In this document: piece by piece, positions 1-64,000 of the stretch
How positions within the stretch are numbered: position 1 is the first letter of the stretch
How the letters are laid out: every line of letters begins with the position of its first letter
Assembly: GCA_026988155.1 (NCBI GenBank)
Contig: JALSLW010000032.1
Coordinates: forward strand, 1 to 64,000
DNA: 64,000 nucleotides
Direction of reading: 5' to 3'
DNA from: Methylomonas sp.
Lineage (GTDB): Bacteria > Pseudomonadota > Gammaproteobacteria > Methylococcales > Methylomonadaceae
Translations under genes and position numbers: made by a program
The notes under the pieces: model-generated
Database searches by the model: none
Told to the model about the DNA's origin: nothing
Seen by the model: only the letters and a program-made list of their open reading frames with translations

Positions 1-133
1 GCTAAAGGCTAAAGGCTAAAGGCTAAAGGCTAAAGGCTAAAGGCTAAAGGCTAAAGGCTAAAGGCTAAAGGCTAAAGGCTAAAGGCTAAAGGCTAAAGGC
101 TAAAGGCTAAAGGCTAAAGGCTAAAGGCTAAAG
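1..133. repeat. Heptanucleotide tandem repeat, at least 19 perfect copies
   Basis: The unit GCTAAAG is repeated 19 times without a single mismatch from the first base of the window, so the array probably extends to the left. It ends abruptly at 133, 58 bases past the 3' end of the cyclophilin gene on the opposite strand. No reading frame of note crosses it. Perfect copies imply recent expansion by slipped-strand replication. Because seven is not a multiple of three, it would shift the frame if it lay in a gene, but here it appears intergenic. Confidence 0.97.
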
Positions 134-190
134 GAAGAACGTTTCGATTATGTTCTTTTTCTCCCTTTGCCTTGATCCTATCCTCTGTTT

Positions 191-769
191 TTACATCATT
201 TCAGCTTTTTCAATAATGATATTTTCTTTTGGTACATCCTGGTGGCCGCCACGGTTGCCCGTTGCCGCTTTAGCCATTGCATCAACAACATCCATGCCTT
301 CAATGACTTCAGCAAAGACTGCATATCCCCAGCCTTCTGGAGTGGGGCTGGTGTGGTCAAGAAAGGAATTGTCTTTATAGTTAATAAAAAATTGTGCGGT
401 TGCCGAATCGGGCACATTTGTCCGGGCCATTGCCAATGTTCCACGAGTGTTTTTTAAACCGTTATCCGCTTCGTTTTTGATAGGGGCGTGAACCTCTTTC
501 TGTTTGAAGTCAGTATCGAAACCGCCGCCTTGAGCCATAAAGCCTGGGATAATTCGATGAAAAATAGTGCCAGTATAAAAGCCTTCTTTGACATAGTTTA
601 TAAAGTTTTCAGTCGAAATGGGCGCTTTTTCTAAATTAAGCTGAACGGTGAATTCACCTAAAGAGGTTGTGAATTTTACTTTTGATTGAGTGTCTGACAT
701 TGTATTTTCTGTTGCAAATGAAAAGGTTGTGGTTAAAAACAGCATCAGGGTAAGAATAAAGTTACGCAT
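191..769 (-). CDS. Exported cyclophilin-type peptidylprolyl isomerase
   Basis: This is a 192-residue cyclophilin that catalyses cis-trans isomerisation of peptidyl-proline bonds. The family core is clear: FHRIIPGFMAQGGG, the AMAR segment, the AQFFIN motif, and WGYAVFAEVIEGMDVVD near the C-terminus. The N-terminus (MRNFILTLMLFL...FA) is a typical signal peptide, so the protein is probably periplasmic, like PpiA. I chose the ATG at 769 because a GGAG ribosome site lies 7 bases upstream; the frame stays open for 8 more codons upstream. An internal Met (MSDTQSK) would give a cytosolic form but has no ribosome site. It lies divergently from cysS, an arrangement that recalls the ppiB-cysS linkage of other gammaproteobacteria. 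Confidence 0.93.
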   Translation of the reverse strand: MRNFILTLMLFLTTTFSFATENTMSDTQSKVKFTTSLGEFTVQLNLEKAPISTENFINYVKEGFYTGTIFHRIIPGFMAQGGGFDTDFKQKEVHAPIKNEADNGLKNTRGTLAMARTNVPDSATAQFFINYKDNSFLDHTSPTPEGWGYAVFAEVIEGMDVVDAMAKAATGNRGGHQDVPKENIIIEKAEMM

Positions 770-900
770 GGTTTCTCCATAAGGTTGATGCAAACAACGA
801 ATTCTATGCGTTTTTTTCTTGAAAGAGAAGCCTTAATCTTGGTAAATTGGTAAGTTATGTACTGAATTGAAAACTGACACCACTTTTTAAATACTTAAAG

Positions 901-2289
901 ATGCTTAAAATATATAACACTTTAACGCGAAGCAAAGAAATATTTAAACCAAGAATTGAAGGCAAAATTGGACTCTACGTCTGCGGAATGACAGTTTATG
1001 ATTATTGCCATATTGGGCATGCACGGGTGATGGTTGTGTTTGATACGGTGGCCCGATATTTTAGGTATTCAGGCTATGATTTAACCTATGTCCGCAATAT
1101 TACTGATATAGACGACAAAATAATAAAGCGGGCAAGTGAAAATGGTGAGAATTATTTGGCATTAACTGAACGCTTTATCGATGCAATGCATGAAGATGAA
1201 CGTGCATTATCCGTTTTACCGCCAGATATAGAGCCAAAAGCAACGCAGTCAATGGATGATATTATTGCCATGATTGAGGCTTTAATTGAAAAAGGGTTGG
1301 CTTATGTTGGCGGTAATGGCGATGTATTTTACTCGGTCAATAAATTTGAATCGTATGGAAAACTGTCAGGCAAAAATATAGAAGATTTGCAGGCAGGTGA
1401 AAGGGTTGACATAGATAGAGCTAAAAAAGATCCATTGGATTTTGTGCTGTGGAAAATGGCAAAGCCGGATGAACCGTCATGGGACTCAGTATGGGGTAAA
1501 GGACGGCCTGGCTGGCATATTGAATGTTCAGCAATGTCTACTTGCTGTTTAGGCAATCATTTTGATATTCATGGAGGAGGGATGGATTTGCAGTTTCCTC
1601 ACCATGAAAATGAAATTGCCCAGTCTGAGGGAGCTACTGGCGAGAAGTTTGTTAATTTATGGATGCATAATGGCTTTGTCAGAGTTGATGAAGAAAAAAT
1701 GTCTAAATCCCTGGGCAATTTTTTCACGGTTAGAGAGGTATTGAAAAAATATCGTCCAGAAATTATTCGTTTCTTCGTACTGTCTAGCCATTATAGAAGT
1801 CCATTGAATTATTCTGATGAACAATTGGACGATGCAGGCTTGGCATTAACAAGGCTATATACGGCGCTTAGGGGCGTGACTGTTAATTCGGGTGTTTGTG
1901 ACACCGGATATGTCAAACGTTTTAAAGAAGCGATGGATGATGATTTTAATACGCCTATTGCAGTTGCCATTTTATTTGATTTGGCCAGAGAGCTGAATAA
2001 ATGCAAATCAGATAAAGTAAGGGCAGGAGAGCTGGCCGGAACTTTAAAAGAATTAGCGGCCGTTTTAGGTATTTTGCAAGATGATCCTGATGGATTTTTA
2101 AAAGGTGGCAATGCTGATGAAGGTCTTTTTGAGGATGAGATTAATCGGCAGATTCAGGCCAGAATAGCGGCTAAAAATAATAAGGACTGGGCAAAGGCAG
2201 ATGAAATACGGGACCAGCTGAAAGCGCAAGGCATAATTGTAGAAGATATTGCAGGCGGAACAAGTAGCTGGCGTAGAGAAAGCAGTTAG
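901..2289 (+). CDS. cysS: Cysteinyl-tRNA synthetase
   Basis: This 462-residue class I aminoacyl-tRNA synthetase charges tRNA-Cys with cysteine in the cytosol; the length is the usual one for bacteria. The HIGH signature is at residues 37-40, and KMSKS occurs in the second half ([11 protein letters not shown]). Zinc ligands that select cysteine can be seen: Cys28 in GLYVCGMT, the Cys in HIECSAM, and the His/Glu of HHENE. The C-terminal helical anticodon-binding region is complete. The start ATG has only a weak A-rich ribosome site. The fchA gene follows 83 bases downstream and may be co-transcribed. Confidence 0.98.
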
Positions 2290-2372
2290 ACTATAGCTTC
2301 TTCCTTTTGGAAAAAAGGGGGGGTAGGACAAAATGCCCGGTAATAAATCAAAGAAATAAGAGTGAAAAGTCA

Positions 2373-3002
2373 GTGAGTGAAATAAAAGAAAAATCAATCG
2401 AAGTGTTTTTAGATGAATTAGCCAGTAAAAAGGCAACCCCTGGAGGCGGAAGCGCTGCCGCTGTGATGGGGGCGCAATCAGCAGCGTTGACTAGCATGGT
2501 TTGCAACCTGACTATTGGCAAGCCTAAATATGTCGCAGTAGAAGAAGACATGCAGTCTCTGCTAAAACGTTCAGAAACGTTGCGTAAAGAATTGACAGAG
2601 ATGATTAAAGCCGATGTGGATGTGTTTGATAAATTAATGTCTTGTTACGGTTTACCTAAGAATACGGATGCAGAGAAAACGGAAAGAAGCTGTCAAATTC
2701 AAACTGTTTTAAAAGAAGCAACGCTTGTGCCGTTGGATTGCGCTAAAGCTTGTGCCGAAGCGATTGAATTAAGCCGTGTAGCGGCAGAAAAAGGCAATTT
2801 AGGTGTTATTAGTGATGCTGGGGTTGCCGCAATGGCCGCTTACAGTGCTTTAAAAAGTGCCGCATTAAATGTCTTTATTAATGTAGGCAGTATTAAAGAC
2901 AGAGAGTTTGCAGATGTACAGTTGCAAGTATTGGAAGGAATAACAAAGAAGGCCGAAATAGAAGCAGAACAAACCTATCAAATTGTTAAAGAAAAGCTAT
3001 AA
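2373..3002 (+). CDS. fchA: Methenyl-tetrahydrofolate cyclohydrolase (cyclodeaminase family)
   Basis: This protein belongs to the formiminotransferase-cyclodeaminase / FchA family, which interconverts methenyl- and formyl-tetrahydrofolate. Diagnostic features are the glycine-rich ATPGGGSAAA segment near the N-terminus, the all-helical make-up and the DAGVAAMAA segment. I chose the GTG at 2373, giving 209 residues, because this matches the roughly 208-residue FchA of methylotrophs. The frame stays open back to a TTG at 2307, but those 22 codons are unlike the family. In many gammaproteobacteria the gene after cysS is folD; an fchA here suits an organism that runs one-carbon flux through folate, as methylotrophs do. 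The function is well supported; the link to methylotrophy is inference. Confidence 0.9.
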   Translation: MSEIKEKSIEVFLDELASKKATPGGGSAAAVMGAQSAALTSMVCNLTIGKPKYVAVEEDMQSLLKRSETLRKELTEMIKADVDVFDKLMSCYGLPKNTDAEKTERSCQIQTVLKEATLVPLDCAKACAEAIELSRVAAEKGNLGVISDAGVAAMAAYSALKSAALNVFINVGSIKDREFADVQLQVLEGITKKAEIEAEQTYQIVKEKL

Positions 3003-3017
3003 AATATTAAAATGGTA

Positions 3018-3046
3018 TTGACGGGATACCAGAGCCACAGTATAAT
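3018..3046 (+). promoter_or_regulatory. Sigma-70 promoter of the tRNA cluster
   Basis: The -35 box TTGACG (3018-3023) and the -10 box TATAAT (3041-3046) are separated by exactly 17 bases, a near-perfect consensus. It lies just after fchA and about 58 bases before the first tRNA, as expected for a strong stable-RNA promoter. Confidence 0.85.
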
Positions 3047-3103
3047 TCTATTTCTTCACCGCAGGGGCTTATCAAGGTTCTTGCAGATTAAGAAGGTTTA
3101 GTT

Positions 3104-3180
3104 CGGGGTATAGCGCAGTTTGGTAGCGCGCCTGCTTTGGGAGCAGGATGTCGGGGGTTCGAATCCCTCTACCCCGACCA
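3104..3180 (+). tRNA. tRNA-Pro(TGG)
   Basis: The acceptor stem CGGGGTA pairs with TACCCCG. The anticodon stem CCTGC/GCAGG encloses TTTGGGA, which gives anticodon TGG. The T arm GGTTCGAATCC is canonical and the CCA end is encoded. First gene of the Pro-Arg-His cluster. Confidence 0.98.
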
Positions 3181-3186
3181 AGATTT

Positions 3187-3263
3187 GCGCTTGTAGCTCA
3201 GCTGGATAGAGCATCGGCCTTCTAAGCCGAGGGTCACAGGTTCGACTCCTGTCAAGCGCGCCA
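3187..3263 (+). tRNA. tRNA-Arg(TCT)
   Basis: The acceptor stem GCGCTTG pairs with CAAGCGC, followed by discriminator G and encoded CCA. The anticodon stem TCGGC/GCCGA encloses CTTCTAA, giving anticodon TCT. It lies 6 bases after tRNA-Pro, so both are processed from one transcript. Confidence 0.98.
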
Positions 3264-3287
3264 TACTTGGCAGTAAAATATCATTAT

Positions 3288-3364
3288 GGTGAGCGTAGCT
3301 CAGTTGGTAGAGTCCCGGATTGTGATTCCGGTTGTCGCGGGTTCGAACCCCGTCGTTCACCCCA
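3288..3364 (+). tRNA. tRNA-His(GTG)
   Basis: The acceptor stem GTGAGCG pairs with CGTTCAC (one G-T pair). The extra G at position -1 (3288) faces the discriminator C, which is the identity feature of tRNA-His. The anticodon loop TTGTGAT gives GTG, and CCA is encoded. It is the last tRNA of this cluster. Confidence 0.98.
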
Positions 3365-3553
3365 ATGAATTCAAATAGTCAGAAAATATTATAAGACCTG
3401 GCTTCCTCGTTATTATAGAAAAAATCCTAAGCTCTCCTGTTGGCTTCACAGTCTAAATTTTAATCATAAGTTTGATTAGATTAGTACAGTGCCCAATAAG
3501 TTAAGCTAACAGCCATATGTCCCATGTTTTTCCCTAATATGTCCAATACTTAC
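3365..3553. other. Intergenic region downstream of tRNA-His
   Basis: This AT-rich stretch follows the tRNA cluster. I see no gene, no clear terminator and no duplicated tRNA end that would mark an integration site. Together with the relic to its right it forms a 613-base gap without an intact gene. Confidence 0.5.
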
Positions 3554-3820
3554 TCAATTAATTTTGAGAGCTGATCCTATTTCCTGAGTGGCAATCACAA
3601 TTTTATCCAGTGTGTTTGACAGAGCATGCAACCCTGAACTGTTTAGATACTCGTAGATTTTTTGCTGTTTTTTACAGGTGCTCTTGATTTTCCAGTAGGC
3701 ATCATGACTAATGCAATCGCTCGGGAAAATAACTACATCAGCACGATTTAGGGATTGCGATAAACCCTGAGTGCTTTTTTCTATGCCTCCATCATGGTGC
3801 CTCTGTGCCAGAATAGTTGA
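3554..3820 (-). pseudogene. C-terminal relic of a DUF2325-family protein
   Basis: The minus strand keeps an open frame from an in-frame TAG (3821-3823) to a TGA at 3554-3556. Its product carries the two blocks that typify the longer DUF2325 proteins: HHDGGIE, and PSDCISHDA followed by a basic K-rich segment and SSGL. The usual N-terminal part, including the strand motif that normally precedes HHDGG, is missing: upstream sequence runs into the TAG, with unrelated codons beyond it. There is no ribosome site or plausible start codon ahead of the conserved block. I read it as a decayed gene. Biochemical function of the family is not known to me. Confidence 0.65.
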
Positions 3821-3977
3821 CTATATTTTGGTGTATTTCTCATACTGCTCATACTGGCTGTCTGACTTAATGAAGCTAGTGTTTTCTGAATAAAGAGAAG
3901 AAGGGTGCAGGTTTATCTTAACGCGACTTTTCATTTGTTATACTGCTATCCACTAGTAAAAAGTAGCGTGCCTCTTT

Positions 3978-4658
3978 ATGAAATATCCTGCCAATAGCAA
4001 ATACACTATGTTAATGACTAGCCTGCCATCACATAAAAAGGATTTGTTTGATGAAAAGCAATTGCCTCTTTCCAGGATACAGCTGGATAAACGGTTATCA
4101 TTATTAGAGTTGCAAGATGCTGCTGATTTATTGAAGATTGAAGAGCTGCTGCACTGGTCACAGATAAAAAAGGATATTGATCAGCTGTTTGTAAATCAAA
4201 CTATTGAATCAATTAAAACAATCAATAACCAGTTTATTAAAAATATTATTATTTGGCGGTTAGAGCTTCGTATTATTTTGGCTGCCCTGCGAATGAGAAA
4301 TTTGGGACAGAAAACTCCGCCAGCAAAAAAAATATTTGGTTTTGATTATTGGTACTTTATTATGACTAAAAACTGGCACCTGGCTGACTTTGGGTTAAGT
4401 AAACAACTGCCTTGGCTGCCAGAAGCGAATGAACTGCTGATTGCAAATAAACCAATGAAGCTGGAGCGATTGCTTTTTTCTGTGGTGTGGGAGCATTATC
4501 ATCGGCAAAGTTTTGGCCATTATTTTAATTTTGAAGCAGTGGTGATTTATGTCTTAAGGTGGGATATTGTTTCTCGCTGGTCAGGCAATAACAAAGAAAT
4601 GGCTGTTAAGCGATTTAATGATTTATTGGATAAACAGCTGTTAAAGATAGAATTATGA
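3978..4658 (+). CDS. DUF2764-type protein of V/A-type ATPase operons
   Basis: This 226-residue soluble protein resembles DUF2764 proteins, which sit between subunits E and A in bacterial V/A-type ATP synthase operons such as those of Bacteroidetes. Its N-terminus (YTMLMTSLPS) matches the family's usual YY-x-x-ASLP opening, and the rest is mostly helical with many Trp and Leu. It overlaps the next gene by 4 bases (ATGA), so the two are translationally coupled to an ATPase A subunit, which supports the assignment. The family's role in ATPase assembly is not established. Unusually, no subunit E gene lies upstream. The start ATG has no obvious ribosome site. Confidence 0.65.
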   Translation: MKYPANSKYTMLMTSLPSHKKDLFDEKQLPLSRIQLDKRLSLLELQDAADLLKIEELLHWSQIKKDIDQLFVNQTIESIKTINNQFIKNIIIWRLELRIILAALRMRNLGQKTPPAKKIFGFDYWYFIMTKNWHLADFGLSKQLPWLPEANELLIANKPMKLERLLFSVVWEHYHRQSFGHYFNFEAVVIYVLRWDIVSRWSGNNKEMAVKRFNDLLDKQLLKIEL

Positions 4659-6451
4659 ATATTGAAAGCAAAGCAACCGCAAGCGTTATAGCTGTTCAAG
4701 ATGACATTGTTTCAATTCAATCGTTAGAAGGCTCAGTATTACCGTTAACTAAAAATGAAGTTATTTTTATTATCCCCACACGTAAGTCCGCTCAGCATAA
4801 GGAACGCTTAAAGGCAGAGGTTTTACGCATAAATGGTGATACTGCCGATGCCCAGGTCTATGAAAGTACTCATGGTGTGGGGGTGGGGGATCTGGTCGAA
4901 CAGACAGGGGAAATGCTATCGGTTGAGTTGGGGCCAGGGTTGCTTGGTCAAGTCTACGACGGTCTGCAAAACCCTTTGGATGTATTGGCTACAGATTTTG
5001 GTTTTTTTCTGCCCAGAGGTGTTGATTTACCGGCTTTAAATGTTAAGGCTAAATGGGCTTTTACGCCTTGCGTGCAATCAGGAGCTGTGTTGAAGGCAAG
5101 TTCGGTAATTGGCACAGTGGTTGAAAGAGGGTTTATCCATAAAATTATGGTTCCCTTTGATATTAAAGGTGAGGTCAAGCTTAGCTGGATTCAGGAAGGT
5201 AATGTAACTGTTACAGAAGCAGTAGCAAAAATAAAAGATAGAAAAGATAAAGAACAGGCTATTACTTTACGGCAGCACTGGCCGGTTCGTAAGCCAATTC
5301 CTCAGCAGTTAATAAAAAATAACATTGTACAAAGGCAATATCCTTCAGAACCTTTAATCACTCATTTACGGTTGGTTGATACTTTTTTCCCCATTGCAAA
5401 AGGCGGAACAGCCTGTATTCCTGGGCCGTTTGGTGCGGGAAAAACAGTATTGCAGAACCTTATTTCAAGAAATTCAGATGTCGATATTGTGCTGGTAGTA
5501 GCGTGTGGCGAAAGGGCGGGCGAGGTGGTTGAAACCATTACTGAGCTGCCCCAGATGAATGACTCGAAAACAGGCAACTCTTTAATGGATAGAACCATTA
5601 TTATTTGCAATACTTCCTCTATGCCTGTTGCTGCAAGAGAGGCTTCAATCTATACGGGGATTACACTAGGCGAATATTATCGGCAAATGGGGCTTAATGT
5701 TTTATTGCTGGCTGACTCAACTTCACGTTGGGCACAGGCTATGCGGGAAACCTCGGGAAGGTTGGAAGAGATTCCTGGGGAAGAAGCCTTTCCGGCCTAT
5801 CTGGACTCTGCAATTAAAAGCATTTATGAGCGGGCAGGAGTTATTCTTACTGCTGATGAAGTTACAGGCAGTTTAACTATGATTGGCACGGTTTCACCTG
5901 CCGGAGGAAACTTTGAAGAGCCTGTTACCCAGGCAACATTAGGTACGGTTAAAACTTTCTTGGGCTTGAGTGCAGACAGAGCCTATAAACGCTTTTATCC
6001 TGCCGTTGATCCGCTACTTTCATGGTCTAGATATAACGAACAATTATCTGGCTGGTATGCAAAGTATTTAGATGCAGACTGGACGGATAGTGTTAAATCC
6101 ATGCTGCAACTTTTGAAACAGGGTGAAAATATATATCAAATGATTCAGGTTGCAGGCGAAGAAGGTATATCGTTAGAGGATTATGTTATTTATCAGCAGG
6201 CACTGTTTTTAGATATGGTGTATCTGCAGCAGGATGCTTTTGATGAGGTGGATGTTGCTGTTTCTATGGAGCGACAAAAAGACAATTTTAAGCGAATTGT
6301 TAAGCTGGTTAATGCAGAGTATCAATTCGCAGATCAGGAGCAGGCAAGGCTATTTTTTATTAAGCTGACTGGGCTGTTTAGAAACCTGAACTACACTAGG
6401 TTTGATTCAGCTAAGTATAAGGAAATTGCTAATAAAATTGAGATATTATAG
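4655..6451 (+). CDS. V/A-type ATPase catalytic subunit A (orphan)
   Basis: This 598-residue protein is a full-length catalytic A subunit of a bacterial V/A-type ATPase. The Walker A loop GPFGAGKT starts near residue 257, the catalytic Glu lies in CGERAGEVVE, and Walker B is seen in LLLADSTSRWAQAMRE. The A-specific N-terminal barrel and the bulge domain before the P-loop are present. In an intact complex it would hydrolyse or make ATP together with subunit B in the cytosolic V1/A1 head. Here no gene for B, D, E, I or K lies on either side: upstream is the DUF2764 gene and a relic, downstream 600 bases without a gene. Either the other subunits are elsewhere, or this is a remnant that still lacks inactivating mutations. 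The identity is certain; the function in isolation is not. Confidence 0.93.
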   Translation: MNIESKATASVIAVQDDIVSIQSLEGSVLPLTKNEVIFIIPTRKSAQHKERLKAEVLRINGDTADAQVYESTHGVGVGDLVEQTGEMLSVELGPGLLGQVYDGLQNPLDVLATDFGFFLPRGVDLPALNVKAKWAFTPCVQSGAVLKASSVIGTVVERGFIHKIMVPFDIKGEVKLSWIQEGNVTVTEAVAKIKDRKDKEQAITLRQHWPVRKPIPQQLIKNNIVQRQYPSEPLITHLRLVDTFFPIAKGGTACIPGPFGAGKTVLQNLISRNSDVDIVLVVACGERAGEVVETITELPQMNDSKTGNSLMDRTIIICNTSSMPVAAREASIYTGITLGEYYRQMGLNVLLLADSTSRWAQAMRETSGRLEEIPGEEAFPAYLDSAIKSIYERAGVILTADEVTGSLTMIGTVSPAGGNFEEPVTQATLGTVKTFLGLSADRAYKRFYPAVDPLLSWSRYNEQLSGWYAKYLDADWTDSVKSMLQLLKQGENIYQMIQVAGEEGISLEDYVIYQQALFLDMVYLQQDAFDEVDVAVSMERQKDNFKRIVKLVNAEYQFADQEQARLFFIKLTGLFRNLNYTRFDSAKYKEIANKIEIL

Positions 6452-7051
6452 ATATTTTTGTTAAATTAAGCGGTAGTTAATTAAGTTGTTTAAGGGCTCT
6501 AAAAACCAAGCGGTATTAGAATATTGTTATGTTAAAATTTTTAAAAAATAAAACACTTATTGCCCGTGAGTTTCCGCCATCTTAAACAAAATAAGAACTG
6601 GAGTATCCGTAGCACTATACACCACAGGTTATTCCTAAGATCTTCTATCGGGAGTCTACGGTTAAATATCTAGACTCCTGCTTAGAGCATGCAGTAAAGA
6701 CGAGGCTTCTGGGGCTGATATTTTTTAAGTAACGGAAGCTCATGGGTAATCAAGAAGTAAAATAACTGGATGTTGAATGAGTTTTGTCGTAGAATGGCGA
6801 CACTTTTGATAAAGTGTCCGTGAATTTTAAAAACCTCTGATGGCTAGGCCATATTATTATATACTAATGATATAATCCGGTTTATCTATCGTTACGCAAT
6901 TTTGGTATGATATTTTTTAGTGTGTCCCGTTGTATCTTAAAGGTAGGTGAACTAATTGTACTTTAGGAGAGCCATCTATTGTCAGAGTGCTTAGTTTTTT
7001 GGCGATAAGTTCAAATTAAATAATTTATTTAAAAATAAGAAGGAGAAAGTT
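6452..7051. other. Gene-free region after the ATPase subunit A
   Basis: No reading frame with a credible product is seen in these 600 bases, and no fragment of an ATPase subunit B gene could be recognised. The stretch holds one copy of the 140-bp dispersed repeat (6613-6752) and a small perfect hairpin (GACACTT/AAGTGTC near 6798-6818). The last 30 bases hold the AAGGAGAAAG ribosome site of the next gene. Confidence 0.6.
6613..6752. repeat. 140-bp dispersed repeat, copy 1
   Basis: This segment aligns without gaps to 34183-34322; I count about 109 of 140 identical positions. It begins CACTATAC and ends CTCATGGGTAATCA. Inside it are an 8-bp perfect inverted repeat (GGAGTCTA/TAGACTCC) and a second stem (GGCTTC against GAAGCTC, one G-T pair). 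Both copies are intergenic and neither codes for protein. It could be a miniature mobile element or a family of structured RNAs. The flanks diverge at once on both sides. Confidence 0.85.
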
Positions 7052-7891
7052 ATGAATAAAATGCCCTTGGCTATATTAACAGCTATATTAACAATATTTA
7101 ATACTTCAGCGTATGCTGTCACTGTGGAGCCTGCGGCATCCCCGCAAGCCAAAGATTTGTTATTTCAGTTAATCGATAAATCAGCAGGAACAAGTTTTAA
7201 CGCGATTAATCATACTATTATAAATGAAGCTGCTGCCCCTGGGTTCCCGTCACCAGGTGATACTTTTGTAACTAACGGTTATGGTGTTTTAACGCCGTCA
7301 CTTTTTGGGATGGAGCTCACTTATAGCTACAGTATTGCAGGTACTTTTACTGGGTACGACAGAGAGCAAGATAAACTATTCTTTAATCATGGTCTTACAG
7401 TACCTGGTGTAAGCAACCAAATGGAATTATATTTAGATTCTACAATTAATCCTTCTACTTTAAATGCAAATGAAAGCAATGCCAGTTCTTATACTGATGG
7501 CGTTAAAATAGCGGTTTTGGATATCGTGCCAACTGATGCCGGTACTGGTTTTCTTAAGGCATCAACAGGGACTGGGAAAGATGTGGTAACTTTTAAGTTA
7601 ACAGACAGTTATATGGAGCAATTCGGGTTATCTGAGAATACTGTTTTGCTCAATAAAATTACTTCAGATATTTCTTTAATTGATTTGGTAGACGGGCAGC
7701 CACAGGCTTTTAACTTTGGAGCCTTCAGTGGTTCCGGTTCTGGCTGTGGCGGATTAAATAAGCCGTATGATTCATGTGCAAGAGAAGTTGGAACAAGTGA
7801 GATAGTACTTAGTTCTGTTCCCGTTCCTGCTTCTTTAGGATTGTTTTTGTCTGGATTTGGAATGCTAGGTTGGCTAAAGAAACGCCAATAA
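7052..7891 (+). CDS. PEP-CTERM sorting domain protein, unknown function
   Basis: This 279-residue exported protein starts with a signal peptide (MNKMPLAILTAIL...AYA) after a strong AAGGAGAAAG ribosome site. It ends in the PEP-CTERM tripartite tail: VPVPAS, a hydrophobic helix and the basic end KKRQ. Such tails are recognised by exosortase, which removes them and passes the protein on to the cell surface or exopolysaccharide. No exosortase gene lies in the window. The body (residues 25-250) is rich in Ser, Thr, Asn and Gly and looks like a beta-rich secreted domain, with one Cys pair near the end (GSGCGG, YDSCAR). I recognise no catalytic motif. Confidence 0.88.
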   Translation: MNKMPLAILTAILTIFNTSAYAVTVEPAASPQAKDLLFQLIDKSAGTSFNAINHTIINEAAAPGFPSPGDTFVTNGYGVLTPSLFGMELTYSYSIAGTFTGYDREQDKLFFNHGLTVPGVSNQMELYLDSTINPSTLNANESNASSYTDGVKIAVLDIVPTDAGTGFLKASTGTGKDVVTFKLTDSYMEQFGLSENTVLLNKITSDISLIDLVDGQPQAFNFGAFSGSGSGCGGLNKPYDSCAREVGTSEIVLSSVPVPASLGLFLSGFGMLGWLKKRQ

Positions 7892-7903
7892 AATTGTATT
7901 TTT

Positions 7904-7945
7904 AAAATAATGGCTAATGATGCATACATCACTAGCCATTATTTT
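7904..7945. terminator. Bidirectional Rho-independent terminator
   Basis: A 19-bp stem (AAAATAATGGCTAATGATG with its complement, one mismatch) closes on a short CATA-type loop. Its base is A-rich on the left and T-rich on the right, so it can end both the PEP-CTERM transcript and the converging small gene on the minus strand. Confidence 0.8.
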
Positions 7946-8004
7946 ATCTGTATTCCAAATATGTGCCTATTAAATCTGGCAGAACATGATAAATGTTAGG
8001 TGGT

Positions 8005-8205
8005 TTAATTATCAGTTTTAATGCTGGCTTCAGCCGATTTTGCATCTTCTCTTTGTTCATTGCCAATTAAACGTATGATGGTAAAGCCTATTATGCCTCC
8101 AACAAAGCAGGCCATTAATAGAGGCAGTGCAAAAGGGATATCATGGTGGTCCCGCATATCCATACTTAACATGGAAGAAAAAATACTTAGCATAAAATCT
8201 ATCAT
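8005..8205 (-). CDS. Small membrane protein, unknown function
   Basis: This encodes a 66-residue protein with one clear membrane segment (about residues 27-49, FALPLLMACFVGGIIGFTII) and a charged, probably cytosolic C-terminus. A GAGG ribosome site precedes the ATG by about 9 bases, which supports expression. The N-terminal part is Met-rich with a DMRDHHD cluster, a possible metal-binding patch, but that is speculation. It lies after hemJ on the same strand, separated by about 190 bases with two hairpins. I do not recognise the family. Confidence 0.5.
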   Translation of the reverse strand: MIDFMLSIFSSMLSMDMRDHHDIPFALPLLMACFVGGIIGFTIIRLIGNEQREDAKSAEASIKTDN

Positions 8206-8310
8206 TCGAATTACCTCGGTGTTGTATTTTATAGAGTGGCTCCCTTTTAAATAGGAAAGCTCAGGATCTATATTAGAGGGTAATAAATTAGAGATCAGTG
8301 ATTAAGTCAC

Positions 8311-8335
8311 ATAACCAACTCTTTTTGTTGGTTAT
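8311..8335. other. Perfect 9-bp hairpin between hemJ and the small membrane gene
   Basis: ATAACCAAC and GTTGGTTAT pair perfectly around a 7-base TCTTTTT loop. No T run follows on the minus strand, so it is not a textbook terminator. It may attenuate or stabilise the hemJ transcript. Confidence 0.5.
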
Positions 8336-8357
8336 TAAGCCTGCGGGTTGTTTTAAA

Positions 8358-8400
8358 CCTAAATAAATCAGTTGAACGCTTGGTTTAACTGATTTATTTA
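8358..8400. repeat. Palindromic repeat, intact copy, overlapping the hemJ stop
   Basis: TAAATAAATCAGTT (8360-8373) pairs perfectly with 8387-8400, around a 13-base loop. The first 34 bases recur at 12327-12360 with one difference. The right arm includes the last codon of hemJ. It looks like a small dispersed palindromic element that has come to serve as the 3' end of the hemJ transcript. Confidence 0.75.
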
Positions 8401-8823
8401 AAAGGGCTTAACCACAGCCAAAATAATAATGCCAACTAAAAACAAGACTGGTACTTCATTCATCCAGCGATAAAAAATATGAGAATACCTGTTTCTGTCA
8501 TATTTAAAGTCTAATAGCCATTTGTAGCAGTAGCCATGATAAACCAATAATAAGCCTAATAGTGTTAATTTGGCATGCAGCCATCCTGTAGCCGAATAAA
8601 GATCCCAGGCATAGTCGCTAAGCATCCAAATGCCAAAAACAAAGGTAGCAATCATGCCGGGCGTCATAATGCCGTAAAAAAGTTTACGCTCCATTACTTT
8701 AAAGCGCTCATTACTTGTATCATCATCGCTCATGGCGTGATAGACAAACAGTCGCGGCAAATAGAATAATCCTGCAAACCAAGTAACCATAAAAATGAGG
8801 TGCAAAGCCTTTAACCAGAGCAT
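8398..8823 (-). CDS. hemJ: Protoporphyrinogen IX oxidase HemJ
   Basis: This 141-residue integral membrane protein matches HemJ (formerly UPF0093), which oxidises protoporphyrinogen IX to protoporphyrin IX in heme synthesis in bacteria without HemG or HemY. The family opening MLWLKALHLIFMVTWFAGL holds the conserved His8, and the conserved Lys lies in WLHAKLTLL. Four membrane segments are seen. The start has an AAGGATAA ribosome site. It lies 4 bases after the thioredoxin-like gene and is probably in one operon with it and clcA. The neighbouring thiol protein and cytochromes elsewhere in the window fit a cell with much heme traffic. Confidence 0.92.
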   Translation of the reverse strand: MLWLKALHLIFMVTWFAGLFYLPRLFVYHAMSDDDTSNERFKVMERKLFYGIMTPGMIATFVFGIWMLSDYAWDLYSATGWLHAKLTLLGLLLVYHGYCYKWLLDFKYDRNRYSHIFYRWMNEVPVLFLVGIIILAVVKPF

Positions 8824-8827
8824 GCTG

Positions 8828-9328
8828 TTATCCTTGTAATAGTTTTTTTAATTGTTGCTTCATCTTGTTTATATCAAATTCACCAATTGTTTGCATAACA
8901 ATCTGGCCAGCAGGTGATATTAAAAAAGTTGTAGGGGTCAGCTGAACCTGGCCAAAAGCAAATGCATGTTCGGCTTTTAAGTCTAATGCAACATCGTAAG
9001 GCAGCTGTTTGGCTTGAGTCATACTGACAACATGACTAGGTGGATCGTAATACATTGCCACTGCAATCATTTCCAGCCCTTTGGAATGAAATTGATTGTA
9101 GAGCTCAATAAAATGAGGTATTTCTTTAATGCAGCTGGCACAGTCAGTTGCCCAAAAGCTAACAATGACAGGTTTTCCTTGCAGCTTGGCTAATTCAATT
9201 TTTTTGCCAGTGATTGTAGTAAAAGTGACATCAGGTGCGGGCCTGTCTGCAGATAAATACCACAACCAGAGCGCAAAAAATGTAAAGCTAATAAAAGGCA
9301 GGCTAATCAGTAATGTTTTTAATTTCAT
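8828..9328 (-). CDS. TlpA/ResA-like membrane-anchored thioredoxin
   Basis: This 166-residue protein has one N-terminal membrane anchor (ISLPFISFTFFALWLWYL) followed by a thioredoxin-fold domain facing the periplasm. The active site is WATDCASC, the WxxxCxxC signature of the TlpA/ResA group, and the cis-Pro region appears as LTPTTF. Such proteins reduce disulfides, for instance in apocytochrome c during heme attachment. I took the ATG at 9328, since the residues upstream of it are unlike the family and lie inside clcA. With this start the gene overlaps the clcA 3' end by 26 bases. hemJ follows at once. The exact partner cannot be read from sequence. Confidence 0.88.
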   Translation of the reverse strand: MKLKTLLISLPFISFTFFALWLWYLSADRPAPDVTFTTITGKKIELAKLQGKPVIVSFWATDCASCIKEIPHFIELYNQFHSKGLEMIAVAMYYDPPSHVVSMTQAKQLPYDVALDLKAEHAFAFGQVQLTPTTFLISPAGQIVMQTIGEFDINKMKQQLKKLLQG

Positions 9329-10628
9329 CCGAAACACTTTGTTTTGTTTTTTCTGGCTTAACCGGCGGTATATATGCGTTACAAAGTGCACGATACAATG
9401 GAACAGGAGTAATTAATTTAGCTGTTCCAGTAGCAAAAAAAGCGGTGGACATTAAAGGGATAAGAATTTCATGGCTGCCGGTCATTTCCATCACAATAAC
9501 AAAAGAGGTGAGGGGGGATTGCAGCATGCCGGAAAAGTAAGCGGTCATTGTCAGCAAAATCATTGCAGATGCAGGAGCGATAGGAAACCAATGAGCTAGA
9601 TTAACGCCAAAACCGGCACCAGTGGCAATTGAAGGAACAAAAATGCCACTGGGAACGCCACTGAAAAAAGTAGCGCAGGTAGCCAGCATTTTGTACAGTG
9701 GGAATAAAGGGTCCATTGTTTGGCTATTGGTTAAAATGGCTTTTGCCTGAGAATATCCGGTACCGAATGAATCACCATTGGAATAGTAGCCTAAAATAGC
9801 GATGACGCCACCAGCTGCAAAAGCGATTACAACAATAGATAGCCTGGTTTTCTTTAGAAAGCGACCTCCTCGAATAATTATTTTACTAAATACAGCACCT
9901 AAAAAACCTCCGATGATGCCACATAAAGGAATTGCAAACCAACTCGTTCCCCATGGCATAATGAATGATTTGTCATTAAAAAATATATAATTATTTAAGA
10001 TGGCATAGGCTGTTACACCAGAAAATACAATGGCGGTTAAAACCAGGCTGCTGATTTTTTCTTCCAAAGCCCGGCCCATTTCTTCAATCGCAAAAATAAT
10101 GCCTGCTAAAGGCGCGCTAAACATTGCTGCAAAGCCTGCTGCGCTGCCAGCAAGAATAAGGCCTCTTTCCATATAGTGAGGCGGAAATTTAACTGCTTTT
10201 CCTAGTGAGGCCATAATTGATGCGCCAACATGAACAGCAGGCCCGCCAAAGCCAACTGAAGCACCCGATAATAGGCTCATAATGGGCAATAGCATTTTAC
10301 CAAAGGCAATCCGCAAAGAAATGAGCCTTTTTCTATCTTCTAAATTGCCAGAAATTTCAAGTGCAGTTTTTACCTGGGGAATGCCACTGCGTTCTGAGCC
10401 TGGAAAAAAACGAAAGGTCAGCCATGCGGTAAAGCTTAAACCAAGGGGCGCTACAATAAAGTTAAACCAGAAATACTGCTGAGAGATAAGGCGGTATGTT
10501 TCTCCAGCCCATTCGCTAAGCAGAGTCATTGCAACAATTAACAGACCGACAAAAATAGCGCCAATCCAAAAGACTAAACGCTGTTTCCATGCGGTTATAG
10601 AAAGTAAGGATGCGGAATGTTCTGACAT
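9303..10628 (-). CDS. ClC-family chloride channel/transporter lacking the gating glutamate
   Basis: This 441-residue protein is a ClC-type anion transporter with about a dozen hydrophobic helices. The Cl- selectivity motif GSERSGIP (residues 77-84), the third motif GIFVPSI and a PLYRAL segment near the end are present. The second motif reads GFGGP at 126-130 in place of the usual G(K/R)EGP, so the external gating glutamate (E148 in E. coli ClcA) is replaced by Gly128. The internal proton-path Glu seems kept in AIEEM (Glu183). In characterised ClC proteins loss of the gating Glu uncouples Cl- from H+ movement, so this may act as a passive anion pathway; that is inference. It is the first gene of the clcA-tlpA-hemJ operon. 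Confidence 0.9.
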   Translation of the reverse strand: MSEHSASLLSITAWKQRLVFWIGAIFVGLLIVAMTLLSEWAGETYRLISQQYFWFNFIVAPLGLSFTAWLTFRFFPGSERSGIPQVKTALEISGNLEDRKRLISLRIAFGKMLLPIMSLLSGASVGFGGPAVHVGASIMASLGKAVKFPPHYMERGLILAGSAAGFAAMFSAPLAGIIFAIEEMGRALEEKISSLVLTAIVFSGVTAYAILNNYIFFNDKSFIMPWGTSWFAIPLCGIIGGFLGAVFSKIIIRGGRFLKKTRLSIVVIAFAAGGVIAILGYYSNGDSFGTGYSQAKAILTNSQTMDPLFPLYKMLATCATFFSGVPSGIFVPSIATGAGFGVNLAHWFPIAPASAMILLTMTAYFSGMLQSPLTSFVIVMEMTGSHEILIPLMSTAFFATGTAKLITPVPLYRALCNAYIPPVKPEKTKQSVSDEIKNITD

Positions 10629-10906
10629 GAGTTTTTTGAAGAAAAAATAGTGATTGGATGATTATTTATTTCCAGCCCCTTATTTTAAACTATTGGGGTA
10701 GGAATCACCTTAAAAGTTATATATTTAATGAGTTCTAAGCTTTTAACTTTTCCCCTTAAAAAACGGAGGACAGCAGAATTTAAAAATGAAGTTTTTTGCA
10801 AGAAAGCAAACATAGTCAAAAGCTGAAAGAAAAATTATATTTCTGAAAAGCCTATAAATCTGTTAAATTTACCTTTAATTAAAAAAATAATATTTATGGG
10901 GGATGA

Positions 10907-12166
10907 ATGGATCAAATTATAGAGTTGATGGCTTTTTATTGGGCGGACTGGCAGCAAACTGCTATTGCCAATACACGATACAGTGCTGTTTTAGCCGCAT
11001 TTGCCTTTTTAACTGGCGGTTTGATCGTTTCTATTTTGAAGAGAGGAAAAATCGTTAGATTGATGCGACAAGTTATGCAGGGAAAACAGTTGCTAGAAAA
11101 ATCTGAAAAGACCAGTGAGGATCTGTTAAACAGACAAAAAAATGATGAAATCCAACTGTCAGATTTTCAGCAACAGCTTGAACAAGTAACTGCAGAATTG
11201 CAGCAGAAAAAAAATGAGCATCTATCAATTATTGCTGAAAAGGATGAGTTTTTTTACAAGATATCAGATGAAAAAAAACAGGAAGTTGATGCTATAAATA
11301 CCATGCTTGATGAAAAAACTCAGCTGGCTGCACGGCTGCAAAATGATTTGAATGAACAGGCGGGCAAGATCTCTCAATATTCAGAAGCCCTGGCAAAAAT
11401 TACAGAAATGGAAGCTGAAATAAGGAACTCTGCAGATGAATTAAATACGGTTAAGCTACGCCTGGAGACTGAGTTAAAAAATAAAAATAAGCAGGTTGAT
11501 GATTCTGCTAAAATTCATTCTGACAGAGTTGCAGAATTAGATGTTCAGTTGAAAAAAATCAACGATGCGGCTGAAACAGTTAGGCATCAGCAACAAGTGG
11601 TTAGTCAGCAAAATGAAAATAGCAAAAAAACGCTACAGGAGCAGCAAAAGCCGAAAAAGGTGGAGCAATCGGTTGAACCAGTAGTAAAGAAAATAGAACA
11701 AAATATCCAGACAGCTTTAATTCAACCAGCACCTCCTGCACCGAGTAAAAAAACTCAGCCTCCTGTTCAGCCAGTAAAGAAAAGAGAAACAGTAGAAGAA
11801 AAACCGGTAAAACAAGTAAAGCCTGTCAAACAGAAAACGGTTCCTGCTACCAAGCAGGATGCAGAAAAGAAAGGTGCTGTTGGCCAAGTGTTGGGTTGGT
11901 TTTCTTCCATGGATAAGGTGCTGGAAACAAACGAGGCAACTGAAAAAAATGTGGAAGCAGTAGAACCCCCGCTTAAAAAAGTTGAGAAAGTTGAAATAAA
12001 AAAGAAAGTATCAGTTAAAAAGAAACCATTGATAAAAGAACAGCCTAAAGCTACTGTTTCAATAATCAATGAAGAGGAGAGTAGCTTTTCGGAAAAATTG
12101 GCAGAGGTTGCCGATAAGATGGATGCTTTTCATGATAAGTTTAAGAATATTTTCTCAAAGAAATAA
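10907..12166 (+). CDS. Membrane-anchored coiled-coil protein with Lys/Pro-rich tail
   Basis: This 419-residue protein has a single membrane helix near residues 25-42, then a long coiled coil (about 50-260) rich in Gln, Glu and Lys. A Lys/Pro/Val-rich linker (about 255-330) and a short C-terminal helical region follow. A GGGGGAT ribosome site precedes the ATG. The architecture recalls structural or scaffolding proteins at the inner membrane, but I recognise no family domain and make no functional claim. It is transcribed divergently from clcA and is followed by a gap with repeats. Low complexity in the tail suggests fast evolution. Confidence 0.8.
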   Translation: MDQIIELMAFYWADWQQTAIANTRYSAVLAAFAFLTGGLIVSILKRGKIVRLMRQVMQGKQLLEKSEKTSEDLLNRQKNDEIQLSDFQQQLEQVTAELQQKKNEHLSIIAEKDEFFYKISDEKKQEVDAINTMLDEKTQLAARLQNDLNEQAGKISQYSEALAKITEMEAEIRNSADELNTVKLRLETELKNKNKQVDDSAKIHSDRVAELDVQLKKINDAAETVRHQQQVVSQQNENSKKTLQEQQKPKKVEQSVEPVVKKIEQNIQTALIQPAPPAPSKKTQPPVQPVKKRETVEEKPVKQVKPVKQKTVPATKQDAEKKGAVGQVLGWFSSMDKVLETNEATEKNVEAVEPPLKKVEKVEIKKKVSVKKKPLIKEQPKATVSIINEEESSFSEKLAEVADKMDAFHDKFKNIFSKK

Positions 12167-12226
12167 AGCAATGATTTTTTGATAATTAAGTATCCAAGTA
12201 AAAATTATTAAGACGGGGAGAACCTG

Positions 12227-12255
12227 ACACCTATGGACTTTCAGTCCATAGGTGT
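12227..12255. other. Perfect 13-bp hairpin
   Basis: ACACCTATGGACT (12227-12239) pairs perfectly with 12243-12255 around a 3-base TTC loop. No T run follows on either strand. It may be the end of a lost gene's transcript or a small palindromic element. Confidence 0.7.
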
Positions 12256-12326
12256 TGAGTTAGTTGATGGAAACTAAAGAGCCATTTTGGCTTCCAATTC
12301 TGTGACAAAGAATTCTCGAATATTAG

Positions 12327-12360
12327 CCTAAATAAATCAGTTGAACGCTTAGTTTAACTG
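12327..12360. repeat. Palindromic repeat, truncated copy
   Basis: These 34 bases match 8358-8391 at 33 positions (one G to A change). The right arm of the palindrome is cut: after GTTTAACTG the sequence departs, so only the left arm and loop remain. Confidence 0.75.
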
Positions 12361-12573
12361 TAACTTGTTAAATAAATTGTATAATCCAGTTTTTCACTAT
12401 TCACCAGGTGGGTGAGTGTATTATGCTTCACGGTTTTGTGAAAAATCTGGACAAAAATTCTGCAGAATAGCTCTCGATAAGGACTACGGCCATTATCTTC
12501 AAGCTATTCTTTGCCTTTTTTGCCCAGATTCCCCCCCAAATCAGTGCTCAACTAATTTATTTGGGATTATCGG

Positions 12574-13446
12574 CTACATCTTTTCAGTTAATTTTAAATA
12601 TCGCTGATAGCGTTTCATAGGGATTTTACCTGCTTCAGCTGCAACCCTGACCGCGCAGTCTTTGTCTTTCAAATGACGGCAATTGCTAAATTTGCATTGT
12701 TCAAGTAAAGGCTGAAATTCACGATATCCCCAGGCTAATTGCTGTTCTGTCATATCAGCCAAGCCAAATATTGCAACTCCAGGGCTATCGATTAAATCGC
12801 CACCTTCTGGCAAATGATAAAGTGTAGCTGCCGTGGTGGTGTGCCGGCCATGTTTAGTGATTTCAGATACAGTATTGGTTTTTAACAGCTTGTCAGGAAT
12901 TAAAGCATTGGTCAAAGATGATTTTCCAACGCCTGATTGACCGGCAAAAATGCTGATATGGCCATTTAATGCGGCTTTAAGCCCAGCAATGCCAATATTT
13001 TCTATTGCACTGACTTTGTGCAGTTTATATCCTAAGTCTTGGTATTGCTGTAATTCTTCTTCCAGATTATTTATGTTGGTTAGGTCAACTTTATTTAACA
13101 CTAACACCGCATCAATATTTCTATTTTCGCATATAGCCAGATACTGGTCGATCAATAAAAAGTCACAATGCGGTTCAGTAGCAAACACTACATAAATTTT
13201 GTCTATATTGGCAGCTACAGGGCGTGTTTTTTTATTTCTGCTTGGGCGTTGCAATAAAGAACGTCTTGGCATTATCTGTTCAATACGCCCCTGATCAGGT
13301 GATGTCTTGATGACCATCACCTTGTCCCCGACAGCTACTGTTTCAAGCTTTCGCCGAGTTTGGCATAGAATAATGGCGCCTGATACTTCAACTGCAATGC
13401 CTTGTCCAAGATGAGAAACGACGAGTCCTTCAGTCAGTTCGGACAT
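12574..13446 (-). CDS. rsgA: Ribosome-maturation GTPase RsgA
   Basis: This 290-residue protein is RsgA (YjeQ), a circularly permuted GTPase that checks late 30S ribosomal subunit assembly. The permuted order is clear: an N-terminal OB-fold, then G4 (NKVD), G1 (GQSGVGKSS) and G3 (DSPG). The C-terminal zinc finger appears as C-x5-C-x-H-x5-C in CKFSNCRHLKDKDC. It is shorter than the E. coli protein (350 residues), mostly at the N-terminus, but all motifs are intact. It lies 3 bases after the M48 protease gene, so the two form an operon. orn is divergent from the pair; rsgA-orn linkage is common in gammaproteobacteria. Confidence 0.96.
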   Translation of the reverse strand: MSELTEGLVVSHLGQGIAVEVSGAIILCQTRRKLETVAVGDKVMVIKTSPDQGRIEQIMPRRSLLQRPSRNKKTRPVAANIDKIYVVFATEPHCDFLLIDQYLAICENRNIDAVLVLNKVDLTNINNLEEELQQYQDLGYKLHKVSAIENIGIAGLKAALNGHISIFAGQSGVGKSSLTNALIPDKLLKTNTVSEITKHGRHTTTAATLYHLPEGGDLIDSPGVAIFGLADMTEQQLAWGYREFQPLLEQCKFSNCRHLKDKDCAVRVAAEAGKIPMKRYQRYLKLTEKM

Positions 13447-13449
13447 TAT

Positions 13450-14712
13450 TTATGACATTTTGGTTTGTAAATGGGCAATGCGGATGGCCGCTGGCGGGTG
13501 ACTGTAATGAAAGGCGGAATATAGGGGGTCGGGTGTTAATGTACTGGCATTTTCTTCATATAATTTAACTAACCCGCTGATCATCTTGCTGGCTTTGGCA
13601 TTGTCAGATGCAAAATCATCGGCTTCAAATTCAAATTTACGCTGAAAATAAGCACTGATCGGCTGCATAAAAATAGTGAAAACAGGGGAAACCAGGGTAA
13701 AAAGCAATAATGCGGCTGCATTTGAATGAGTATCAACGCCTAAGCCGCTAAAGAACCAGTCCTGATTGATTAGCCAACCTAAGATGGCAAAGCTGATAAG
13801 CGTCATGAATGCAGAGGCAATCAGCATTTTAATGACATGTTTACGTTTAAAGTGGCCTAATTCATGCGCTAAAACGGCTTCCAGTTCTTCATCGTCCAAA
13901 GAGTCTATTAAGGTGTCAAAAAATACAATGCGCTTGTTGTTTCCCATGCCTGTAAAATAAGCATTACCGTGGCCTGAACGTTTGGAACCATCCATAATAA
14001 AAATGCCGTTGCTATTGAAGCCGCATCGCTCCAATAATCCTTGAATGCGTGTTTTTAAAGCACCATCTTCCATCGGGGTAAACTCATTAAATAGAGGCGC
14101 TATCACGGTGGGAAACAGCCAGCTCATCAATAAGGAGAAACTCATTAAAATTGCCCAGGCGTATAGCCACCATAAATCGCCAACGCTATCCATAACCCAA
14201 AGAATGAGGGCAAATATAGGCATGCCAATAGCGATAACTAATGATAGGGATATTGCCTGATCTTTAAAAAACCTGGCAACGGTACTTTTGTTAAAGCCAT
14301 ATTTTTCTTCGATGACAAAAGTTTGGTATAAGCTGCTGGGGATTTCTAGCAGCGTCATAATTATAATGATGCTGCCCACCGCACCCAGGTCTGTGAGCAT
14401 CGGAGACAATCCAAAAGAAGACCACATTTTAAACACGGCTGAGATACCGCCGCCCAAGGTAAGTATCAGAAGAAAAATAACCCCGACAATGCCATCTATT
14501 GTCCCTAATCGGCCGTTATCTATTGTGTAATCCGCCGCTTTTTGGTGTGCATCTAAAGAGACTGATTCTTTAAATGCATCAGGAACAGCACTTCTATGCT
14601 CCAATACAAAAGATTTTTGACGGCTGGAAAGCCAGTGCTGAATGGAGTATGAGACCACTACTGCAATTAAAAATATGATGGTAAATGTATTCATGGGTAT
14701 TTGGTCGAACAT
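13450..14712 (-). CDS. M48-family Ste24-type membrane metallopeptidase
   Basis: This 420-residue protein resembles Ste24/CAAX prenyl protease 1 homologues of bacteria. The zinc site HELGH lies in EAVLAHELGHFKRKH, and the third ligand Glu in KFEFEADDFA. Several membrane helices precede and follow the site, as in the Ste24 barrel. Bacteria lack prenylated CAAX proteins, so the substrate is unknown; related proteins act in membrane protein quality control. The start could be Met1 or Met7 (MNTFTII); neither has a good ribosome site. This gene is often placed beside orn and rsgA in gammaproteobacteria, as here. Confidence 0.93.
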   Translation of the reverse strand: MFDQIPMNTFTIIFLIAVVVSYSIQHWLSSRQKSFVLEHRSAVPDAFKESVSLDAHQKAADYTIDNGRLGTIDGIVGVIFLLILTLGGGISAVFKMWSSFGLSPMLTDLGAVGSIIIIMTLLEIPSSLYQTFVIEEKYGFNKSTVARFFKDQAISLSLVIAIGMPIFALILWVMDSVGDLWWLYAWAILMSFSLLMSWLFPTVIAPLFNEFTPMEDGALKTRIQGLLERCGFNSNGIFIMDGSKRSGHGNAYFTGMGNNKRIVFFDTLIDSLDDEELEAVLAHELGHFKRKHVIKMLIASAFMTLISFAILGWLINQDWFFSGLGVDTHSNAAALLLFTLVSPVFTIFMQPISAYFQRKFEFEADDFASDNAKASKMISGLVKLYEENASTLTPDPLYSAFHYSHPPAAIRIAHLQTKMS

Positions 14713-14790
14713 CTGGTTTTAAGGATTGGCCATACAGATTAGCCAATGCTACAATTTAAAGCAACTATCATCGACTAAAATGGAAAAGAA

Positions 14791-15336
14791 ATGGCGCAGG
14801 ATTCAACTAACCTTATCTGGATTGATTTGGAAATGACAGGTTTAGATCCCGATACTGATTTAATTATTGAGATTGCAACTATTGTAACTGATAAAAATCT
14901 CAATATTATAGCAGAAGGCCCTGTGCTTGCTCTGCATCAATCAGATAAGGCAATTGATGCGATGGATGACTGGAATCAGAAACATCATGGTCAGTCCGGC
15001 CTGATTGACAGAATAAAAACTTCAGTAATTAATGAGGCAGAAGCAGAAGGTCAAACGATAGAATTTTTAAAGCAGTGGGTGCCAGAAAATGCCTCTCCTA
15101 TCTGCGGTAACAGTATCTGCCAAGACCGACGTTTTCTCTATCGCTATATGCCACAGCTAGAAGCTTATTTCCATTACCGTAATATAGATGTCTCTACCCT
15201 TAAAGAATTAGCGGCTCGCTGGGCACCAGATTTACAAAAGGGGTTTAAGAAGAAATCAGTACATAAAGCTTTAGACGATATTATAGAGTCTATTGAAGAA
15301 ATGAAATATTACCGTGAACACTTTATAAGATTCTGA
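14791..15336 (+). CDS. orn: Oligoribonuclease
   Basis: This 181-residue DEDDh 3'-5' exonuclease degrades 2- to 5-nucleotide RNAs, including pGpG from c-di-GMP breakdown. The acidic residues are visible: Asp12 and Glu14 in [10 protein letters not shown], Asp112 in CQDRRFL, and His158 with Asp162/163 in SVHKALDD. The length is typical. Its role in pGpG clearance fits with the EAL phosphodiesterase encoded about 6 kb away. The fused fluoride channel gene starts 2 bases after its stop, which suggests co-transcription. Confidence 0.97.
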
Positions 15337-15338
15337 CC

Positions 15339-16046
15339 ATGAATCATTTGGTGGCAGTAGCTATGGGCGGCGCTTTTGGCGCTACCTTAAGATTTTTAAT
15401 ATCCGCAGGGGTATATCAGTGGCTGGGGCGAGGCTTTCCCTATGGCACATTAGCAGTCAATATTATCGGTTCTCTGCTTATTGGTTTGATGACAGTGGCA
15501 TTGCCTTTGCAGCGCATTGCCTTGTCGATGGAATATCGTTCAGCCATTTTAGTGGGTCTGTTTGGCTCATTAACCACTTTTTCGACTTTCTCCCTGGATA
15601 ATTTTTATTTAATAGAACAAGGCCATTTTATTAAAGCATTCCTCAATATTCTTGCTAATGTTATTGTCTGCATTTTAGCGGTCTGGGTAGGGACAGGCAT
15701 AGGGAAAGCGCTTTTTTTATCTTCGGGCGGGGTTTTTCACTGGAGAGACTGGGTTTTTCCTTATGGTTTGCTGGCTGTAAATACTATTGGCGCTTTTATT
15801 ATAGGCATTGTCAGCACTATTCTATTAAGTAAAATCAATTTCCCTGAAGAGTATGCCGCAGCACTGGTAATTATTTTTATCGGTATCTATATCACGTTGT
15901 CCAGTCTGTATTTAGTACTTTTTTTTATAGAGCATGACTATACTTTTATTACACATTTAAAATCTATTTTGTTGGCTGTTGGCTTTAATGTTATAGTTTT
16001 TTGCTCTGCATTGTGGTTAGGCTTAATTGCCGGAAAACAAATATAA
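15339..16046 (+). CDS. crcB: Fused two-domain FluC/CrcB fluoride channel with degenerate second half
   Basis: This 235-residue protein is nearly twice the usual FluC length (about 125). Residues 1-125 form a complete four-helix FluC domain: GGAFGATLRF, FPYGTLAVN (33-41), and the Phe-box GLFGSLTTFSTF (73-84). Residues 138-235 repeat helices 2 to 4: FPYGLLAVN recurs at 140-148, but helix 1 is missing and the Phe-box is lost (IGIYITLSSLY). FluC normally works as an antiparallel homodimer. Losing helix 1 of the second half flips its topology, so this chain could fold as an internal antiparallel dimer, with one pore probably inactive. No fluoride riboswitch is seen, since the gene follows orn directly. 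Fluoride export is the expected role. Confidence 0.85.
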   Translation: MNHLVAVAMGGAFGATLRFLISAGVYQWLGRGFPYGTLAVNIIGSLLIGLMTVALPLQRIALSMEYRSAILVGLFGSLTTFSTFSLDNFYLIEQGHFIKAFLNILANVIVCILAVWVGTGIGKALFLSSGGVFHWRDWVFPYGLLAVNTIGAFIIGIVSTILLSKINFPEEYAAALVIIFIGIYITLSSLYLVLFFIEHDYTFITHLKSILLAVGFNVIVFCSALWLGLIAGKQI

Positions 16047-16055
16047 ATAGATTAT

Positions 16056-17102
16056 ATGAGTGCATCCGATATTTCTGTTCAACAGGCACCGGTAGAAAAT
16101 AAGCTGGCGGTATCCTTCAAATTGATTTTGGGACTGTATTCAATTATCCCAATATGTTTTATTATCTATATGGCTGATGTGCTGTTCTGGAGGAATTACC
16201 TAAAAACTATTCTGCCCAGCAGTCCAACTCACTTTATCTTGTTCCAGATCCTGTTTGGAACGCCCCATATTATTGCAAGTGCCATAGTGCTGACCAGCAA
16301 TAAAGAATATCTGCAGTTTTTTAAGCCAAAACTGATTGGCATGACGATGTTTATCGTTGCTTTTTTTGGTTTTGGCAGTTTGTTTATCTCCTATAAAATG
16401 CTTTATATTACTACAGCCTGCTGGACTGTTTATCATGTGTTTAAGCAGCAGCATGGCATAGCGAAAGGCATTTGCAGACTGCCGGGCTGGGCGTTTTATT
16501 GGATGCTATGGTTGAGTGTGTCGGCGGGCATCTTTATTTATATGGGGATATTTTTAAAAAACAGTTTGGACGATCAGCAAGTGGTATGGGTTAAGCTAAT
16601 TGCAGGTACTTTAACGATAGGTTTGGTTTTAAGTTCGGTACTCTGTCAGCGTTATGTTTCAACCCAGTTTGGAAAATATTTTTTGTGGTCAAATACGCTG
16701 CTAATAGTCAGCAGTTTTTATTTTTACACACAGCAATATTATTTTTTAGCCATATTAATTCCCCGGTTGGTACATGATGCGACAGCCTATGTTTTTTATG
16801 TCACTCACGATTACAACAGGCATCATCAAACACCGCAAAATAGTCTGTATAAGTTTGCCGCCCGTTGCAATATACATGTTTTTTTAGTATTGCCATTAAT
16901 TTCCTTTGCTTTAACCTATCTGCTACAGGCTTATGGCGATGCATGGGTTAATATCATTACTCAGTACTTTTTTGGTACGGACATATACAAAGCCATTACA
17001 TTAGGCTTAATCGGTTACCTGTCATTAATGCATTATTATACTGAGTCATTTACCTGGCAGTCGAATTCCCCTTTAAGACGGTATATTCGATTTTCTAGAT
17101 AA
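16056..17102 (+). CDS. Histidine-rich polytopic membrane protein, unknown function
   Basis: This 348-residue protein has about nine membrane segments. Conserved-looking His clusters lie at helix ends: FGTPHIIAS, YHVFKQQHG, RLVHDATAYVFYVTHDYNRHH and LMHYYTESFTW. The spacing resembles that of membrane di-metal or heme enzymes (desaturase-like, Brp-like), but I cannot match it to a named family. It starts 10 bases after the fluoride channel gene and may be in the same transcript. Membrane location is well supported; metal binding is inference. Confidence 0.8.
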   Translation: MSASDISVQQAPVENKLAVSFKLILGLYSIIPICFIIYMADVLFWRNYLKTILPSSPTHFILFQILFGTPHIIASAIVLTSNKEYLQFFKPKLIGMTMFIVAFFGFGSLFISYKMLYITTACWTVYHVFKQQHGIAKGICRLPGWAFYWMLWLSVSAGIFIYMGIFLKNSLDDQQVVWVKLIAGTLTIGLVLSSVLCQRYVSTQFGKYFLWSNTLLIVSSFYFYTQQYYFLAILIPRLVHDATAYVFYVTHDYNRHHQTPQNSLYKFAARCNIHVFLVLPLISFALTYLLQAYGDAWVNIITQYFFGTDIYKAITLGLIGYLSLMHYYTESFTWQSNSPLRRYIRFSR

Positions 17103-17185
17103 ATAAGTGGTTTATACTGTTTTTTTATGATCATATTAAAATAATGTGTTATAAAGACATTATTTTTTTTAAGGAGTGTGTAAAA

Positions 17186-18085
17186 GTGAATAAAGTAATA
17201 AAATTGTTGGCTATGGGGGTATTGGGAACGGGGATGCAGCAGGCTCAGGCGACGTCTATAGTGTTTGATTACGGGTATGATTCAAATAGTTTTTTTGATA
17301 CCCAAGCAAAAAAAGATGTTTTGGAGGCTGCGGGCAGTTTTTTTTCAAGTCGTCTAAATGATAGCTTAAGTGCTATTGATTCAGCTGGGAATAATCATTT
17401 TAATGCCAATTTTAGCAACCCAGGAGTAACGGGTTCTACAGTTACAATCAATGATTTTAATGTAGCCGCCAATACCTTAACAGTATTTGCCGGTGGGCGT
17501 GCAATTGCAGGGTCTACTATTGGTATAGGTGGTCCGGGTGGGTATGGTGCTAGTGGCAGTCAGGCGTTTTTTGATTCTTTTGATAGAGGACAAGCAGATG
17601 TGGGCACAACTGATTTTGCACCTTGGGGGGGCGCAATAACTTTTGACACTGGGGCTTTGTGGTATTTTGATAGTGACGTTAGCACGGTTGAGTCTTTTTC
17701 AGGCAATGACTTTTATTCTGTTGCAATTCATGAACTGGGGCATTTATTAGGGATTGGAACTGCAGATTCTTGGGATAATCTCGTAAGTAGCGGCAGTTTT
17801 ATAGGTTCTGCTTCTAATGCTGTATATGGAGGCGATGTTCCTTTGCACTTAGATGATTCTCATTGGGCTGATGGCACAATGAGTTTGGTCGATGCCCAAG
17901 ATGCTCAAGATGTTGCAATGGGTCCATCTATTACTACAGGTACCAGAAAATATTTTACGGATCTTGATTTGGCAGGATTGACAGATGTTGGCTGGGAAGT
18001 TAGTGCGGTTCCCGTTCCTGCAGCCGTTTATTTTTTCGGTTCAGCTTTGTTAGGTTTAGGCGCTTTTCGTAAAAAGTCAAAATAG
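17186..18085 (+). CDS. PEP-CTERM-anchored metzincin-type metalloprotease
   Basis: This exported protein of about 299 residues carries the zinc motif HELGHLLGIG (His182, His186). Position 11 of the motif is not His, but a later SHWADGTM segment offers His226, and VAMGP supplies a possible Met-turn (Met245). This arrangement resembles leishmanolysin-like M8 proteases, where the third ligand is distant. The protein ends in a PEP-CTERM tail (VPVPAAVY, hydrophobic helix, RKKSK), so it should be handled by exosortase. I chose the GTG at 17186 because AAGGAG lies 9 bases upstream and the product then begins with a good signal peptide; an ATG at 17144 would add 14 odd residues. A small secreted protein is encoded 3 bases downstream. 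Confidence 0.82.
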   Translation: MNKVIKLLAMGVLGTGMQQAQATSIVFDYGYDSNSFFDTQAKKDVLEAAGSFFSSRLNDSLSAIDSAGNNHFNANFSNPGVTGSTVTINDFNVAANTLTVFAGGRAIAGSTIGIGGPGGYGASGSQAFFDSFDRGQADVGTTDFAPWGGAITFDTGALWYFDSDVSTVESFSGNDFYSVAIHELGHLLGIGTADSWDNLVSSGSFIGSASNAVYGGDVPLHLDDSHWADGTMSLVDAQDAQDVAMGPSITTGTRKYFTDLDLAGLTDVGWEVSAVPVPAAVYFFGSALLGLGAFRKKSK

Positions 18086-18088
18086 GCT

Positions 18089-18475
18089 GTGCCTGCGTTA
18101 ATCCTCTTATTACTGGCAAGCAATGTCAGTAATGCTGAGGATTTTGTTGCCGTTCAAGGTGTGCTGCGTGTTTCTTTACCAAGATCAATAGCTTCTGCTT
18201 CGGTTGATATTGCATTAGTTGAAAAGGCCTCCCCTAATAATCAAATAATTTCAACGCAGTTCTGTACCCTGTTTTCTGGTGACTCATGTAAAATATTATT
18301 GCAATATAATATAAAGGATATTGAGTCAAACAGGCAGTATAGCGTTGATGTTTCAGTTGTATCGCATGCAGATGGAATGAGTCAGGTTTTTCTATCTTCA
18401 TTTCCTGTTTTAACATTCAATAATCCAAAGAAATTAAATATAGTCATTAGCATACCGCCGGAGCCAATTGAATAA
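18089..18475 (+). CDS. Small secreted YbaY-like beta-sandwich protein
   Basis: This 128-residue protein starts at a GTG directly after the protease stop, so translation is probably coupled. It has a short signal peptide (ALILLLLASNVSNA) and a domain whose opening, VQGVLRVSLPRSIASASVDIALVE, resembles YbaY-type lipoprotein domains, though no lipobox Cys is present. Two Cys (FCTLF, DSCKI) could form a disulfide. The tight coupling suggests it assists, binds or inhibits the protease, but that is only an inference from position. The family match is weak. Confidence 0.6.
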   Translation: MPALILLLLASNVSNAEDFVAVQGVLRVSLPRSIASASVDIALVEKASPNNQIISTQFCTLFSGDSCKILLQYNIKDIESNRQYSVDVSVVSHADGMSQVFLSSFPVLTFNNPKKLNIVISIPPEPIE

Positions 18476-18615
18476 ATATTGCTCCATAGCGCTCTCCTTT
18501 TCTAAACTTGGTTTTCTCTAAGTTTAAGTATCATTTTTACTATTTAACCCATCAATAAGTAACAAATAATTTTTAGTCTATACTTTTAGTACAGTTTGTT
18601 AATAACACGTAAAGT

Positions 18616-19455
18616 ATGACACCGGCCCAGCTTGCTTCAGAAGTCGAAAATTTATTTTCACTTCCTGAGGTCTATTTCAAAATAAAAAAAATAATTGATC
18701 ACCCTGCATCTACAGTGAATGATGTAGCAGATGTTGTTGTCCAAGATCCTAATATTTCTGCCCGTATTTTAAGAATCGTTAACAGCTCGTTTTTTGGTTT
18801 TGCTACAGAAATTGAATCTATCCCCAGGGCGATTAATATCATGGGCATGGCACAGCTGCATGACCTGGCTTTGACCATTTCAGCGACCAAGGCTTTTAAA
18901 GGCATTAAAAGCGACCTGATTAATATGAAAGACTTTTGGCTGCACAGCATCTATTGTGCAGCCATTGCAAAATTGATTGCTAGAAAGTGCAACGTTGTTG
19001 ATAGCGAACGTCTTTTTGTATCAGGGATTCTTCATGATATAGGCCATTTAGTCATATACACTAAATTGCCCTCTCAAACGGCTAAGCTGTTAGAAACAGC
19101 AAAACAGCAGCAGATACCGCTTGCACAGCTGGAAAAAAAGACCTTGGGTTTTGACTATGCAGAAGTAGGTGGAGAATTGCTGCAATTATGGAAACTGCCT
19201 ACCTGTCTCTGTCATACAGTTCACCACCATACGCATATTCAAAATGAGGAACAATTTGCCATTGATGCGGCCATTATTCATATTGCCAATATTCTGGTGC
19301 TTCAGGAGGAGAGCGAGAAAACAGGCCTAAAGGCACCAAAAATAGATCCGATGAGTTTTCAGCTGACTTCGTTGACTGAAGATGAGCTAGCTCCATTAAA
19401 AATAGAAGCCAAAAAAAATATGGCAGATATTTTGAAACTTTTATTTACTCAATAA
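18616..19455 (+). CDS. HDOD-domain signalling protein
   Basis: This 279-residue protein is a stand-alone HDOD domain, a relative of HD-type phosphohydrolases that is usually non-enzymatic and found in signalling networks. The N-terminal LPEVYFKI segment and NSSFFGF are characteristic, and RAINIMG matches the family core. It still keeps an HD dyad (His140-Asp141 in GILHDIGH), which many HDOD proteins lose. It heads a co-oriented run with a sensor kinase, a receiver and a GGDEF-EAL protein, so it probably acts in that pathway. The ATG lacks a strong ribosome site. Confidence 0.88.
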   Translation: MTPAQLASEVENLFSLPEVYFKIKKIIDHPASTVNDVADVVVQDPNISARILRIVNSSFFGFATEIESIPRAINIMGMAQLHDLALTISATKAFKGIKSDLINMKDFWLHSIYCAAIAKLIARKCNVVDSERLFVSGILHDIGHLVIYTKLPSQTAKLLETAKQQQIPLAQLEKKTLGFDYAEVGGELLQLWKLPTCLCHTVHHHTHIQNEEQFAIDAAIIHIANILVLQEESEKTGLKAPKIDPMSFQLTSLTEDELAPLKIEAKKNMADILKLLFTQ

Positions 19456-19478
19456 CTTGTTTTGGGCAATTGACAGAA

Positions 19479-20933
19479 ATGAAAAAAATAATTGGATACC
19501 GCACTGGATTAGCCATGATTTTCGCCTGTTTATTAGTGACGGTGCTGATTGCTTATATTTCTACTGATTATTTAAAGGCTGGCATAGACGTATCTGAAAT
19601 TTCAGTTGCTGGTCAGCTGCTCTGGCCTGTTTTTTTATTGCTACCGATTACTTATTGGATAATAAGTCGAGAACTTAAGCCACTTAAGCAAGCGTGTATA
19701 AAATTAGAAGCAGCGATGAAGCAGCAGAATATTAGTCAGGTCAGCAGTACTAACCATGTGTTCAAGGATTTTATGAACAATTTTGAGCGCTTTGTGTCTG
19801 AAGTTGATAAGCGTTCTGTCAAGTTAAGTCAGCAGCAATTTAAATCTGCCGCTTCTGCTCTGGCCTTAACTTATCAGCGACAGCGTACAGAATCAGCTTT
19901 GCAATCGTTGCCAGATGCTGTGTTAGTGATGGATGAAACAGGCAAAGCTTCCTTTGTCAATTCCAAGCTGACACTTTTGATAGGCGTTAATATTGACAGC
20001 ATTATAGGAGCCAAACCCCATGAATGGTGTCAATATCCAGATATTGTCAATCTGCTTTCCAAGTATCAGCATCATCAGCTGCGATTTCAGCGATCTGATT
20101 CCGTTGAAATAACTCCTGAACATAATCCGGATATTACAGTTTCAGTCAGTGCGTATCCACTTTTTTCATCTAAGGAAAGTGACAGCATTTGTGGGACTTT
20201 GGTGGTTTTTAAAGATATAAGCAGTAAAATTTTAGCAGACCGCGCAAGAGAAGAGTTTATCAATCATGTTTCCCATGAGTTGAAATCACCTTTAAATGTT
20301 ATTCACATGTATGCAGAATCCTTATTGGATCCTGAGTTGCCGAATGAGCAGCTGGTAAGCTCCATTAATGTCATTAATGATGAAGCAGAACGGCTTGGCA
20401 ATCTTATTGGCAACTTATTAAATATATCTAAAATTGAAGCAGGCAGTATTGCCATCAATATGCAGAGGGTGAAACTCAATGAATTTTTGCAGGATACTTT
20501 TGATAGTGTTGCAAGAAGCGGAGATGACAGCGGTATTCAATTTGAACTGAATTTGCCACCGAATTTGCCGAATATCCAGCTCGATAAAGACTTGCTTAGA
20601 GTGGCACTGAATAATTTATTGACTAATGCCGTTAAATATAACAATCCTCGGGGGAAAGTCAGTTTATCTGTAGAAGAAACTGACGAGCAAATTATTCTGA
20701 CAATCAGTGATACAGGAATAGGTATAGCTGAGAAAGATCAAGCCTATGTTTTTGAAAAGTTTTATCGCGCAGATGATGATGAAGTGACTCAGCGCGGCGG
20801 TCATGGCTTGGGACTTGCATTGGCAAAAGAAATTATTGATTTGCATCAGGGGGCGATACAGTTGCAAAGCACTATAGGTAAGGGCAGCGTGTTTACAATA
20901 GAGCTGAAAAAAACCAGCTCCTTTTTGAAATAA
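19479..20933 (+). CDS. PAS-containing sensor histidine kinase
   Basis: This protein of about 484 residues has two membrane segments in the first 65 residues, a linker, a PAS domain (about 140-250), and a HisKA/HATPase pair. The H box is FINHVSHELKSPLNVI, the N box NNLLTNAVKYN, and the ATP lid shows DTGIGI and GGHGLGLALAKEI. All residues needed for kinase activity appear intact. The periplasmic loop between the helices is short (about 25 residues), so sensing may be in the membrane or through the PAS. I prefer the ATG at 19479 to an in-frame TTG three codons earlier. The receiver gene follows 6 bases later and is the likely partner. Confidence 0.93.
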   Translation: MKKIIGYRTGLAMIFACLLVTVLIAYISTDYLKAGIDVSEISVAGQLLWPVFLLLPITYWIISRELKPLKQACIKLEAAMKQQNISQVSSTNHVFKDFMNNFERFVSEVDKRSVKLSQQQFKSAASALALTYQRQRTESALQSLPDAVLVMDETGKASFVNSKLTLLIGVNIDSIIGAKPHEWCQYPDIVNLLSKYQHHQLRFQRSDSVEITPEHNPDITVSVSAYPLFSSKESDSICGTLVVFKDISSKILADRAREEFINHVSHELKSPLNVIHMYAESLLDPELPNEQLVSSINVINDEAERLGNLIGNLLNISKIEAGSIAINMQRVKLNEFLQDTFDSVARSGDDSGIQFELNLPPNLPNIQLDKDLLRVALNNLLTNAVKYNNPRGKVSLSVEETDEQIILTISDTGIGIAEKDQAYVFEKFYRADDDEVTQRGGHGLGLALAKEIIDLHQGAIQLQSTIGKGSVFTIELKKTSSFLK

Positions 20934-20939
20934 AATAGT

Positions 20940-21314
20940 ATGAAAAAAATACTTATTGCAGATGACGAACCGCATGTAACAATGGTATTAAAACAGTTTT
21001 TGGAACGGTCGGATTATCAAGTGACAACTGTGCTAAATGGCCAGCAGGCATTGGCTCAAATTGCCAGGGAGATGCCTGATTTATTGATTACTGATGTGCA
21101 AATGCCGAAAATGAATGGCATTGATCTATGTGAAGTGATTAATCGAAGTTTTCCTGAATTACAGAAATTAATTATCGTTATGACTTCGCGTACTGATGGT
21201 GATATTCGTACTTGGGTAAAACCTTATGACCACATAGAGTTAATGGAAAAGCCTTTAAGCATGCGTCGTCTAACCAGTCGCTTAAATGATTTTTTTGCCC
21301 AGCAGAGCGAGTAA
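20940..21314 (+). CDS. Single-domain response regulator
   Basis: This 124-residue protein is a receiver domain alone, without an output domain. The phosphorylation site is Asp52 in LLITDVQMPKMNG, with Asp8/Asp9 for metal binding, a Thr/Ser in VMTSR and the conserved Lys in MEKPLS. It lies 6 bases after its likely kinase and 3 bases before the GAF-GGDEF-EAL gene. A receiver without an output domain must act by protein contact, so the neighbouring c-di-GMP protein or HDOD protein are likely targets. Confidence 0.94.
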   Translation: MKKILIADDEPHVTMVLKQFLERSDYQVTTVLNGQQALAQIAREMPDLLITDVQMPKMNGIDLCEVINRSFPELQKLIIVMTSRTDGDIRTWVKPYDHIELMEKPLSMRRLTSRLNDFFAQQSE

Positions 21315-21317
21315 AGA

Positions 21318-23483
21318 ATGAAACCAAAGATCAGTCTGGTAAATTTAACGAAATATCTGCCATTTTTTACTCCGGTCGCCAAAAAAGGACATGCCTTGGC
21401 GATATGCAATTATATAGGCAAGCCGCTATTATCAGAATTATCGGATGAGCTATCACAGCAGTCCGCCTTTTCTATGCAAGAAATTACAAAACTTATAAAC
21501 TGGGATTCAGCTAGTGAAAGTAAGGGGTATTTGCATATTGAAAATAGTGGTTATATTTTTTTTAGCCCTTTAACGTTAGGTGCAAATGAGAACTCCTACT
21601 GGCTGGTAGGGATTCAAAAAACAGAGCAGATTTTATCTCAGCAGCAAATTGAAAATCAGTACATTAAATTTCAGCATATTGCTACATGTCTGACTGAAGA
21701 CTTTAACCATACAGAAACAATTACCGGCATGGCTGATGAGCTTTCTGTACGCTATGAAGAACTAAACCTGCTTTATGGCATAGATGATATTGAATCATTT
21801 TATAAGAATAATGATGAAGAAAAATCACTTAAACAGATTGCTCAAAACTGTGTTGATTATCTGAATATTGATTATGCGGCCATTTATATTCCAGAACATG
21901 ATTTCTTTTTTCATCAGCTTAGTTCCAGTACTTCAATAGCTAATGAGAACTATTTGGAAGAAATCATCCGTCAGCACCTATATGGCTATATTACAATCAG
22001 TCCTGAAACTTTGGTCATTAACAGAAACAATGATATAGACTGGACGGATGCCAATCTGCAGATTCCTAATAAAATAATAGCTGCTCCAATACTCCAGGCT
22101 AATCATACAGCTTGCGGGCTGCTGGTTTTGATTAATTCTTTAGAAAGGCTAGATTTTTCCAATAGTGATCGAAAATTAACTGAAGTTCTTGCTGCCGAAG
22201 GATCAAAACTGATTCAGGCCCGCCGTGATCCAACCACTGGTCAGCTTAATCGTCGCGGTTTTACTGAAAGGCTAGAAAAAACGTTGGCTGAACGGCAGGC
22301 TAATATAAGAGACTGCCTTTTAGTTATTGATTTGGATCATTTTAAAGTAGTGAATGATACCGCTGGCCAAAAAGGTGGTGATCAGCTATTAAAACAAATT
22401 ACTGCACTGATATTAAAGAATCTAAAAAAAACAGACACACTGAGCCGGCTGGGGTCGGATGAATTTGCCATTATTTTAAGGCAATGCAATCTCGTTCATG
22501 CAACAGAGATCGCGGAAAGGATTCGGCTGACAATTAAACAGTTTCGATTTTTATATCAGGAGAAGATGTTTGATTTATCTGCCTGTTTAGGTGTTGTAGA
22601 GTTAAATGTAGAAATAAAAGACTTTTCTCAGGCGCTGGGAGCCGCCGATTTGGCGTGTTCAGTGGCAAAAGAGCAGGGAAGGAACCGAGTGCATATCTAT
22701 CAGTCATCTGATGAAATGCTGCTGAAACATGAAAATGAAATGCTTTGGATCAGTCGGATTAATTTAGCATTGGAAGAAGATCTGTTTCAGATTTATCGCC
22801 AAAAAATAGAATTGCTGCATGGAGATATTGGCAGTGAAGAGCATTATGAAATACTGATTCGATTAAAAGAAAGGAATGGCGAGGTTTTATCCCCATTTCA
22901 TTTTATCCCCACAGCGGAACGCTTCAATTTAATGCCTAAAATAGATCGTTGGGTTATTAAAACAGCCTTAAAAAGAATGGCGGAAGAATTTGCTAAGTTC
23001 CCCGATTCAAAACTGGTCTGTTCAATCAATCTGTCCGGACAATCATTTTCAGAAGAGGGTTTTGTTAGCTATATTAAAGAGCAGATCAATAAGTTTTCAG
23101 TACCAGCGGATAGAGTCTGTCTTGAAATGACTGAAACGGCCGCAGTTTCAAATCTTACCCAGGCGGTTAAATTTATGGAAGAGCTAAAGGCGTTTGGGTG
23201 TCGCTTTTCGCTTGATGATTTTGGCAGTGGCATGAGCTCATTTACCTATTTAAAAAACCTGCCTGTCGACTACCTAAAGATAGACGGCTATTTTGTTAAG
23301 ACTATGATAGAAAATAAAATTGATAAAGCCATGGTTAATGCTATTCACCAAATTGGCAGTGTGATGGGGTTAAAAACGATCGCAGAATTTGTAGAAAATG
23401 ACGAGATAATGAATGAGCTGAGGAAAATGGGGGTTAATTATGGACAGGGCTATGGCATTCATAAACCAGAACACTTTATCTGA
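21318..23483 (+). CDS. GAF-GGDEF-EAL protein, probable c-di-GMP phosphodiesterase
   Basis: This 721-residue protein has an N-terminal region with a GAF-like domain (about 160-300), then a GGDEF domain and an EAL domain. The GGDEF motif is altered to GSDEF in SRLGSDEFAII, and the RxxD inhibitory site is replaced by KKTD, so cyclase activity is doubtful. In contrast the EAL domain keeps its catalytic set: EIL at the EAL position, INLSGQSF, LEMTET, LDDFGSG, YLKID, TIAEFVEN and GQGYG. It therefore probably degrades c-di-GMP, perhaps with the GGDEF part as a GTP sensor. It sits between the receiver gene and the pseudopilus ATPase gene. Confidence 0.92.
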   Translation: MKPKISLVNLTKYLPFFTPVAKKGHALAICNYIGKPLLSELSDELSQQSAFSMQEITKLINWDSASESKGYLHIENSGYIFFSPLTLGANENSYWLVGIQKTEQILSQQQIENQYIKFQHIATCLTEDFNHTETITGMADELSVRYEELNLLYGIDDIESFYKNNDEEKSLKQIAQNCVDYLNIDYAAIYIPEHDFFFHQLSSSTSIANENYLEEIIRQHLYGYITISPETLVINRNNDIDWTDANLQIPNKIIAAPILQANHTACGLLVLINSLERLDFSNSDRKLTEVLAAEGSKLIQARRDPTTGQLNRRGFTERLEKTLAERQANIRDCLLVIDLDHFKVVNDTAGQKGGDQLLKQITALILKNLKKTDTLSRLGSDEFAIILRQCNLVHATEIAERIRLTIKQFRFLYQEKMFDLSACLGVVELNVEIKDFSQALGAADLACSVAKEQGRNRVHIYQSSDEMLLKHENEMLWISRINLALEEDLFQIYRQKIELLHGDIGSEEHYEILIRLKERNGEVLSPFHFIPTAERFNLMPKIDRWVIKTALKRMAEEFAKFPDSKLVCSINLSGQSFSEEGFVSYIKEQINKFSVPADRVCLEMTETAAVSNLTQAVKFMEELKAFGCRFSLDDFGSGMSSFTYLKNLPVDYLKIDGYFVKTMIENKIDKAMVNAIHQIGSVMGLKTIAEFVENDEIMNELRKMGVNYGQGYGIHKPEHFI

Positions 23484-23564
23484 TGTGGCACCATAGGGAT
23501 AAGGCATATCTTGTCTCAGCATCTTATACAGATAATTATCCTCCAGCTTCCTAAATAAAAGGCA

Positions 23565-25598
23565 ATGACAGAAATCACCCGCAGTCGTGTTGGCACCAAC
23601 ACCTATTTAGCCCCACAAGGCTCGCTTGCTGATTCGCTTACATTAGAAGCGCTGCAGCAAGAAGTCGACAGCTGTATAGTCAAATCTGAAACCCAGCTGA
23701 TTATTGATTTGAGCCATGTGCCCACCTTGGCAAGCAAAGTTATAGAGTCACTTCTTGACTGGCAGGATGATCTTATCCCCAAGGGCGGCAAGCTCACTAT
23801 TGTCAATGCTAACCCCGTCAATCAAGATGTCTTTTATATTACAGAGCTGGATAATTATATCCAGGTTGTCACTCGGCATAATGAAACGGCAAGGGATGAA
23901 TCCTCAGCTATCTATAAAAATAAAAGACTGGGTGACTTGCTGATTGACAAAAAACTAGTTACCCCAGAAAACCTTGATAAAGCACTGCAGCTGCAATCAG
24001 CAACAGGCAAACGCATGGGTTCCATTTTGGTTGAAAAGGGCTGGGTCTCAGAAACCGACTTGCTAAAAATTCTTAGCAAACAGTTAGGCATCCCTTACCT
24101 GCATTTAAGGCCTGGTGTCTGGGATACGGCTATTAGCAATATCATCAATAAGGATACCCAGCAGAGGTTAAACATACTGCCTCTATTTAAAATACACAAA
24201 AATCTTATCGTTGCAACCAGTGATCCGCAAAACCTAAATGCCCTTGATGAATTGCGTAAACTGACTGGCTGCACAATTAAACCTGTACTGGCTAAAAGTG
24301 AGGAAATAGCGCGGCAGTATAAAGACTCCATGGATGATGAAATAGACATTTCGGAATATTTAACTAACCTGGAAGAAGATTTTGAAGTTGTAGAAGAAAA
24401 TAAGCTGGAAGATTTTGCCACCATTGATGAAATGTCCAGTGGCAGTCCTGTAGTCAATTTGGTCAATGCATTAATCCAGCGGTCTATTCGTGATGGTGCC
24501 AGTGATATTCATATTGAACCGTCCCGTGCAAAATGCAGAGTTCGTTTTCGGCTTGATGGCGTTCTATATGAAGTGATGAACCCAGCCTATGAAATGCATC
24601 CTGCGATTGTATCAAGATTGAAAATCATGGCTAACTTAGATATTGCTGAGCGTAGACTGCCACAGGATGGCCGTATTCAAGTTAATACTCAGGGCAGAAG
24701 TGTGGATCTTAGACTTAGCACTTTGCCGGGAATATTTGGTGAAAAAATTGTTTTGCGGGTACTTGATGAAAATCAAAGTATTCTGGATATTAATAAGCTC
24801 GCATTATCTGATGCCAATCAAGCAGCCTTTATAAATTTATTAAACCGCAGTCATGGATTGATTTTAGTGACAGGGCCAACGGGCAGCGGTAAAACAACCA
24901 CGCTATATGCCGCCATAAATCATTTAAACTCTATTGAAAAAAGCATTGTCACCATTGAAGACCCTGTAGAGTATCAGGTTGATATAGTCAACCAAAACCA
25001 GGTCAAAGAAGCTATAGGTTTAACTTTTGCCAATATTTTAAAGCATGTACTGCGACAGGACCCTGACATTATTATGGTTGGTGAAATTCGTGATCACCAG
25101 ACTGCAGAAATTGCTGTGCAGGCCGCATTAACAGGGCATTTAGTGTTATCAACCCTGCATACAAATGAAAGTACCGGAGCAATTACCCGTTTGATTGAAA
25201 TGGGGATAGAACCGTATTTGCTATCATCTTCTCTAATTGGCGTTGTTGCGCAACGCTTATTGCGTACAGTTTGTAAAGACTGTAAAACCTCGTACCTGGC
25301 AAGTCCTGAAGAAATAGATCGCTACTGCTGGCAAGATCAGGGGCAAGTTCGGTTAATGAAAGGCCGGGGCTGTCCCGTATGCTATGACTCGGGCTACAAA
25401 GGCAGGGTAGCCGTGCATGAAGTGTTAACAGTTGATTCTCCGCTGCAGAAGTTGATGGTGACTAACCCAAACCAGGATCAGCTGTTAGAATTTGTAAAAA
25501 ATAAAGGGATGAGAACATTATTCGGTGATGGTGTTGACCGTGCTTTGCAGGGCAGTACGACTTTGGAAGAAGTGGTACGTGTTGTGGCCTCAGGATAA
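23565..25598 (+). CDS. STAS-fused GspE/PilB-type secretion ATPase
   Basis: This 677-residue protein has an unusual N-terminus: residues 1-100 look like a STAS domain (LAPQGSLADS; LIIDLSHVPTLAS; GGKLTIVNANP; ITELDNYIQV). A type II secretion ATPase follows: the N-terminal GspE domain (about 115-270) and the hexameric ATPase with Walker A GPTGSGKTT (about 437), the Asp box VTIEDPVEYQ, Walker B IMVGEIRD and the His box LSTLHTNES. A four-Cys zinc site (CKDC, CPVC) is present, as in PilB and GspE. The ATPase would power pilus or pseudopilus assembly. The STAS part keeps a Ser where anti-sigma-antagonist STAS domains are phosphorylated, suggesting control by a kinase. GspF and pilin genes follow. 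Confidence 0.9.
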   Translation: MTEITRSRVGTNTYLAPQGSLADSLTLEALQQEVDSCIVKSETQLIIDLSHVPTLASKVIESLLDWQDDLIPKGGKLTIVNANPVNQDVFYITELDNYIQVVTRHNETARDESSAIYKNKRLGDLLIDKKLVTPENLDKALQLQSATGKRMGSILVEKGWVSETDLLKILSKQLGIPYLHLRPGVWDTAISNIINKDTQQRLNILPLFKIHKNLIVATSDPQNLNALDELRKLTGCTIKPVLAKSEEIARQYKDSMDDEIDISEYLTNLEEDFEVVEENKLEDFATIDEMSSGSPVVNLVNALIQRSIRDGASDIHIEPSRAKCRVRFRLDGVLYEVMNPAYEMHPAIVSRLKIMANLDIAERRLPQDGRIQVNTQGRSVDLRLSTLPGIFGEKIVLRVLDENQSILDINKLALSDANQAAFINLLNRSHGLILVTGPTGSGKTTTLYAAINHLNSIEKSIVTIEDPVEYQVDIVNQNQVKEAIGLTFANILKHVLRQDPDIIMVGEIRDHQTAEIAVQAALTGHLVLSTLHTNESTGAITRLIEMGIEPYLLSSSLIGVVAQRLLRTVCKDCKTSYLASPEEIDRYCWQDQGQVRLMKGRGCPVCYDSGYKGRVAVHEVLTVDSPLQKLMVTNPNQDQLLEFVKNKGMRTLFGDGVDRALQGSTTLEEVVRVVASG

Positions 25599-25790
25599 AA
25601 ATACAGGCTAGGAAAATAGGGTGTGTATGCCTCTAAATTCATTTGATTTATATGGATGCTGTTATCCTCGAATCTATGGGCGGGGGGGTATTCTGATAGT
25701 AGCAAGGTTTCTCTTCGGTTTGAGATGACAGAATGTTGGCTATACCTATCAAGCCAAAGCTGTCAGATCACTAGAATAAAGGAAAAAGTC

Positions 25791-26909
25791 ATGGCGATAG
25801 AAATTGAAAAGGCAGCATCTGCTAAAAAAACCAGTGCAAATATCAATATAAACATAAATCTAACTGGCCCGACAAAAGTTACGGCTAAAGACCGTATGTT
25901 TTTTATTGAACAGCTGGCCTTAATGATAGAAACGGGCAGTGATTTGCACACGAGTCTGGATATACTGCAGCAGCAAGTTAAAAAACCGGAACTGGTCAGA
26001 GTCATCTCTGATATTAGAGATAAAATAGGTGAAGGAAAAACCTTTTCCAGTGCAATGGCTAAACACCCTGAGGTTTTTTCCGGTACCTATGTCAGTTTAA
26101 TCGAAGCAAGTGAAAGTGGCGGCTATTTGCAGCGCATTCTGGAGCATCTGGTTGAAATGGAAAAGCAGCGGGATGAATTGAATACTTCACTGATATCGGC
26201 TGTTTCCTATCCTGCATTTCTAATGGTATTTTCAGTTGCGATGGTAATTTTTATACTGGTCGTAGTGTTTCCAAAATTTGCAGAGATGTTTGTTGCCATT
26301 CAGGATCAGCTGCCTTCCACAACCCTATTTTTAATGGCAGCCAGCCATATTATTATCGACTATTGGTGGGCTATACTGCTTGGGATTTCTGTTTTGGCCA
26401 TGGGGTGTTCTGTCTGGCTTAAAAGCGAATCTGGCAATCAGGTAGTTGCTAGTTTTAAGCTAAAGGCGCCGGGAATTAAACATATCTTTATTAAAATATA
26501 TTTAATTCAGATTATGCGGGTGCTGGGGTTGTCTCTAAAGCATGGGGTCAATTTGGTTGAGGCGTTGGGGATATCTAGAGATGTTGCAAAAAACCATATT
26601 TTTCATCAATTTGTAGATGGCCTTATTGATAATATCAATGATGGAAAAAAGTTGGCATTCGGTTTTAATGAAGCTGTATTTATTCCGCCTATGGTCAAGC
26701 AAATGATTGCCACTGGAGAAGAAACAGGGAACTTAGCTCTTGTTTCTACACGTATTGCAGATTATTTTCAGAAAGAATTGGAAAAGCAGCTACAATTAGT
26801 TACAAAGGCAATTGAGCCTATTATGCTAATCGTTATGGGGGTAATTGTAGGTGTATTGGTTAGTTCGTTAATTTTGCCCATTTTTAAATTATCCCATGCG
26901 GTACATTAA
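25791..26909 (+). CDS. GspF/PilC-type inner-membrane platform protein
   Basis: This 372-residue protein carries two T2SS-F domains with three hydrophobic segments, as in GspF and PilC. Characteristic blocks are FIEQLALMIETGSDLHTSLDIL, the GESGG-like SLIEASESGGYL, and a second copy around QIMRVLGLSLKHGVNLVEAL and MVKQMIATGEETG. The ATG at 25791 has an AAAGGA ribosome site; the open frame upstream of it is unlike the family. It lies 192 bases after the ATPase gene. It would anchor the ATPase to the growing pseudopilus in the inner membrane. Confidence 0.93.
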   Translation: MAIEIEKAASAKKTSANINININLTGPTKVTAKDRMFFIEQLALMIETGSDLHTSLDILQQQVKKPELVRVISDIRDKIGEGKTFSSAMAKHPEVFSGTYVSLIEASESGGYLQRILEHLVEMEKQRDELNTSLISAVSYPAFLMVFSVAMVIFILVVVFPKFAEMFVAIQDQLPSTTLFLMAASHIIIDYWWAILLGISVLAMGCSVWLKSESGNQVVASFKLKAPGIKHIFIKIYLIQIMRVLGLSLKHGVNLVEALGISRDVAKNHIFHQFVDGLIDNINDGKKLAFGFNEAVFIPPMVKQMIATGEETGNLALVSTRIADYFQKELEKQLQLVTKAIEPIMLIVMGVIVGVLVSSLILPIFKLSHAVH

Positions 26910-26962
26910 TTATAAATTTTTAAAATGAAATATGCTATAGATCACACAAATGATTTTCAGTT

Positions 26963-26992
26963 TTGAAAAAAATAAATTAATGCAACTATAAT
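26963..26992 (+). promoter_or_regulatory. Probable sigma-70 promoter of the pilin-like gene
   Basis: TTGAAA (26963-26968) and TATAAT (26987-26992) are spaced by 18 bases, and the pilin ATG lies 27 bases downstream. This would allow the abundant pilin to be made separately from the ATPase and platform proteins. No sigma-54 type -24/-12 motif is seen. Confidence 0.55.
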
Positions 26993-27019
26993 TGCTATAT
27001 ATTTCCATAGGAAACTAGT

Positions 27020-27598
27020 ATGTCCCAATACTCTTTAAAAAAACAATTAATCAAGGGGTTTACCCTTGTAGAATTATTGATTGTTGTTATTATTTTGGCT
27101 ATTTTAGCGGCTATTGTGGTACCTCAGTTTGCTAGTTCTACTGATGATGCAAAATTATCTTCTTTAGACACAACCTTAGCTAATATGAGATCAGCTATAG
27201 ATCTTTATTATCAGCAGCATGGGAAATACCCAGGCGCTGTTATTTCATCCGGCGCTACATGTGATGCCGGTACTGCTGATACAACTGGGTCTACTGGAAG
27301 CCTTGATAAGGCTTTTATTGCTCAGTTAACGCGCTATACTAATGCGACGGGTCAAGCATGTACAGGAAGTGGTGTTAATTTTAAATATGGTCCCTATCTT
27401 AAAAAAGATGTACTGCCTAATAATGCAATTACAGGGAAAAATACAATTACCATTAGTACTGCAGGTGTTTTAGGAATGGTATCAACTACTACAGATCTTA
27501 GTAAAGGGTGGCTATTTGATACAAAGACGGGGCAATTTATTGCTGATGATCACCGTCTTGTACCTCCAAGTACTACGGAATATTATGATATGCGTTAA
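27020..27598 (+). CDS. Type IV pilin-like / pseudopilin protein
   Basis: This 192-residue prepilin has a short basic leader ending in Gly13, the class III cleavage site KG/FTLVELLIVV with Glu5 of the mature chain, and the long hydrophobic N-terminal helix. The rest is a globular domain with a Cys pair (TCDAG, QACTG) and a C-terminal WLFDTKTGQF segment, which recalls the GspG end WLY-x-P-x-TG. It should be processed by a prepilin peptidase, whose gene is not in the window. With the ATPase and platform protein it completes a three-gene assembly set. Only one pilin gene is seen, unlike T2SS operons with four or more. Confidence 0.93.
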   Translation: MSQYSLKKQLIKGFTLVELLIVVIILAILAAIVVPQFASSTDDAKLSSLDTTLANMRSAIDLYYQQHGKYPGAVISSGATCDAGTADTTGSTGSLDKAFIAQLTRYTNATGQACTGSGVNFKYGPYLKKDVLPNNAITGKNTITISTAGVLGMVSTTTDLSKGWLFDTKTGQFIADDHRLVPPSTTEYYDMR

Positions 27599-27686
27599 CT
27601 ATAAGGTTGGGAAAATGAGAAGCTACGTGACATGCCCCAGCGTACAAAAGCAATCAATACAGCCTTATTTAGGTGCTGTTTAGCTT

Positions 27687-27716
27687 AACCCATTATTAAA
27701 TAGTTAATATTGGGTT
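27687..27716. terminator. Possible shared terminator between convergent genes
   Basis: AACCCATTATTAA and TTAATATTGGGTT form an imperfect 13-bp stem with a 4-base loop between the pilin gene and the converging PEP-CTERM gene. No real T run follows on either strand, so the call is weak. Confidence 0.35.
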
Positions 27717-27741
27717 CTTCGCTCTCTTCCTCAGCAAAAAA

Positions 27742-28299
27742 TTAGTTTTTTCTTAGTTCTCGGCTATTCTGTCTTAAAAGTACAAAACCAATTAAAAGTA
27801 AGGATAAAGCATGAGGTTCTGGGACTAAGCTATAGTTCTGGCTATTAAGGGAGGTATAATTTCCGGGGAGGTCCTCAAAAATACCTGTTCCTGCATAACC
27901 AGCAAAGCTCAGAAAAGCAAATGCATTATCAAAAGACGCACCATCAAGGCATGAACCATTTAAGCAGAAAATAAAATCAAGTATGCTGCCGTTCAATGAT
28001 AATAGTGCTGGCGATGCTACGCCTGTGCCAACAAATGCAGTGGAACCAAAATCACTGTTTTGTATGGATTGTGCTACGTTATCAACTTTAACTGTGTCAA
28101 TGTCAGTAACGACAACCGAGTTATTGTCTGCTTGCAGGATACCCTGAAGATTCATGTCTAGCATTGTCCCTGTTGACATTTCAAATGATAGTTCAAAGCG
28201 AGCAGCTTTCGTCTCGCCAGCAAATGAAATAAAAAGGATTAGCAGTGGCAGATAAAGCCATTGCAGGCTGTTTTGGTTCCAGTAATTATTATTTAACAT
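27742..28299 (-). CDS. PEP-CTERM sorting domain protein, unknown function
   Basis: This 185-residue exported protein has a signal peptide in its first 33 residues (LYLPLLILFISFAGETKA) and a classical PEP-CTERM tail: VPEPHALS, a hydrophobic helix and a basic end (RELRKN). It is the only one of the three in the window with a true PEP motif; the other two have VPVPA. The body is small, Ser/Asn-rich and beta-prone, with one Cys pair (FCLNGSCL). No enzyme motif is seen. It converges on the pilin gene. Confidence 0.85.
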   Translation of the reverse strand: MLNNNYWNQNSLQWLYLPLLILFISFAGETKAARFELSFEMSTGTMLDMNLQGILQADNNSVVVTDIDTVKVDNVAQSIQNSDFGSTAFVGTGVASPALLSLNGSILDFIFCLNGSCLDGASFDNAFAFLSFAGYAGTGIFEDLPGNYTSLNSQNYSLVPEPHALSLLLIGFVLLRQNSRELRKN

Positions 28300-28725
28300 T
28301 ATCTTTTTTAAGTATAAGTAACCCTAGCAATATTTGAGATGAAAGTTTAAAACTATTATCATTAAAATATAGGATTTGGTAATGATGGCAGGCCACCCAG
28401 GAATTTCGGATTATATATAATTAAAATGCTTATTTGCAACACATATTTATCTTTAATATTGTGCCATAAGTCTCAAAGCTGTTTTCTTCTAAAGCAAAAT
28501 AACAATAAAATTAAGAGATAACCTATATCCAGATATTCCGTGGAACTTTTAACATGGCAACTGGAAAAAAATATCTCGCTCATTAGTGTTTTATATTCTT
28601 AAGTTAGCATGGCTTGTCAACTTGAGCGGGAATATTGCTTACTCAGCTTATATAAATTCTTAAATAAATAAAAAAATGATAAGGTTCATCTGTATCTAAT
28701 TATTTAAAAGGTAATTTCCAAGATA
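28300..28725. other. Gene-free region before truD
   Basis: This AT-rich stretch lies between the divergent PEP-CTERM gene and truD and should hold both promoters. I see no clear gene, repeat or strong hairpin, and no recognisable coding relic. Confidence 0.5.
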
Positions 28726-29787
28726 ATGACAAACCTTATTCAACAGACAATTAATATTCCTCGTTGGGCCGCCGCTTATGGCGGACCTCAGAGCTTAGGA
28801 AAAATTAAAACCAAGCCGGTAGACTTTATTGTTGAAGAACAGTTAACCTTCAGACCGGAAGGAGCTGGCGAACATGCTTTTATCCAGATAGAAAAGTCTG
28901 GAGAAAATACCGAATATGTTGCTAGGTTGCTTGCCAGGTTTGCAGGTGTTAGGCAGCGAGATGTCAGTTTTGCCGGTTTAAAAGACCGTCACGCAATTAC
29001 AACGCAGTGGTTTAGTGTCTGGCTGCCAGGTAAAGAAGACCCAGACTGGACACAGCTAGAATCAGAAACAATAAAAATTATACAGGTTGATCGGCATGCC
29101 AGAAAACTTAAGCGCGGGGTATTGTCCGGAAATGTGTTTCAGGTTTTGATTAGAGAGTGGGAGGGTAATAAAGCCAAGCTCGAAAAACAGTTACTGCAGA
29201 TTAAAAATTATGGGTTTCCGAATTACTTTGGCATGCAGCGGTTTGGCCGGTTAGGACAAAATATAAATAAAGCGCTGGCAATGTTTGATGGGGCAAAAAT
29301 AAAACGTGAACAGCGCAGTATCTATTTATCGGCGGCACGTTCATATCTATTTAACCAGTTATTGGCTAAACGAATTGAAGAAGGGTGCTGGGATAAAGCT
29401 ATTACAGGGGATGTATTGATTTTTGATCAATCGAACAGTTATTTTAAAGCAGAACATCTGGATGAGTCTATTATAGAGCGCATAAAGCAGGGTGAAATTC
29501 ACCCTGCAGGCATGATGTTTGGGAAAGGGCAAAGTGAAGCAAGTGGTGAAGCACTGAAACTTGAAGCATCAATTGTTAATAAAAATCAGATTCTGGCAGA
29601 TGGTCTGATTAAATATAATTTATCTTCAGACCGTCGTGCCTTACGGGTACTAGTTAATGACTTAAGATGGGAGTTCCTGAATGATTCAAATTTATTGCTT
29701 AAGTTTACTTTGCCTGCGGGATGTTATGCGACCTCTTTAGTCAGAGAGCTGATTGATGTAGATACTGCTAAATTGAACCCAATATGA
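28726..29787 (+). CDS. truD: tRNA pseudouridine(13) synthase TruD
   Basis: This 353-residue protein is TruD, which makes pseudouridine at position 13 of tRNA-Glu. The catalytic Asp87 lies in SFAGLKDRHA, and the family blocks VEEQLTF, NYFGMQRFG and the C-terminal RRALRV are intact. The length is typical. The start ATG has an AAGATA-type ribosome region. The following methyltransferase gene overlaps its stop by 4 bases, so the two RNA modification genes are coupled. Confidence 0.96.
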   Translation: MTNLIQQTINIPRWAAAYGGPQSLGKIKTKPVDFIVEEQLTFRPEGAGEHAFIQIEKSGENTEYVARLLARFAGVRQRDVSFAGLKDRHAITTQWFSVWLPGKEDPDWTQLESETIKIIQVDRHARKLKRGVLSGNVFQVLIREWEGNKAKLEKQLLQIKNYGFPNYFGMQRFGRLGQNINKALAMFDGAKIKREQRSIYLSAARSYLFNQLLAKRIEEGCWDKAITGDVLIFDQSNSYFKAEHLDESIIERIKQGEIHPAGMMFGKGQSEASGEALKLEASIVNKNQILADGLIKYNLSSDRRALRVLVNDLRWEFLNDSNLLLKFTLPAGCYATSLVRELIDVDTAKLNPI

Positions 29788-30314
29788 ATATAGTTGTGTT
29801 AGAGCCTAAAAACAGAGCAAATTTGGCAACTATCATTAGAAGCGGACAAAACTTTGGGGTGAGAGCCGTTTTTGTTATTGGCGGGTTTGTAAAGGAACAG
29901 TATAAAGGCAATATTCATAAATTTTCTCATCAAATGAATACTCAAGATGGTCTTTCAGCTATTACTTTGCTTTATTTTGAACGGTTAGCTGATTTTCTGA
30001 AGCATTTACCCGCTCAAACCACCTTGGTTATCGTTGAGTGTATTGATGATTCTTCAGACCTTAGAAGGTTTAAGCACCCAGAAAATGCCACTTATATGTT
30101 TGGCCGGGAGGCGAAGGGAATAACTAAGGAAGATATACAGCATATAAAACAGTATTTTACAGCATTGCATAAAGATATGCCTGCTGAGTTTATTGGTAGG
30201 CAGCATAAAACTGCACATTTAGAATTTGTAAAAATAGAGACGCCTCAATCACTTAATCTAGGCGTTTGTGCATCTGTTGTTATGTATGACCGACACAGTA
30301 AAAATATAATTTAG
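29784..30314 (+). CDS. SpoU/TrmH-family RNA 2'-O-methyltransferase
   Basis: This 176-residue protein has the three knot-fold motifs of SPOUT methyltransferases: NRANLATIIRSGQNFG (motif 1), TYMFGREAKGIT (motif 2) and TPQSLNLGVCASVVMYDR (motif 3). It should methylate a ribose in tRNA or rRNA using S-adenosylmethionine. It lacks the extra N-terminal RNA-binding domain of RlmB and is close in size to TrmL, but the target cannot be told from sequence. It is coupled to truD by a 4-base overlap. Confidence 0.86.
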   Translation: MNIVVLEPKNRANLATIIRSGQNFGVRAVFVIGGFVKEQYKGNIHKFSHQMNTQDGLSAITLLYFERLADFLKHLPAQTTLVIVECIDDSSDLRRFKHPENATYMFGREAKGITKEDIQHIKQYFTALHKDMPAEFIGRQHKTAHLEFVKIETPQSLNLGVCASVVMYDRHSKNII

Positions 30315-30319
30315 CAATT

Positions 30320-30505
30320 TTAAATTGAACGTACAAAACGATTAATAAATAAATCAGCTGGCTCATCAGAATCCAAATAGGCATTAAATAATTTAATAGC
30401 TTTGGAAGGAGAAATAAATGCAAAGGCACCATGTCCTTTCTTTATTAAAAACCGGTGATGCAATTGCTCAATAAACTCAATACGGCTTTTATCTAGCTTA
30501 GACAT
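30320..30505 (-). CDS. Small conserved-looking protein, unknown function
   Basis: This encodes a 61-residue basic protein (MSKLDKSRIEFIEQLHHRF...). An AAGGAAA ribosome site precedes the ATG by 9 bases. The composition is that of a real soluble helical protein: charged, no low complexity. It lies between two plus-strand genes. I do not recognise a family. Confidence 0.5.
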   Translation of the reverse strand: MSKLDKSRIEFIEQLHHRFLIKKGHGAFAFISPSKAIKLFNAYLDSDEPADLFINRFVRSI

Positions 30506-30688
30506 GTGATATTTCCTTAAATGATTATTTTATTTCAATATAGTTATACTTATAAGACAAATCTGTGAACCCGTTTAGTAAACTAAAAAATACAGGCAAA
30601 AACTTGTGAAATGGATAATATGCAGTATATTGCTCTAGTAATTCTATATTAACAATTTGTGCATCCTTAACGGATTGCCAGGAGAGAA

Positions 30689-33600
30689 GTGGTGGATTTA
30701 GCAAAAGCATTGGGTTTGAATGTTCCGGAACAGGACCCTGAAGTGGTACATCAGAAGTTGCATCTGTACATTAACCTCAAGCTAGCTTCTTGTGGTCAGC
30801 CTACATGCCTGCAGGGTGATTCGGTTGATTTTATGACAATAGCAGATGATATGCTGCGCAGTTTTGTTGAAAAAAGCCGTCAGCTGACATCCCATCATTA
30901 CCCTGCCGATCAACGGATACAGGATTTTATAGATAATTATCTGGCAGATCTGAATCTAGATAATATACCGGCTTTGCCGACACTTACCTTTGAATTGGAC
31001 CGGCATGGCATAGCCAGAGAACTATCATTGCCAGCAGGAGAAGATACCTTTAACTCTGATTGCGTATCCAGCTACAGAGTTAAGCAGGGAGTATTGCATA
31101 ACCCTGCAAATGACCGCAGAACTACAAAAGGTTCGTTTCATATTGCAGCAGGCGGGCTGCCCGTTCCGGCAGATAAAAAAGAAGTGCCTAAACAAACTTT
31201 TGCGGCAATGCTGGCACATGCTTTAAAGCCACCTAAAGAAATGAATATGCTGCCGTATACAGCGAATGAAGAAACACCTGCCTTTATGTTTACTTCTTTA
31301 ATGTTGAGGCCCATTGTATGTCCTGAAATTCCTGGTATTGCAGAAGAAAAAAGCATGGAGATCAGGTTTTTTGCGCCAGGCACCTTGGTCAGTAACCTGG
31401 ATTTTGTAGAAAGTATTTTTGGCAATGGCGGAAACCCTGCTTTGCCTGAGTTTGATGCAGCCCTTGATGTAGAGCATTGGACAGGACAGAGCGGCTGTGT
31501 GATTTTGGCTCCGCATTTAGTCAAACTGACTAAAAAAGAACTGGATTTGCCTCATTGGGATGATGCAACTGAGCGGCAACGCAAAGATGGCATGTGCTGG
31601 AAAGATTCTGCAGAGCTGTATAACGATGGGCAGGCCTTTAAGCTAACTGCTCGTGATGAAAGGGGCGTTATTGTCACGATGTTGGCTGATAACTATTTTG
31701 GCTATTGCAAGAAAGAAGTTAAAACCCAAATTGGCTATGCGGCCAATCTTTATGGATTTGCCGAAGAAGAGCATGCAGGAGGCGCGCTAGCCTTTCAGCG
31801 CCAGATTCACGGTAATGAATATGGCGCTGGCGGAGCAACTAAAGAAGCAGGGTTTAGTTTTAACGATATGGTTAAAAGCTATGGTGAAATAATGCAGCTT
31901 ATGCCTGAAGGCTATGCAATTGATAGGCAATACCCTGAAATAATTTATGTACCGCAAGATGTAAAGATGGATGCGATGGCACAAACAGTCAGCTGGAAAA
32001 ATGATAAGCTGACCTGGAATACAGATAAGAAAACTTCTAGCTTAAGACTGCAGCCAGGAAAAATATACATAAAACCTAATGGCTACAAACTGGAATTGGT
32101 AAAGCATCCTGCCGCACCTTCATGGCGTATTGTTGGGACAGCATCAGAAGGCACTTTTTGCCATAAGCCCAGTACAGTTTCAGGTGGCGGTAAGTCAGAG
32201 ATTTCCAAGTCAATCAATGATGCGGTTATCTATAATTCATTTTTTGTAAATGATTTGAATGATGATTTAGGCAGAGTTCAGGCAATATTTGATAAAGACT
32301 ACAGCTACCGGTTTAAGGCGGATATTAATAAAGCCGATAAAGTGCCTAGCCGGGCATTATTAAGTGCTAATAGAAGCTTGGGATCAGTCATTAAATTACT
32401 AACGCCCTCTTCCAGCTATACTGATGAATATAATGAGTGGCTAAACGATATTCCGCCCTATATCAGGGCTTTGGTATTGCTGATCAAACGATTCTATCAG
32501 GCTGAGTGGGGGGATAATTGGCGACAATATTTTTCTGCTGATATTGTTGATGGTTCACCGGGGCATAACCTTAAATTTGAAGGAAGACAGATTATTGCCA
32601 GTTTTTTACGGGTAGGGTTTAATGAGCAAGGCGGGTGGCGTACTTTTAAAGTTAGACAGGACTTTTATGCGGCTGAAAAGATACAGGTGGAAGATGATAT
32701 TACCGCATCCGTTGTAGTTCCCGCTTCATTAGTTATTGGTTATAACAGTAAAAATGGAGAGAGCGAAAACGTTAAATTAACGGCTAACTGTGAGTACCGG
32801 CTGTTTCAGCGTCCTGATGATGCAGTTATTCCCGGTTATGATAAGCAGACCGAGATTAACATGGCTGGGCCTGATAATTTTATTGCGAATTATGAGCCTT
32901 TATCTGGTGATAAGTTATCAGCAGTGGTTGAAGATGTACTGACCATGTCCAAGTTTACTCAGCCTATGCATGATTTATTAGCACAGGCTTATCAGGACGG
33001 TGAAGGAATTGTTGTTTCATCAGCGCATCCGCGTATTGTAGATGGCAAGCCTACTAAGAACCCTCGTTATTTGGAAAGGCGTGCAGATGTAATTAATCCA
33101 ATTCGTAAGTATGTGGCAGACTTAGGTGTGCGGCTTCATAGAAAAATACCATTGCAGAATAAAATTATCCATCCGGTAAACGCAGTTTTAGCGGGTCGAC
33201 GGAATAATCCGCCAGAACCTGGCATTCGGGCATTGGCTGTCTATAACCCGATCCATTATCAGCAATTGCCTGAGCTGTTTATGGATTTTATCAGTTCCCT
33301 AACCGGTAAATCACCATCAACCACCGGAGCCGGAAGTGAAGGCGCCTTAACAAAAGGCCCTTTCAATGCACTCAGGGCAACAGCAGACTTAAATAATGCA
33401 CTGGTTTCCTTTATATTGACCGGTTATGCCGGTTTCTCCAGTTCAGCTGGTCATATTGGCTCTTATGTAAAAGTCGACCATGATATTAGTTTGTTGATTC
33501 CTGAAATTTGGACGCGTTTGACAGTAGAGGAAAGGGATCCTTCCTACCTTATTGAGCAGGGGTACATGGAAGCTCTGGAAGATTTTGAGCATAATGGACA

Positions 33601-34177
33601 GACAGTATTAGCCAGTAGGCTTGGCTATAGGATCACTGAACAGTTTGTGCATGCATTTATGGGTAAAATATTTGATAACCCTACAGCAGTGCTAACTGAA
33701 GATATTCTTAAGCCGGAGACACAGAACTTAGATGATTATGTTGATGGCATTCAAAATATTGTAGAAACTCAGAAAAAGGTTGCTCAGCAATATTTGGATG
33801 ATGGCAGTATAAATGATGCATGTCCGCCATTACAGGCATTGCTGCATATTATGGCAACAGGGAGTTTTCAGGGAAATAATGTTCATGATTCTGAAATAAG
33901 GGACCTATTTACTAAAGAAAATCTATTGGCCTCAGACTGGTATCTTGAGCGCTTGCAGATTAAACAAAATAGAGATATAGCTTTATGGCAGAAACATGTC
34001 AAAAGCCTACAGGCTTTTTCTGAAAAAACTAACTATGCAGATGAAGCTGAACGTCTGAATATTAATCAAAGGCTAATTAAGGCAAAAGCCGAACTTGAAA
34101 AAGTAGAAGGCGCAAGTTATCTTGAGCAGATGAAAGGGATGATAGGTGCAGATCCTCTTAGGCCGGCAAGGTCATAA
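30689..34177 (+). CDS. PPi-type phosphoenolpyruvate carboxykinase
   Basis: This 1162-residue protein matches the large PPi-dependent PEP carboxykinases known from Propionibacterium freudenreichii and Entamoeba histolytica, which convert oxaloacetate and pyrophosphate to PEP, phosphate and CO2, or run in reverse. Matching blocks, from memory of the family, are NDRRTTKGSFHIAAGGLPVP, TGQSGCVILAPHL, DNYFGYCKKEVKTQ, CHKPSTVSGGGKSEISKS, GSVIKLLTPS, KNPRYLE, AAGRRNNPPE-like AGRRNNPPE and TGKSPSTTGAGSEGALTKGP. It is about twice the size of ATP- or GTP-type PEPCK. The start is GTG, at 30689 or more likely 30692, since AGGAG ends 7 bases before the latter. ppdK, another PPi/PEP enzyme, lies 2 kb downstream. 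No truncation or frameshift is seen. Confidence 0.88.
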   Translation: MVDLAKALGLNVPEQDPEVVHQKLHLYINLKLASCGQPTCLQGDSVDFMTIADDMLRSFVEKSRQLTSHHYPADQRIQDFIDNYLADLNLDNIPALPTLTFELDRHGIARELSLPAGEDTFNSDCVSSYRVKQGVLHNPANDRRTTKGSFHIAAGGLPVPADKKEVPKQTFAAMLAHALKPPKEMNMLPYTANEETPAFMFTSLMLRPIVCPEIPGIAEEKSMEIRFFAPGTLVSNLDFVESIFGNGGNPALPEFDAALDVEHWTGQSGCVILAPHLVKLTKKELDLPHWDDATERQRKDGMCWKDSAELYNDGQAFKLTARDERGVIVTMLADNYFGYCKKEVKTQIGYAANLYGFAEEEHAGGALAFQRQIHGNEYGAGGATKEAGFSFNDMVKSYGEIMQLMPEGYAIDRQYPEIIYVPQDVKMDAMAQTVSWKNDKLTWNTDKKTSSLRLQPGKIYIKPNGYKLELVKHPAAPSWRIVGTASEGTFCHKPSTVSGGGKSEISKSINDAVIYNSFFVNDLNDDLGRVQAIFDKDYSYRFKADINKADKVPSRALLSANRSLGSVIKLLTPSSSYTDEYNEWLNDIPPYIRALVLLIKRFYQAEWGDNWRQYFSADIVDGSPGHNLKFEGRQIIASFLRVGFNEQGGWRTFKVRQDFYAAEKIQVEDDITASVVVPASLVIGYNSKNGESENVKLTANCEYRLFQRPDDAVIPGYDKQTEINMAGPDNFIANYEPLSGDKLSAVVEDVLTMSKFTQPMHDLLAQAYQDGEGIVVSSAHPRIVDGKPTKNPRYLERRADVINPIRKYVADLGVRLHRKIPLQNKIIHPVNAVLAGRRNNPPEPGIRALAVYNPIHYQQLPELFMDFISSLTGKSPSTTGAGSEGALTKGPFNALRATADLNNALVSFILTGYAGFSSSAGHIGSYVKVDHDISLLIPEIWTRLTVEERDPSYLIEQGYMEALEDFEHNGQTVLASRLGYRITEQFVHAFMGKIFDNPTAVLTEDILKPETQNLDDYVDGIQNIVETQKKVAQQYLDDGSINDACPPLQALLHIMATGSFQGNNVHDSEIRDLFTKENLLASDWYLERLQIKQNRDIALWQKHVKSLQAFSEKTNYADEAERLNINQRLIKAKAELEKVEGASYLEQMKGMIGADPLRPARS

Positions 34178-34182
34178 CTGCA

Positions 34183-34322
34183 CACTATATACCACGCTTT
34201 ATTCCTGAAGTCTCCTCTTAGGAGTCTATGTTTAAAAATCTATATTTCTGTTTACAGAATACAGTAATGATGGAGCTTCTGGAACTGATCTTTTTTAAGT
34301 GGCGGAAGCTCATGGGAAATCA
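34183..34322. repeat. 140-bp dispersed repeat, copy 2
   Basis: This segment aligns end to end, without gaps, with 6613-6752 (about 78% by my count). The 3' half is best kept: TTTTTTAAGT and CGGAAGCTCATGGG are shared. The stem GAGCTTC/GAAGCTC is perfect here, while the GGAGTCTA stem of copy 1 has lost its partner. It begins 6 bases after the PPi-PEPCK stop, so it could be part of that transcript's 3' end. Confidence 0.85.
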
Positions 34323-34416
34323 GGTAGATATATATGGGAAAATTTTATAAATGATTATACAATTAACTTTCAAGGTTGAATCTAACTGAAAATTTTTATT
34401 AATACGGAGAAATGCA

Positions 34417-34872
34417 ATGGGATTATTTGATTTTGCAAGCAATATAGGCAAAAAACTTTTTGGCAATGATGCAGAAGCCGGAGAAAAAATAACTGAATAT
34501 ATTGAAGCAAACAATCCGGGGATTGATAACCTGACTGCCGCTTTTAATGATGGAACTGTTAACCTGATAGGCACCACGGACAGCATGGAAGCGGCTCAAA
34601 AAGCTGTTTTGATGGCAGGCAATGTTGAAGGTGTTAATGAGGTTATTGTCAATATTGATGTAACAGAAGTTGAGGGAGATGTGCAGGCTGCGTTAGAGGC
34701 TGATAATGTGGAATATTACATAATTAAAAGTGGCGATTCACTGTCTAAGATTGCAAAAAACTTTTATGGCGATGCGATGGCGTATCCACGTATTTTTGAT
34801 GCCAACAGAGAGGTAATATTAGATGCTGATCTGATTTATCCGGGACAAAAAATTAGAATCCCTCTAGACTGA
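34417..34872 (+). CDS. BON-LysM protein (Kbp/YgaU-like)
   Basis: This 151-residue protein has an N-terminal amphipathic segment, a BON domain (about 30-90, ending in VNEVIVNIDV) and a C-terminal LysM domain (YYIIKSGDSLSKIAKNFYGD to YPGQKIRIP). The domain order and length match E. coli Kbp (YgaU), a cytoplasmic potassium-binding protein induced by osmotic stress. There is no signal peptide, in line with a cytosolic place. GGAGAA lies 7 bases before the ATG. A terminator follows at 34911, so it is a single-gene unit. Confidence 0.9.
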   Translation: MGLFDFASNIGKKLFGNDAEAGEKITEYIEANNPGIDNLTAAFNDGTVNLIGTTDSMEAAQKAVLMAGNVEGVNEVIVNIDVTEVEGDVQAALEADNVEYYIIKSGDSLSKIAKNFYGDAMAYPRIFDANREVILDADLIYPGQKIRIPLD

Positions 34873-34910
34873 TATTCTCCTGCTACCAAAGCACGGGAAA
34901 CCTATTGTTA

Positions 34911-34958
34911 GGAAGTGAGGCATCGATCTTGCCTGATTTAAACCTCGCTTCCTTTTTT
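34911..34958 (+). terminator. Rho-independent terminator of the BON-LysM gene
   Basis: GGAAGTGAGG (34911-34920) pairs with CCTCGCTTCC (34943-34952) with one G-T pair, and six T follow. It lies 39 bases after the stop codon. Confidence 0.85.
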
Positions 34959-35236
34959 ATGTTCAAAAAAAGCTAAGTTTTTGCATATCTATTTAATTAT
35001 AACAGTGTATTTTTCTAGAAATGTTTAATAGTTTTTAATGCTTTATTCTGTCAGGCTGTGCTTCATTTAGTATTAAGAAAGTTAACTTTGACCCCTAGAG
35101 TAAGTCATGGGGGCTGTTTTACTTGACCCATGTTTAAGGTTTGGCTGGCAGGAACTGAGGATTTTGATTTACCTAACTTGCTGCATACCTTACAATTCAT
35201 CTGCGGTTAAAAAAACAATAACACTAGGAGAGTAAT
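34959..35236. other. Upstream region of the cytochrome c peroxidase gene
   Basis: No gene is seen. The region ends in an AGGAGAG ribosome site and should hold the promoter of the peroxidase gene, but no box pair is close enough to consensus to call. Confidence 0.45.
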
Positions 35237-36244
35237 ATGTTTAAAATTCGTTCGCTAGCAGTTGCAGTGGCATTTGCCAGTTCTGCTTCTGTAGTTTTTG
35301 CTCAGGCTTTGCCGACAAAGGCACCTGCACCTGCTGATAATCCTACAACCGCTGCTAAAGTAGCTTTGGGGAAAATGCTTTATCATGATCCGCGACTGTC
35401 TTCTTCGGGGACGGTTTCTTGTGCATCTTGCCATAATACAATGCTAGGCGGTGAAGATAATCGTGCCGGTTCTGTTGGTGTGGGAGGGCAGGTAGGTGGA
35501 CGGAGTGCGCCTACTGTCTGGAATTCGGCGTTTAACAAAGTACAGTTTTGGGATGGCCGAGCGGCTAGTTTGGAAGCACAGGCAGCCGGACCAGTAACGA
35601 ACCCTATCGAAATGGGAATGAAAAGCTGGGATGATGTGGTTGTACGTTTAGAGGCGATTGAAGGCTATCAGGCAGCTTTTAAGAAAGCTTTTGGTAAAGA
35701 AGCTATCTCTGAAGATACAGCAACCAAAGCCATAGCCGCTTACGAAAGAACATTGATTACGCCGAACAGTGCTTATGATAAGTATGTTAAAGGCAACAAA
35801 AAGGCCATGACTGATCAGCAGGTTCGCGGGATGAATAAGGCAGTAGAGTTAGGTTGTGTTGGCTGTCATAGCGGCCCTGCTTTTAATGGTCCTGGAACAT
35901 TCCAAAAATTCCCTGTGATTGATAATGGCTATTTTGAAGCACAATATGGCTTTAAGGATGATAAGGGGTTGGCAGAGGTCACTAAGAAAAAGGGTGATGA
36001 GCATATGTGGAAAGTGCCTACTTTGCGTAACATTGCCTTAACAGCACCTTATTTTCATAACGGCAGCGTTAAAACTTTAGGTATGGCTGTTAAGTTAATG
36101 GCTAAGTTGCAATTAGGTCAGGATTTGCCTAAAGAAGAAATAGCAGATATTGTTGCATTTTTGGATGCATTGACGGGTGAATTCCCTAAACAGACAATGC
36201 CTATGCTGCCACCGGGTAAAGTGGGAACTACTTTTAATAAATAA
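35237..36244 (+). CDS. Di-heme cytochrome c peroxidase
   Basis: This 335-residue periplasmic protein reduces hydrogen peroxide to water with electrons from c-type cytochromes. It has a signal peptide ending at VFAQA and two heme sites, CASCH (Cys62, Cys65, His66) and CVGCH (Cys207, Cys210, His211), as in the CcpA/MauG family. WKVPTLRNIALTAPYFHNG is the family signature near the C-terminus. An AGGAGAG ribosome site precedes the ATG. It is a single-gene unit that converges on ppdK. Confidence 0.95.
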   Translation: MFKIRSLAVAVAFASSASVVFAQALPTKAPAPADNPTTAAKVALGKMLYHDPRLSSSGTVSCASCHNTMLGGEDNRAGSVGVGGQVGGRSAPTVWNSAFNKVQFWDGRAASLEAQAAGPVTNPIEMGMKSWDDVVVRLEAIEGYQAAFKKAFGKEAISEDTATKAIAAYERTLITPNSAYDKYVKGNKKAMTDQQVRGMNKAVELGCVGCHSGPAFNGPGTFQKFPVIDNGYFEAQYGFKDDKGLAEVTKKKGDEHMWKVPTLRNIALTAPYFHNGSVKTLGMAVKLMAKLQLGQDLPKEEIADIVAFLDALTGEFPKQTMPMLPPGKVGTTFNK

Positions 36245-36255
36245 TTATATCTTTG

Positions 36256-36283
36256 GCAGAGACGCTGCGAGTAGCGTCTCTGC
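36256..36283. terminator. Hairpin between convergent genes
   Basis: GCAGAGACGCT and AGCGTCTCTGC form a perfect 11-bp stem with a 6-base loop, between the peroxidase and ppdK stops. No T run follows, but the position fits a two-way transcription end. Confidence 0.55.
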
Positions 36284-36299
36284 TGTTAGAGTTGAGTTG

Positions 36300-39047
36300 C
36301 TATTCTGCTAGATATTCAGTTTCCAATAGCTTTGCATGTGCTGTCGCTAACCTGGCAATAGGTATTCTTGGCGCGGAGCATGAAACGTAATTAAGTTTTA
36401 TGCTGTGACAGAAGCGGATCGATTTTGGGTGGCCTCCCTGTTCGCCGCAAATGCCTATGCTTATGTCCGGCCGAGTTTCTCGGCCTAATTTGGCAGTCAT
36501 TTTCATTAGCTCACCAACACCCCGGATATCTAAAACCTCAAAAGGATTGTCTTGCAGCAGTTCAGCATTCTCATATAGAGGCAGGAACTTGTTCTCTGCA
36601 TCTTCTCTGGAAAAAGAAAAGGTTGCCTGAGTCAGGTCGTTGGTTCCAAAAGAAAAGAATTCAGCTATTTTTGCCAAATGTCCCGCTCTGGTACAAGCCC
36701 TTACGGTTTCAATCATGGTGCCAAATTTAAAATTAAGAGACACTTTAAATTGGCTTTCAATATCTTGCTGTATATCATTCACCATATTCTTAACTTTTGT
36801 CAGTTCTTGTGCAGTAATGACCTGGGGAACCATTATTTGCGGTTCGATAGGAATGCGCTGTTTTATGCATAAGGCCGTGGCTTCAAGTATAGAGCGTATT
36901 TGCATGCGATATATTTCTGGGTAGCTCATGCCTAATCTCACACCGCGATGACCGAGCATCGGGTTGACTTCAAACAGGTCTCGTACCTTTTTCAGCATTA
37001 CTGATTTTTTTCTGATTGTTTCGCTGACTAATTCTTCATTGATCTGGTCTAGCGGTGAGGGTAGGGGAGCATTAGGCGATGTGGAGTCTAAAGTTACCCG
37101 TTGGGCTTTGATAATGGTCGCATATTGTTTAAGTGATTCGATTTCATCTTGCAATTGCTGTTCGCTAGGCAGAAACTCATGCATGGGAGGGTCTAATAGG
37201 CGAACGGTAACTGGGTATGGGGACATGGCTTCAAAGAGTTCTTTAAAGTCATCTCGCTGAATGGGGAAAAGTTTTGCCAGTGCGATTTCTCTATCTTCTT
37301 TGTTGTCTGTCATGATCATGTCGATGACTAAGGGGAGTCTTTCCGGGGCGTTAAACATGCGTTCAGTTCTGCAAAGGCCAATTCCTTTGGCACCATAATC
37401 GGCAGCAATCCGTGCATTTTCAGGTGTATCAACATTGGCATAGACATGCAGTTCTGAGATTTCATCAGCCCATGACAGCAATGTTTGCAGTTCTTCTGAA
37501 AATTCCGGTGGCGTTGTGGGTATTGGTCCTAAATATATGCAGCCACTGCTGCCGTCAATAGTAATAATGTCGCCTTCTCGGATATGTACATCACCAACAA
37601 TCGCGCTACGTGTTTTAACATCAATTAAGATATCTTCGGCGCCGGCGATACAAGCTTTTCCCATGCCTCTGGCAACGACTGCGGCATGAGATGTTTTGCC
37701 TCCGCGACTAGTTAAAATGCCTTGAGCTGCAAAGAAGCCATGAATGTCTTCCGGTTTGGTTTCTTCGCGAAGCAAGATGACATCCTCTCCTGTTTTGCCG
37801 AGTTTCTGAGCTGTATCAGCGTCAAAAACGCATTTTCCGCAGGCGGCGCCAGGTGAGGCTGGCAATCCTATAGCCAGAACGGGAATGTTATGGCCGACAG
37901 CAAGCTGAGGGTGCAGCAACTGTTCCAATAGTTCTGGGTCTATGCGTAACAGAGCCTGCTTTTTATCAATTAAACCTTCATTGAACAAATCAACAGATGT
38001 TTTGACCATTGCTGTCGCATTCATCTTTCCATTGCGAGTCTGCAGGCAAAAAAGAACGCCGTGTTCAATAGTATATTCGTAATCCTGTATTTCTTTATAA
38101 TGGTTTTCAAGTTTATTGCGTAAATCTACAAGCTGATTGTATAAATCAGGCATTTCAGTTTGCAGTTCACTGATGGCTTTAGGGGTTCTAATGCCAGCAA
38201 CAACATCTTCGCCTTGTGCGTTAACCAGGTACTCCCCATACATTTCATTGATGCCGGTACCAGGGTTACGGGTAAAGCCAACGCCCGTTGCGCAATCGTC
38301 ACCCATATTGCCAAATACCATAGTAACTATATTGACAGCTGTGCCATTTGCCATTTCGGGGGTGATCTTAAACTCACGACGATAGTCAATAGCACGTTTC
38401 CCCGTCCATGATTGGAAAACCGCTTTGATAGATAGCTCCAGCTGATCGTAGACATCTTCTGGAAATGGCTGGCCAGTTTCGTCCTGTACAACTGTCAGGA
38501 ATAGGTTGCTTATGTCCTCAAGATGGTCAGCTTTTAATGCGGAGTCTGCATTAATTCCGTTATGCCGTTTAACGGCATCGAAATGAATATCAAATTTTTC
38601 ATCATCAATATTGAGGGCAACTTTCCCAAATAACTGAATGAACCGTCTGTAGGCATCATAGGCAAATCTAGGGTCGCCTGTTTGAGAAATCAGAGCTTCT
38701 AATGTCTGTTTGTTTAGTCCTAAGTTTAAAATAGTATCCATCATTCCGGGCATGGAGATGGCTGAACCTGATCTAACGGAGACTAGCAAGGGGTCGGAGG
38801 CTCCGCCAAAAGTTTTTCCTGCCTGCTGTTCTATCTGATTTATCTGTTGTCGAATTTCAGTCAATAAACCTTCAGATAGTGTGTTGTACTGTAAATAGTT
38901 GATGCATGTTTGTGTTGTGATAACAAAACCTGGAGGAACATTAAGTCCGATTTGGGTCATTTCGCAAAGGTTTGCACCTTTGCCGCCCAATAATGCCTTG
39001 TTTTTGCCGTCACCTTCAAGAAAGGAATAGCAATGTACTGGAGTCAT
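36300..39047 (-). CDS. ppdK: Pyruvate, phosphate dikinase
   Basis: This 915-residue enzyme interconverts PEP, AMP and PPi with pyruvate, ATP and phosphate. All three domains are complete: the N-terminal nucleotide domain (GGKGANLCEM; VRSGSAISMPGMMDTILNLG), the phosphohistidine domain (GGKTSHAAVVARGMGKACI) and the C-terminal PEP/pyruvate barrel (LGHRGVRLG, GTMIETVRA, SFGTNDLTQ, GICGEQGGHP with the catalytic Cys). The PSI-type motifs show a PPDK, not PEP synthase. In methanotrophs PPDK usually takes the place of pyruvate kinase in a PPi-based glycolysis. The PPi-PEPCK gene 2 kb away draws on the same pools. No regulatory protein gene (PDRP) is nearby. Confidence 0.97.
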   Translation of the reverse strand: MTPVHCYSFLEGDGKNKALLGGKGANLCEMTQIGLNVPPGFVITTQTCINYLQYNTLSEGLLTEIRQQINQIEQQAGKTFGGASDPLLVSVRSGSAISMPGMMDTILNLGLNKQTLEALISQTGDPRFAYDAYRRFIQLFGKVALNIDDEKFDIHFDAVKRHNGINADSALKADHLEDISNLFLTVVQDETGQPFPEDVYDQLELSIKAVFQSWTGKRAIDYRREFKITPEMANGTAVNIVTMVFGNMGDDCATGVGFTRNPGTGINEMYGEYLVNAQGEDVVAGIRTPKAISELQTEMPDLYNQLVDLRNKLENHYKEIQDYEYTIEHGVLFCLQTRNGKMNATAMVKTSVDLFNEGLIDKKQALLRIDPELLEQLLHPQLAVGHNIPVLAIGLPASPGAACGKCVFDADTAQKLGKTGEDVILLREETKPEDIHGFFAAQGILTSRGGKTSHAAVVARGMGKACIAGAEDILIDVKTRSAIVGDVHIREGDIITIDGSSGCIYLGPIPTTPPEFSEELQTLLSWADEISELHVYANVDTPENARIAADYGAKGIGLCRTERMFNAPERLPLVIDMIMTDNKEDREIALAKLFPIQRDDFKELFEAMSPYPVTVRLLDPPMHEFLPSEQQLQDEIESLKQYATIIKAQRVTLDSTSPNAPLPSPLDQINEELVSETIRKKSVMLKKVRDLFEVNPMLGHRGVRLGMSYPEIYRMQIRSILEATALCIKQRIPIEPQIMVPQVITAQELTKVKNMVNDIQQDIESQFKVSLNFKFGTMIETVRACTRAGHLAKIAEFFSFGTNDLTQATFSFSREDAENKFLPLYENAELLQDNPFEVLDIRGVGELMKMTAKLGRETRPDISIGICGEQGGHPKSIRFCHSIKLNYVSCSAPRIPIARLATAHAKLLETEYLAE

Positions 39048-39289
39048 AGTAATTACCTATTTTGTATGCGAAAAAATAAGCTGTTGCGTAAGGGATAGAA
39101 TCCCGACACTTAATGCTGATTATAGCTAGAGTTGAGCAGTAAAGGTAATTTATATCAGTTATTTTGTGGTTTTGTGGCAACGCAGTAAAATAGATGATTT
39201 ACACGCATTCATTGATTGAGAAAAAATATGATTCATGGTGTAATAGAGAGGTTTTTATGTCTTAAAGTGCCTCCTATATTTATAGGTAG

Positions 39290-40677
<1,388 letters not shown>

Positions 40678-40678
<1 letters not shown>

Positions 40679-41880
40679 TGTCGGCTAGAGATATTTTAGA
40701 TAGCGTAGAGCCGCATTTTACGAAAGGCGGTAAATTAGAAAAGTATTACGGTCTGTATGAGATGGTTGATACTTTTATTTATACTCCGTCAGATGTAACG
40801 CGCGGAACGACTCATGTGCGTGATGGCAATGACCTGAAACGTACGATGACTTTTGTTGTAATTGCAACATTTTTCTGTATTTTGATGGCCATGTACAACA
40901 CTGGCTACCAGGCTAACTTGGCTGTAGAAGCAATGGGATTAGATGAGGTCAACAGCTGGCGTAGCATTCCTATGTCGCTGTTTGGCTATAATCCCATGAA
41001 TCCGTTATCCAATATGGTTCATGGGGCATTATTTTTCTTGCCTATATACATAGTTACTTTAGCAGTTGGTGGTGTTTGGGAAGTTTTATTTGCGACAGTC
41101 CGGGGACATGAAGTTAATGAGGGTTTCTTAGTCTCATCCATGCTATATACCTTGATTTTGCCGCCTGATATTCCTTTATGGCAGGTTGCTCTTGGTATTT
41201 CTTTCGGTATTGTAATCGGTAAAGAGGTTTTTGGCGGTACCGGTAAAAACTTTTTAAATCCTGCTTTAACAGGCCGAGCATTTCTTTTCTTTGCCTATCC
41301 TGCGGCTATTTCAGGTGATATGGCTTGGGTTGGTGTTGATGGCTATACAATGGCGACACCATTGGGCCTTGCTGCCTCAGGTGGTCTTGATGCAGTCAAT
41401 GCTGCTGGCTACAGTTGGTTTCAGTCATTTCTAGGTTTTATCCCTGGTTCAATTGGTGAAACATCTACCTTGGCTATTTTTATAGGTGCTGCTTTCCTGC
41501 TTTATACACGTATTGCTTCATACAGAATTATGGGTGGTGTATTGCTAGGCATGATTGCTACATCGGTTATGTTCAATATGATTGGTAGCGATACAAACCC
41601 CATGTTTGCATTTCCTTTCTACTGGCATTTAACAGTTGGCGGTTTTGCTTTCGGTATGGTTTATATGGCAACTGATCCGGTGGGTGCTGCAATGACTGAT
41701 ACCGGTCGTTGGATTTTTGGTGCATTGATTGGTGTAATGGTTGTTTTGGTTCGAGTGGTAAATCCAGCTTTCCCAGAAGGAATGATGTTGTCGATTTTAT
41801 TCGCCAATATGTTTGCCCCTGTTATTGATTATTTTGTCGTTCAGGCAAATATTAAGAGAAGGATGAAACGTCATGTCTAA
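40678..41880 (+). CDS. nqrB: Na+-NQR subunit B
   Basis: This 400-residue membrane subunit is the main Na+ channel-forming part of the complex. About ten helices are seen, with [17 protein letters not shown] and a GYTMATPLG segment, whose Thr is the expected site of covalent FMN. It also binds riboflavin and quinone in studied homologues. It overlaps nqrA by one base and nqrC by 8 bases. Confidence 0.97.
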
Positions 41881-42733
41881 CGGAAATTTAAAAGAGCGCT
41901 TAGATAAGTGTGAACATTATCGAAAATTTGATGCTTATAAAGAGAAGGTTTTAGCATTAGGTAATGATAGTTTAGAAAAGACCATTGCAGTTGCATTGGC
42001 TCTTTGTTTTGTCTGTGCTATTTTGGTTTCATTTTCAGCGGTTGCGTTAAGGCCGTTGCAAATTGAAAACAAAGCACTTGATATGAAAAAGAATATTCTT
42101 GAAGTTGCTGGGCTATTGGATGAAGATACTGATATCAACCAGGCATTTTCAGAACAAATAGAAGAAAAACTTGTTGATACAGAAACCGGGGACTATGTTG
42201 AGGATATTGATGTTGCTGCTTACGAGCAGCGTAAAGCTGCTAAAGATCCTGAACTGAGTATTGCTATTGATAGAAATGACGATATTGCCAGTATCAAACG
42301 TAAAGCTAAAATAGCAAAAGTATATTTGGTTAAAAATGGTGATGCGATTGATTCTATTATCTTGCCAATTCATGGTTATGGTTTATGGTCAACGATGTAT
42401 GGCTTTTTAGCTTTAGAGGCGGATGGTCAAACAGTTAAAAGCATTAACTTTTATGATCAGGGTGAAACACCTGGGTTAGGCGGGGAAGTTGTTAATCCTA
42501 GCTGGCGTTCCTTGTGGAAGGGTAAAAAAGTATATGCTGAATCAGGCGAAGTTGAACTGGGTCTTATTAAAGGTGTCGTTGATTCATCTAAACCGGGCTC
42601 TGAGTATGATGTTGATGGCTTGGCTGGCGCAACTTTAACGAGTCTAGGTGTTTCAAATTTAGTTAAGTTTTGGCTAGGTGAGCAAGGCTTTGCGAAATAT
42701 TTGGATAAAGTAAGAAACAAAGGGGAGGGCTGA
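41873..42733 (+). CDS. nqrC: Na+-NQR subunit C
   Basis: This 286-residue subunit has one N-terminal membrane helix and a periplasmic FMN domain. The flavin-attachment motif is visible as [12 protein letters not shown], where the second Thr carries FMN, transferred by the ApbE encoded downstream. [14 protein letters not shown] and [10 protein letters not shown] are family hallmarks. It starts within the end of nqrB. Confidence 0.97.
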
Positions 42734-42735
42734 AT

Positions 42736-43410
42736 ATGAGTGCTGTAATAGATACAAAAAAAATATTGACTGAGCCATTAATTAATAATAATCCTATTAC
42801 TTTGCAAGTGTTAGGTATATGTTCGGCATTGGCAGTGACATCGCAAATGTCTACATCGTTAATTATGGCTATTGCACTAACAGCAGTTACGGCGTGTTCA
42901 AGTGCTGCTATTAGTTCGATTAGAAACCATATTCCAGGTAGCATTAGGATTATTGTTCAAATGACAATTATTGCTTCTTTAGTAATTGTTGTTGATCAGA
43001 TTCTAAAAGCCTTTGCTTATGAAATTAGTAAACAGCTATCAGTATTTGTCGGGTTGATTATTACTAACTGTATTGTAATGGGACGAGCTGAAGCCTATGC
43101 AATGAAAAATCCGCCGATGGCCAGTTTTATAGATGGTCTTGGAAATGGTGCTGGATATAGTTTGATCTTAATTATTGTTGCTTTTTTTAGGGAACTGTTT
43201 GGTTCAGGTAAGTTATTGGGAATAGAAATATTTCCATTGACAAAAGATGGGGGCTGGTATGATCCTAACGGCCTGATGCTCTTGCCGCCAAGTGCATTTT
43301 TTATTATTGGTTTGCTTATATGGGTGTTTCGTCAATGGAAACCTGAGCAGTTAGAACAGCCAGATTTTAAAATTATGGATATTTCTCATGGTATAGGAGG
43401 GCATCACTAA
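42736..43410 (+). CDS. nqrD: Na+-NQR subunit D
   Basis: This 224-residue subunit has six membrane helices. Cys29 (LGICSAL) and the Cys in [12 protein letters not shown] are the two ligands it gives to the intramembrane iron-sulfur centre shared with NqrE. It is separated from nqrC by 2 bases and overlaps nqrE by one. Confidence 0.97.
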
Positions 43411-44018
43411 TGAATGAATATTTAAGTTTATTTATTAAAGCAGTTTTCGTAGAAAACTTAGCCTTGGCGTTTTTCCTTGGAATGTGTACATTCCTGGCAG
43501 TATCGAAAAAAATCTCTACGGCAATAGGACTAGGGATTGCAGTGATGGTTGTTCAGGTGATTACCGTTCCTGTAAATAACTTGGTCTACCACACGCTGTT
43601 AAAAGAAGATGCATTGTCATGGCTGGGCATTACCGGTGTTGATTTGAGTTTCTTAGTGCTATTAAGCTGTATTGGCATGATTGCCGCTTTGGTACAGATT
43701 CTGGAAATGATTTTAGATAAATTCTTTCCGGCACTGTTCCATGCTTTGGGAGTTTTTTTACCATTGATTACAGTGAACTGTGCGATTTTGGGTGGCAGTC
43801 TGTTCATGATTGAACGTGATTACGATTTTACTCAGAGTGTTGTTTACGGTATAGGCAGTGGTTTTGGCTGGGCCTTAGCTATTACAGTAATGGCTGGTGT
43901 CCGTGAGAAATTAAAATATAGCGATATTCCTAAAGGTTTAGAAGGCTTGGGAATAACATTTATTAGCGCAGGTCTGATGTCTCTAGGCTTCATGGCTTTT
44001 TCAGGAATCCAATTGTAG
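43410..44018 (+). CDS. nqrE: Na+-NQR subunit E
   Basis: This 202-residue subunit is a six-helix relative of NqrD in inverted orientation. Cys26 ([11 protein letters not shown]) and the Cys in [10 protein letters not shown] complete the intramembrane iron-sulfur site. nqrF follows 12 bases later. Confidence 0.97.
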
Positions 44019-44030
44019 GAAGGATTAGTA

Positions 44031-45251
44031 ATGCTTGAAATTTTATTAGGCGTAATTTTATTCACGGTGATCGTGATTGCGCTGGTATTCATTATTATTG
44101 GCGCAAAGAACAAGCTGGTTGCCTCTGGGGACATCGAAATTGTTGTCAATGATGAGAAAACCATTCATGTACCAGCTGGTTCCAAGCTATTAACCGCATT
44201 AGCTGATAATGAGCTGTTTATTCCCTCGGCCTGTGGCGGTGGCGGTACTTGTGGTCAGTGTACAGTAAAGGTATTTTCAGGTGGCGGAGAAATTTTGCCT
44301 ACTGAGCTGTCTCATATCACCAAGCGTGAAGCTGCAGAGGGCGAACGTCTTTCATGTCAGGTTGCAGTTAAGCATGATATGAAAATTGAAGTTGAAGACA
44401 GTGTATTTGGTGTAAAAAAATGGGAATGCACAGTAAAGTCAAATCACAATGTAGCAACTTTTATAAAAGAGCTGGTATTAGACTTGCCTGAAGGTGAGGA
44501 TATTAATTATCGAGCTGGAGGCTACATTCAGATTGAATGTCCACCGCATATTTCTAAGTATGAGGATATGGATATTGAAGAAGAATATCGTGAAGATTGG
44601 GACAAGTTTAACCTTTGGCGCTATGTTTCTGATGTAAAAGAGCCTACATTACGTGCTTATTCTATGGCTTCTTACCCAGAAGAAAAAGAAATCATGCTGA
44701 ATGTACGGATTGCAACCCCACCTCCTGGTGCGCCAGATGAAGTGCCTCCGGGCATTATGTCATCGTATATTTTTAATCTAAAGCCAGGTGATAAAGCGAC
44801 TATCTCAGGGCCTTACGGGGAGTTTTTTGCTAAAGATACAGATGCTGAAATGATTTTCGTGGGCGGAGGAGCAGGAATGGCACCAATGCGGTCACATATT
44901 TTTGATCAATTAAGACGGTTGAAATCGAAACGTAAAATGTCGTTTTGGTATGGTGCACGTAGTAAACGTGAAATGTTTTATGTTGAAGACTTTGATATGC
45001 TCGCAAAAGAAAATGACAATTTTGAATGGCATGTAGCATTATCAGATGCATTGCCAGAAGATAACTGGGAAGGATATACCGGTTTTATTCATAATGTGTT
45101 ATTTGAAGAATATATTAAAAATCACCCTGCACCAGAAGATTGTGAGTACTACTTATGTGGGCCTCCAATCATGAACTCCTCGGTAATTAACATGCTAATT
45201 GAAAATGGTGTAGAGCCAGAAAACATTATGTTGGATGACTTTGGTGGCTAA
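44031..45251 (+). CDS. nqrF: Na+-NQR subunit F
   Basis: This 406-residue subunit takes electrons from NADH. It has one membrane helix, a 2Fe-2S ferredoxin domain with Cys68, Cys74, Cys77 and Cys109, and a ferredoxin-reductase domain with the FAD motif [14 protein letters not shown], the NADH motif [13 protein letters not shown] and the end YLCGPPIMN. All cofactor sites are intact. A strong terminator follows directly, ending the six-gene operon. Confidence 0.98.
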
Positions 45252-45257
45252 ATGATT

Positions 45258-45293
45258 AAAGCCATATTTGCCAGCGGTAAATATGGCTTTTTT
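45258..45293 (+). terminator. Rho-independent terminator after nqrF
   Basis: AAAGCCATATTT (45258-45269) pairs perfectly with AAATATGGCTTT (45279-45290), and the T run continues to 45293. It lies 6 bases after the nqrF stop, between the structural genes and the maturation genes. Confidence 0.88.
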
Positions 45294-45374
45294 ATGAGCT
45301 GGGAGTGAAATTTTAGTTTTGCCTAATATAAGTGAGGAAAAATCTTCACTTCTTAATAAGAAACCAGTTGATTT

Positions 45375-46409
45375 ATGTATTTTAAAATCCTAAAACGAGG
45401 TTCAGTTTTACTGCTCCTCGTTTTTTTATTTTCTGCTTGCCGGCAGCAAGTTGATAAACCTCAATATCCTTTGCATTATTCTGATGCAATATTTGGTACC
45501 ACCTTTACTATTAAAGTCTCTAAGCTGCCTAGTTCAATGACAGGTAAGAGATTGAGAAAACAAATAAAAAGGCTTCTTGATAATTTAAATGGACAGATGT
45601 CCACCTATCAGAAAGATTCTGAGTTATCAAAAATCAATGCAAATTCGTCTGCAGATTGGCTGTCTGTTTCTCCCTCTTTATATGCTGTGCTTAAACAGGC
45701 CAATTCAATTTCGAAACTTTCGGATGGAGCATTTGATATTACAGTAGGTCCATTAGTCAATTTATGGGGTTTTGGTCCAGATCCGATGTCTTTTGTCGTC
45801 CCTGATAAAGCTGAAATAGAGCAAAAATTAAAAAGGATAGGCTATAAAAAAATATTATTTGATGATGAAAAACAGAAAATAAAAAAGCTTGAGCCTAAAT
45901 TGTATATTGATTTATCAGCTATAGCCAAAGGCTATGCCGTCGACCAGGTTGGGCTATTGTTAGAACAGAATGAGATAGCTGATTATATGGTTGAAATTGG
46001 TGGTGAACTTAAATTAAGAGGGCATAATATAGCTGATAAACCTTGGCGGATAGCAGTTGAAAAACCAACAGCAGGCAATAGAGCAATACAGAAAGTACTG
46101 CCGTTAACTGATATATCTTTGGCAACTTCCGGCGATTACAGGAATTATTTTGAACTTGAAGGTGTGCGCTTCTCTCATACTATTGATCCGCGGAAAGGGA
46201 GGCCAATTGCACATAAACTGGCTTCAGTTACCATATTGAGCGATACTGCTATGAAAGCAGATGCCTGGGCGACTGCATTAATGGTATTAGGTGCTGAACA
46301 GGGTTTTAATTTAGCTGAGAACAAAAGCATAGCTGCTTTATTTATTATTAAAACGGATGATGGGTTTGCAGAAAAGGCTTCATCATCTTTTATAGAGAAA
46401 TTACGGTAA
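45375..46409 (+). CDS. apbE: FAD:protein FMN transferase
   Basis: This 344-residue lipoprotein attaches FMN to Thr residues of NqrB and NqrC in the periplasm. The signal peptide ends in a lipobox (LFSAC, Cys22). ApbE blocks include AIFGTTFTIKV, SDGAFDITVGPLVNLWGFG, IDLSAIAKGYAVD, ATSGDYRNYFE, SHTIDPRKGRPI and the metal site region SDTAMKADAWATALMVLG. nqrM follows 4 bases after. It is separated from nqrF by a terminator, so it may have its own promoter. Confidence 0.96.
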   Translation: MYFKILKRGSVLLLLVFLFSACRQQVDKPQYPLHYSDAIFGTTFTIKVSKLPSSMTGKRLRKQIKRLLDNLNGQMSTYQKDSELSKINANSSADWLSVSPSLYAVLKQANSISKLSDGAFDITVGPLVNLWGFGPDPMSFVVPDKAEIEQKLKRIGYKKILFDDEKQKIKKLEPKLYIDLSAIAKGYAVDQVGLLLEQNEIADYMVEIGGELKLRGHNIADKPWRIAVEKPTAGNRAIQKVLPLTDISLATSGDYRNYFELEGVRFSHTIDPRKGRPIAHKLASVTILSDTAMKADAWATALMVLGAEQGFNLAENKSIAALFIIKTDDGFAEKASSSFIEKLR

Positions 46410-46413
46410 GAAT

Positions 46414-46653
46414 ATGATTTATTTTTTAATTACATTTGCATTTATGTTAATTGTTATCGCAATTATGGCTGTTGGTGTTATATTTGGCAGGCGGGCAATT
46501 AAAGGTTCCTGTGGCGGGGCTAATAATGGCGAATGTGTATGTGTTGAAAAATGTGATAAAAAGAAGAAAAGAGAGGCTGAAGCGGCTGAAGCTCAAAAGG
46601 TTGAGTTTAACCCTAATATATTGAAAAATTCAGCTGATTCAAAAAGTACCTGA
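46414..46653 (+). CDS. nqrM: Na+-NQR maturation protein NqrM
   Basis: This 79-residue protein (DUF539) has one membrane helix and a Cys cluster, SCGGANNGECVCVEKC, close to the membrane. NqrM is needed for NQR assembly and is thought to deliver iron to the NqrD/NqrE centre. The helix (residues 2-24), the GRRAIKGSCGG block and a charged tail are typical. It lies 4 bases after apbE. Confidence 0.94.
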   Translation: MIYFLITFAFMLIVIAIMAVGVIFGRRAIKGSCGGANNGECVCVEKCDKKKKREAEAAEAQKVEFNPNILKNSADSKST

Positions 46654-46709
46654 GATAGAATGAGTTTTGATTTTGTTTTTTATTAATAATAATTAAAAAG
46701 GGGTTGGTT

Positions 46710-47105
46710 ATGACAGCAAAAATTACAATTGCAGATTATATGGTTAAAAATATAATGACTGTAAAGCAGGATGACGATGTTTTAGTGGCAATAAAGCAAT
46801 TATTAAGCCATAAAACGACCTGCGCCCCAGTGCTTGATAATTCAGGGAGTCTGGTAGGCATGCTGTCAGAAAAAGATTGTATGCGGGTTGTGCTAGAGTT
46901 TTCTTATAATCAAGGGATGAGTGGGAAAGTAAAGGATTTCATGAGAAAGGAAATAATAACTGTCAATGCGGAGGCTAGCATCATTGATTTAGCTGAAAAA
47001 TTTAAAGATTCATCCGTTAGAAGTTTTCCTGTATTTGATGATAATAAGTTAGTTGGCGTTATTAGTAGAACTGATGTTTTACGGGCATTGGTGGAAATAA
47101 AATAG
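46710..47105 (+). CDS. Tandem CBS-domain protein
   Basis: This 131-residue protein consists of two CBS motifs (about residues 5-60 and 75-130), e.g. MTVKQDDDVLVAIKQLL and LVGVISRTDVLRALVEI. Such pairs bind adenosyl nucleotides such as AMP or ATP as energy sensors. No effector domain is attached. I chose the ATG at 46710, 6 bases after an AAAGGGG ribosome site; an in-frame TTG lies two codons upstream. It follows nqrM by 56 bases and is closed by a terminator, so it may be in the same transcript. Confidence 0.9.
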   Translation: MTAKITIADYMVKNIMTVKQDDDVLVAIKQLLSHKTTCAPVLDNSGSLVGMLSEKDCMRVVLEFSYNQGMSGKVKDFMRKEIITVNAEASIIDLAEKFKDSSVRSFPVFDDNKLVGVISRTDVLRALVEIK

Positions 47106-47187
47106 CACAGCTGTTATCGCTCTCACTCTCTGTAAATCACTGCTATAAAACTAAGTTTCAATTCTTTTTTGAAATGAAGTTATCCAT

Positions 47188-47220
47188 AGTCAGATTCAGT
47201 TGCACGAGTCTGACTTTTTA
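47188..47220 (+). terminator. Rho-independent terminator after the CBS gene
   Basis: AGTCAGA and TCTGACT form a perfect 7-bp stem around a 14-base loop, followed by a run of five T. It lies 83 bases after the stop. Confidence 0.75.
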
Positions 47221-47362
47221 TGGTTAAAACATTTATTAACTTAACTGCAGCGAACTAAAAAAAGAAGATCCCTTTATATTTTGAAGATGGAAATAAAATC
47301 ACAAAATCCAGCTCAATAATGGATGTTATCTTTTTTGGCCGCTTTACTCACTGACAACGCAT

Positions 47363-48775
47363 ATGAGTGCACAGCAACCTAATTTTTATTGGCATGACTA
47401 TGAAACCTGGGGGTTAAGCCCTTCTCTTGATAGGCCCTCACAGTTTGCAGGTATCCGTACCGATATTGATTTCAATATCATAGGCGAACCTGATATGTTT
47501 TATTGTCAGCTAAGTGATGATTACTTGCCTAACCCTGAACCAGCGATTATTACCGGGATTACTCCTGCTATAACACAGACTGAAGGTATTCCTGAATATG
47601 AGTTTGCCTATAGAATTAATCAGCAGTTCAGTCAACCAAACACTTGTATTGTTGGCTACAATACCATTCGATTTGATGAAGAATTTACCCGGTACTTATT
47701 TTATCGAAATTTTTATGATCCCTATGAATATAGCTGGAAAAATAGCAACTCCCGATGGGATATAATTGATCTGGTTCGGGCTGCATATGCTTTACGCCCA
47801 GAAGGCATTGTCTGGCCAAAAAATGAACAGGGTGCAGTTAGTTTTCGGTTAGAGCTATTGACTGAGGCCAATGGCATTAGCCATGAACAGGCGCATAATG
47901 CCACATCAGATGTCTACGCAACCATTGCAATGGCAAAGCTGATTAAAGAAAAATGTCCCAGGCTGTTTGACTATTACTTTGAACTGCGGAATAAAAATAA
48001 AGTTAAGGCTTTAATTGATGTAGACAAAATGACGCCTTTGGTTCATATCTCAGGCATGTTTGGAACCGCTAGGAGGAATGCAGGGCTGGTTGCTCCAGTT
48101 GCTTGGCACCCAACAAATGCCAATGCTGTTGCTGTGATTGATTTGTCTCAGGATATATCTCCATTAATTGAGTTGTCGGCTGATGAGATAAGAGTTAGGC
48201 TATATACGAAGCATGATGAATTGGGCGATAAACTCCCAATCCCGTTAAAGTTAGTGCATATCAATAAATGTCCATTTTTAGCTATTGAAAAAACCTTATT
48301 CCCTAGCAATGCAGAAAGACTAGGGATTGATAAGGCCTCCTGCCACGCTAACTTAGAAATTTTAAAAAACTATCCTCAGCTGGCTGATGTTGTATCAGAT
48401 GTTTTTGAACAGGAGTGGGCGTTTGACCATCATGATAATGTAGATACTATGCTATACGATGGCTTTTTCTCTGTCAAAGATAAACAGGCATTTGCTAAAA
48501 TTCGAAACTCAGCACCTGAAAATCTGATAAAACTAAAATCAACTTCATCTGATGAACGGTTTAATGATTTGTTTTTTAGATACCGTGCCAGGAATTTTCC
48601 AGCTACATTGAGTAAAGGTGAGCAGGAAAAATGGCTGAAATATAAGCAGTCTGTATTGTCGCCTGATTATTTTTTACTATTAGATTCATTTTCTAAGCAA
48701 TATAAAGAGGATGAAAAAAATATTCAGATAATTAGCAGTTTGCGTAAATATGCAGAAACCGTTGTGCACCTATAA
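47363..48775 (+). CDS. sbcB: Exodeoxyribonuclease I
   Basis: This 470-residue enzyme degrades single-stranded DNA 3' to 5' and acts in mismatch repair and recombination. The DnaQ-like motif FYWHDYETWGLSP carries the first two acidic residues, and GYNTIRFDEEF, HNATSDVYATIAMAK and the SH3-like and C-terminal helical domains follow in order. The length matches E. coli ExoI (475). A YheT-type hydrolase gene begins 11 bases later. Confidence 0.97.
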   Translation: MSAQQPNFYWHDYETWGLSPSLDRPSQFAGIRTDIDFNIIGEPDMFYCQLSDDYLPNPEPAIITGITPAITQTEGIPEYEFAYRINQQFSQPNTCIVGYNTIRFDEEFTRYLFYRNFYDPYEYSWKNSNSRWDIIDLVRAAYALRPEGIVWPKNEQGAVSFRLELLTEANGISHEQAHNATSDVYATIAMAKLIKEKCPRLFDYYFELRNKNKVKALIDVDKMTPLVHISGMFGTARRNAGLVAPVAWHPTNANAVAVIDLSQDISPLIELSADEIRVRLYTKHDELGDKLPIPLKLVHINKCPFLAIEKTLFPSNAERLGIDKASCHANLEILKNYPQLADVVSDVFEQEWAFDHHDNVDTMLYDGFFSVKDKQAFAKIRNSAPENLIKLKSTSSDERFNDLFFRYRARNFPATLSKGEQEKWLKYKQSVLSPDYFLLLDSFSKQYKEDEKNIQIISSLRKYAETVVHL

Positions 48776-48786
48776 ATATTTACACA

Positions 48787-49785
48787 GTGGATATTCATAC
48801 ATCATTTAAGCCTGCCTGGTGGCTAGGGAATGCCCATTTACAAACTATTTACCCCGCATTATTTCGACAAACATCCAGACTCAAAGAAAGCTGGAGAGAA
48901 AGGCTCGTTACACCTGATAATGATTTTATCGATTTGGATTGGTGTGGTAAAGATAGACAGCCTTTGGTTATTCTGCTTCATGGGTTAACTGGGAGTTCTG
49001 AGTCTGGCTATATCAAAGGTTTGCAAAATAAGCTGTTAGAACAGGGATATCGAAGTGTTGTTTTAAATTTTCGCGGATGCAGTGGTGAATCAAATGATTT
49101 GGCACGCTGCTATCATTCCGGTGACACCGAAGATATTGATTTTCTTTATCAGACTTTACGGCAGAGGGAACCCGATACAGCTATTGCAGTGGTTGGCTTT
49201 TCACTAGGGGGTAATGTTCTGTTGAAGTGGTTAGGTGAGAAGGCTGATACTTTAACTTTATTTGCAGCAGTTGCAGTTTCGGTTCCCTTGGTTTTAAGTG
49301 CATGTGCGACAAAATTGGACTCTGGATTTTCTCGTTTCTATAGAGGCAATTTAATTCGGGAGTTAAAAGATTATATGCAGGTTAAAATTAACCATTTGCT
49401 GAGGAATAAACGTATAGAGGAGTTAGAAAAAATTCAGCAGTTAGGTGATTTATCTGGTATCAAATCATTCTGGCAATATGATGATCAAGTTGTTGCTAAG
49501 CTACATGGGTTTGACAGTGCAGAAGATTACTATAAGCGGTCCAGTTCCAGGTATTTTCTTAAGACAATTGCGGTTCCAACACTACTGATTCAGTCAGAAG
49601 ATGATCCCTTTATGACTGATAAAGTTATCCCCGATAAAAAAGAATTGTCGCCACATGTAATTATGGAAATAACTCAAGGGGGAGGCCATGTTGGTTTTGT
49701 TGCTGGAAAAATCCCTTTTCGTCCACGTTATTGGTTAGAACAGCGAATTCCTGAGTTTTTGCAACAGCAATTATCGACACTATAA
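48787..49785 (+). CDS. YheT-family alpha/beta hydrolase
   Basis: This 332-residue protein starts at a GTG and matches the YheT/ABHD1 family. The opening PAWWLGNAHLQTIYPALFR is characteristic, the oxyanion segment is LLHGLTGSSES, the nucleophile Ser lies in VVGFSLGGN, the acid residue probably in SEDDPFM, and the His in GGGHVGFV. Substrate is unknown; esterase or acyl-transfer activity is likely. It lies 11 bases after sbcB. Confidence 0.93.
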   Translation: MDIHTSFKPAWWLGNAHLQTIYPALFRQTSRLKESWRERLVTPDNDFIDLDWCGKDRQPLVILLHGLTGSSESGYIKGLQNKLLEQGYRSVVLNFRGCSGESNDLARCYHSGDTEDIDFLYQTLRQREPDTAIAVVGFSLGGNVLLKWLGEKADTLTLFAAVAVSVPLVLSACATKLDSGFSRFYRGNLIRELKDYMQVKINHLLRNKRIEELEKIQQLGDLSGIKSFWQYDDQVVAKLHGFDSAEDYYKRSSSRYFLKTIAVPTLLIQSEDDPFMTDKVIPDKKELSPHVIMEITQGGGHVGFVAGKIPFRPRYWLEQRIPEFLQQQLSTL

Positions 49786-50179
49786 ATCTGTAATCGGCCT
49801 ATCAATCTAACACTCTCCTTATTCTTGATGATAATAATGAGCATTCGTGTTCATGATAATGTGTGGTTTTGACATAACTAGTGATGCAGTCAAGCTATTT
49901 CTGACTCTTAGAGGTGTTGCTTTAAGGGAGTAGTTGGATGTTGCAAAAGAAGTATCAAATATTTGAACCGTTTTGATATCCCCAGTATTGTTATAGAAAA
50001 TAGGCATGGTTTGATCTGCATTATCAATAAACCTGTGATAAGTGTATGGTCATGTAAAGAATATTGCAACATGCTGGATTATAAGGCAATATCAATTGCT
50101 AAATGTAGGATATAGTTTAGAGATAGCAGATTAGTTTTCTACTATCTCATTTCTATATTTATTTTGGGTAGAGTTAAAA
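49786..50179. other. Intergenic region between convergent hydrolase and rne genes
   Basis: A minus-strand open frame of about 78 codons (49819 to about 50055) reads as plausible protein but has no ribosome site and no known match, so I do not call it. A 7-bp hairpin (GAGATAG/CTATCTC, 50120-50148) lies just past the rne stop and may help end that transcript. Confidence 0.4.
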
Positions 50180-52387
50180 CTAAGAGTCTGAATTGTCGGA
50201 GGCTTTTACTGGACTTTGCGGCTCACTTTTTTCGGGAGACTTTTTTTCAATAGGTGTTTCTTCCTTTTTATTTTGGCTGCTTCTTTCTGCAAATTTTTTT
50301 GCATAAGAACGAGACTTTTCAGCACTTTTAGAGTTTTCTACCTGTGTTTCCGGTGACTGTGGGTTTTCTGTAGCTATAGGGGCCTTGTTTTGTTCTGGTT
50401 TTTTGTAGTTTGGGTTCCGGGGGCGCCTTCTACTGTTTGGATTGCGTCTGGCATTTTGTTTTTTATTTTGCTCGGGTGATGTTGTGTTACCTTCAGATGT
50501 TTGAGCTGTTGAGTTGCCTGGGTTGTTGTCCTGATTTTTTTCAGGAGCTGTATTCTTTTTAGGCTGTCTATTATTGCTGTTTCTTCGTGGGTTGCGGTTT
50601 TGGCTGTTTCTATTTTTGTGGTTTCGGTTGGGTCGTGGCTTTTCTTCAGAGTCACTGTTTTTCTCTGCTTTAGCTTGTTTTGTCACATTTTTTGCGGGTT
50701 TCTCGTCGGAACTACCTACAAGCTTCTGCCAGAAGCGCTGAATTAAACTGTCTGAAGTTTTTGAATTGCGTACTGGTGCAGGTGCATCGGGAAGGAATTC
50801 TTTAATAGCCGGTTTTTCAAGAGTATGTGTTGCTTTTTGTGCAAACTCAGGAACTGCGATAGATTCTGCCTTTATTTGCAGATGGCTAGGTTTCTCTTCC
50901 TCGCCTTCTACAGATTTTATCCGTTCAATGTCATACGCAGGTGTTTCAAGGTGTTTGCTAGGCAGTATAACGACAGCTATCTTATGCAAGGTTTCTAATT
51001 CCTGCAGTACGGCTCTTTTTTCATTTAAAAGAAAAGTTGCGCATTCTATGGGAAGATGGGCCACAACCTTTTCTGTTCCTTTTTTCATTGCTTCTTCCTG
51101 AACAATGCGCAATACAGAAAGAGCAACAGATTCAACATTGCGAATGGACCCCTGGCCTTTACAACGGGGGCATGTAAGCTGTGTCGAATCGCCTAAAGAG
51201 GGACGTAATCGTTGTCTGGACATTTCCAGCAAGCCGAAACGAGAAATACGACTTGTCTGGATGCGTGCACGGTCAATTTTCATTGCGTCACGCAATTGGT
51301 TTTCAACCGCCTTTTGATTTCTATTGGCCATCATATCAATAAAATCAATGACAAATAGCCCGCCTAAATCTCTTAAGCGAAACTGACGGGCAATTTCATC
51401 GGCCGCTTCAAGGTTTGTATTTAATGCTGTTTCTTCAATGTCACTGCCTTTGGTGGCGCGGGCAGAGTTGATGTCGATTGAAGTTAGCGCTTCGGTATAG
51501 TCAATAACGATAGAGCCGCCAGAAGGCAAAGAAACTTCACGATTGTATGCTGACTCTATTTGGCTCTCAATTTGATAGCGACTGAACAGAGGTACACTGT
51601 CCTGATACAGTTTAGCTTTTTGCAAAAAGTGTGGCATCACTTGTTTTAAGAAGTTTTGCACCAATTTGAATGAGGATTCTTTATCGATTAGAATTTCATC
51701 TATATCGCTTCTTAGATGATCACGCAAAGTTCTAATGATGACATTGCTTTCCTGAAAAATAAGAAAAGGAGCCTGCTGCTCTGAACTTGAACGATCTACA
51801 GCTTCCCATAACTGTAAAAGATAGTTTAAGTCCCATTGCAATTCTTCAGTGCTTTTGCCACAGCCTGCGGTACGAACAATCATCCCCATATCTTCTGGGA
51901 TTTCCAGACCGGATATTGCTTCCCGTAAATCATTGCGAGTTTCACCTTCAATGCGTCTGGATATGCCACCTGCTTTAGGGTTGTTAGGCATGAGCACTAA
52001 ATAAGTGCCTGCAAGACTAATATAGGTTGTTAATGCCGCGCCTTTATTGCCACGTTCTTCTTTTTCAATTTGAACAATAACTTCCTGGCCTTCTTTGACT
52101 AGGTCTTTAATGCCAGGGCGACCTTCAGTTTTTTTATCAGGTGATTTTTTATTACGGTATTGGTCTGAAATTTCCTTAAATGGAAGGAAGCCATGCTTTT
52201 CAGCGCCGTAATTTACAAAGGCAGCTTCAAGGCTAGGTTCGACACGGGTAATAATGCCCTTGTAGATATTTGCTTTTTTCTGTTCATTTGAAGGGAGTTC
52301 TATGTCAAAATCATAAAGTTTTTGACCGTCTACCAAAGCAACACGCAACTCTTCAGGTTGGGTGGCATTGATAAGCATTCTTTTCAT
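50180..52387 (-). CDS. rne: Ribonuclease E
   Basis: This 735-residue protein is RNase E, the endonuclease that starts mRNA decay and processes rRNA and tRNA. The catalytic half is complete: N-terminal [21 protein letters not shown], the S1 domain ([21 protein letters not shown]), the DNase-I-like metal site with Asp in [13 protein letters not shown] and VIDFIDM, and the zinc-link CPRCKGQG. The C-terminal part (about 520-735) is disordered and rich in Asn, Arg, Lys, Pro and Gln, as a degradosome scaffold, but shorter than in E. coli (1061 residues). An AAGGAAA ribosome site precedes the ATG. rluC is divergent, the usual gammaproteobacterial arrangement. Confidence 0.97.
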
Positions 52388-52990
52388 TGTGTTTTCCTTG
52401 TAGTTTCTTGCTCCCTATCAGATTTTACTTAGGAATTATTATTCCTGAACAGATTCTTGTTTATGGGTGAATATATTTTATATATGCACTAAATATATAA
52501 GTCTTTCAACTTCTTGCCAGAAGTGAACATTCTTTGGGTATGCTCTATCATAGTTGTATACTGAAGGAATATATTGACTGATTGCTATTATGTTTGTTTG
52601 ATTTTGTTATTGAAACTACAGCGTAGTTTGCTAAATAATGCGTTCAATGTTTTCTAAAATCAGTTTTTTAATAGCAATCCATCAAAGTAAAATTCTTGGT
52701 ATAACTTGGCGAAATAAGTTCTGTTGCTATAGCTGGGTATTGATAAACTCCCCACTACTAAAGGCGGAGTTTGTTTCCTGCTATAAGTATTTTGTTCTGT
52801 AGGAACAAGCACCGTTCATCATGGGTTGAACGATAAAACCCGAAATTCTGTATAGTTTGCAAAACAATTATATGGTTTTGCTGGCTTTTGCTTCGATTAT
52901 CTATAGATAAACTTCCCTAATATAACAACCTTTACTGGCGCTGGCAATTTAAACAGTTAATAAATTTCATATGCTGGTATTATTAGCACT
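52388..52990. other. Long divergent region between rne and rluC
   Basis: These 603 bases hold no gene. In E. coli the rne leader is long and self-regulates by RNase E cleavage, and the same may hold here. At 52748-52776 a stem of AAACTCC and GGAGTTT encloses CCACTACTAAAGGC; a GTTCA/TGAAC-type hairpin and a GGGTT/AACCC pair lie near 52810-52845. These could be leader structures or remnants of a small element; I could not decide. Confidence 0.45.
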
Positions 52991-53950
52991 ATGAATACAG
53001 CGCAAAATAGTGATAAACCCAAAGTTAAATTGATTGAGATTTCTGAGGAAAATAGTGGCCAAAGGCTAGATAATTTTTTAATTACCCAGTTGAAAGGCGT
53101 GCCTAAAACCCGCATCTATAGAATAATTAGGAAAGGTGAGGTAAGGGTTAATAAAGGACGGATAGATAATAGGTATCGATTAAAAGAAGGCGATGTGGTT
53201 CGCATTCCGCCTGTGAGGGTCGCAATTCGAAATGATGATATTGTTTTGCAGCCTACTTTGAAATACAGCCTTGAGAACGGGATCATATATGAAGATGATG
53301 TGCTGGTTGTGTTAAATAAACCCTCAGGTTTTGCTGTGCATGGAGGTAGTGGCATTAGTTCGGGGGTGATTGAAGGGTTGCGGGCAATCAGGCCAGAGGC
53401 TAGGTTTTTGGAATTGGCACACCGGATTGACAAAGCAACTTCGGGATGCCTGCTGGTAGCGAAAAAACGCTCTGCCTTGAAAATATTGCATGATCTTTTT
53501 AGAGATAACAGAGTAAAAAAAACATATATCGCATTGCTGGCCGGACAATGGGAAAAGAAGAAAATGCTTGTCACCGCACCATTATTAAGAAGTACAGGAA
53601 AGGGCGGAGAGCGAATGGTTAAAGTAAACCAGATGGGGAAATTTGCTGAAACCAGTTTTAGACGAATTCAGCAGTATAAAGGTATGACTTTAGTAGAAGC
53701 TTCGCCAAAAACAGGACGAACGCATCAGATTAGGGTGCATGCAGCATGGCTAGGTCATCCCATAGTGGGTGATGAACGTTATGGTGTGGCTGAAACAAAT
53801 ATAGAATTAAAAGGGAAGGGGTTTAAGCGGTTGTTTCTTCACGCCGAACAGCTTAAGTTTGCTCATCCAGTGACTAATGAAATGATGAATTTTAAGGCGC
53901 CTTTACCAGAAGAATTGCAATCTTTATTAAAAAAAACAGGCTATATTTAA
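52991..53950 (+). CDS. rluC: 23S rRNA pseudouridine synthase RluC
   Basis: This 319-residue protein makes pseudouridines 955, 2504 and 2580 of 23S rRNA in E. coli numbering. It has an N-terminal S4 domain (QRLDNFLITQL; RIIRKGEVRVNKGR) and the RluA-type catalytic domain with the Asp in HRIDKATSG and the block GRTHQIRVH. Its place opposite rne is conserved in gammaproteobacteria. The HAD gene follows within 4 bases. Confidence 0.95.
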   Translation: MNTAQNSDKPKVKLIEISEENSGQRLDNFLITQLKGVPKTRIYRIIRKGEVRVNKGRIDNRYRLKEGDVVRIPPVRVAIRNDDIVLQPTLKYSLENGIIYEDDVLVVLNKPSGFAVHGGSGISSGVIEGLRAIRPEARFLELAHRIDKATSGCLLVAKKRSALKILHDLFRDNRVKKTYIALLAGQWEKKKMLVTAPLLRSTGKGGERMVKVNQMGKFAETSFRRIQQYKGMTLVEASPKTGRTHQIRVHAAWLGHPIVGDERYGVAETNIELKGKGFKRLFLHAEQLKFAHPVTNEMMNFKAPLPEELQSLLKKTGYI

Positions 53951-53953
53951 TTG

Positions 53954-54601
53954 ATGAAAAATAAATTTGACTTGATTGTTTTTGACTGGGATGGAACCTT
54001 AGTGGATTCGGTGGACTGGATTGTTCATTGTATGCTCAGTGCGGCAGAAGAACAGGGATGTGCTATACCTAAAGAGCGGAATGTTAGGGATATTGTAGGC
54101 TTGAGCATACATAAAGCACTGGATAAACTGTTTCCAGACCTTGATAAGCCAGCTAGGAAGCAGTTGATAAATAGTTACAGCAGCGCTTTTTTCTCAAAAC
54201 AGATTACAGAAAATGATCTATTTGCGGGCGTAAATGATATGTTGCAGCAGCTTAAGCATAATGGGTATCAGTTGGCTGTTGCCACCGGGAAAAGTCGGCA
54301 TGGATTGGATAAGGCTATGTTGGGTACGGGGTTGGGTGATTTTTTCAATATAACAAGGTGTGCCGATGAAACGGCTTCAAAACCCAACCCAGATATGTTG
54401 GATGAAATTATTAAAGAGATAAATGTAAGTAGAGAAAGGGTTGTTATGGTTGGTGATTCGACCCATGATTTGCAAATGGCAATCAATGCAGGGGTTTCTT
54501 CTATTGCCGTGCAATGTGGGGCGAATTCTTACGATCAGTTGCAAAAATATGATCCTTTAATAAATTTGGGCAAAACAGCAGAATTATCAGAAATTTTATA
54601 A
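53954..54601 (+). CDS. HAD-superfamily phosphatase (phosphoglycolate phosphatase-like)
   Basis: This 215-residue protein has the HAD motifs FDWDGTLVDS (nucleophile and acid Asp), VATGKSR (motif II), KPNPDM (Lys) and VMVGDSTHDLQMA (motif IV), with a C1-type helical cap. The substrate is unknown; homologues beside rluC in other gammaproteobacteria are annotated only as HAD-IA hydrolases. The ATG at 53954 is preferred to the TTG one codon before. It sits between rluC and the S49 protease in what looks like one operon. Confidence 0.9.
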   Translation: MKNKFDLIVFDWDGTLVDSVDWIVHCMLSAAEEQGCAIPKERNVRDIVGLSIHKALDKLFPDLDKPARKQLINSYSSAFFSKQITENDLFAGVNDMLQQLKHNGYQLAVATGKSRHGLDKAMLGTGLGDFFNITRCADETASKPNPDMLDEIIKEINVSRERVVMVGDSTHDLQMAINAGVSSIAVQCGANSYDQLQKYDPLINLGKTAELSEIL

Positions 54602-54612
54602 CAGGTTAAACG

Positions 54613-55596
54613 ATGGAAAATAAGTTAGGCGGTGGTATGGAAAGTAATAATATGAATGGAAACAGTCAAGAGTGGGAAAGAGAGGTGCTTGAAAAGTTAG
54701 CTTTAGCCGCGGTTACAGAGCAGCGCAGGGCTAGGCGGTGGAACGTTTTTTTTAAAATACTGATGTTTACGTATTTAATTGTTGTCGGTGTGATGGCTTT
54801 TTATCCCAAGTTTGAAAAAACCATGGGTAGCAGTGACGAAGAGCACGCCGCCATAGTGGATGTGCTGGGGGTTATTGCTGAAAATGAAGCTGCAAATGCT
54901 GATAGTATCATTGAGGGTTTGAGAGCTGCTGCAAAAGATAAAAAAACTAAAGGCATAGTGTTAAATATTAATTCGCCGGGAGGCAGTCCAGTACAATCAG
55001 CTTATGTTTTTGAAGAAATAAAGCGATTAAAGGAAAAGCACCCTGATATGCCTATTTACGCGGTAGTGAGCGATATTTGTGCTTCTGGCGGATACTTTAT
55101 AGCCTCTGCGGCTGATAAGATCTATGTTAACCGGTCAAGTATGATTGGCTCTATTGGTGTGGTTATGAACGGTTTTGGTTTTGTTAATACTATGAAAAAA
55201 CTGGGTGTTGACCGTCGATTGTTGATTGCCGGTGAACATAAAGCTTTGATGGATCCATTTTCACCTATGAATGCTGTAGAAACTCAGCATATGCAAACTT
55301 TACTGGATAACGTGCATCAGCAGTTTATTGCGGCGGTAAAGCTGGGGCGAGGTGATAGGCTGATTGAAACTGAAGGCATGTTTTCGGGGTTGATATGGAC
55401 GGGCGAGCAGGGTGTAAAACTGGGTTTGGCTGATGATTTTGGCAGTGTTGATTCTGTAGCAAGAGATATAATCGGAGTTGAAAAGAAACTGAACTTTACT
55501 CCGCAGGAATTGTTGCTAGATAAGGTTTTTGGAAAACTGGGTGCCTCGTTTGGCCATGCTTTAGGAAGTGCTGTTACCGGCATGTCAATGCGATGA
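54613..55596 (+). CDS. S49 signal-peptide peptidase-like protease
   Basis: This 327-residue protein has one membrane helix (about 48-64) and an SppA-type Ser-Lys protease domain. INSPGGSPV marks the oxyanion strand, the nucleophile Ser lies in CASGGYFIAS, and the general-base Lys probably in AGEHKALMDPFSP. It is the short form, with one catalytic domain, as in SohB or SppA36. It probably cuts signal peptides or membrane peptides from the periplasmic face. The start has little ribosome site; a second Met (MESNNMNG) follows 9 codons later and could be the true start. Confidence 0.93.
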   Translation: MENKLGGGMESNNMNGNSQEWEREVLEKLALAAVTEQRRARRWNVFFKILMFTYLIVVGVMAFYPKFEKTMGSSDEEHAAIVDVLGVIAENEAANADSIIEGLRAAAKDKKTKGIVLNINSPGGSPVQSAYVFEEIKRLKEKHPDMPIYAVVSDICASGGYFIASAADKIYVNRSSMIGSIGVVMNGFGFVNTMKKLGVDRRLLIAGEHKALMDPFSPMNAVETQHMQTLLDNVHQQFIAAVKLGRGDRLIETEGMFSGLIWTGEQGVKLGLADDFGSVDSVARDIIGVEKKLNFTPQELLLDKVFGKLGASFGHALGSAVTGMSMR

Positions 55597-55683
55597 GCAA
55601 AACAAATGATTCAGTCAGGATTCATGCAGGCTAAGTATTATGAATATAGCCATATCCGTTAATTAAATTTTTTTGGATTCATT

Positions 55684-55941
55684 ATGCAAGCTGTCGTTAA
55701 AATTGTAATATTGACTTTTTTTTTAAGTCAGCCTGTTTATGCCGGAAAAGAGATTGTACTGTCTGCATTAACGCTGGATCAGGCAACAAAAAAAGTCATA
55801 GAGCAGAATAGGAGCAAGGTGCTGAGTGCAGTAACAGAGACGGTTAATGGAAAAAAAGTGCATATTATTAAAATATTAACCTCAGATGGGCGTGTTCAAT
55901 ACCTTAAAGTGGATATAGATACGGGAAAGGTTACTAAATAA
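55684..55941 (+). CDS. Periplasmic PepSY-domain protein
   Basis: This 85-residue protein has a signal peptide (IVILTFFLSQPVYA) and a single PepSY domain (LTLDQATKKVIEQN to YLKVDIDTGKV). PepSY domains bind and inhibit proteases or act in sensing at the envelope. An OmpR-type regulator and a kinase gene follow with gaps of 9 and 6 bases, so this is a PepSY-regulator-kinase operon in which the protein may modulate the kinase. Confidence 0.88.
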   Translation: MQAVVKIVILTFFLSQPVYAGKEIVLSALTLDQATKKVIEQNRSKVLSAVTETVNGKKVHIIKILTSDGRVQYLKVDIDTGKVTK

Positions 55942-55950
55942 GGGTGACAT

Positions 55951-56628
55951 ATGCGTATTTTGATAGTCGAAGATGAGCTAGTTTTGAGTCAGCAGATTGA
56001 AGCTTTTTTTTCAGATAAAGGCTTTGCTGTCGATACTGCCCAGACAGGTAGTAACGGTTACTACTTAGCAAAAGAATTTCCTGTTGATGTTGCTATCATC
56101 GATATAGGCTTGCCTGACTTTTCGGGAATAGAACTTATTTCACGGTTAAGAAAAGATAGCGTTAACCTCCCTGTTTTGCTTTTAACGGCAAGAAGCCGAT
56201 GGCAAGATAAGGTGGAAGGTTTGGAGGCAGGTGCTGATGACTATCTGATTAAACCCTTTCATTACGAGGAACTTTTAGCAAGAGTTAATGCTCTGCTTAG
56301 GCGATCACAAGGCAAAGCGCATCCAGTTTTGACTTATGCCAGCATTAAGCTGGATAGTTTGTCTCAAATTGTTACGGTTGATGATGAAAAGGTCGAGTTA
56401 ACAGCTTTTGAATACAAGGTCTTGGAATATTTGCTGTTTCGTAAGGGTGAGGTGGTAACAAAGGCTGTATTGACAGAACATATCTATGATGAAGATTTTG
56501 ACAGGGACAGTAACGTCATAGAAGTTTTTATTGGCAGGCTCCGTAAAAAAATTGATCCGCTAGGACTTGTAAAACCAATTGAAACATTGCGGGGCAGAGG
56601 GTATAGAATTCCGGTTGATATTGAATAG
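55951..56628 (+). CDS. OmpR-family response regulator
   Basis: This 225-residue regulator has a receiver domain (acidic pair in VEDE, phosphorylated Asp51 in AIIDIGLPD, Lys in LIKPF) and a C-terminal winged helix (VELTAFEYKVLEYLL; NVIEVFIGRLRKKI; ETLRGRGYRI). It would bind DNA when phosphorylated by the kinase encoded next. The sequence is closest in feel to the PhoP/QseB group. Confidence 0.96.
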   Translation: MRILIVEDELVLSQQIEAFFSDKGFAVDTAQTGSNGYYLAKEFPVDVAIIDIGLPDFSGIELISRLRKDSVNLPVLLLTARSRWQDKVEGLEAGADDYLIKPFHYEELLARVNALLRRSQGKAHPVLTYASIKLDSLSQIVTVDDEKVELTAFEYKVLEYLLFRKGEVVTKAVLTEHIYDEDFDRDSNVIEVFIGRLRKKIDPLGLVKPIETLRGRGYRIPVDIE

Positions 56629-56634
56629 CAAACA

Positions 56635-57978
56635 GTGAAAGTAAATTCATTAAGCTTTAGGCTGTTGATTTCTGCCGGATTTGTATTAACAGCCTTTTTT
56701 GCGCTTGTTGCCTTTGTTTTAGAGCAAGGCTTTAGAGAAAGTGCGGAGCAGGCATTAAAAGAAAAGCTTCAGGTTCATGTTTATTCGCTTATGTCGGTTG
56801 CAGAATTGACTGAAACGCTAGAGCTGAGTATGCCCGACTCGTTAAGAGAGCCGAGGTTTTCTAATCCGGGGTCTGGCCTGTATGCATTTATTACTCAGGT
56901 TAATAACATTTTTGTTTGGCGCTCTTTATCGGCCATTGGAATGGAGTTTCCTTCGCCCGTGCCGCTAGAAGCTGGGGAATCTGTGTTTATAAAAGATAGG
57001 CGAGGGTATTTTGTTCTCCATTATGCTGTTATTTGGGAAAACAAAGCAGGCTTTGAGCAGTATTATATATTTACAGTTGCTGAAGATGCCGCATTTGTAA
57101 GCAATCAAGTGGATCGATTTAGAGTGACACTTAGATCCTGGCTATTTTTTACAGGCATTTTATTGGTTTTAATTCAGTATCTGGTTTTGCGATGGAGCCT
57201 GAAGCCGCTAAGAATTATTGTAACTGATTTAGAGGCCATTGAAACAGGTAGGAAGTCACGGCTAGATGGGCGATATCCTAGTGAATTAACGGGCCTGGCT
57301 GGGAATTTAAATGCCTTGGTAAGCAGTGAGAGAGCTCACCTTGAGCGGTACCGCAATACACTGGCAGACCTGGCGCATAGTTTGAAGACTCCGCTGGCTA
57401 TTTTAACCGGCTGTATAGAGCCAGCCATTATTAATAAGAAGCTTGTTACAGAACAAATTTCAAGAATGAATGAAATTGTTGAATATCAGTTGCAAAAAGC
57501 AGCAGCAAAAGGACAAAAAAAGCTGGCAGGCAAGGTTGACGTTTCATTGGTTGTAGAGAAAATTATTTTCTCTTTGGAAAAAGTTTATGCTGATAAAAAA
57601 ATCACTTTTTCCTGCAACTATGAGACTGGCTGTTCAATGTATTGCGAAGAAGGTGATATTTATGAAATAGCAGGGAATTTATTGGATAATGCTGCTAAGT
57701 GGTGTAAAAGGAATGTACGAGTCAGTTTAATTCAATTGAAGAAGCGGGAAGGAACCGGGTATTCATTTGTTTTGCAGGTAGAAGATGATGGGCCAGGCAT
57801 ACCGAGAGAGAAGTTGGGCAAAATTCTGAAGAGGGGGGTTAGGGCTGATGAGGGTATGCATGGGCACGGTATAGGCATGGCAGTGGTAAATGAATTGACG
57901 GTTTTGTTAGGCGGAAAGTTAACGGCAGGAAAAAGTAAAATATTGGGGGGGATGATGTGGCAAGTCAATTTTCCTTAA
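56635..57978 (+). CDS. PhoQ/QseC-like sensor histidine kinase
   Basis: This 447-residue kinase starts at a GTG 6 bases after the regulator gene. Two membrane helices (about 8-28 and 165-185) flank a periplasmic domain of about 135 residues. The phosphorylated His is in LADLAHSLKTPLAIL, the N box is NLLDNAAKWC, and the ATP site shows DDGPGIP and GHGIGMAVVNEL. The HSLKTPL variant is typical of PhoQ-type kinases. The ligand is not known; the PepSY protein is a candidate. Confidence 0.93.
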   Translation: MKVNSLSFRLLISAGFVLTAFFALVAFVLEQGFRESAEQALKEKLQVHVYSLMSVAELTETLELSMPDSLREPRFSNPGSGLYAFITQVNNIFVWRSLSAIGMEFPSPVPLEAGESVFIKDRRGYFVLHYAVIWENKAGFEQYYIFTVAEDAAFVSNQVDRFRVTLRSWLFFTGILLVLIQYLVLRWSLKPLRIIVTDLEAIETGRKSRLDGRYPSELTGLAGNLNALVSSERAHLERYRNTLADLAHSLKTPLAILTGCIEPAIINKKLVTEQISRMNEIVEYQLQKAAAKGQKKLAGKVDVSLVVEKIIFSLEKVYADKKITFSCNYETGCSMYCEEGDIYEIAGNLLDNAAKWCKRNVRVSLIQLKKREGTGYSFVLQVEDDGPGIPREKLGKILKRGVRADEGMHGHGIGMAVVNELTVLLGGKLTAGKSKILGGMMWQVNFP

Positions 57979-58347
57979 TCCTAAAAAATATATAGCACGG
58001 CACTGATAAAAGCCTGCACAAGACAAAAGGCAAAGCAACTTGTTGCCCCTATAAGCACAATAGGCGGTTTTGTTACGCTGGTACTGCTTGAAATAGAAGC
58101 CTGTTTTGAAGACAAGGAGATTGATTAAGTCAGAGAAGGCCAAGCAGGTGTAATAAAGCTGGATGCTTTTCAGTTTGGAAAATAGGCTAGATTAGACGGC
58201 GAAATTATAGACCTGCCATGAAAAAGGTGCAGTAAGGGATGAATCAAAACCTTGGTTTGCAAAGCTAGGGTGGAGCTAGAGCATTCGGTTATCCTTGCAA
58301 AAAAGGTGAATCTCCTGTTCTTGCTTTTTGTATGGTTAGACTTGAGT
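57979..58347. other. Gene-free region before the SRP RNA gene
   Basis: No protein gene is supported here. The stretch ends in a terminator (58348-58371) that has no recognisable gene in front of it, so an uncharacterised small RNA could lie here. Confidence 0.4.
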
Positions 58348-58371
58348 ATCCTCAATTGAAGGATTTTTTTT
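58348..58371 (+). terminator. Short Rho-independent terminator without a clear upstream gene
   Basis: ATCCT and AGGAT pair around a short CAATTGA loop and are followed by a run of eight T. The nearest plus-strand gene ends 370 bases upstream. Confidence 0.6.
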
Positions 58372-58390
58372 AATCTCTATAAAACAGTGG

Positions 58391-58419
58391 TTGCCTAATT
58401 TATGTAATTAAAGCATAAT
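58391..58419 (+). promoter_or_regulatory. Probable promoter of the SRP RNA gene
   Basis: TTGCCT (58391-58396) and CATAAT (58414-58419) are spaced by 17 bases, about 39 bases before the mature RNA. A short palindrome (TCAGTC/GACTGA) lies in the leader that would be trimmed. Confidence 0.5.
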
Positions 58420-58457
58420 ACCGCTTCTTTCAGTCACAGACTGAAAACATTATGGTT

Positions 58458-58559
58458 ACCATGTCGGTCCTCTCGCAACGATATGCTGTAAACTCCGCCA
58501 GGCCCGGAAGGGAGCAACGGTAGCAGCAGATTCGTGTGCCGAGATGTGGCTGGCATGGT
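58458..58559 (+). ncRNA. ffs: Signal recognition particle RNA (4.5S, small bacterial type)
   Basis: The conserved domain IV core is unmistakable: CAGGCCCGGAAGGGAGCA, with the flanking GGTCCTCTCGCAACG on one side and GTGTGCCGAGATGTGGCTGGCA on the other, as in E. coli 4.5S RNA. The ends ACCATG and CATGGT pair. It binds Ffh and guides membrane proteins to the translocon. Its place just before dnaX is common in gammaproteobacteria. Confidence 0.96.
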
Positions 58560-58592
58560 TTCCGCCCAATATTTCAATTCCCAGAGTCTCTA

Positions 58593-60188
58593 ATGGCTTA
58601 TCAGGTTCTAGCCAGAAAATGGCGTCCTCAAAATTTTATTCAACTCGTTGGTCAGGAACATGTCAGTCAATCGCTTGCTAATGCATTGCAACATGACAGG
58701 CTCCATCACGCCTATCTGTTTACAGGTACAAGAGGAGTGGGGAAAACCACAGTAGCTAGAATATTTGCAAAAGCTATGAATTGCGAAAATCTAAAGGAGT
58801 CAAACCCTTGCGGAGAGTGTGCTGTCTGTCGTGCATTTGATGAAGGTCGATTTCTAGATTTGATAGAGGTTGATGCGGCATCAAGAACCAAGGTTGAAGA
58901 CACTCGTGACTTATTAGATAACGCTCAATATGCACCGAATCAGGGGCGATATAAAATCTATTTGATTGATGAAGTGCATATGCTTTCAGGGCATAGTTTT
59001 AATGCTCTACTTAAAACACTGGAAGAACCGCCATCCCATGTTAAGTTTTTATTGGCAACAACAGATCCGCAAAAAATCCCCGTTACTGTGCTGTCGCGCT
59101 GTTTGCAGTTTAATCTTAAGCGCCTATTGCCAGAGCAGATTGATACGCAGATGGCATTTATTCTAGGTCAGGAAAAAATCGAGTTTGATCCCACAGCTTT
59201 AAAGATGCTGTCGCTGGCTGCGGATGGCAGTTTGCGTGACGGATTAAGCCTGCTGGATCAGGCTATTGCTTTTGGCAATGGTAAGGTAGGATTGGAAACG
59301 GTGAGCAATATGCTGGGCACCGTTGCACAGGAGCCAGTCGATGATCTATTAATGGCTTTGGCAAATGATGATGCGGTTGCCTTGTTAGATAAAATTACGG
59401 AGATATCTGAATTAACGCCGGATTTTTCTGAAATTTTACAGCAAATTCTTCGAGTGCTGCATAGAGTGGCTTTGACTCAGGCTGCTACAGGTTTTGTTGA
59501 CAGCTATTTTGAGCCTAGTGTTATTAATCAGCTGGCAAGAAGTCTTTTGTCAGAAGATGTACAGTTATTTTATCAAATAGCTTTAATTGGACAAAGAGAT
59601 TTAGATTTAGCTCCCGATCCTCGAGGCGGTTTTGAAATGGTTATGCTAAGAATGCTGACGTTTAGACCTGCTGGCGGAGGGAAAGGGAAAATGCCCCCGG
59701 CTGTTGATAAGCCGACAGCACAGGTGCAAAAAGAGTCTGAATCCTCTGTTTCTGCAGGTAACGCTATAAAAGAGCCAGTGCCAAAACAGTCAGGATCCGG
59801 AGATAATAAATGGGCTGAAATGGTTGTTGCAATGAAAGTGGGTGGAATGACGAGAGAACTTGCGAACAATTGTGTGTTAGAGAGTCTTGAGGATAAAGAT
59901 TGTTATTTATCTTTAACGCCCGGACACAGTCAGCTCACAAGCTCACGTGCTCAAGAGAAATTGCAGCAGGCATTGGGGCAGTATTGTGGCCGGCCGATTA
60001 AACTGCATATTAAAGCAGAAGAAACGGATAATATAACCCCGGCACAGCAGATAGTGCAGAAGCAAGAGGATAGGCAGCAGGTGGCGGTGAATTCCATTAA
60101 TGAAGATGAAAATGTTCAGGCGTTAAAACAAAATTTTGATGCTAGAGTAATGCCAGGTACTATTGAACCGATAGCAGAAGATAGATAA
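58593..60188 (+). CDS. dnaX: DNA polymerase III subunit tau/gamma
   Basis: This 531-residue clamp-loader ATPase starts [15 protein letters not shown] at 58593; the frame is open further upstream into the SRP RNA gene but that part is not coding. Walker A is GTRGVGKTT, the zinc site includes CGECAVC, Walker B is LIDEVHML, and the SRC motif is LSRCLQF. The C-terminal region is rich in Gly, Lys and Pro and then carries a tau-type domain. I found no A-AAA-AAG slippery heptamer of the E. coli kind, so a frameshifted gamma form is not evident. ybaB and recR follow. Confidence 0.97.
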
Positions 60189-60201
60189 TTGCGGAGAGAA
60201 T

Positions 60202-60525
60202 ATGAAAAATCCACTGGGTAATATAATGCAGCAAGCCCAAAAGATGCAGGAAGATATGAAAAAGGCGCAAGATGAGTTGGCGGCCATGCAAACTCAGGGC
60301 GAGTCGGGCGGTGGCTTAGTATCGGTCATAATGACGGGGAAACGTGAAGTTAGAAAAGTAACGATAGATGATTCTTTGTTGGGTGAAGATAAAGACATGC
60401 TAGAAGACCTGGTGGCTGCAGCAATTAATGATGCTGTTCATAAAGTATCTAAAATGAAGAAAGAAAAAATGGCAGAGGTTACTTCAGGATTGCCTTTGCC
60501 TCCAGGTTTTCAAATGCCATTCTAG
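60202..60525 (+). CDS. ybaB: YbaB/EbfC nucleoid-associated protein
   Basis: This 107-residue protein has the YbaB opening [21 protein letters not shown] and the helical hairpin that forms a DNA-binding dimer. The C-terminal [19 protein letters not shown] is characteristic. It lies 14 bases after dnaX and its stop overlaps the recR start by one base, the classical dnaX-ybaB-recR operon. Confidence 0.97.
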
Positions 60526-61124
60526 TGCAGGAGAAGGGGTTGTTGGGGCTGCTGATTCGTAATTTATGCTGTTTGCCTGGCGTAGGTCCAAAATCTGCAC
60601 AGCGCATGGCATTTCACTTATTGCAGCGAGACAGGGATGGTGCTAAACAATTGGCAGATGTTCTGTTGCAGGCTACTGATAAAATTGGCTATTGCCAGCT
60701 ATGCAGAACTCTGACTGATGAAGATGTCTGTGATATTTGTATTCAGCCGGCGAGGGATAAATCTGTTTTATGTGTGGTGGAAAGTCCGGCGGATGTGTGG
60801 GTGGTTGATCAGGCAACAGTTTTTAAGGGATTATATTTTGTTTTGCATGGTCGGCTGTCTCCACTCGATGGAATAGGGCCTGATGAGATTGGGTTGGATT
60901 TGTTGCGACGCCGTTTTTCTGAGGGTGAGATAAAAGAAATTATTTTGGCGACTAACTCCACTGTGGAGGGAGAGGCGACAGCCTATTTTATAGCTGAAGT
61001 GGCTAAAAAACATAATATTCAGGCCAGTAGGATTGCTCATGGAGTTCCTATGGGAGGGGAGTTGGAGTTTATTGATAGTGGTACTTTATCCCATGCTTTT
61101 AGTGGTCGAAGAGAAATGGTTTAA
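60525..61124 (+). CDS. recR: Recombination protein RecR
   Basis: This 199-residue protein helps load RecA at gaps together with RecF and RecO. It has the helix-hairpin-helix [18 protein letters not shown], a four-Cys zinc finger (CQLCRT, CDIC) and the Toprim domain ([22 protein letters not shown]). The GTG start overlaps the ybaB stop (TAGTG). The length is standard. Confidence 0.97.
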
Positions 61125-61207
61125 GATTGCTTTGAGAATTAATTGTTCGCGGTTTTAGAGAGCTATTGATTTTTTGTGCAGTTTATTTTCTATTTGTAGG
61201 AGAAAAT

Positions 61208-61546
61208 ATGAGTGATTGTCTGTTCTGTAAAATGGCAAAAGGTGAAATTAAGCCAGATGTAGTCTATCAGAATGATAGTGTTTTAGCTTTCAGGGATATC
61301 AATCCGCAAGCCCCGGTACATATATTGATTATCCCTAAAAAACACGTTGAAACTTTAAATGATTTGGATGACTCTAATTTGGCTGGAGAGATTTTAAAGG
61401 TAGCCGTTCGTTTGGCTAGGCAGGAAGGATTGGCTGAGGATGGCTATCGAGCTGTTTTTAACTGCAATAAAGATGGAGGGCAGGAAGTTTTTCATTTGCA
61501 TATGCATTTGTTGGGCGGGCGGCAAATGGGTTGGCCGCCAGGGTGA
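61208..61546 (+). CDS. HIT-family nucleotide hydrolase (HinT-like)
   Basis: This 112-residue protein opens MSDCLFCKMAKGEIKPD and ends with the histidine triad HLHMHLLGGRQMGWPPG. HinT-type proteins cleave phosphoramidates of purine nucleosides. The ATG at 61208 follows an AGGAGA ribosome site; 14 codons of open frame lie upstream but lack one. The two Cys of the opening may bind zinc. Confidence 0.95.
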   Translation: MSDCLFCKMAKGEIKPDVVYQNDSVLAFRDINPQAPVHILIIPKKHVETLNDLDDSNLAGEILKVAVRLARQEGLAEDGYRAVFNCNKDGGQEVFHLHMHLLGGRQMGWPPG

Positions 61547-61811
61547 GGGGTGGGTGCGCAAATTTGTTGTGTTTTAGCGGTTTTTGCCAGTAAGTGCTAC
61601 CTAATGACTGTCGTATAATCAATGGGTTGTTTGTTGTTATGAATAAAAGTGTGAGGTAATCGTGGTTTTATTCGCAATAACTGGTTAAAAAAAGTAATAT
61701 GGAGACACAGAAGGAATTTGCTATACGGCAGGGAAACTTTCGATAGATTCTGTTTTTAAGAGGTTGTTGAGATGCTGAAATTTTTTTATATGTAGCTTTT
61801 TGGAGTAAAAA

Positions 61812-62369
61812 ATGAAAACGTTCTCTCTAGTAATGTCATCAATTGTTGGTTTAACCATGCTGACTGCTTGTGATCAGGCTGAAAAGGCATCTGATAAAAT
61901 AGAAACTGGCACTAAATCAGTTACAGAAACTATTACTCAGTTGCCTGCTGACGCCGTGGAAAAGGCGACTGAAGCGGCAGGTGAGCTAAAGCAAACTGTT
62001 TCTGAATCTGTGCAGTCAGCAACTGATACGGCGGGACAGGCACTTGATAATGCAAAGCCTGGTGTTCAAGGTGCTGCACAAAATGCAGTGTCAGGGGCTA
62101 AAGAGGGTTTGAATAATGCTGCAGATGCAACTAAAGGTGCGCTGTCAGGCGCTAAAGATAGTTTAAATGATTCGGTTGAAGGAGTTAAAAGTACTTTATC
62201 AGATGCAAAAAATGCGGTGAGTGATTCTGTGGAAGGGGTAAATGATAAAGCTATTTCACTGGGTGATTCAGTTAACCGGGCGGCCAAAGATGCGGTGGAT
62301 TTGACTGCTCAGGAAGCTGAGGCTGTCAAGCCTGAGGCAGGGGGCGCGTTAGGATCAATGATGAAATAA
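61812..62369 (+). CDS. LEA-like amphipathic-repeat lipoprotein
   Basis: This 185-residue protein has a lipoprotein signal (VGLTMLTAC, lipidated Cys20). The rest is an Ala/Asp/Lys/Ser-rich amphipathic helix with a repeated pattern such as SGAKEGLNNAAD, SGAKDSLNDSVEG and SDAKNAVSDSVEG. It resembles late-embryogenesis-abundant or apolipoprotein-like proteins thought to protect membranes or proteins under stress. A GGAG ribosome site lies 9 bases before the ATG, and a terminator follows. Function in this organism is unknown. Confidence 0.82.
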   Translation: MKTFSLVMSSIVGLTMLTACDQAEKASDKIETGTKSVTETITQLPADAVEKATEAAGELKQTVSESVQSATDTAGQALDNAKPGVQGAAQNAVSGAKEGLNNAADATKGALSGAKDSLNDSVEGVKSTLSDAKNAVSDSVEGVNDKAISLGDSVNRAAKDAVDLTAQEAEAVKPEAGGALGSMMK

Positions 62370-62442
62370 ATGGTTTCTATTGAGCTTAAAACCAAGTTTG
62401 TTTTGAATCTCGGTTTTAGGGGATGCGAATAAATTAGAAAGC

Positions 62443-62487
62443 ATCCATTATTCAATATATTCAATAATGGATACCTTTTTATTTTTG
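62443..62487 (+). terminator. Rho-independent terminator after the lipoprotein gene
   Basis: ATCCATTATT (62443-62452) pairs perfectly with AATAATGGAT (62463-62472) around a 10-base loop; the T-rich tail CTTTTTATTTTT follows. Confidence 0.82.
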
Positions 62488-62545
62488 GCACCCTTGTTTA
62501 TTTTGTTGATATTAAAATAGTCTTAATTATTTTTAGTAAAAATAG

Positions 62546-62573
62546 TTGTGTATTTTGTTGTATTGGTTATAAT
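62546..62573 (+). promoter_or_regulatory. Probable promoter of tRNA-Leu
   Basis: TTGTGT (62546-62551) and TATAAT (62568-62573) are spaced by 16 bases, and the tRNA begins 17 bases after the -10 box. Confidence 0.55.
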
Positions 62574-62589
62574 AGACGGCTCAATGCAT

Positions 62590-62674
62590 GCGAGCGTGGC
62601 GGAATTGGTAGACGCGCTGGTTTTAGGTACCAGTATCTTATGATGTGAGAGTTCAAGTCTCTCCGCTCGCACCA
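62590..62674 (+). tRNA. tRNA-Leu(TAG)
   Basis: The acceptor stem GCGAGCG pairs with CGCTCGC, with discriminator A and encoded CCA. The anticodon stem CTGGT/ACCAG encloses TTTAGGT, giving TAG. The long variable arm (TATCTTATGATGTG region) is typical of leucine tRNAs. It precedes tig, as in many gammaproteobacteria. Confidence 0.97.
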
Positions 62675-62871
62675 CATTGTTTTTATTACTGCTGGCGATA
62701 ATCATTGTTGGCTTCTCAGAGAGTTCAAGTGGCATCCTTAAATTTTTAGACTCATTGTTATTCTAAATTTTCAGCCATAAAATTGGTATTAGATGGAAGT
62801 TGGACTATTATTAAGTAAGAATTGCCGTCATATTCGGTATATGAAAATCACACATTGTTTGAGGTAAAGTA

Positions 62872-64000
62872 ATGCAAGTTTCTGTCGAAAAGACATCGGA
62901 ATTAAGCCGTAAAATGACTGTAAGCCTTTCAGATGAAATGCTTCAGGAGAAAATGGATGCTCGATTTAAGTCGTTAGCGCGTGAAGTTAAAGTTGATGGT
63001 TTTCGTCCAGGCAAAGTACCCGTCCGCGTAGTAAAGAAAATGTATGGAGATAGGGTGAAAAATGAAGTGGCTGGTGATATGATCCAGTCGACTTATTTCA
63101 AGGCATTACAGGAACAGGAGCTAAATCCGGCCGGCCATCCGCATATTGATCAAATAGCAGATGCAGAAGGGTTTCAATATACAGCTGAATTTGAAATTTA
63201 TCCTGAGATTTCTTTAGACGGTATTTCTGCTTTAGAGATAAAGAAGCCAGTCGCTATTGTTGAACCGTCAGATGTGGATGCGATGGTTGAAAAATTAAGG
63301 GAGCAGAAGAAAAGCTGGAAAGCTGTCGAACGCCAATCTGCAAAGGGAGATCGTGTAACCGTTAGCTTTTCTGGCGAGTGTGAAGGGGAGAATTTTACTG
63401 ATGGCAGAGTTAGAGACTATCCTGTTGAAATTGGAGCAGGAACAATGATTCCCGGTTTTGAAGACGAATTGATTGGTCTTGAAACTGGCGCCATTAAAAC
63501 ATTTGAAGTAACTTTTCCTGAAGAGTATGGAAACGAGAAGTTAACAGGTAAAACGGCAAAGTTTGAAGTTGAATTGTTTAAAATTGAAGAAGCTTCATTG
63601 CCGGAAATTGATGAAGAATTTATTAAAGCCTATGGTATCGAAGATGGTTCGCGTGATTCTTTCAATGCGGATATTAAATCTAATATGGAAAGAGAGCTGG
63701 CCATAGGTCTGAAAGGCAAACTGAAAAATTCCGTGATGGATGAGCTGTATGAGAAGATAAAGATTTCGATACCTAGCGCATTGATCGACGAAGAAGTTAA
63801 AAATGTAATGAAGCCTTATGAGGAAAATATAAAAAAACAAGGCCTGAAGCTTAATGATCTTGATTTGCCTAAAGATATGTTCGAAGAGCAGGCAAAGCGC
63901 AGGGTGGCATTGGGATTGATTTTAGGCGAAATTATCCAGAAGAATGAAATTAAAGTTGACGATGCAAAAGTAAAGTCAACTATTGAGGATATGGCTAGCA
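62872..64000 (+). CDS. tig: Trigger factor, partial (3' end beyond window)
   Basis: The first 376 codons of trigger factor, the ribosome-bound chaperone, are present. The ribosome-docking signature appears as GFRPGKVPVRVVKKMYG, then the FKBP-type isomerase domain (GDRVTVSFSGE; IGAGTMIPGFEDELIG; TFPEEYGNEKLTGK) and part of the C-terminal chaperone arms. The ATG has a GAGGTAA ribosome site. About 60 codons are missing to the right by the usual length of about 430 to 440. clpP would be expected next. Confidence 0.97.
   Translation, partial: MQVSVEKTSELSRKMTVSLSDEMLQEKMDARFKSLAREVKVDGFRPGKVPVRVVKKMYGDRVKNEVAGDMIQSTYFKALQEQELNPAGHPHIDQIADAEGFQYTAEFEIYPEISLDGISALEIKKPVAIVEPSDVDAMVEKLREQKKSWKAVERQSAKGDRVTVSFSGECEGENFTDGRVRDYPVEIGAGTMIPGFEDELIGLETGAIKTFEVTFPEEYGNEKLTGKTAKFEVELFKIEEASLPEIDEEFIKAYGIEDGSRDSFNADIKSNMERELAIGLKGKLKNSVMDELYEKIKISIPSALIDEEVKNVMKPYEENIKKQGLKLNDLDLPKDMFEEQAKRRVALGLILGEIIQKNEIKVDDAKVKSTIEDMAS

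Follow-up and report, generated by a model that had tools for sequence, protein, structure and literature searches.

The systems closest to the repeat analysed here are the insertion sequences of the IS1595 family and several short, multi-copy repeats of other bacteria. In the sections of its description that concern us, the IS1595 family has one transposase gene, usually makes 8-bp duplications and has a zinc finger except in one group, IS1016 (PMC8101967). The Correia element (204 bp) and other bacterial MITEs are, in the passages cited, about 200 bp long, intergenic, present in many copies, hairpin-forming and inserted at AT-rich targets (PMC10969869). Our repeat shares these properties, whereas its sequence and its partner differ from those of the Correia element and its host is a methanotroph; the two are set beside each other by description. 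The QMITE2 elements of Coxiella are likewise comparable by description: the part of the source that deals with them gives a length of 150-190 bp, direct repeats of 7-11 nt, an internal palindrome and a location mainly in 3' untranslated and intergenic DNA (PMC5896051). Their palindrome, however, is a GTAG REP, and the duplication of our repeat is fixed at 8 bp. Finally, the neisserial dRS3 repeat is given in the relevant passage as ATTCCC-N8-GGGAAT (PMC3898611); ATTCCC..GGGAAT arms within multi-copy intergenic repeats are also found here, but the window element has a pair of opposed palindromes within terminal inverted repeats (TIRs). We rejected identity with dRS3 because the arms are spaced by 13 in our alignment and the pattern, as printed there, needs N8. 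Among the matches listed in searches on IS1595 with MITEs or subgroup names, on MITEs of methanotrophs or of mussel symbionts, and on MITEs together with GTCATTCC, judged by titles and the starts of abstracts, we did not find the element described, which is no proof that it is unpublished.

Compared with these systems, the repeat in our window, i.e., the whole stretch of 64,000 nucleotides of a Methylomonas contig (JALSLW010000032.1) that was analysed, can with high confidence be read as a MITE family with IS1595-type ends, which an IS1595-family transposase would mobilise in trans. It belongs to an ordinary, known kind of transposon. What is gained is an annotation, IS1595-type MITE, for the repeats of this methanotroph genus, together with a candidate partner transposase.

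The window holds a gap-free pair of copies, 6613-6764 and 34183-34334, which lie 27,570 bp apart and are 76% identical over 152 nt; a copy-to-copy blastn comparison in the 3.4-Mb genome gives 78% over 140 nt (E 7.2e-26). This bears out the sequence-only reading of two gap-free intergenic copies about 78% alike. Both are indeed intergenic. For copy 1 the preceding ORF of at least 100 aa ends at 6451 and the following one starts at 7052; for copy 2 the corresponding positions are 34177 and 34417, and no ORF of that length lies in either copy. The same reading had proposed a defined unit of 140 bp. The repeat is real, but its limits have to be redrawn: the unit spans 6555-6754 and includes a left TIR that was overlooked earlier, the 140 bp being what could still be aligned once the left end of copy 2 had gone.

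Specifically, copy 1 is a full-length but decayed MITE of 200 bp (6555-6754, forward strand), delimited by alignment with 20 relatives and by a left TIR at 6555-6579 (forward) with 5 mismatches and a right TIR at 6730-6754 (reverse) with 3 mismatches, each of 25 positions. A target duplication is expected in the flanks, AATAAAAC at 6547-6554 and AAGTAAAA at 6755-6762, and is no longer recognisable, the two agreeing at 5 of 8 bases. Copy 2, placed by blastn and alignment at 34178-34324 on the forward strand, starts directly 3' of the stop codon of the ORF at 30689-34177. Its left TIR is missing, and the right TIR (34300-34324, reverse) has 1 mismatch of 25. The orthologue of this ORF in genome G006 ends at the same stop position without the element, so the ORF has not been shortened by copy 2. 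The erosion of the ends of copy 1, its unrecognisable duplication and the missing left end of copy 2 mark the pair as old, inactive MITE relics of IS1595 type.

The evidence for mobility comes from the relatives. Alignment of copies together with their flanks gives a 25-bp TIR consensus, CCTGATTACCCATGAGCTTCCGCCA, and in the loci fetched we count 55 TIR pairs enclosing 176-1385 bp, with all families and the full-length elements taken together. Since the TIR or the repeat served to fetch these loci, the 55 are a biased list. Pairs were deduplicated on the element plus 10-bp flanks and excluded if the two TIRs summed to more than 10 mismatches, if they exceeded 1400 bp, or if they lay within 10 bp of a locus end; two probable false pairs remain in the count, L035 1344-2674, which spans two elements, and L123 (1385 bp). 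Flanking duplications of 8 bp are exact in 33 of the 55 and match at 7 of 8 positions in another 8, i.e., 41 at 7-8 of 8, leaving 14 with fewer than 7 matches; shuffled flanks reach 7 of 8 in 3.3%. For other lengths, scored at one match short of the full length, the counts are 39 of 55 for 2 bp, 10 for 3 bp, 3 for 4 bp and 0-2 for 5-7 and 9-12 bp. The duplications are 85% A+T with the consensus WANNNNTW. Of the 18 TIR-paired members of the window's own family, 14 are flanked by a duplication matching at 7 or more of 8 positions and 11 are exactly 187 bp long, in a family size range of 186-223 bp. The family thus shows what defines a MITE: TIRs, a duplication of fixed length, a short gene-less body, and a full-length partner with matching ends.

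That partner is best represented by a 1030-bp insertion sequence in genome G008 (L073:2522-3551), whose TIRs are 2 and 1 mismatches from the consensus and which is flanked by the duplication AAGCATTT. Its single ORF of 315 aa matches the transposase domain PF12762 (DDE_Tnp_IS1595) at 1.6e-35, the zinc ribbon PF12760 (Zn_ribbon_IS1595) over residues 22-67 at 1.9e-16, and NF033547 at 3.1e-66 with 223 bits against a cut-off of 75; it encodes an IS1595-family transposase. This element has the domain pair, the single transposase gene and the 8-bp duplication of the family as the consulted parts of its description give them (PMC8101967), whereas the window elements are gene-less. Four further elements of 1018-1030 bp have like ends, with 5-7 mismatches at one end and 2-3 at the other, and the 8-bp duplication is exact in four of the five, L073 included, L117 matching at 4 of 8; the identity of the transposase was established on L073.

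MITE and insertion sequence are alike at their ends only, and blastn finds nothing of the window's family in G008, the source of L073. The window's own genome, a draft assembly, contains transposase pieces on contigs C11, C12 and C61 that are broken or cut off, those on C11 and C12 adjoining the TIR at contig ends, and yields no intact IS1595 transposase. A long open IS1595-type frame is found on C47 of G001 (190.5 bits). The 500-contig draft of G003 yields no IS1595 transposase at all, even though the TIR is most abundant there; insertion sequences present in many copies tend to break contigs in draft assemblies.

Under the proposed mechanism, a full-length element with like ends would make an IS1595-family transposase that binds the MITE's 25-bp TIRs in trans, this type of transposase being what we infer as the mobiliser. 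The MITE would then be inserted at an AT-rich, mostly intergenic site, of which 8 bp (WANNNNTW) would be duplicated. The manner of cutting and joining is that of the IS1595 family in general and would carry over to the MITE. Between the ends, the hairpin cassette of about 130 bp is most likely passenger DNA, with hairpins that would be tolerated between genes.

The distribution of the repeat is that of a mobile element within one genus. A search of the kind that the sequence-only reading had proposed returned additional copies: five blastn matches in the own genome, the query included, and at least one in each of six genomes, all from a single genus, out of the 41 searched (own included). With at most 19 candidates scored in each genome, every per-genome count is a minimum. 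The TIR itself, at up to 3 of 25 mismatches, occurs in six of the nine genomes of this genus (62 times in G003, 24 in G008, 6 in G004, 5 in G000, and twice each in G006 and G007) and not in G001, G002 and G005, and the reversed control gave 0. Blastn of the repeat against the plasmid and phage collections found nothing at E 1e-5. The earlier suggestion of a non-autonomous mobile element is therefore strongly supported by the TIRs, the 8-bp duplications, the full-length insertion sequence and this patchy presence.

Clustered by their interiors, the short TIR-bearing elements fall into groups of 22 (the window's, 4 of which lack a TIR pair), 12, 6, 5 and 4 members plus 3 singletons, and the relatives come mostly from the same Methylococcales methanotroph genus. 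Given five multi-member groups with unlike interiors and common ends, a single type of transposase may have given rise to many families of repeats. The mean identity is 64% among own-genome copies (4 of the 5 compared) and 90% among those of G003 (11 compared, range 69-98), as would be expected of relics here and of later spread in G003. Two loci, L098 and L150, hold 209-bp variants of the window's family with 24 and 23 nt added in the loop of one internal hairpin, and these inserts are seemingly each other's reverse complement. The TIR pattern is also seen in contigs titled Francisellaceae, Bacteroidetes, Desulfobulbaceae, Pseudomonadales, Neptunomonas and Zixiibacteriota (L084, L103, L109, L114, L119, L130, L141, L149, L150 and L159), reflecting either a wider spread of the insertion sequence or mis-binned contigs.

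Insertion sites avoid open frames. For the 33 sites with enough flank among the 41 that bear duplications, 3 lie inside a frame of at least 120 aa, compared with 113 of 165 positions drawn at random from those flanks. At the two window loci themselves, a search through orthologous genes turned up no clean empty site with conserved sequence on both sides. The near-side gene is kept, whereas none of the far-side window genes tried was found at the orthologous places, which makes an empty-site comparison impossible.

The gene preceding copy 1 is kept in three sister genomes, G003, G004 and G006. G004 shows nothing like copy 1 in the 720 nt after the orthologous gene. In G006 (L185, G006:C41), where the contig ends about 270 bp past the gene, two faint collinear matches resemble TIR and core; one is equalled by 1 of 100 shuffles and the other by none, and they may be what is left there of the insertion seen as window copy 1. 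The orthologous place in G003 (L186, G003:C187) is occupied by another kind of MITE, whose TIRs are similar (3 and 7 mismatches) and whose flanks show no clear duplication. This MITE, also present at L065:2551-2778, lies 3' of the orthologous V-type ATPase A gene, in the intergenic region that corresponds to that of window copy 1. Copy 2 is absent 3' of the orthologous gene in all five sister genomes that keep that gene, with 369-520 nt examined.

The position of copy 2 directly 3' of a stop codon could also mean that the MITE relics are kept as bidirectional terminators or as hairpins at mRNA 3' ends, a role that is compatible with a MITE origin. Folded as RNA, three elements form a long hairpin of -67 to -92 kcal/mol, which speaks for such a role. 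However, a promoter and terminator scan of copy 1 found nothing inside it, the terminator-like sites lying downstream at 6785-6852; the gene before copy 2 does without the element in 5 of 5 sister genomes, and the window copies are 24% divergent and eroded. We consider retention as terminators unlikely and continue to regard the copies as relics of a MITE.

A second question is whether the repeat is an RNA, as the sequence-only reading had offered as its other possibility. Inside the TIRs lie two opposed palindromes. Hairpin 1, ATTCCTAA..TCGGGAGT (6631-6655, forward strand), has 95% of cells paired and 4 pairs changed on both sides, and its commonest form in relatives is ATTCCCGA or ATCCCCGA, then N9, then TCGGGAAT or TCGGGGAT. 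Hairpin 2, ACTCCTGC..GCAGTAAA (6674-6698, forward strand), has 94% of cells paired and 1 pair changed on both sides, the commonest form being ATTCCTGC-N9-GCAGGAAT. We scored these in an alignment (A1) of 21 of the 22 cluster members, omitting L003 from the own genome, the right half of which is unalignable. For the structure made of the TIR pairing and the two hairpins, 91.8% of cells are paired across the 21 aligned copies. Nine pairs show changes in both partners, where 3.5 would be expected from shuffling and 1 of 500 shuffles reaches that many; the covariation score is 0.098 against 0.078 (reached by 0 of 500).

These are the figures that would speak for a transcribed, structured non-coding RNA family whose stems are kept for function, since TIR pairing and both local hairpins covary above shuffles. 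The excess is narrow in origin, however: of the 18 covarying cells, 9 come from a single pair, columns 104/150 (CG 11, UA 9), and additional pair types do not exceed the shuffles (214 of 500). The shuffle control ignores the relatedness of the copies, and the covariation could reflect that relatedness or the upkeep of palindromes, which transposon anatomy accounts for in this element; alone it is no proof of RNA function.

The two stems singled out earlier fare worse. In the GGAGTCTA/TAGACTCC stem 88.7% of cells are paired, and one pair is changed on both sides, in one sequence. A structure with this central stem has 88.9% of cells paired, which exceeds most shuffles (5 of 500 as high), but its covariation score is reached by 129 of 500, so that this structure holds up on pairing and not on covariation. 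The GAGCTTC stem joins part of the right TIR (6735-6741) to 6702-6709, a segment kept in the window copies and not across the family, and the regular partner of the right TIR is the left TIR. It cannot be called conserved, being half a TIR with a partner that is unconserved in the family. Compensatory changes, for which the earlier reading had suggested looking, thus do exist, but chiefly outside the stems that it named.

Other observations also speak against a structured RNA family. The 4227 Rfam families at their gathering cut-offs give 5 matches in the window and none at the repeat; the copies lie on either contig strand, between different genes and with target duplications; and copy 1, when scanned, has no promoter-like site inside. 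With no Rfam match and with both named stems failing or incidental, the RNA interpretation is very improbable, and the MITE reading is the one that we retain.

The palindromes raise another alternative, namely a REP/BIME- or dRS3-type palindrome array that spreads without TIR recognition. The opposed palindromes with their ATTCCC..GGGAAT or ATTCCT..AGGAAT arms do resemble dRS3, and 109 hairpin units are present in G002, where the IS1595-type TIR is not found at up to 3 mismatches. But the spacing is 13 and not the 8 that the dRS3 passage gives (PMC3898611), and in the window's family the palindromes sit inside TIRs, with 8-bp duplications in 14 of 18 cases. Likewise, in G001 and G002 at least seven of the palindromes lie inside another TIR frame, six of them with 6-bp duplications. 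We give this alternative scarcely any credence beside spread as a MITE.

This second frame deserves description in its own right. In the sister genomes G001 and G002 the hairpin pair is found inside elements of 345-483 bp (L011, L016, L024, L031, L227, L231 and L232) with the TIR GTCAACCCTTAAAAAC and 6-bp duplications of the form TANNTA. Seven core-bearing elements have both ends, one false second pairing of L016 being excluded from the count, and in 6 of the 7 the duplication matches at 5-6 of 6 positions. The 18 G002 regions fetched for this frame added 3 new two-ended elements, the others having an end cut off or unrecognised. The GTCAACCCTTAAAAAC pattern gives 24 matches in G001, 114 in G002 and 0 both in the four other genomes searched and in the control. 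The hairpin unit at up to 1 mismatch is spread differently: besides its 109 occurrences in G002 it is found 23 times in G003, 7 in G001, 5 in G004 and 2 in G006, with 0 in G000, G005, G007 and G008 and 0 in the control.

Two longer elements in G001 have the ends of this second frame, L220:326-1885 and L221:269-1830. They are 1560-1562 bp long, are flanked by duplications matching at 5 and 6 of 6 positions, and have an open frame of 360 aa each. The L220 frame matches the IS5-family profile NF033578 with 292.6 bits against a cut-off of 275, so the assignment of the second-frame partner to the IS5 family refers to L220. The match covers profile positions 84-418 of 419; as it begins at position 84, this copy of the transposase may be broken at its start.

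A direct comparison can be made between L012 in G001, a copy in the IS1595 frame whose TIRs have 5 and 4 mismatches and whose duplication matches at 5 of 8 positions, and L011 in G002, which is of the second frame. With the ends excluded they are 85.5% alike over 131 aligned columns, so that one cassette of about 130 bp sits in two transposon frames. We put forward, tentatively and as the less probable case, that this opposed-hairpin pair is an independent module which two unrelated transposon frames have acquired. If so, the cassette would either confer something on its carrier, such as aid in transposition or protection of a transcript, or be itself mobile. Its being common to two frames is the sole part of this analysis that a specialist might find surprising.

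The second-frame copies contain 2-12 heptamers inside. A tandem heptamer array, (GCTAAAG)n, also occupies positions 1-134 of the window, at the start of the contig. Exact four-unit RCTMARG arrays give 624 and 579 overlapping matches in G002, against 16 and 8 in the reversed control; there are fewer in G001, G000, G006 and G007, one in G022 and none in the other 35 of the 41 genomes. The own genome has another heptamer array at the end of contig C31 (L206).

Follow-up and report, generated by a model that had tools for sequence, protein, structure and literature searches.

Do the signalling genes beside a pilus-type motor in Methylomonas sp. belong to that motor, and is the motor a small device of its own or part of a complete machine? 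Pilus motors are known to be tuned by c-di-GMP, but it is difficult to follow the signal from the sensor as far as the motor. The window, i.e. the whole stretch of 64,000 nucleotides that was analysed, holds seven intact, co-oriented ORFs at positions 18616-27598. They encode an HDOD protein, a histidine kinase, a receiver, a GAF-GGDEF-EAL protein, a STAS-MshEN-GspE ATPase, a GspF protein and a GspG-like pilin (Table 1). Domain calls in all seven proteins are Pfam matches, each above its curated cut-off. The GspF ORF opens at 25656, which the alignment puts 45 codons too far upstream; a start at 25791 agrees with all relatives. Using this corrected start, the intergenic gaps are 14, 6, 3, 81, 192 and 110 bp in gene order. 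This confirms the seven co-oriented genes with few gaps described in an earlier, sequence-only reading. An Rfam search of the locus gave no match. The arrangement recurs in 22 genomes and is therefore far from chance.

Table 1. Features of the cassette in the window, in gene order
Feature	Position	Strand	Evidence
HDOD protein, 279 aa, accessory signalling	18616..19455	+	Pfam HDOD 202.7 bits
Membrane histidine kinase, 487 aa, PAS + HisKA + HATPase_c	19470..20933	+	Pfam, alignment
Single-domain receiver, 124 aa	20940..21314	+	Response_reg 82.9 bits; DD, phospho-acceptor D and KP conserved
GAF-GGDEF-EAL protein, 721 aa	21318..23483	+	Pfam GAF, GGDEF and EAL; GSDEF; EAL residues intact
Assembly ATPase, 677 aa, STAS-MshEN-T2SSE	23565..25598	+	Pfam STAS 35.1, MshEN 54.9, T2SSE 453.5 bits
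GspF/PilC-type platform protein, corrected start	25791..26909	+	T2SSF 161.2 bits; alignment
Promoter-like site 5' of the pilin gene, TTGAAA-18-TATAAT, 11/12	26963..26992	+	Consensus scan only; site total not above shuffles
Major pilin, GspG-like, 192 aa, prepilin motif KGFTLVELLIVV	27020..27598	+	N_methyl 28.9 bits

The seven genes are the motor-and-control block of a complete pilus-type machine whose other blocks lie on two other contigs of the same genome. Contig C66 carries the minor pilin genes H-I-J-K, with a GIY-YIG ORF between J and K; contig C52 carries diguanylate cyclase-PilM-N-O-P-secretin. In all three blocks every ORF is open, and the catalytic residues are intact. The genome is a 107-contig assembly, and the three-way split is read from contigs rather than from a finished chromosome. 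Contig C52 ends just 5' of the cyclase gene; the blocks on C32 and C66 are flanked on both sides by unrelated genes. In relatives, H-K, PilM-N-O-P and the secretin are contiguous with the cassette. The distant relative L065/L091 has one run of kinase-receiver-GGDEF/EAL-STAS-GspE-F-G-H-I-J-K-PilM-N-O-P-secretin, and G086 has a complete set. Gene order is conserved, and the PilM block and the motor are inherited together: a PilM orthologue is present in all six STAS-GspE genomes among 151 relatives, and in eight in all (hypergeometric 1.9e-9, uncorrected for kinship). The missing minor pseudopilins and secretin of the sequence-only reading are missing locally; they are encoded elsewhere in the genome. 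The pilin set does come from a full locus that is split here. This locus is of no known T2SS or T4P type, and the signalling genes belong to it. Only one prepilin peptidase is encoded in the genome; it must therefore be common to all of its filament systems, as had been supposed.

With a probability of roughly 0.6, the cassette controls and drives a type IV filament that would be adhesive, would answer to c-di-GMP and to the phosphorelay, and would represent a new subtype within the superfamily. Membership of the superfamily itself follows from the T2SSE, T2SSF and N_methyl scores (Table 1), which are all above cut-off. Assignment to the genome's own T4aP, T2SS-1, T2SS-2 or MSHA (the last on contig C79) was rejected; each has its own set of genes, and the ATPase belongs to a separate clade.

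It is unlikely, though by no means negligible, that the system is instead a third, divergent T2SS, in which a periplasmic pseudopilus exports enzymes or surface proteins via the secretin, the signalling genes set the rate and the carbohydrate-binding K tip recognises substrates. The gene content and order, E-F-G-H-I-J-K and then equivalents of L, M, C and D, are those of a T2SS; a GspL split into PilM and PilN is a plausible old state. The K-like pilin lacks Glu5, as does T2SS GspK. However, the family models do not support this assignment. The ATPase fails the GspE model (TIGR02533; 587.3 vs 630.25), which accepts the GspE of the genome's own T2SS-1 (667.6); since the own T2SS-2 GspE also fails (533.2), this is weak evidence by itself. 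The pilin fails the GspG model (TIGR01710; 51.1 vs 88.85), which both own T2SS GspG proteins pass (171.4 and 152.7), and the secretin fails the GspD model (TIGR02517; 188.6 vs 351.35). In the inner-membrane parts of the system, no GspC, GspL or GspM family match is above cut-off (T2SSM 23.2 < 27.8), whereas PilM_2 (74.2) and PilO (31.2) pass. At 456 aa the secretin is short, and its best score is with the PilQ model (TIGR02515), below the cut-off (193.6 vs 284.35). Among the other models of known pilus types, the secretin fails the MshL model (TIGR02519; 151.4 vs 250.2; own MshL 263.7 passes), and the ATPase fails the PilB model (TIGR02538; 590.5 vs 675.65; own PilB 863.5 passes).

The K-like pilin also argues against a divergent T2SS. 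In the GspK-like protein on C66, a prepilin-type N-terminus is joined to a region that matches CBM96 (42.0 bits) and DNRLRE (84.9 bits). This carbohydrate-binding domain is found in all 11 K-like pilins examined (the window genome and 10/10 relatives), in one to several CBM96 copies; some also have lectin or propeller modules. Such modules would be unlikely on the tip of a short periplasmic pseudopilus. The predicted model of the simplest K-like pilin resembles a chondroitin-sulfate-binding CBM; it is of low confidence (pLDDT 58.5) and serves as a supporting match only. By analogy with GspK, the K-like pilin would occupy the tip. The adhesion reading draws on one domain, CBM96/DNRLRE, which occurs on secreted enzymes too.

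The ATPase was described from its sequence as having one extra N-terminal domain; the extension is present and comprises two domains. STAS spans residues ~1-105, MshEN ~115-250 and the T2SSE motor 292-672. The Pfam cut-offs are 22.6 bits for STAS and 23.1 for MshEN; the NCBIfam c-di-GMP_motif model is also exceeded (71.0 vs 38 bits). In the predicted model (pLDDT 81), STAS matches SpoIIAA and RsbV, and the MshEN fold is closest to that of MshE-c-di-GMP (5htl). STAS Ser57 is retained in 20/22 sequences. The MshEN double motif is RLGxx(LVI)(LVI)xxG(LVI)(LVI)xxxxLxxxLxxQ, twice (PMC5013675). In the window, motif I deviates only by K at the second G; in motif II, an L is replaced by M and a hydrophobic position is occupied by W. 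The second-glycine position is K, E or Q in Methylococcaceae, and motif I is lost in the relative L101; c-di-GMP binding by MshEN may therefore be weak or lost. The STAS-GspE ATPases form their own clade (support 100/99) apart from the window genome's PilB, T2SS and MSHA ATPases and are separate from them in ancestry; in this tree, the MSHA, solo and T2SS-2 rows have long branches and their placement is uncertain. A Desulfuromonadales match (L068) was rejected as a relative; it has only an MshEN fragment, in an unrelated locus.

The kinase, receiver and EAL residues are intact in alignments, as had been read from the window. The phospho-acceptor His is invariant in 20/20 aligned kinases; most relatives (604-618 aa) have an extracytoplasmic sensor region of ~120 residues, which is absent from the window kinase. 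The c-di-GMP module is less complete than was first thought. Catalytic E, N, E, DD, K, E and Q of EAL are present in the window and nearly all relatives, and this half looks active as a predicted c-di-GMP phosphodiesterase. The GGDEF half is degenerate: the GG(D/E)EF cyclase signature is replaced by GSDEF in the window and by GADEY, SSDEF, NGDEF or GEGRF in relatives. A cyclase with intact GGDEF adjoins pilM in the window genome and in G667.

The signalling genes and the assembly ATPase are supported as one conserved unit. The kinase and receiver adjoin STAS-GspE in 21/22 evaluable loci from many gammaproteobacterial families, and the GGDEF-EAL gene does so in 21/23 (it is absent from G346); no GGDEF-EAL gene lies within 1.5 kb of any of 26 other GspE paralogue loci checked. 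The proposed tie between signalling and motor holds for these genes and not for HDOD, which is accessory and no core member of the system. HDOD is retained in three of five methanotroph relatives (L062, L063 and L064); a fourth (L060) has a 35-residue remnant only, and in the fifth the position falls beyond the contig. Outside the methanotroph family it is absent, except in one genome with two copies downstream. There is little chance that the signalling genes are neighbours through joint transfer only, regulating transcription or global c-di-GMP with no action on the motor. G320 does keep the machine without any of the three signalling genes, and the receiver has no output domain. However, these genes stay adjacent to the motor where rearrangement has broken up the remainder of the locus (the window, Methylomonas, G454 and G800), and the ATPase itself bears a c-di-GMP-binding domain.

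Two further explanations are very improbable. Decay towards pseudogenes in the window lineage would fit the three-way split, the sensorless kinase, the GIY-YIG ORF and the absence of the system from other genomes of the same genus among the relatives searched, but not the open ORFs and intact catalytic residues. A minimal three-gene device (E, F and one pilin) with signalling genes, lacking secretin and minor pilins, holds for the window in isolation, but fails for the genome, where every missing component has an intact orthologue and the PilM block is co-inherited.

In the adhesive filament reading, the kinase-receiver pair would sense a membrane or cytoplasmic signal and steer the GAF-GGDEF-EAL phosphodiesterase. 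The ATPase would respond through MshEN to local c-di-GMP, produced in the window genome by the cyclase beside pilM; STAS may serve a signalling partner for docking or gating. How receiver, phosphodiesterase and STAS follow one another is guesswork. Once permitted, the motor would polymerise the GspG-like pilin; the filament would pass through the secretin and carry the K-like pilin as its cap, and the CBM96/DNRLRE domain of this cap (elsewhere also a lectin domain) would bind polysaccharide. The housekeeping prepilin peptidase would serve this regulated adhesive (pseudo)pilus. Since a dedicated sensor kinase and c-di-GMP enzyme nearly always adjoin the motor, a sticky filament with its own built-in switch is suggested. 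A bolder version, with the odds somewhat against it, makes the system a class of type IV filament not described so far. It would be an adhesive pilus whose tip pilin binds carbohydrate, co-inherited with a dedicated phosphorelay, a phosphodiesterase and sometimes a cyclase, and its motor would simultaneously integrate c-di-GMP via MshEN and a protein or phosphoserine signal via STAS.

With sensor, receiver, phosphodiesterase and motor in one conserved block, the signal chain could be rebuilt from a handful of genes. STAS on a pilus motor offers the testable idea of a second motor input. The CBM on the K-like pilin at every locus checked offers another: a polysaccharide-gripping filament in methanotroph and other environmental biofilms.

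In the literature searched (subscription journals mostly lie outside its coverage), there is no description of a STAS-bearing GspE or PilB, of DNRLRE linked with pili, or of a methanotroph T2SS or pilin; a search on the Geobacter Oxp cluster as a relative gave no usable result. As far as searched, the system is previously unnamed. A survey by Denise et al. left unclassified 884 'generic' systems with ATPase, platform and pilin (PMC6668835); the window system type might plausibly fall among these.

Several known systems share parts of this design. Like a T2SS, it has the E-F-G-H-I-J-K order, a GspG-like major pilin, a GspK-like minor pilin without Glu5 and a secretin. Unlike a T2SS, it has PilM/N/O/P-type inner-membrane parts, a small PilQ-like secretin, CBM96/lectin modules on K, STAS-GspE and a resident phosphorelay and phosphodiesterase, and its scores are below T2SS model cut-offs. 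In MSHA, the motor MshE has an N-terminal MshEN c-di-GMP receptor and the filament is adhesive (PMC5013675, PMC7096442). The window system shares MshEN on the motor ATPase, PilM/N/O-like parts and, as predicted from its genes, an adhesive filament; it differs in the secretin, which fails the MshL model, the extra STAS and the signalling enzymes in the operon. FimX and PdeK-PdeR regulate T4aP PilB (reviewed in PMC11656802). On paper the logic is similar: local c-di-GMP tunes a motor ATPase, with a kinase, a receiver and a protein that combines EAL with a degenerate GGDEF. Their target is T4aP PilB, whereas here there is a conserved gene block with a STAS-MshEN ATPase. Finally, PilB and PilC of Streptococcus sanguinis are modular minor pilins with grafted binding modules, including lectin-type, that function in adhesion (PMC8179133, PMC9934059). 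The graft of a binding module on a pilin N-terminus is shared; theirs is a monoderm T4P, while here CBM96/DNRLRE is carried by a GspK/PilX-like pilin of a diderm system.

The signalling and pilus-type genes at 18616-27598 belong to a conserved, coherent system. It looks like a new subtype within the type IV filament superfamily, one that has its own signalling genes; this novelty is provisional since the literature comparison covered open-access papers only.

The seven ORFs (HDOD, histidine kinase, receiver, GAF-GGDEF-EAL, STAS-MshEN-GspE, GspF and a GspG-like pilin) are intact and, as the sequence-only reading had described, lie on one strand; their domain calls exceed Pfam cut-offs. Intergenic gaps are 14, 6, 3, 81, 192 and 110 bp, computed after the GspF start was reset to the position conserved in relatives. 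The genome totals 3.4 Mb in 107 contigs, of which the window is C32; the same ATPase (STAS-GspE) occurs at 65-68% identity in MAGs named Methyloglobulus, Methylobacter and Methylomonas, so that a gammaproteobacterial methanotroph is the probable host. PEP-CTERM-like genes flank or interrupt the locus in several genomes, including L064 (a methanotroph relative), where one lies between GspF and GspG. This may be chance, given how often these hosts carry genes of this kind.

Features outside the cassette
Feature	Location	Position (strand)	Remark
M10-type metallopeptidase-like gene, small ORF	Window, upstream		Unrelated to cassette
PEP-CTERM-like sorting-tail gene	Window, upstream	17144-18085 (+)
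PEP-CTERM-like gene	Window, downstream	27742-28299 (-)	Unrelated to cassette
truD	Window, downstream		Named by eye from sequence; unrelated to cassette
PilM-N-O-P-secretin	C52	1660-5745	Preceded by diguanylate cyclase
H-I-J-K pilins	C66	18538-22082
GIY-YIG-type ORF (147 aa)	L057 (C66)	7646-8089 (C66: 19646-20089)	Between J-like and K-like pilin genes
J-like pilin	L057 (C66)	8114-9061	Tandem repeats
Receiver (264 aa) and HDOD-like (481 aa) proteins	L021 (C61)	3690-5922	Adjoin pilB
Solitary GspE-type ATPase gene	L005/L024 (C26)		Adjoins SulP-like transporter gene; no pilin genes nearby
PEP-CTERM-like gene	L065 (distant relative)	13275-13982 (-)

The window genome has the whole machine, but in scattered pieces. 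In the relative G086, the cassette runs on into H, I and J pilins. The genes for a K-like pilin, PilM, PilN, PilO, a PilP/GspC-like protein and a secretin of 451 aa form a divergent operon there. With the G086 H-K and PilM-to-secretin proteins as queries, counterparts were found on contigs C66 and C52 of the window genome (32-57% identity). The more distant L065 carries kinase, receiver, GGDEF-EAL, STAS-GspE, F, G, H, I, J, K, PilM, N, O, P and secretin in a single co-oriented run. In the two Methylomonas genomes, too, the system is split, into the blocks E-F(-G-H) and J-K-M-N-O-P-secretin, whose neighbours differ. The cassette, with its supposed minimal three-gene machine, is therefore one block of a dispersed system.

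A search of 311 genomes of the order gave six with STAS-GspE; a class sample of 369 (about a dozen families) gave 16 and a phylum sample of 398 gave two, each count including the window genome. Eight other genomes of the genus gave none. Of 151 relatives, eight have a PilM orthologue, and all six STAS-GspE genomes are among these; in the other two, both incomplete, they are fragments at contig edges.

Among 23 loci in 22 genomes, kinase and receiver lie directly upstream of STAS-GspE in 21 of the 22 with sufficient contig reach, as does the GGDEF-EAL gene in 21 of all 23; this signalling-motor arrangement recurs in other genomes. The G320 locus lacks all three genes and that of G346 lacks GGDEF-EAL. 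No cassette-type GGDEF-EAL gene lies within 1.5 kb of 26 other GspE-type paralogues (window genome and ten carriers); at these control loci, a weak receiver match adjoins the window genome's pilB. HDOD occurs in the window, in three methanotroph relatives and, as a remnant, in a fourth; G436 has two downstream copies. G572 has two STAS-GspE loci (L094, L096), one of which includes a K-like pilin of 1678 aa.

The kinase His, receiver Asp and EAL catalytic residues, previously noted as intact, are conserved in an alignment of the locus set. The GGDEF signature is GSDEF in the window and variously degraded in relatives, being intact only in some. Because EAL is conserved and GGDEF degraded, a phosphodiesterase is the best prediction for the protein; its GGDEF half would sense GTP or be structural, a division of roles described for FimX and hybrid enzymes (PMC11656802). 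GGDEF is intact in the cyclase adjoining pilM and in its G667 counterpart. MshEN motifs of STAS-GspE are nearly complete; its N-terminus, as modelled, matches MshE bound to c-di-GMP (5htl) and, in a separate match, SpoIIAA/RsbV-type STAS. Ser57 of the STAS domain, retained in 20 of 22 sequences, would correspond to the phosphorylated serine of SpoIIAA. The window kinase (487 aa, against 604-618 aa in most relatives) lacks their sensor region.

Secretion is a live rival for the output, but adhesion appears likelier. CBM96/DNRLRE is present in all K-like pilins scanned; one adds an NHL/LDL-receptor-type propeller and two add laminin-G-type lectin modules. A low-confidence model of the simplest gives a long helix at the N-terminus and a beta domain closest to a chondroitin-sulfate-binding CBM. 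The J-like pilin has several tandem repeats of the DxDxDG calcium-binding type, and G025 shows them too. The modular adhesive pilins of S. sanguinis (PMC8179133, PMC9934059) offer a likeness for adhesion by the K-like pilins.

The window genome also encodes PilB, two T2SS loci, an MSHA locus and a solitary GspE. A single prepilin peptidase was found for all systems, in keeping with the sharing suggested earlier. In a tree with these other GspE-type ATPases and paralogues from ten other genomes, the STAS-GspE proteins form one clade (support 100/99). Curated T2SS models pass the T2SS-1 GspE and both GspG and reject the cassette system's counterparts, although the GspE rejection is weakened by the T2SS-2 GspE also falling under the cut-off. 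The T4aP model passes PilB and rejects STAS-GspE; likewise, the MSHA model passes MshL and rejects the cassette system's secretin.
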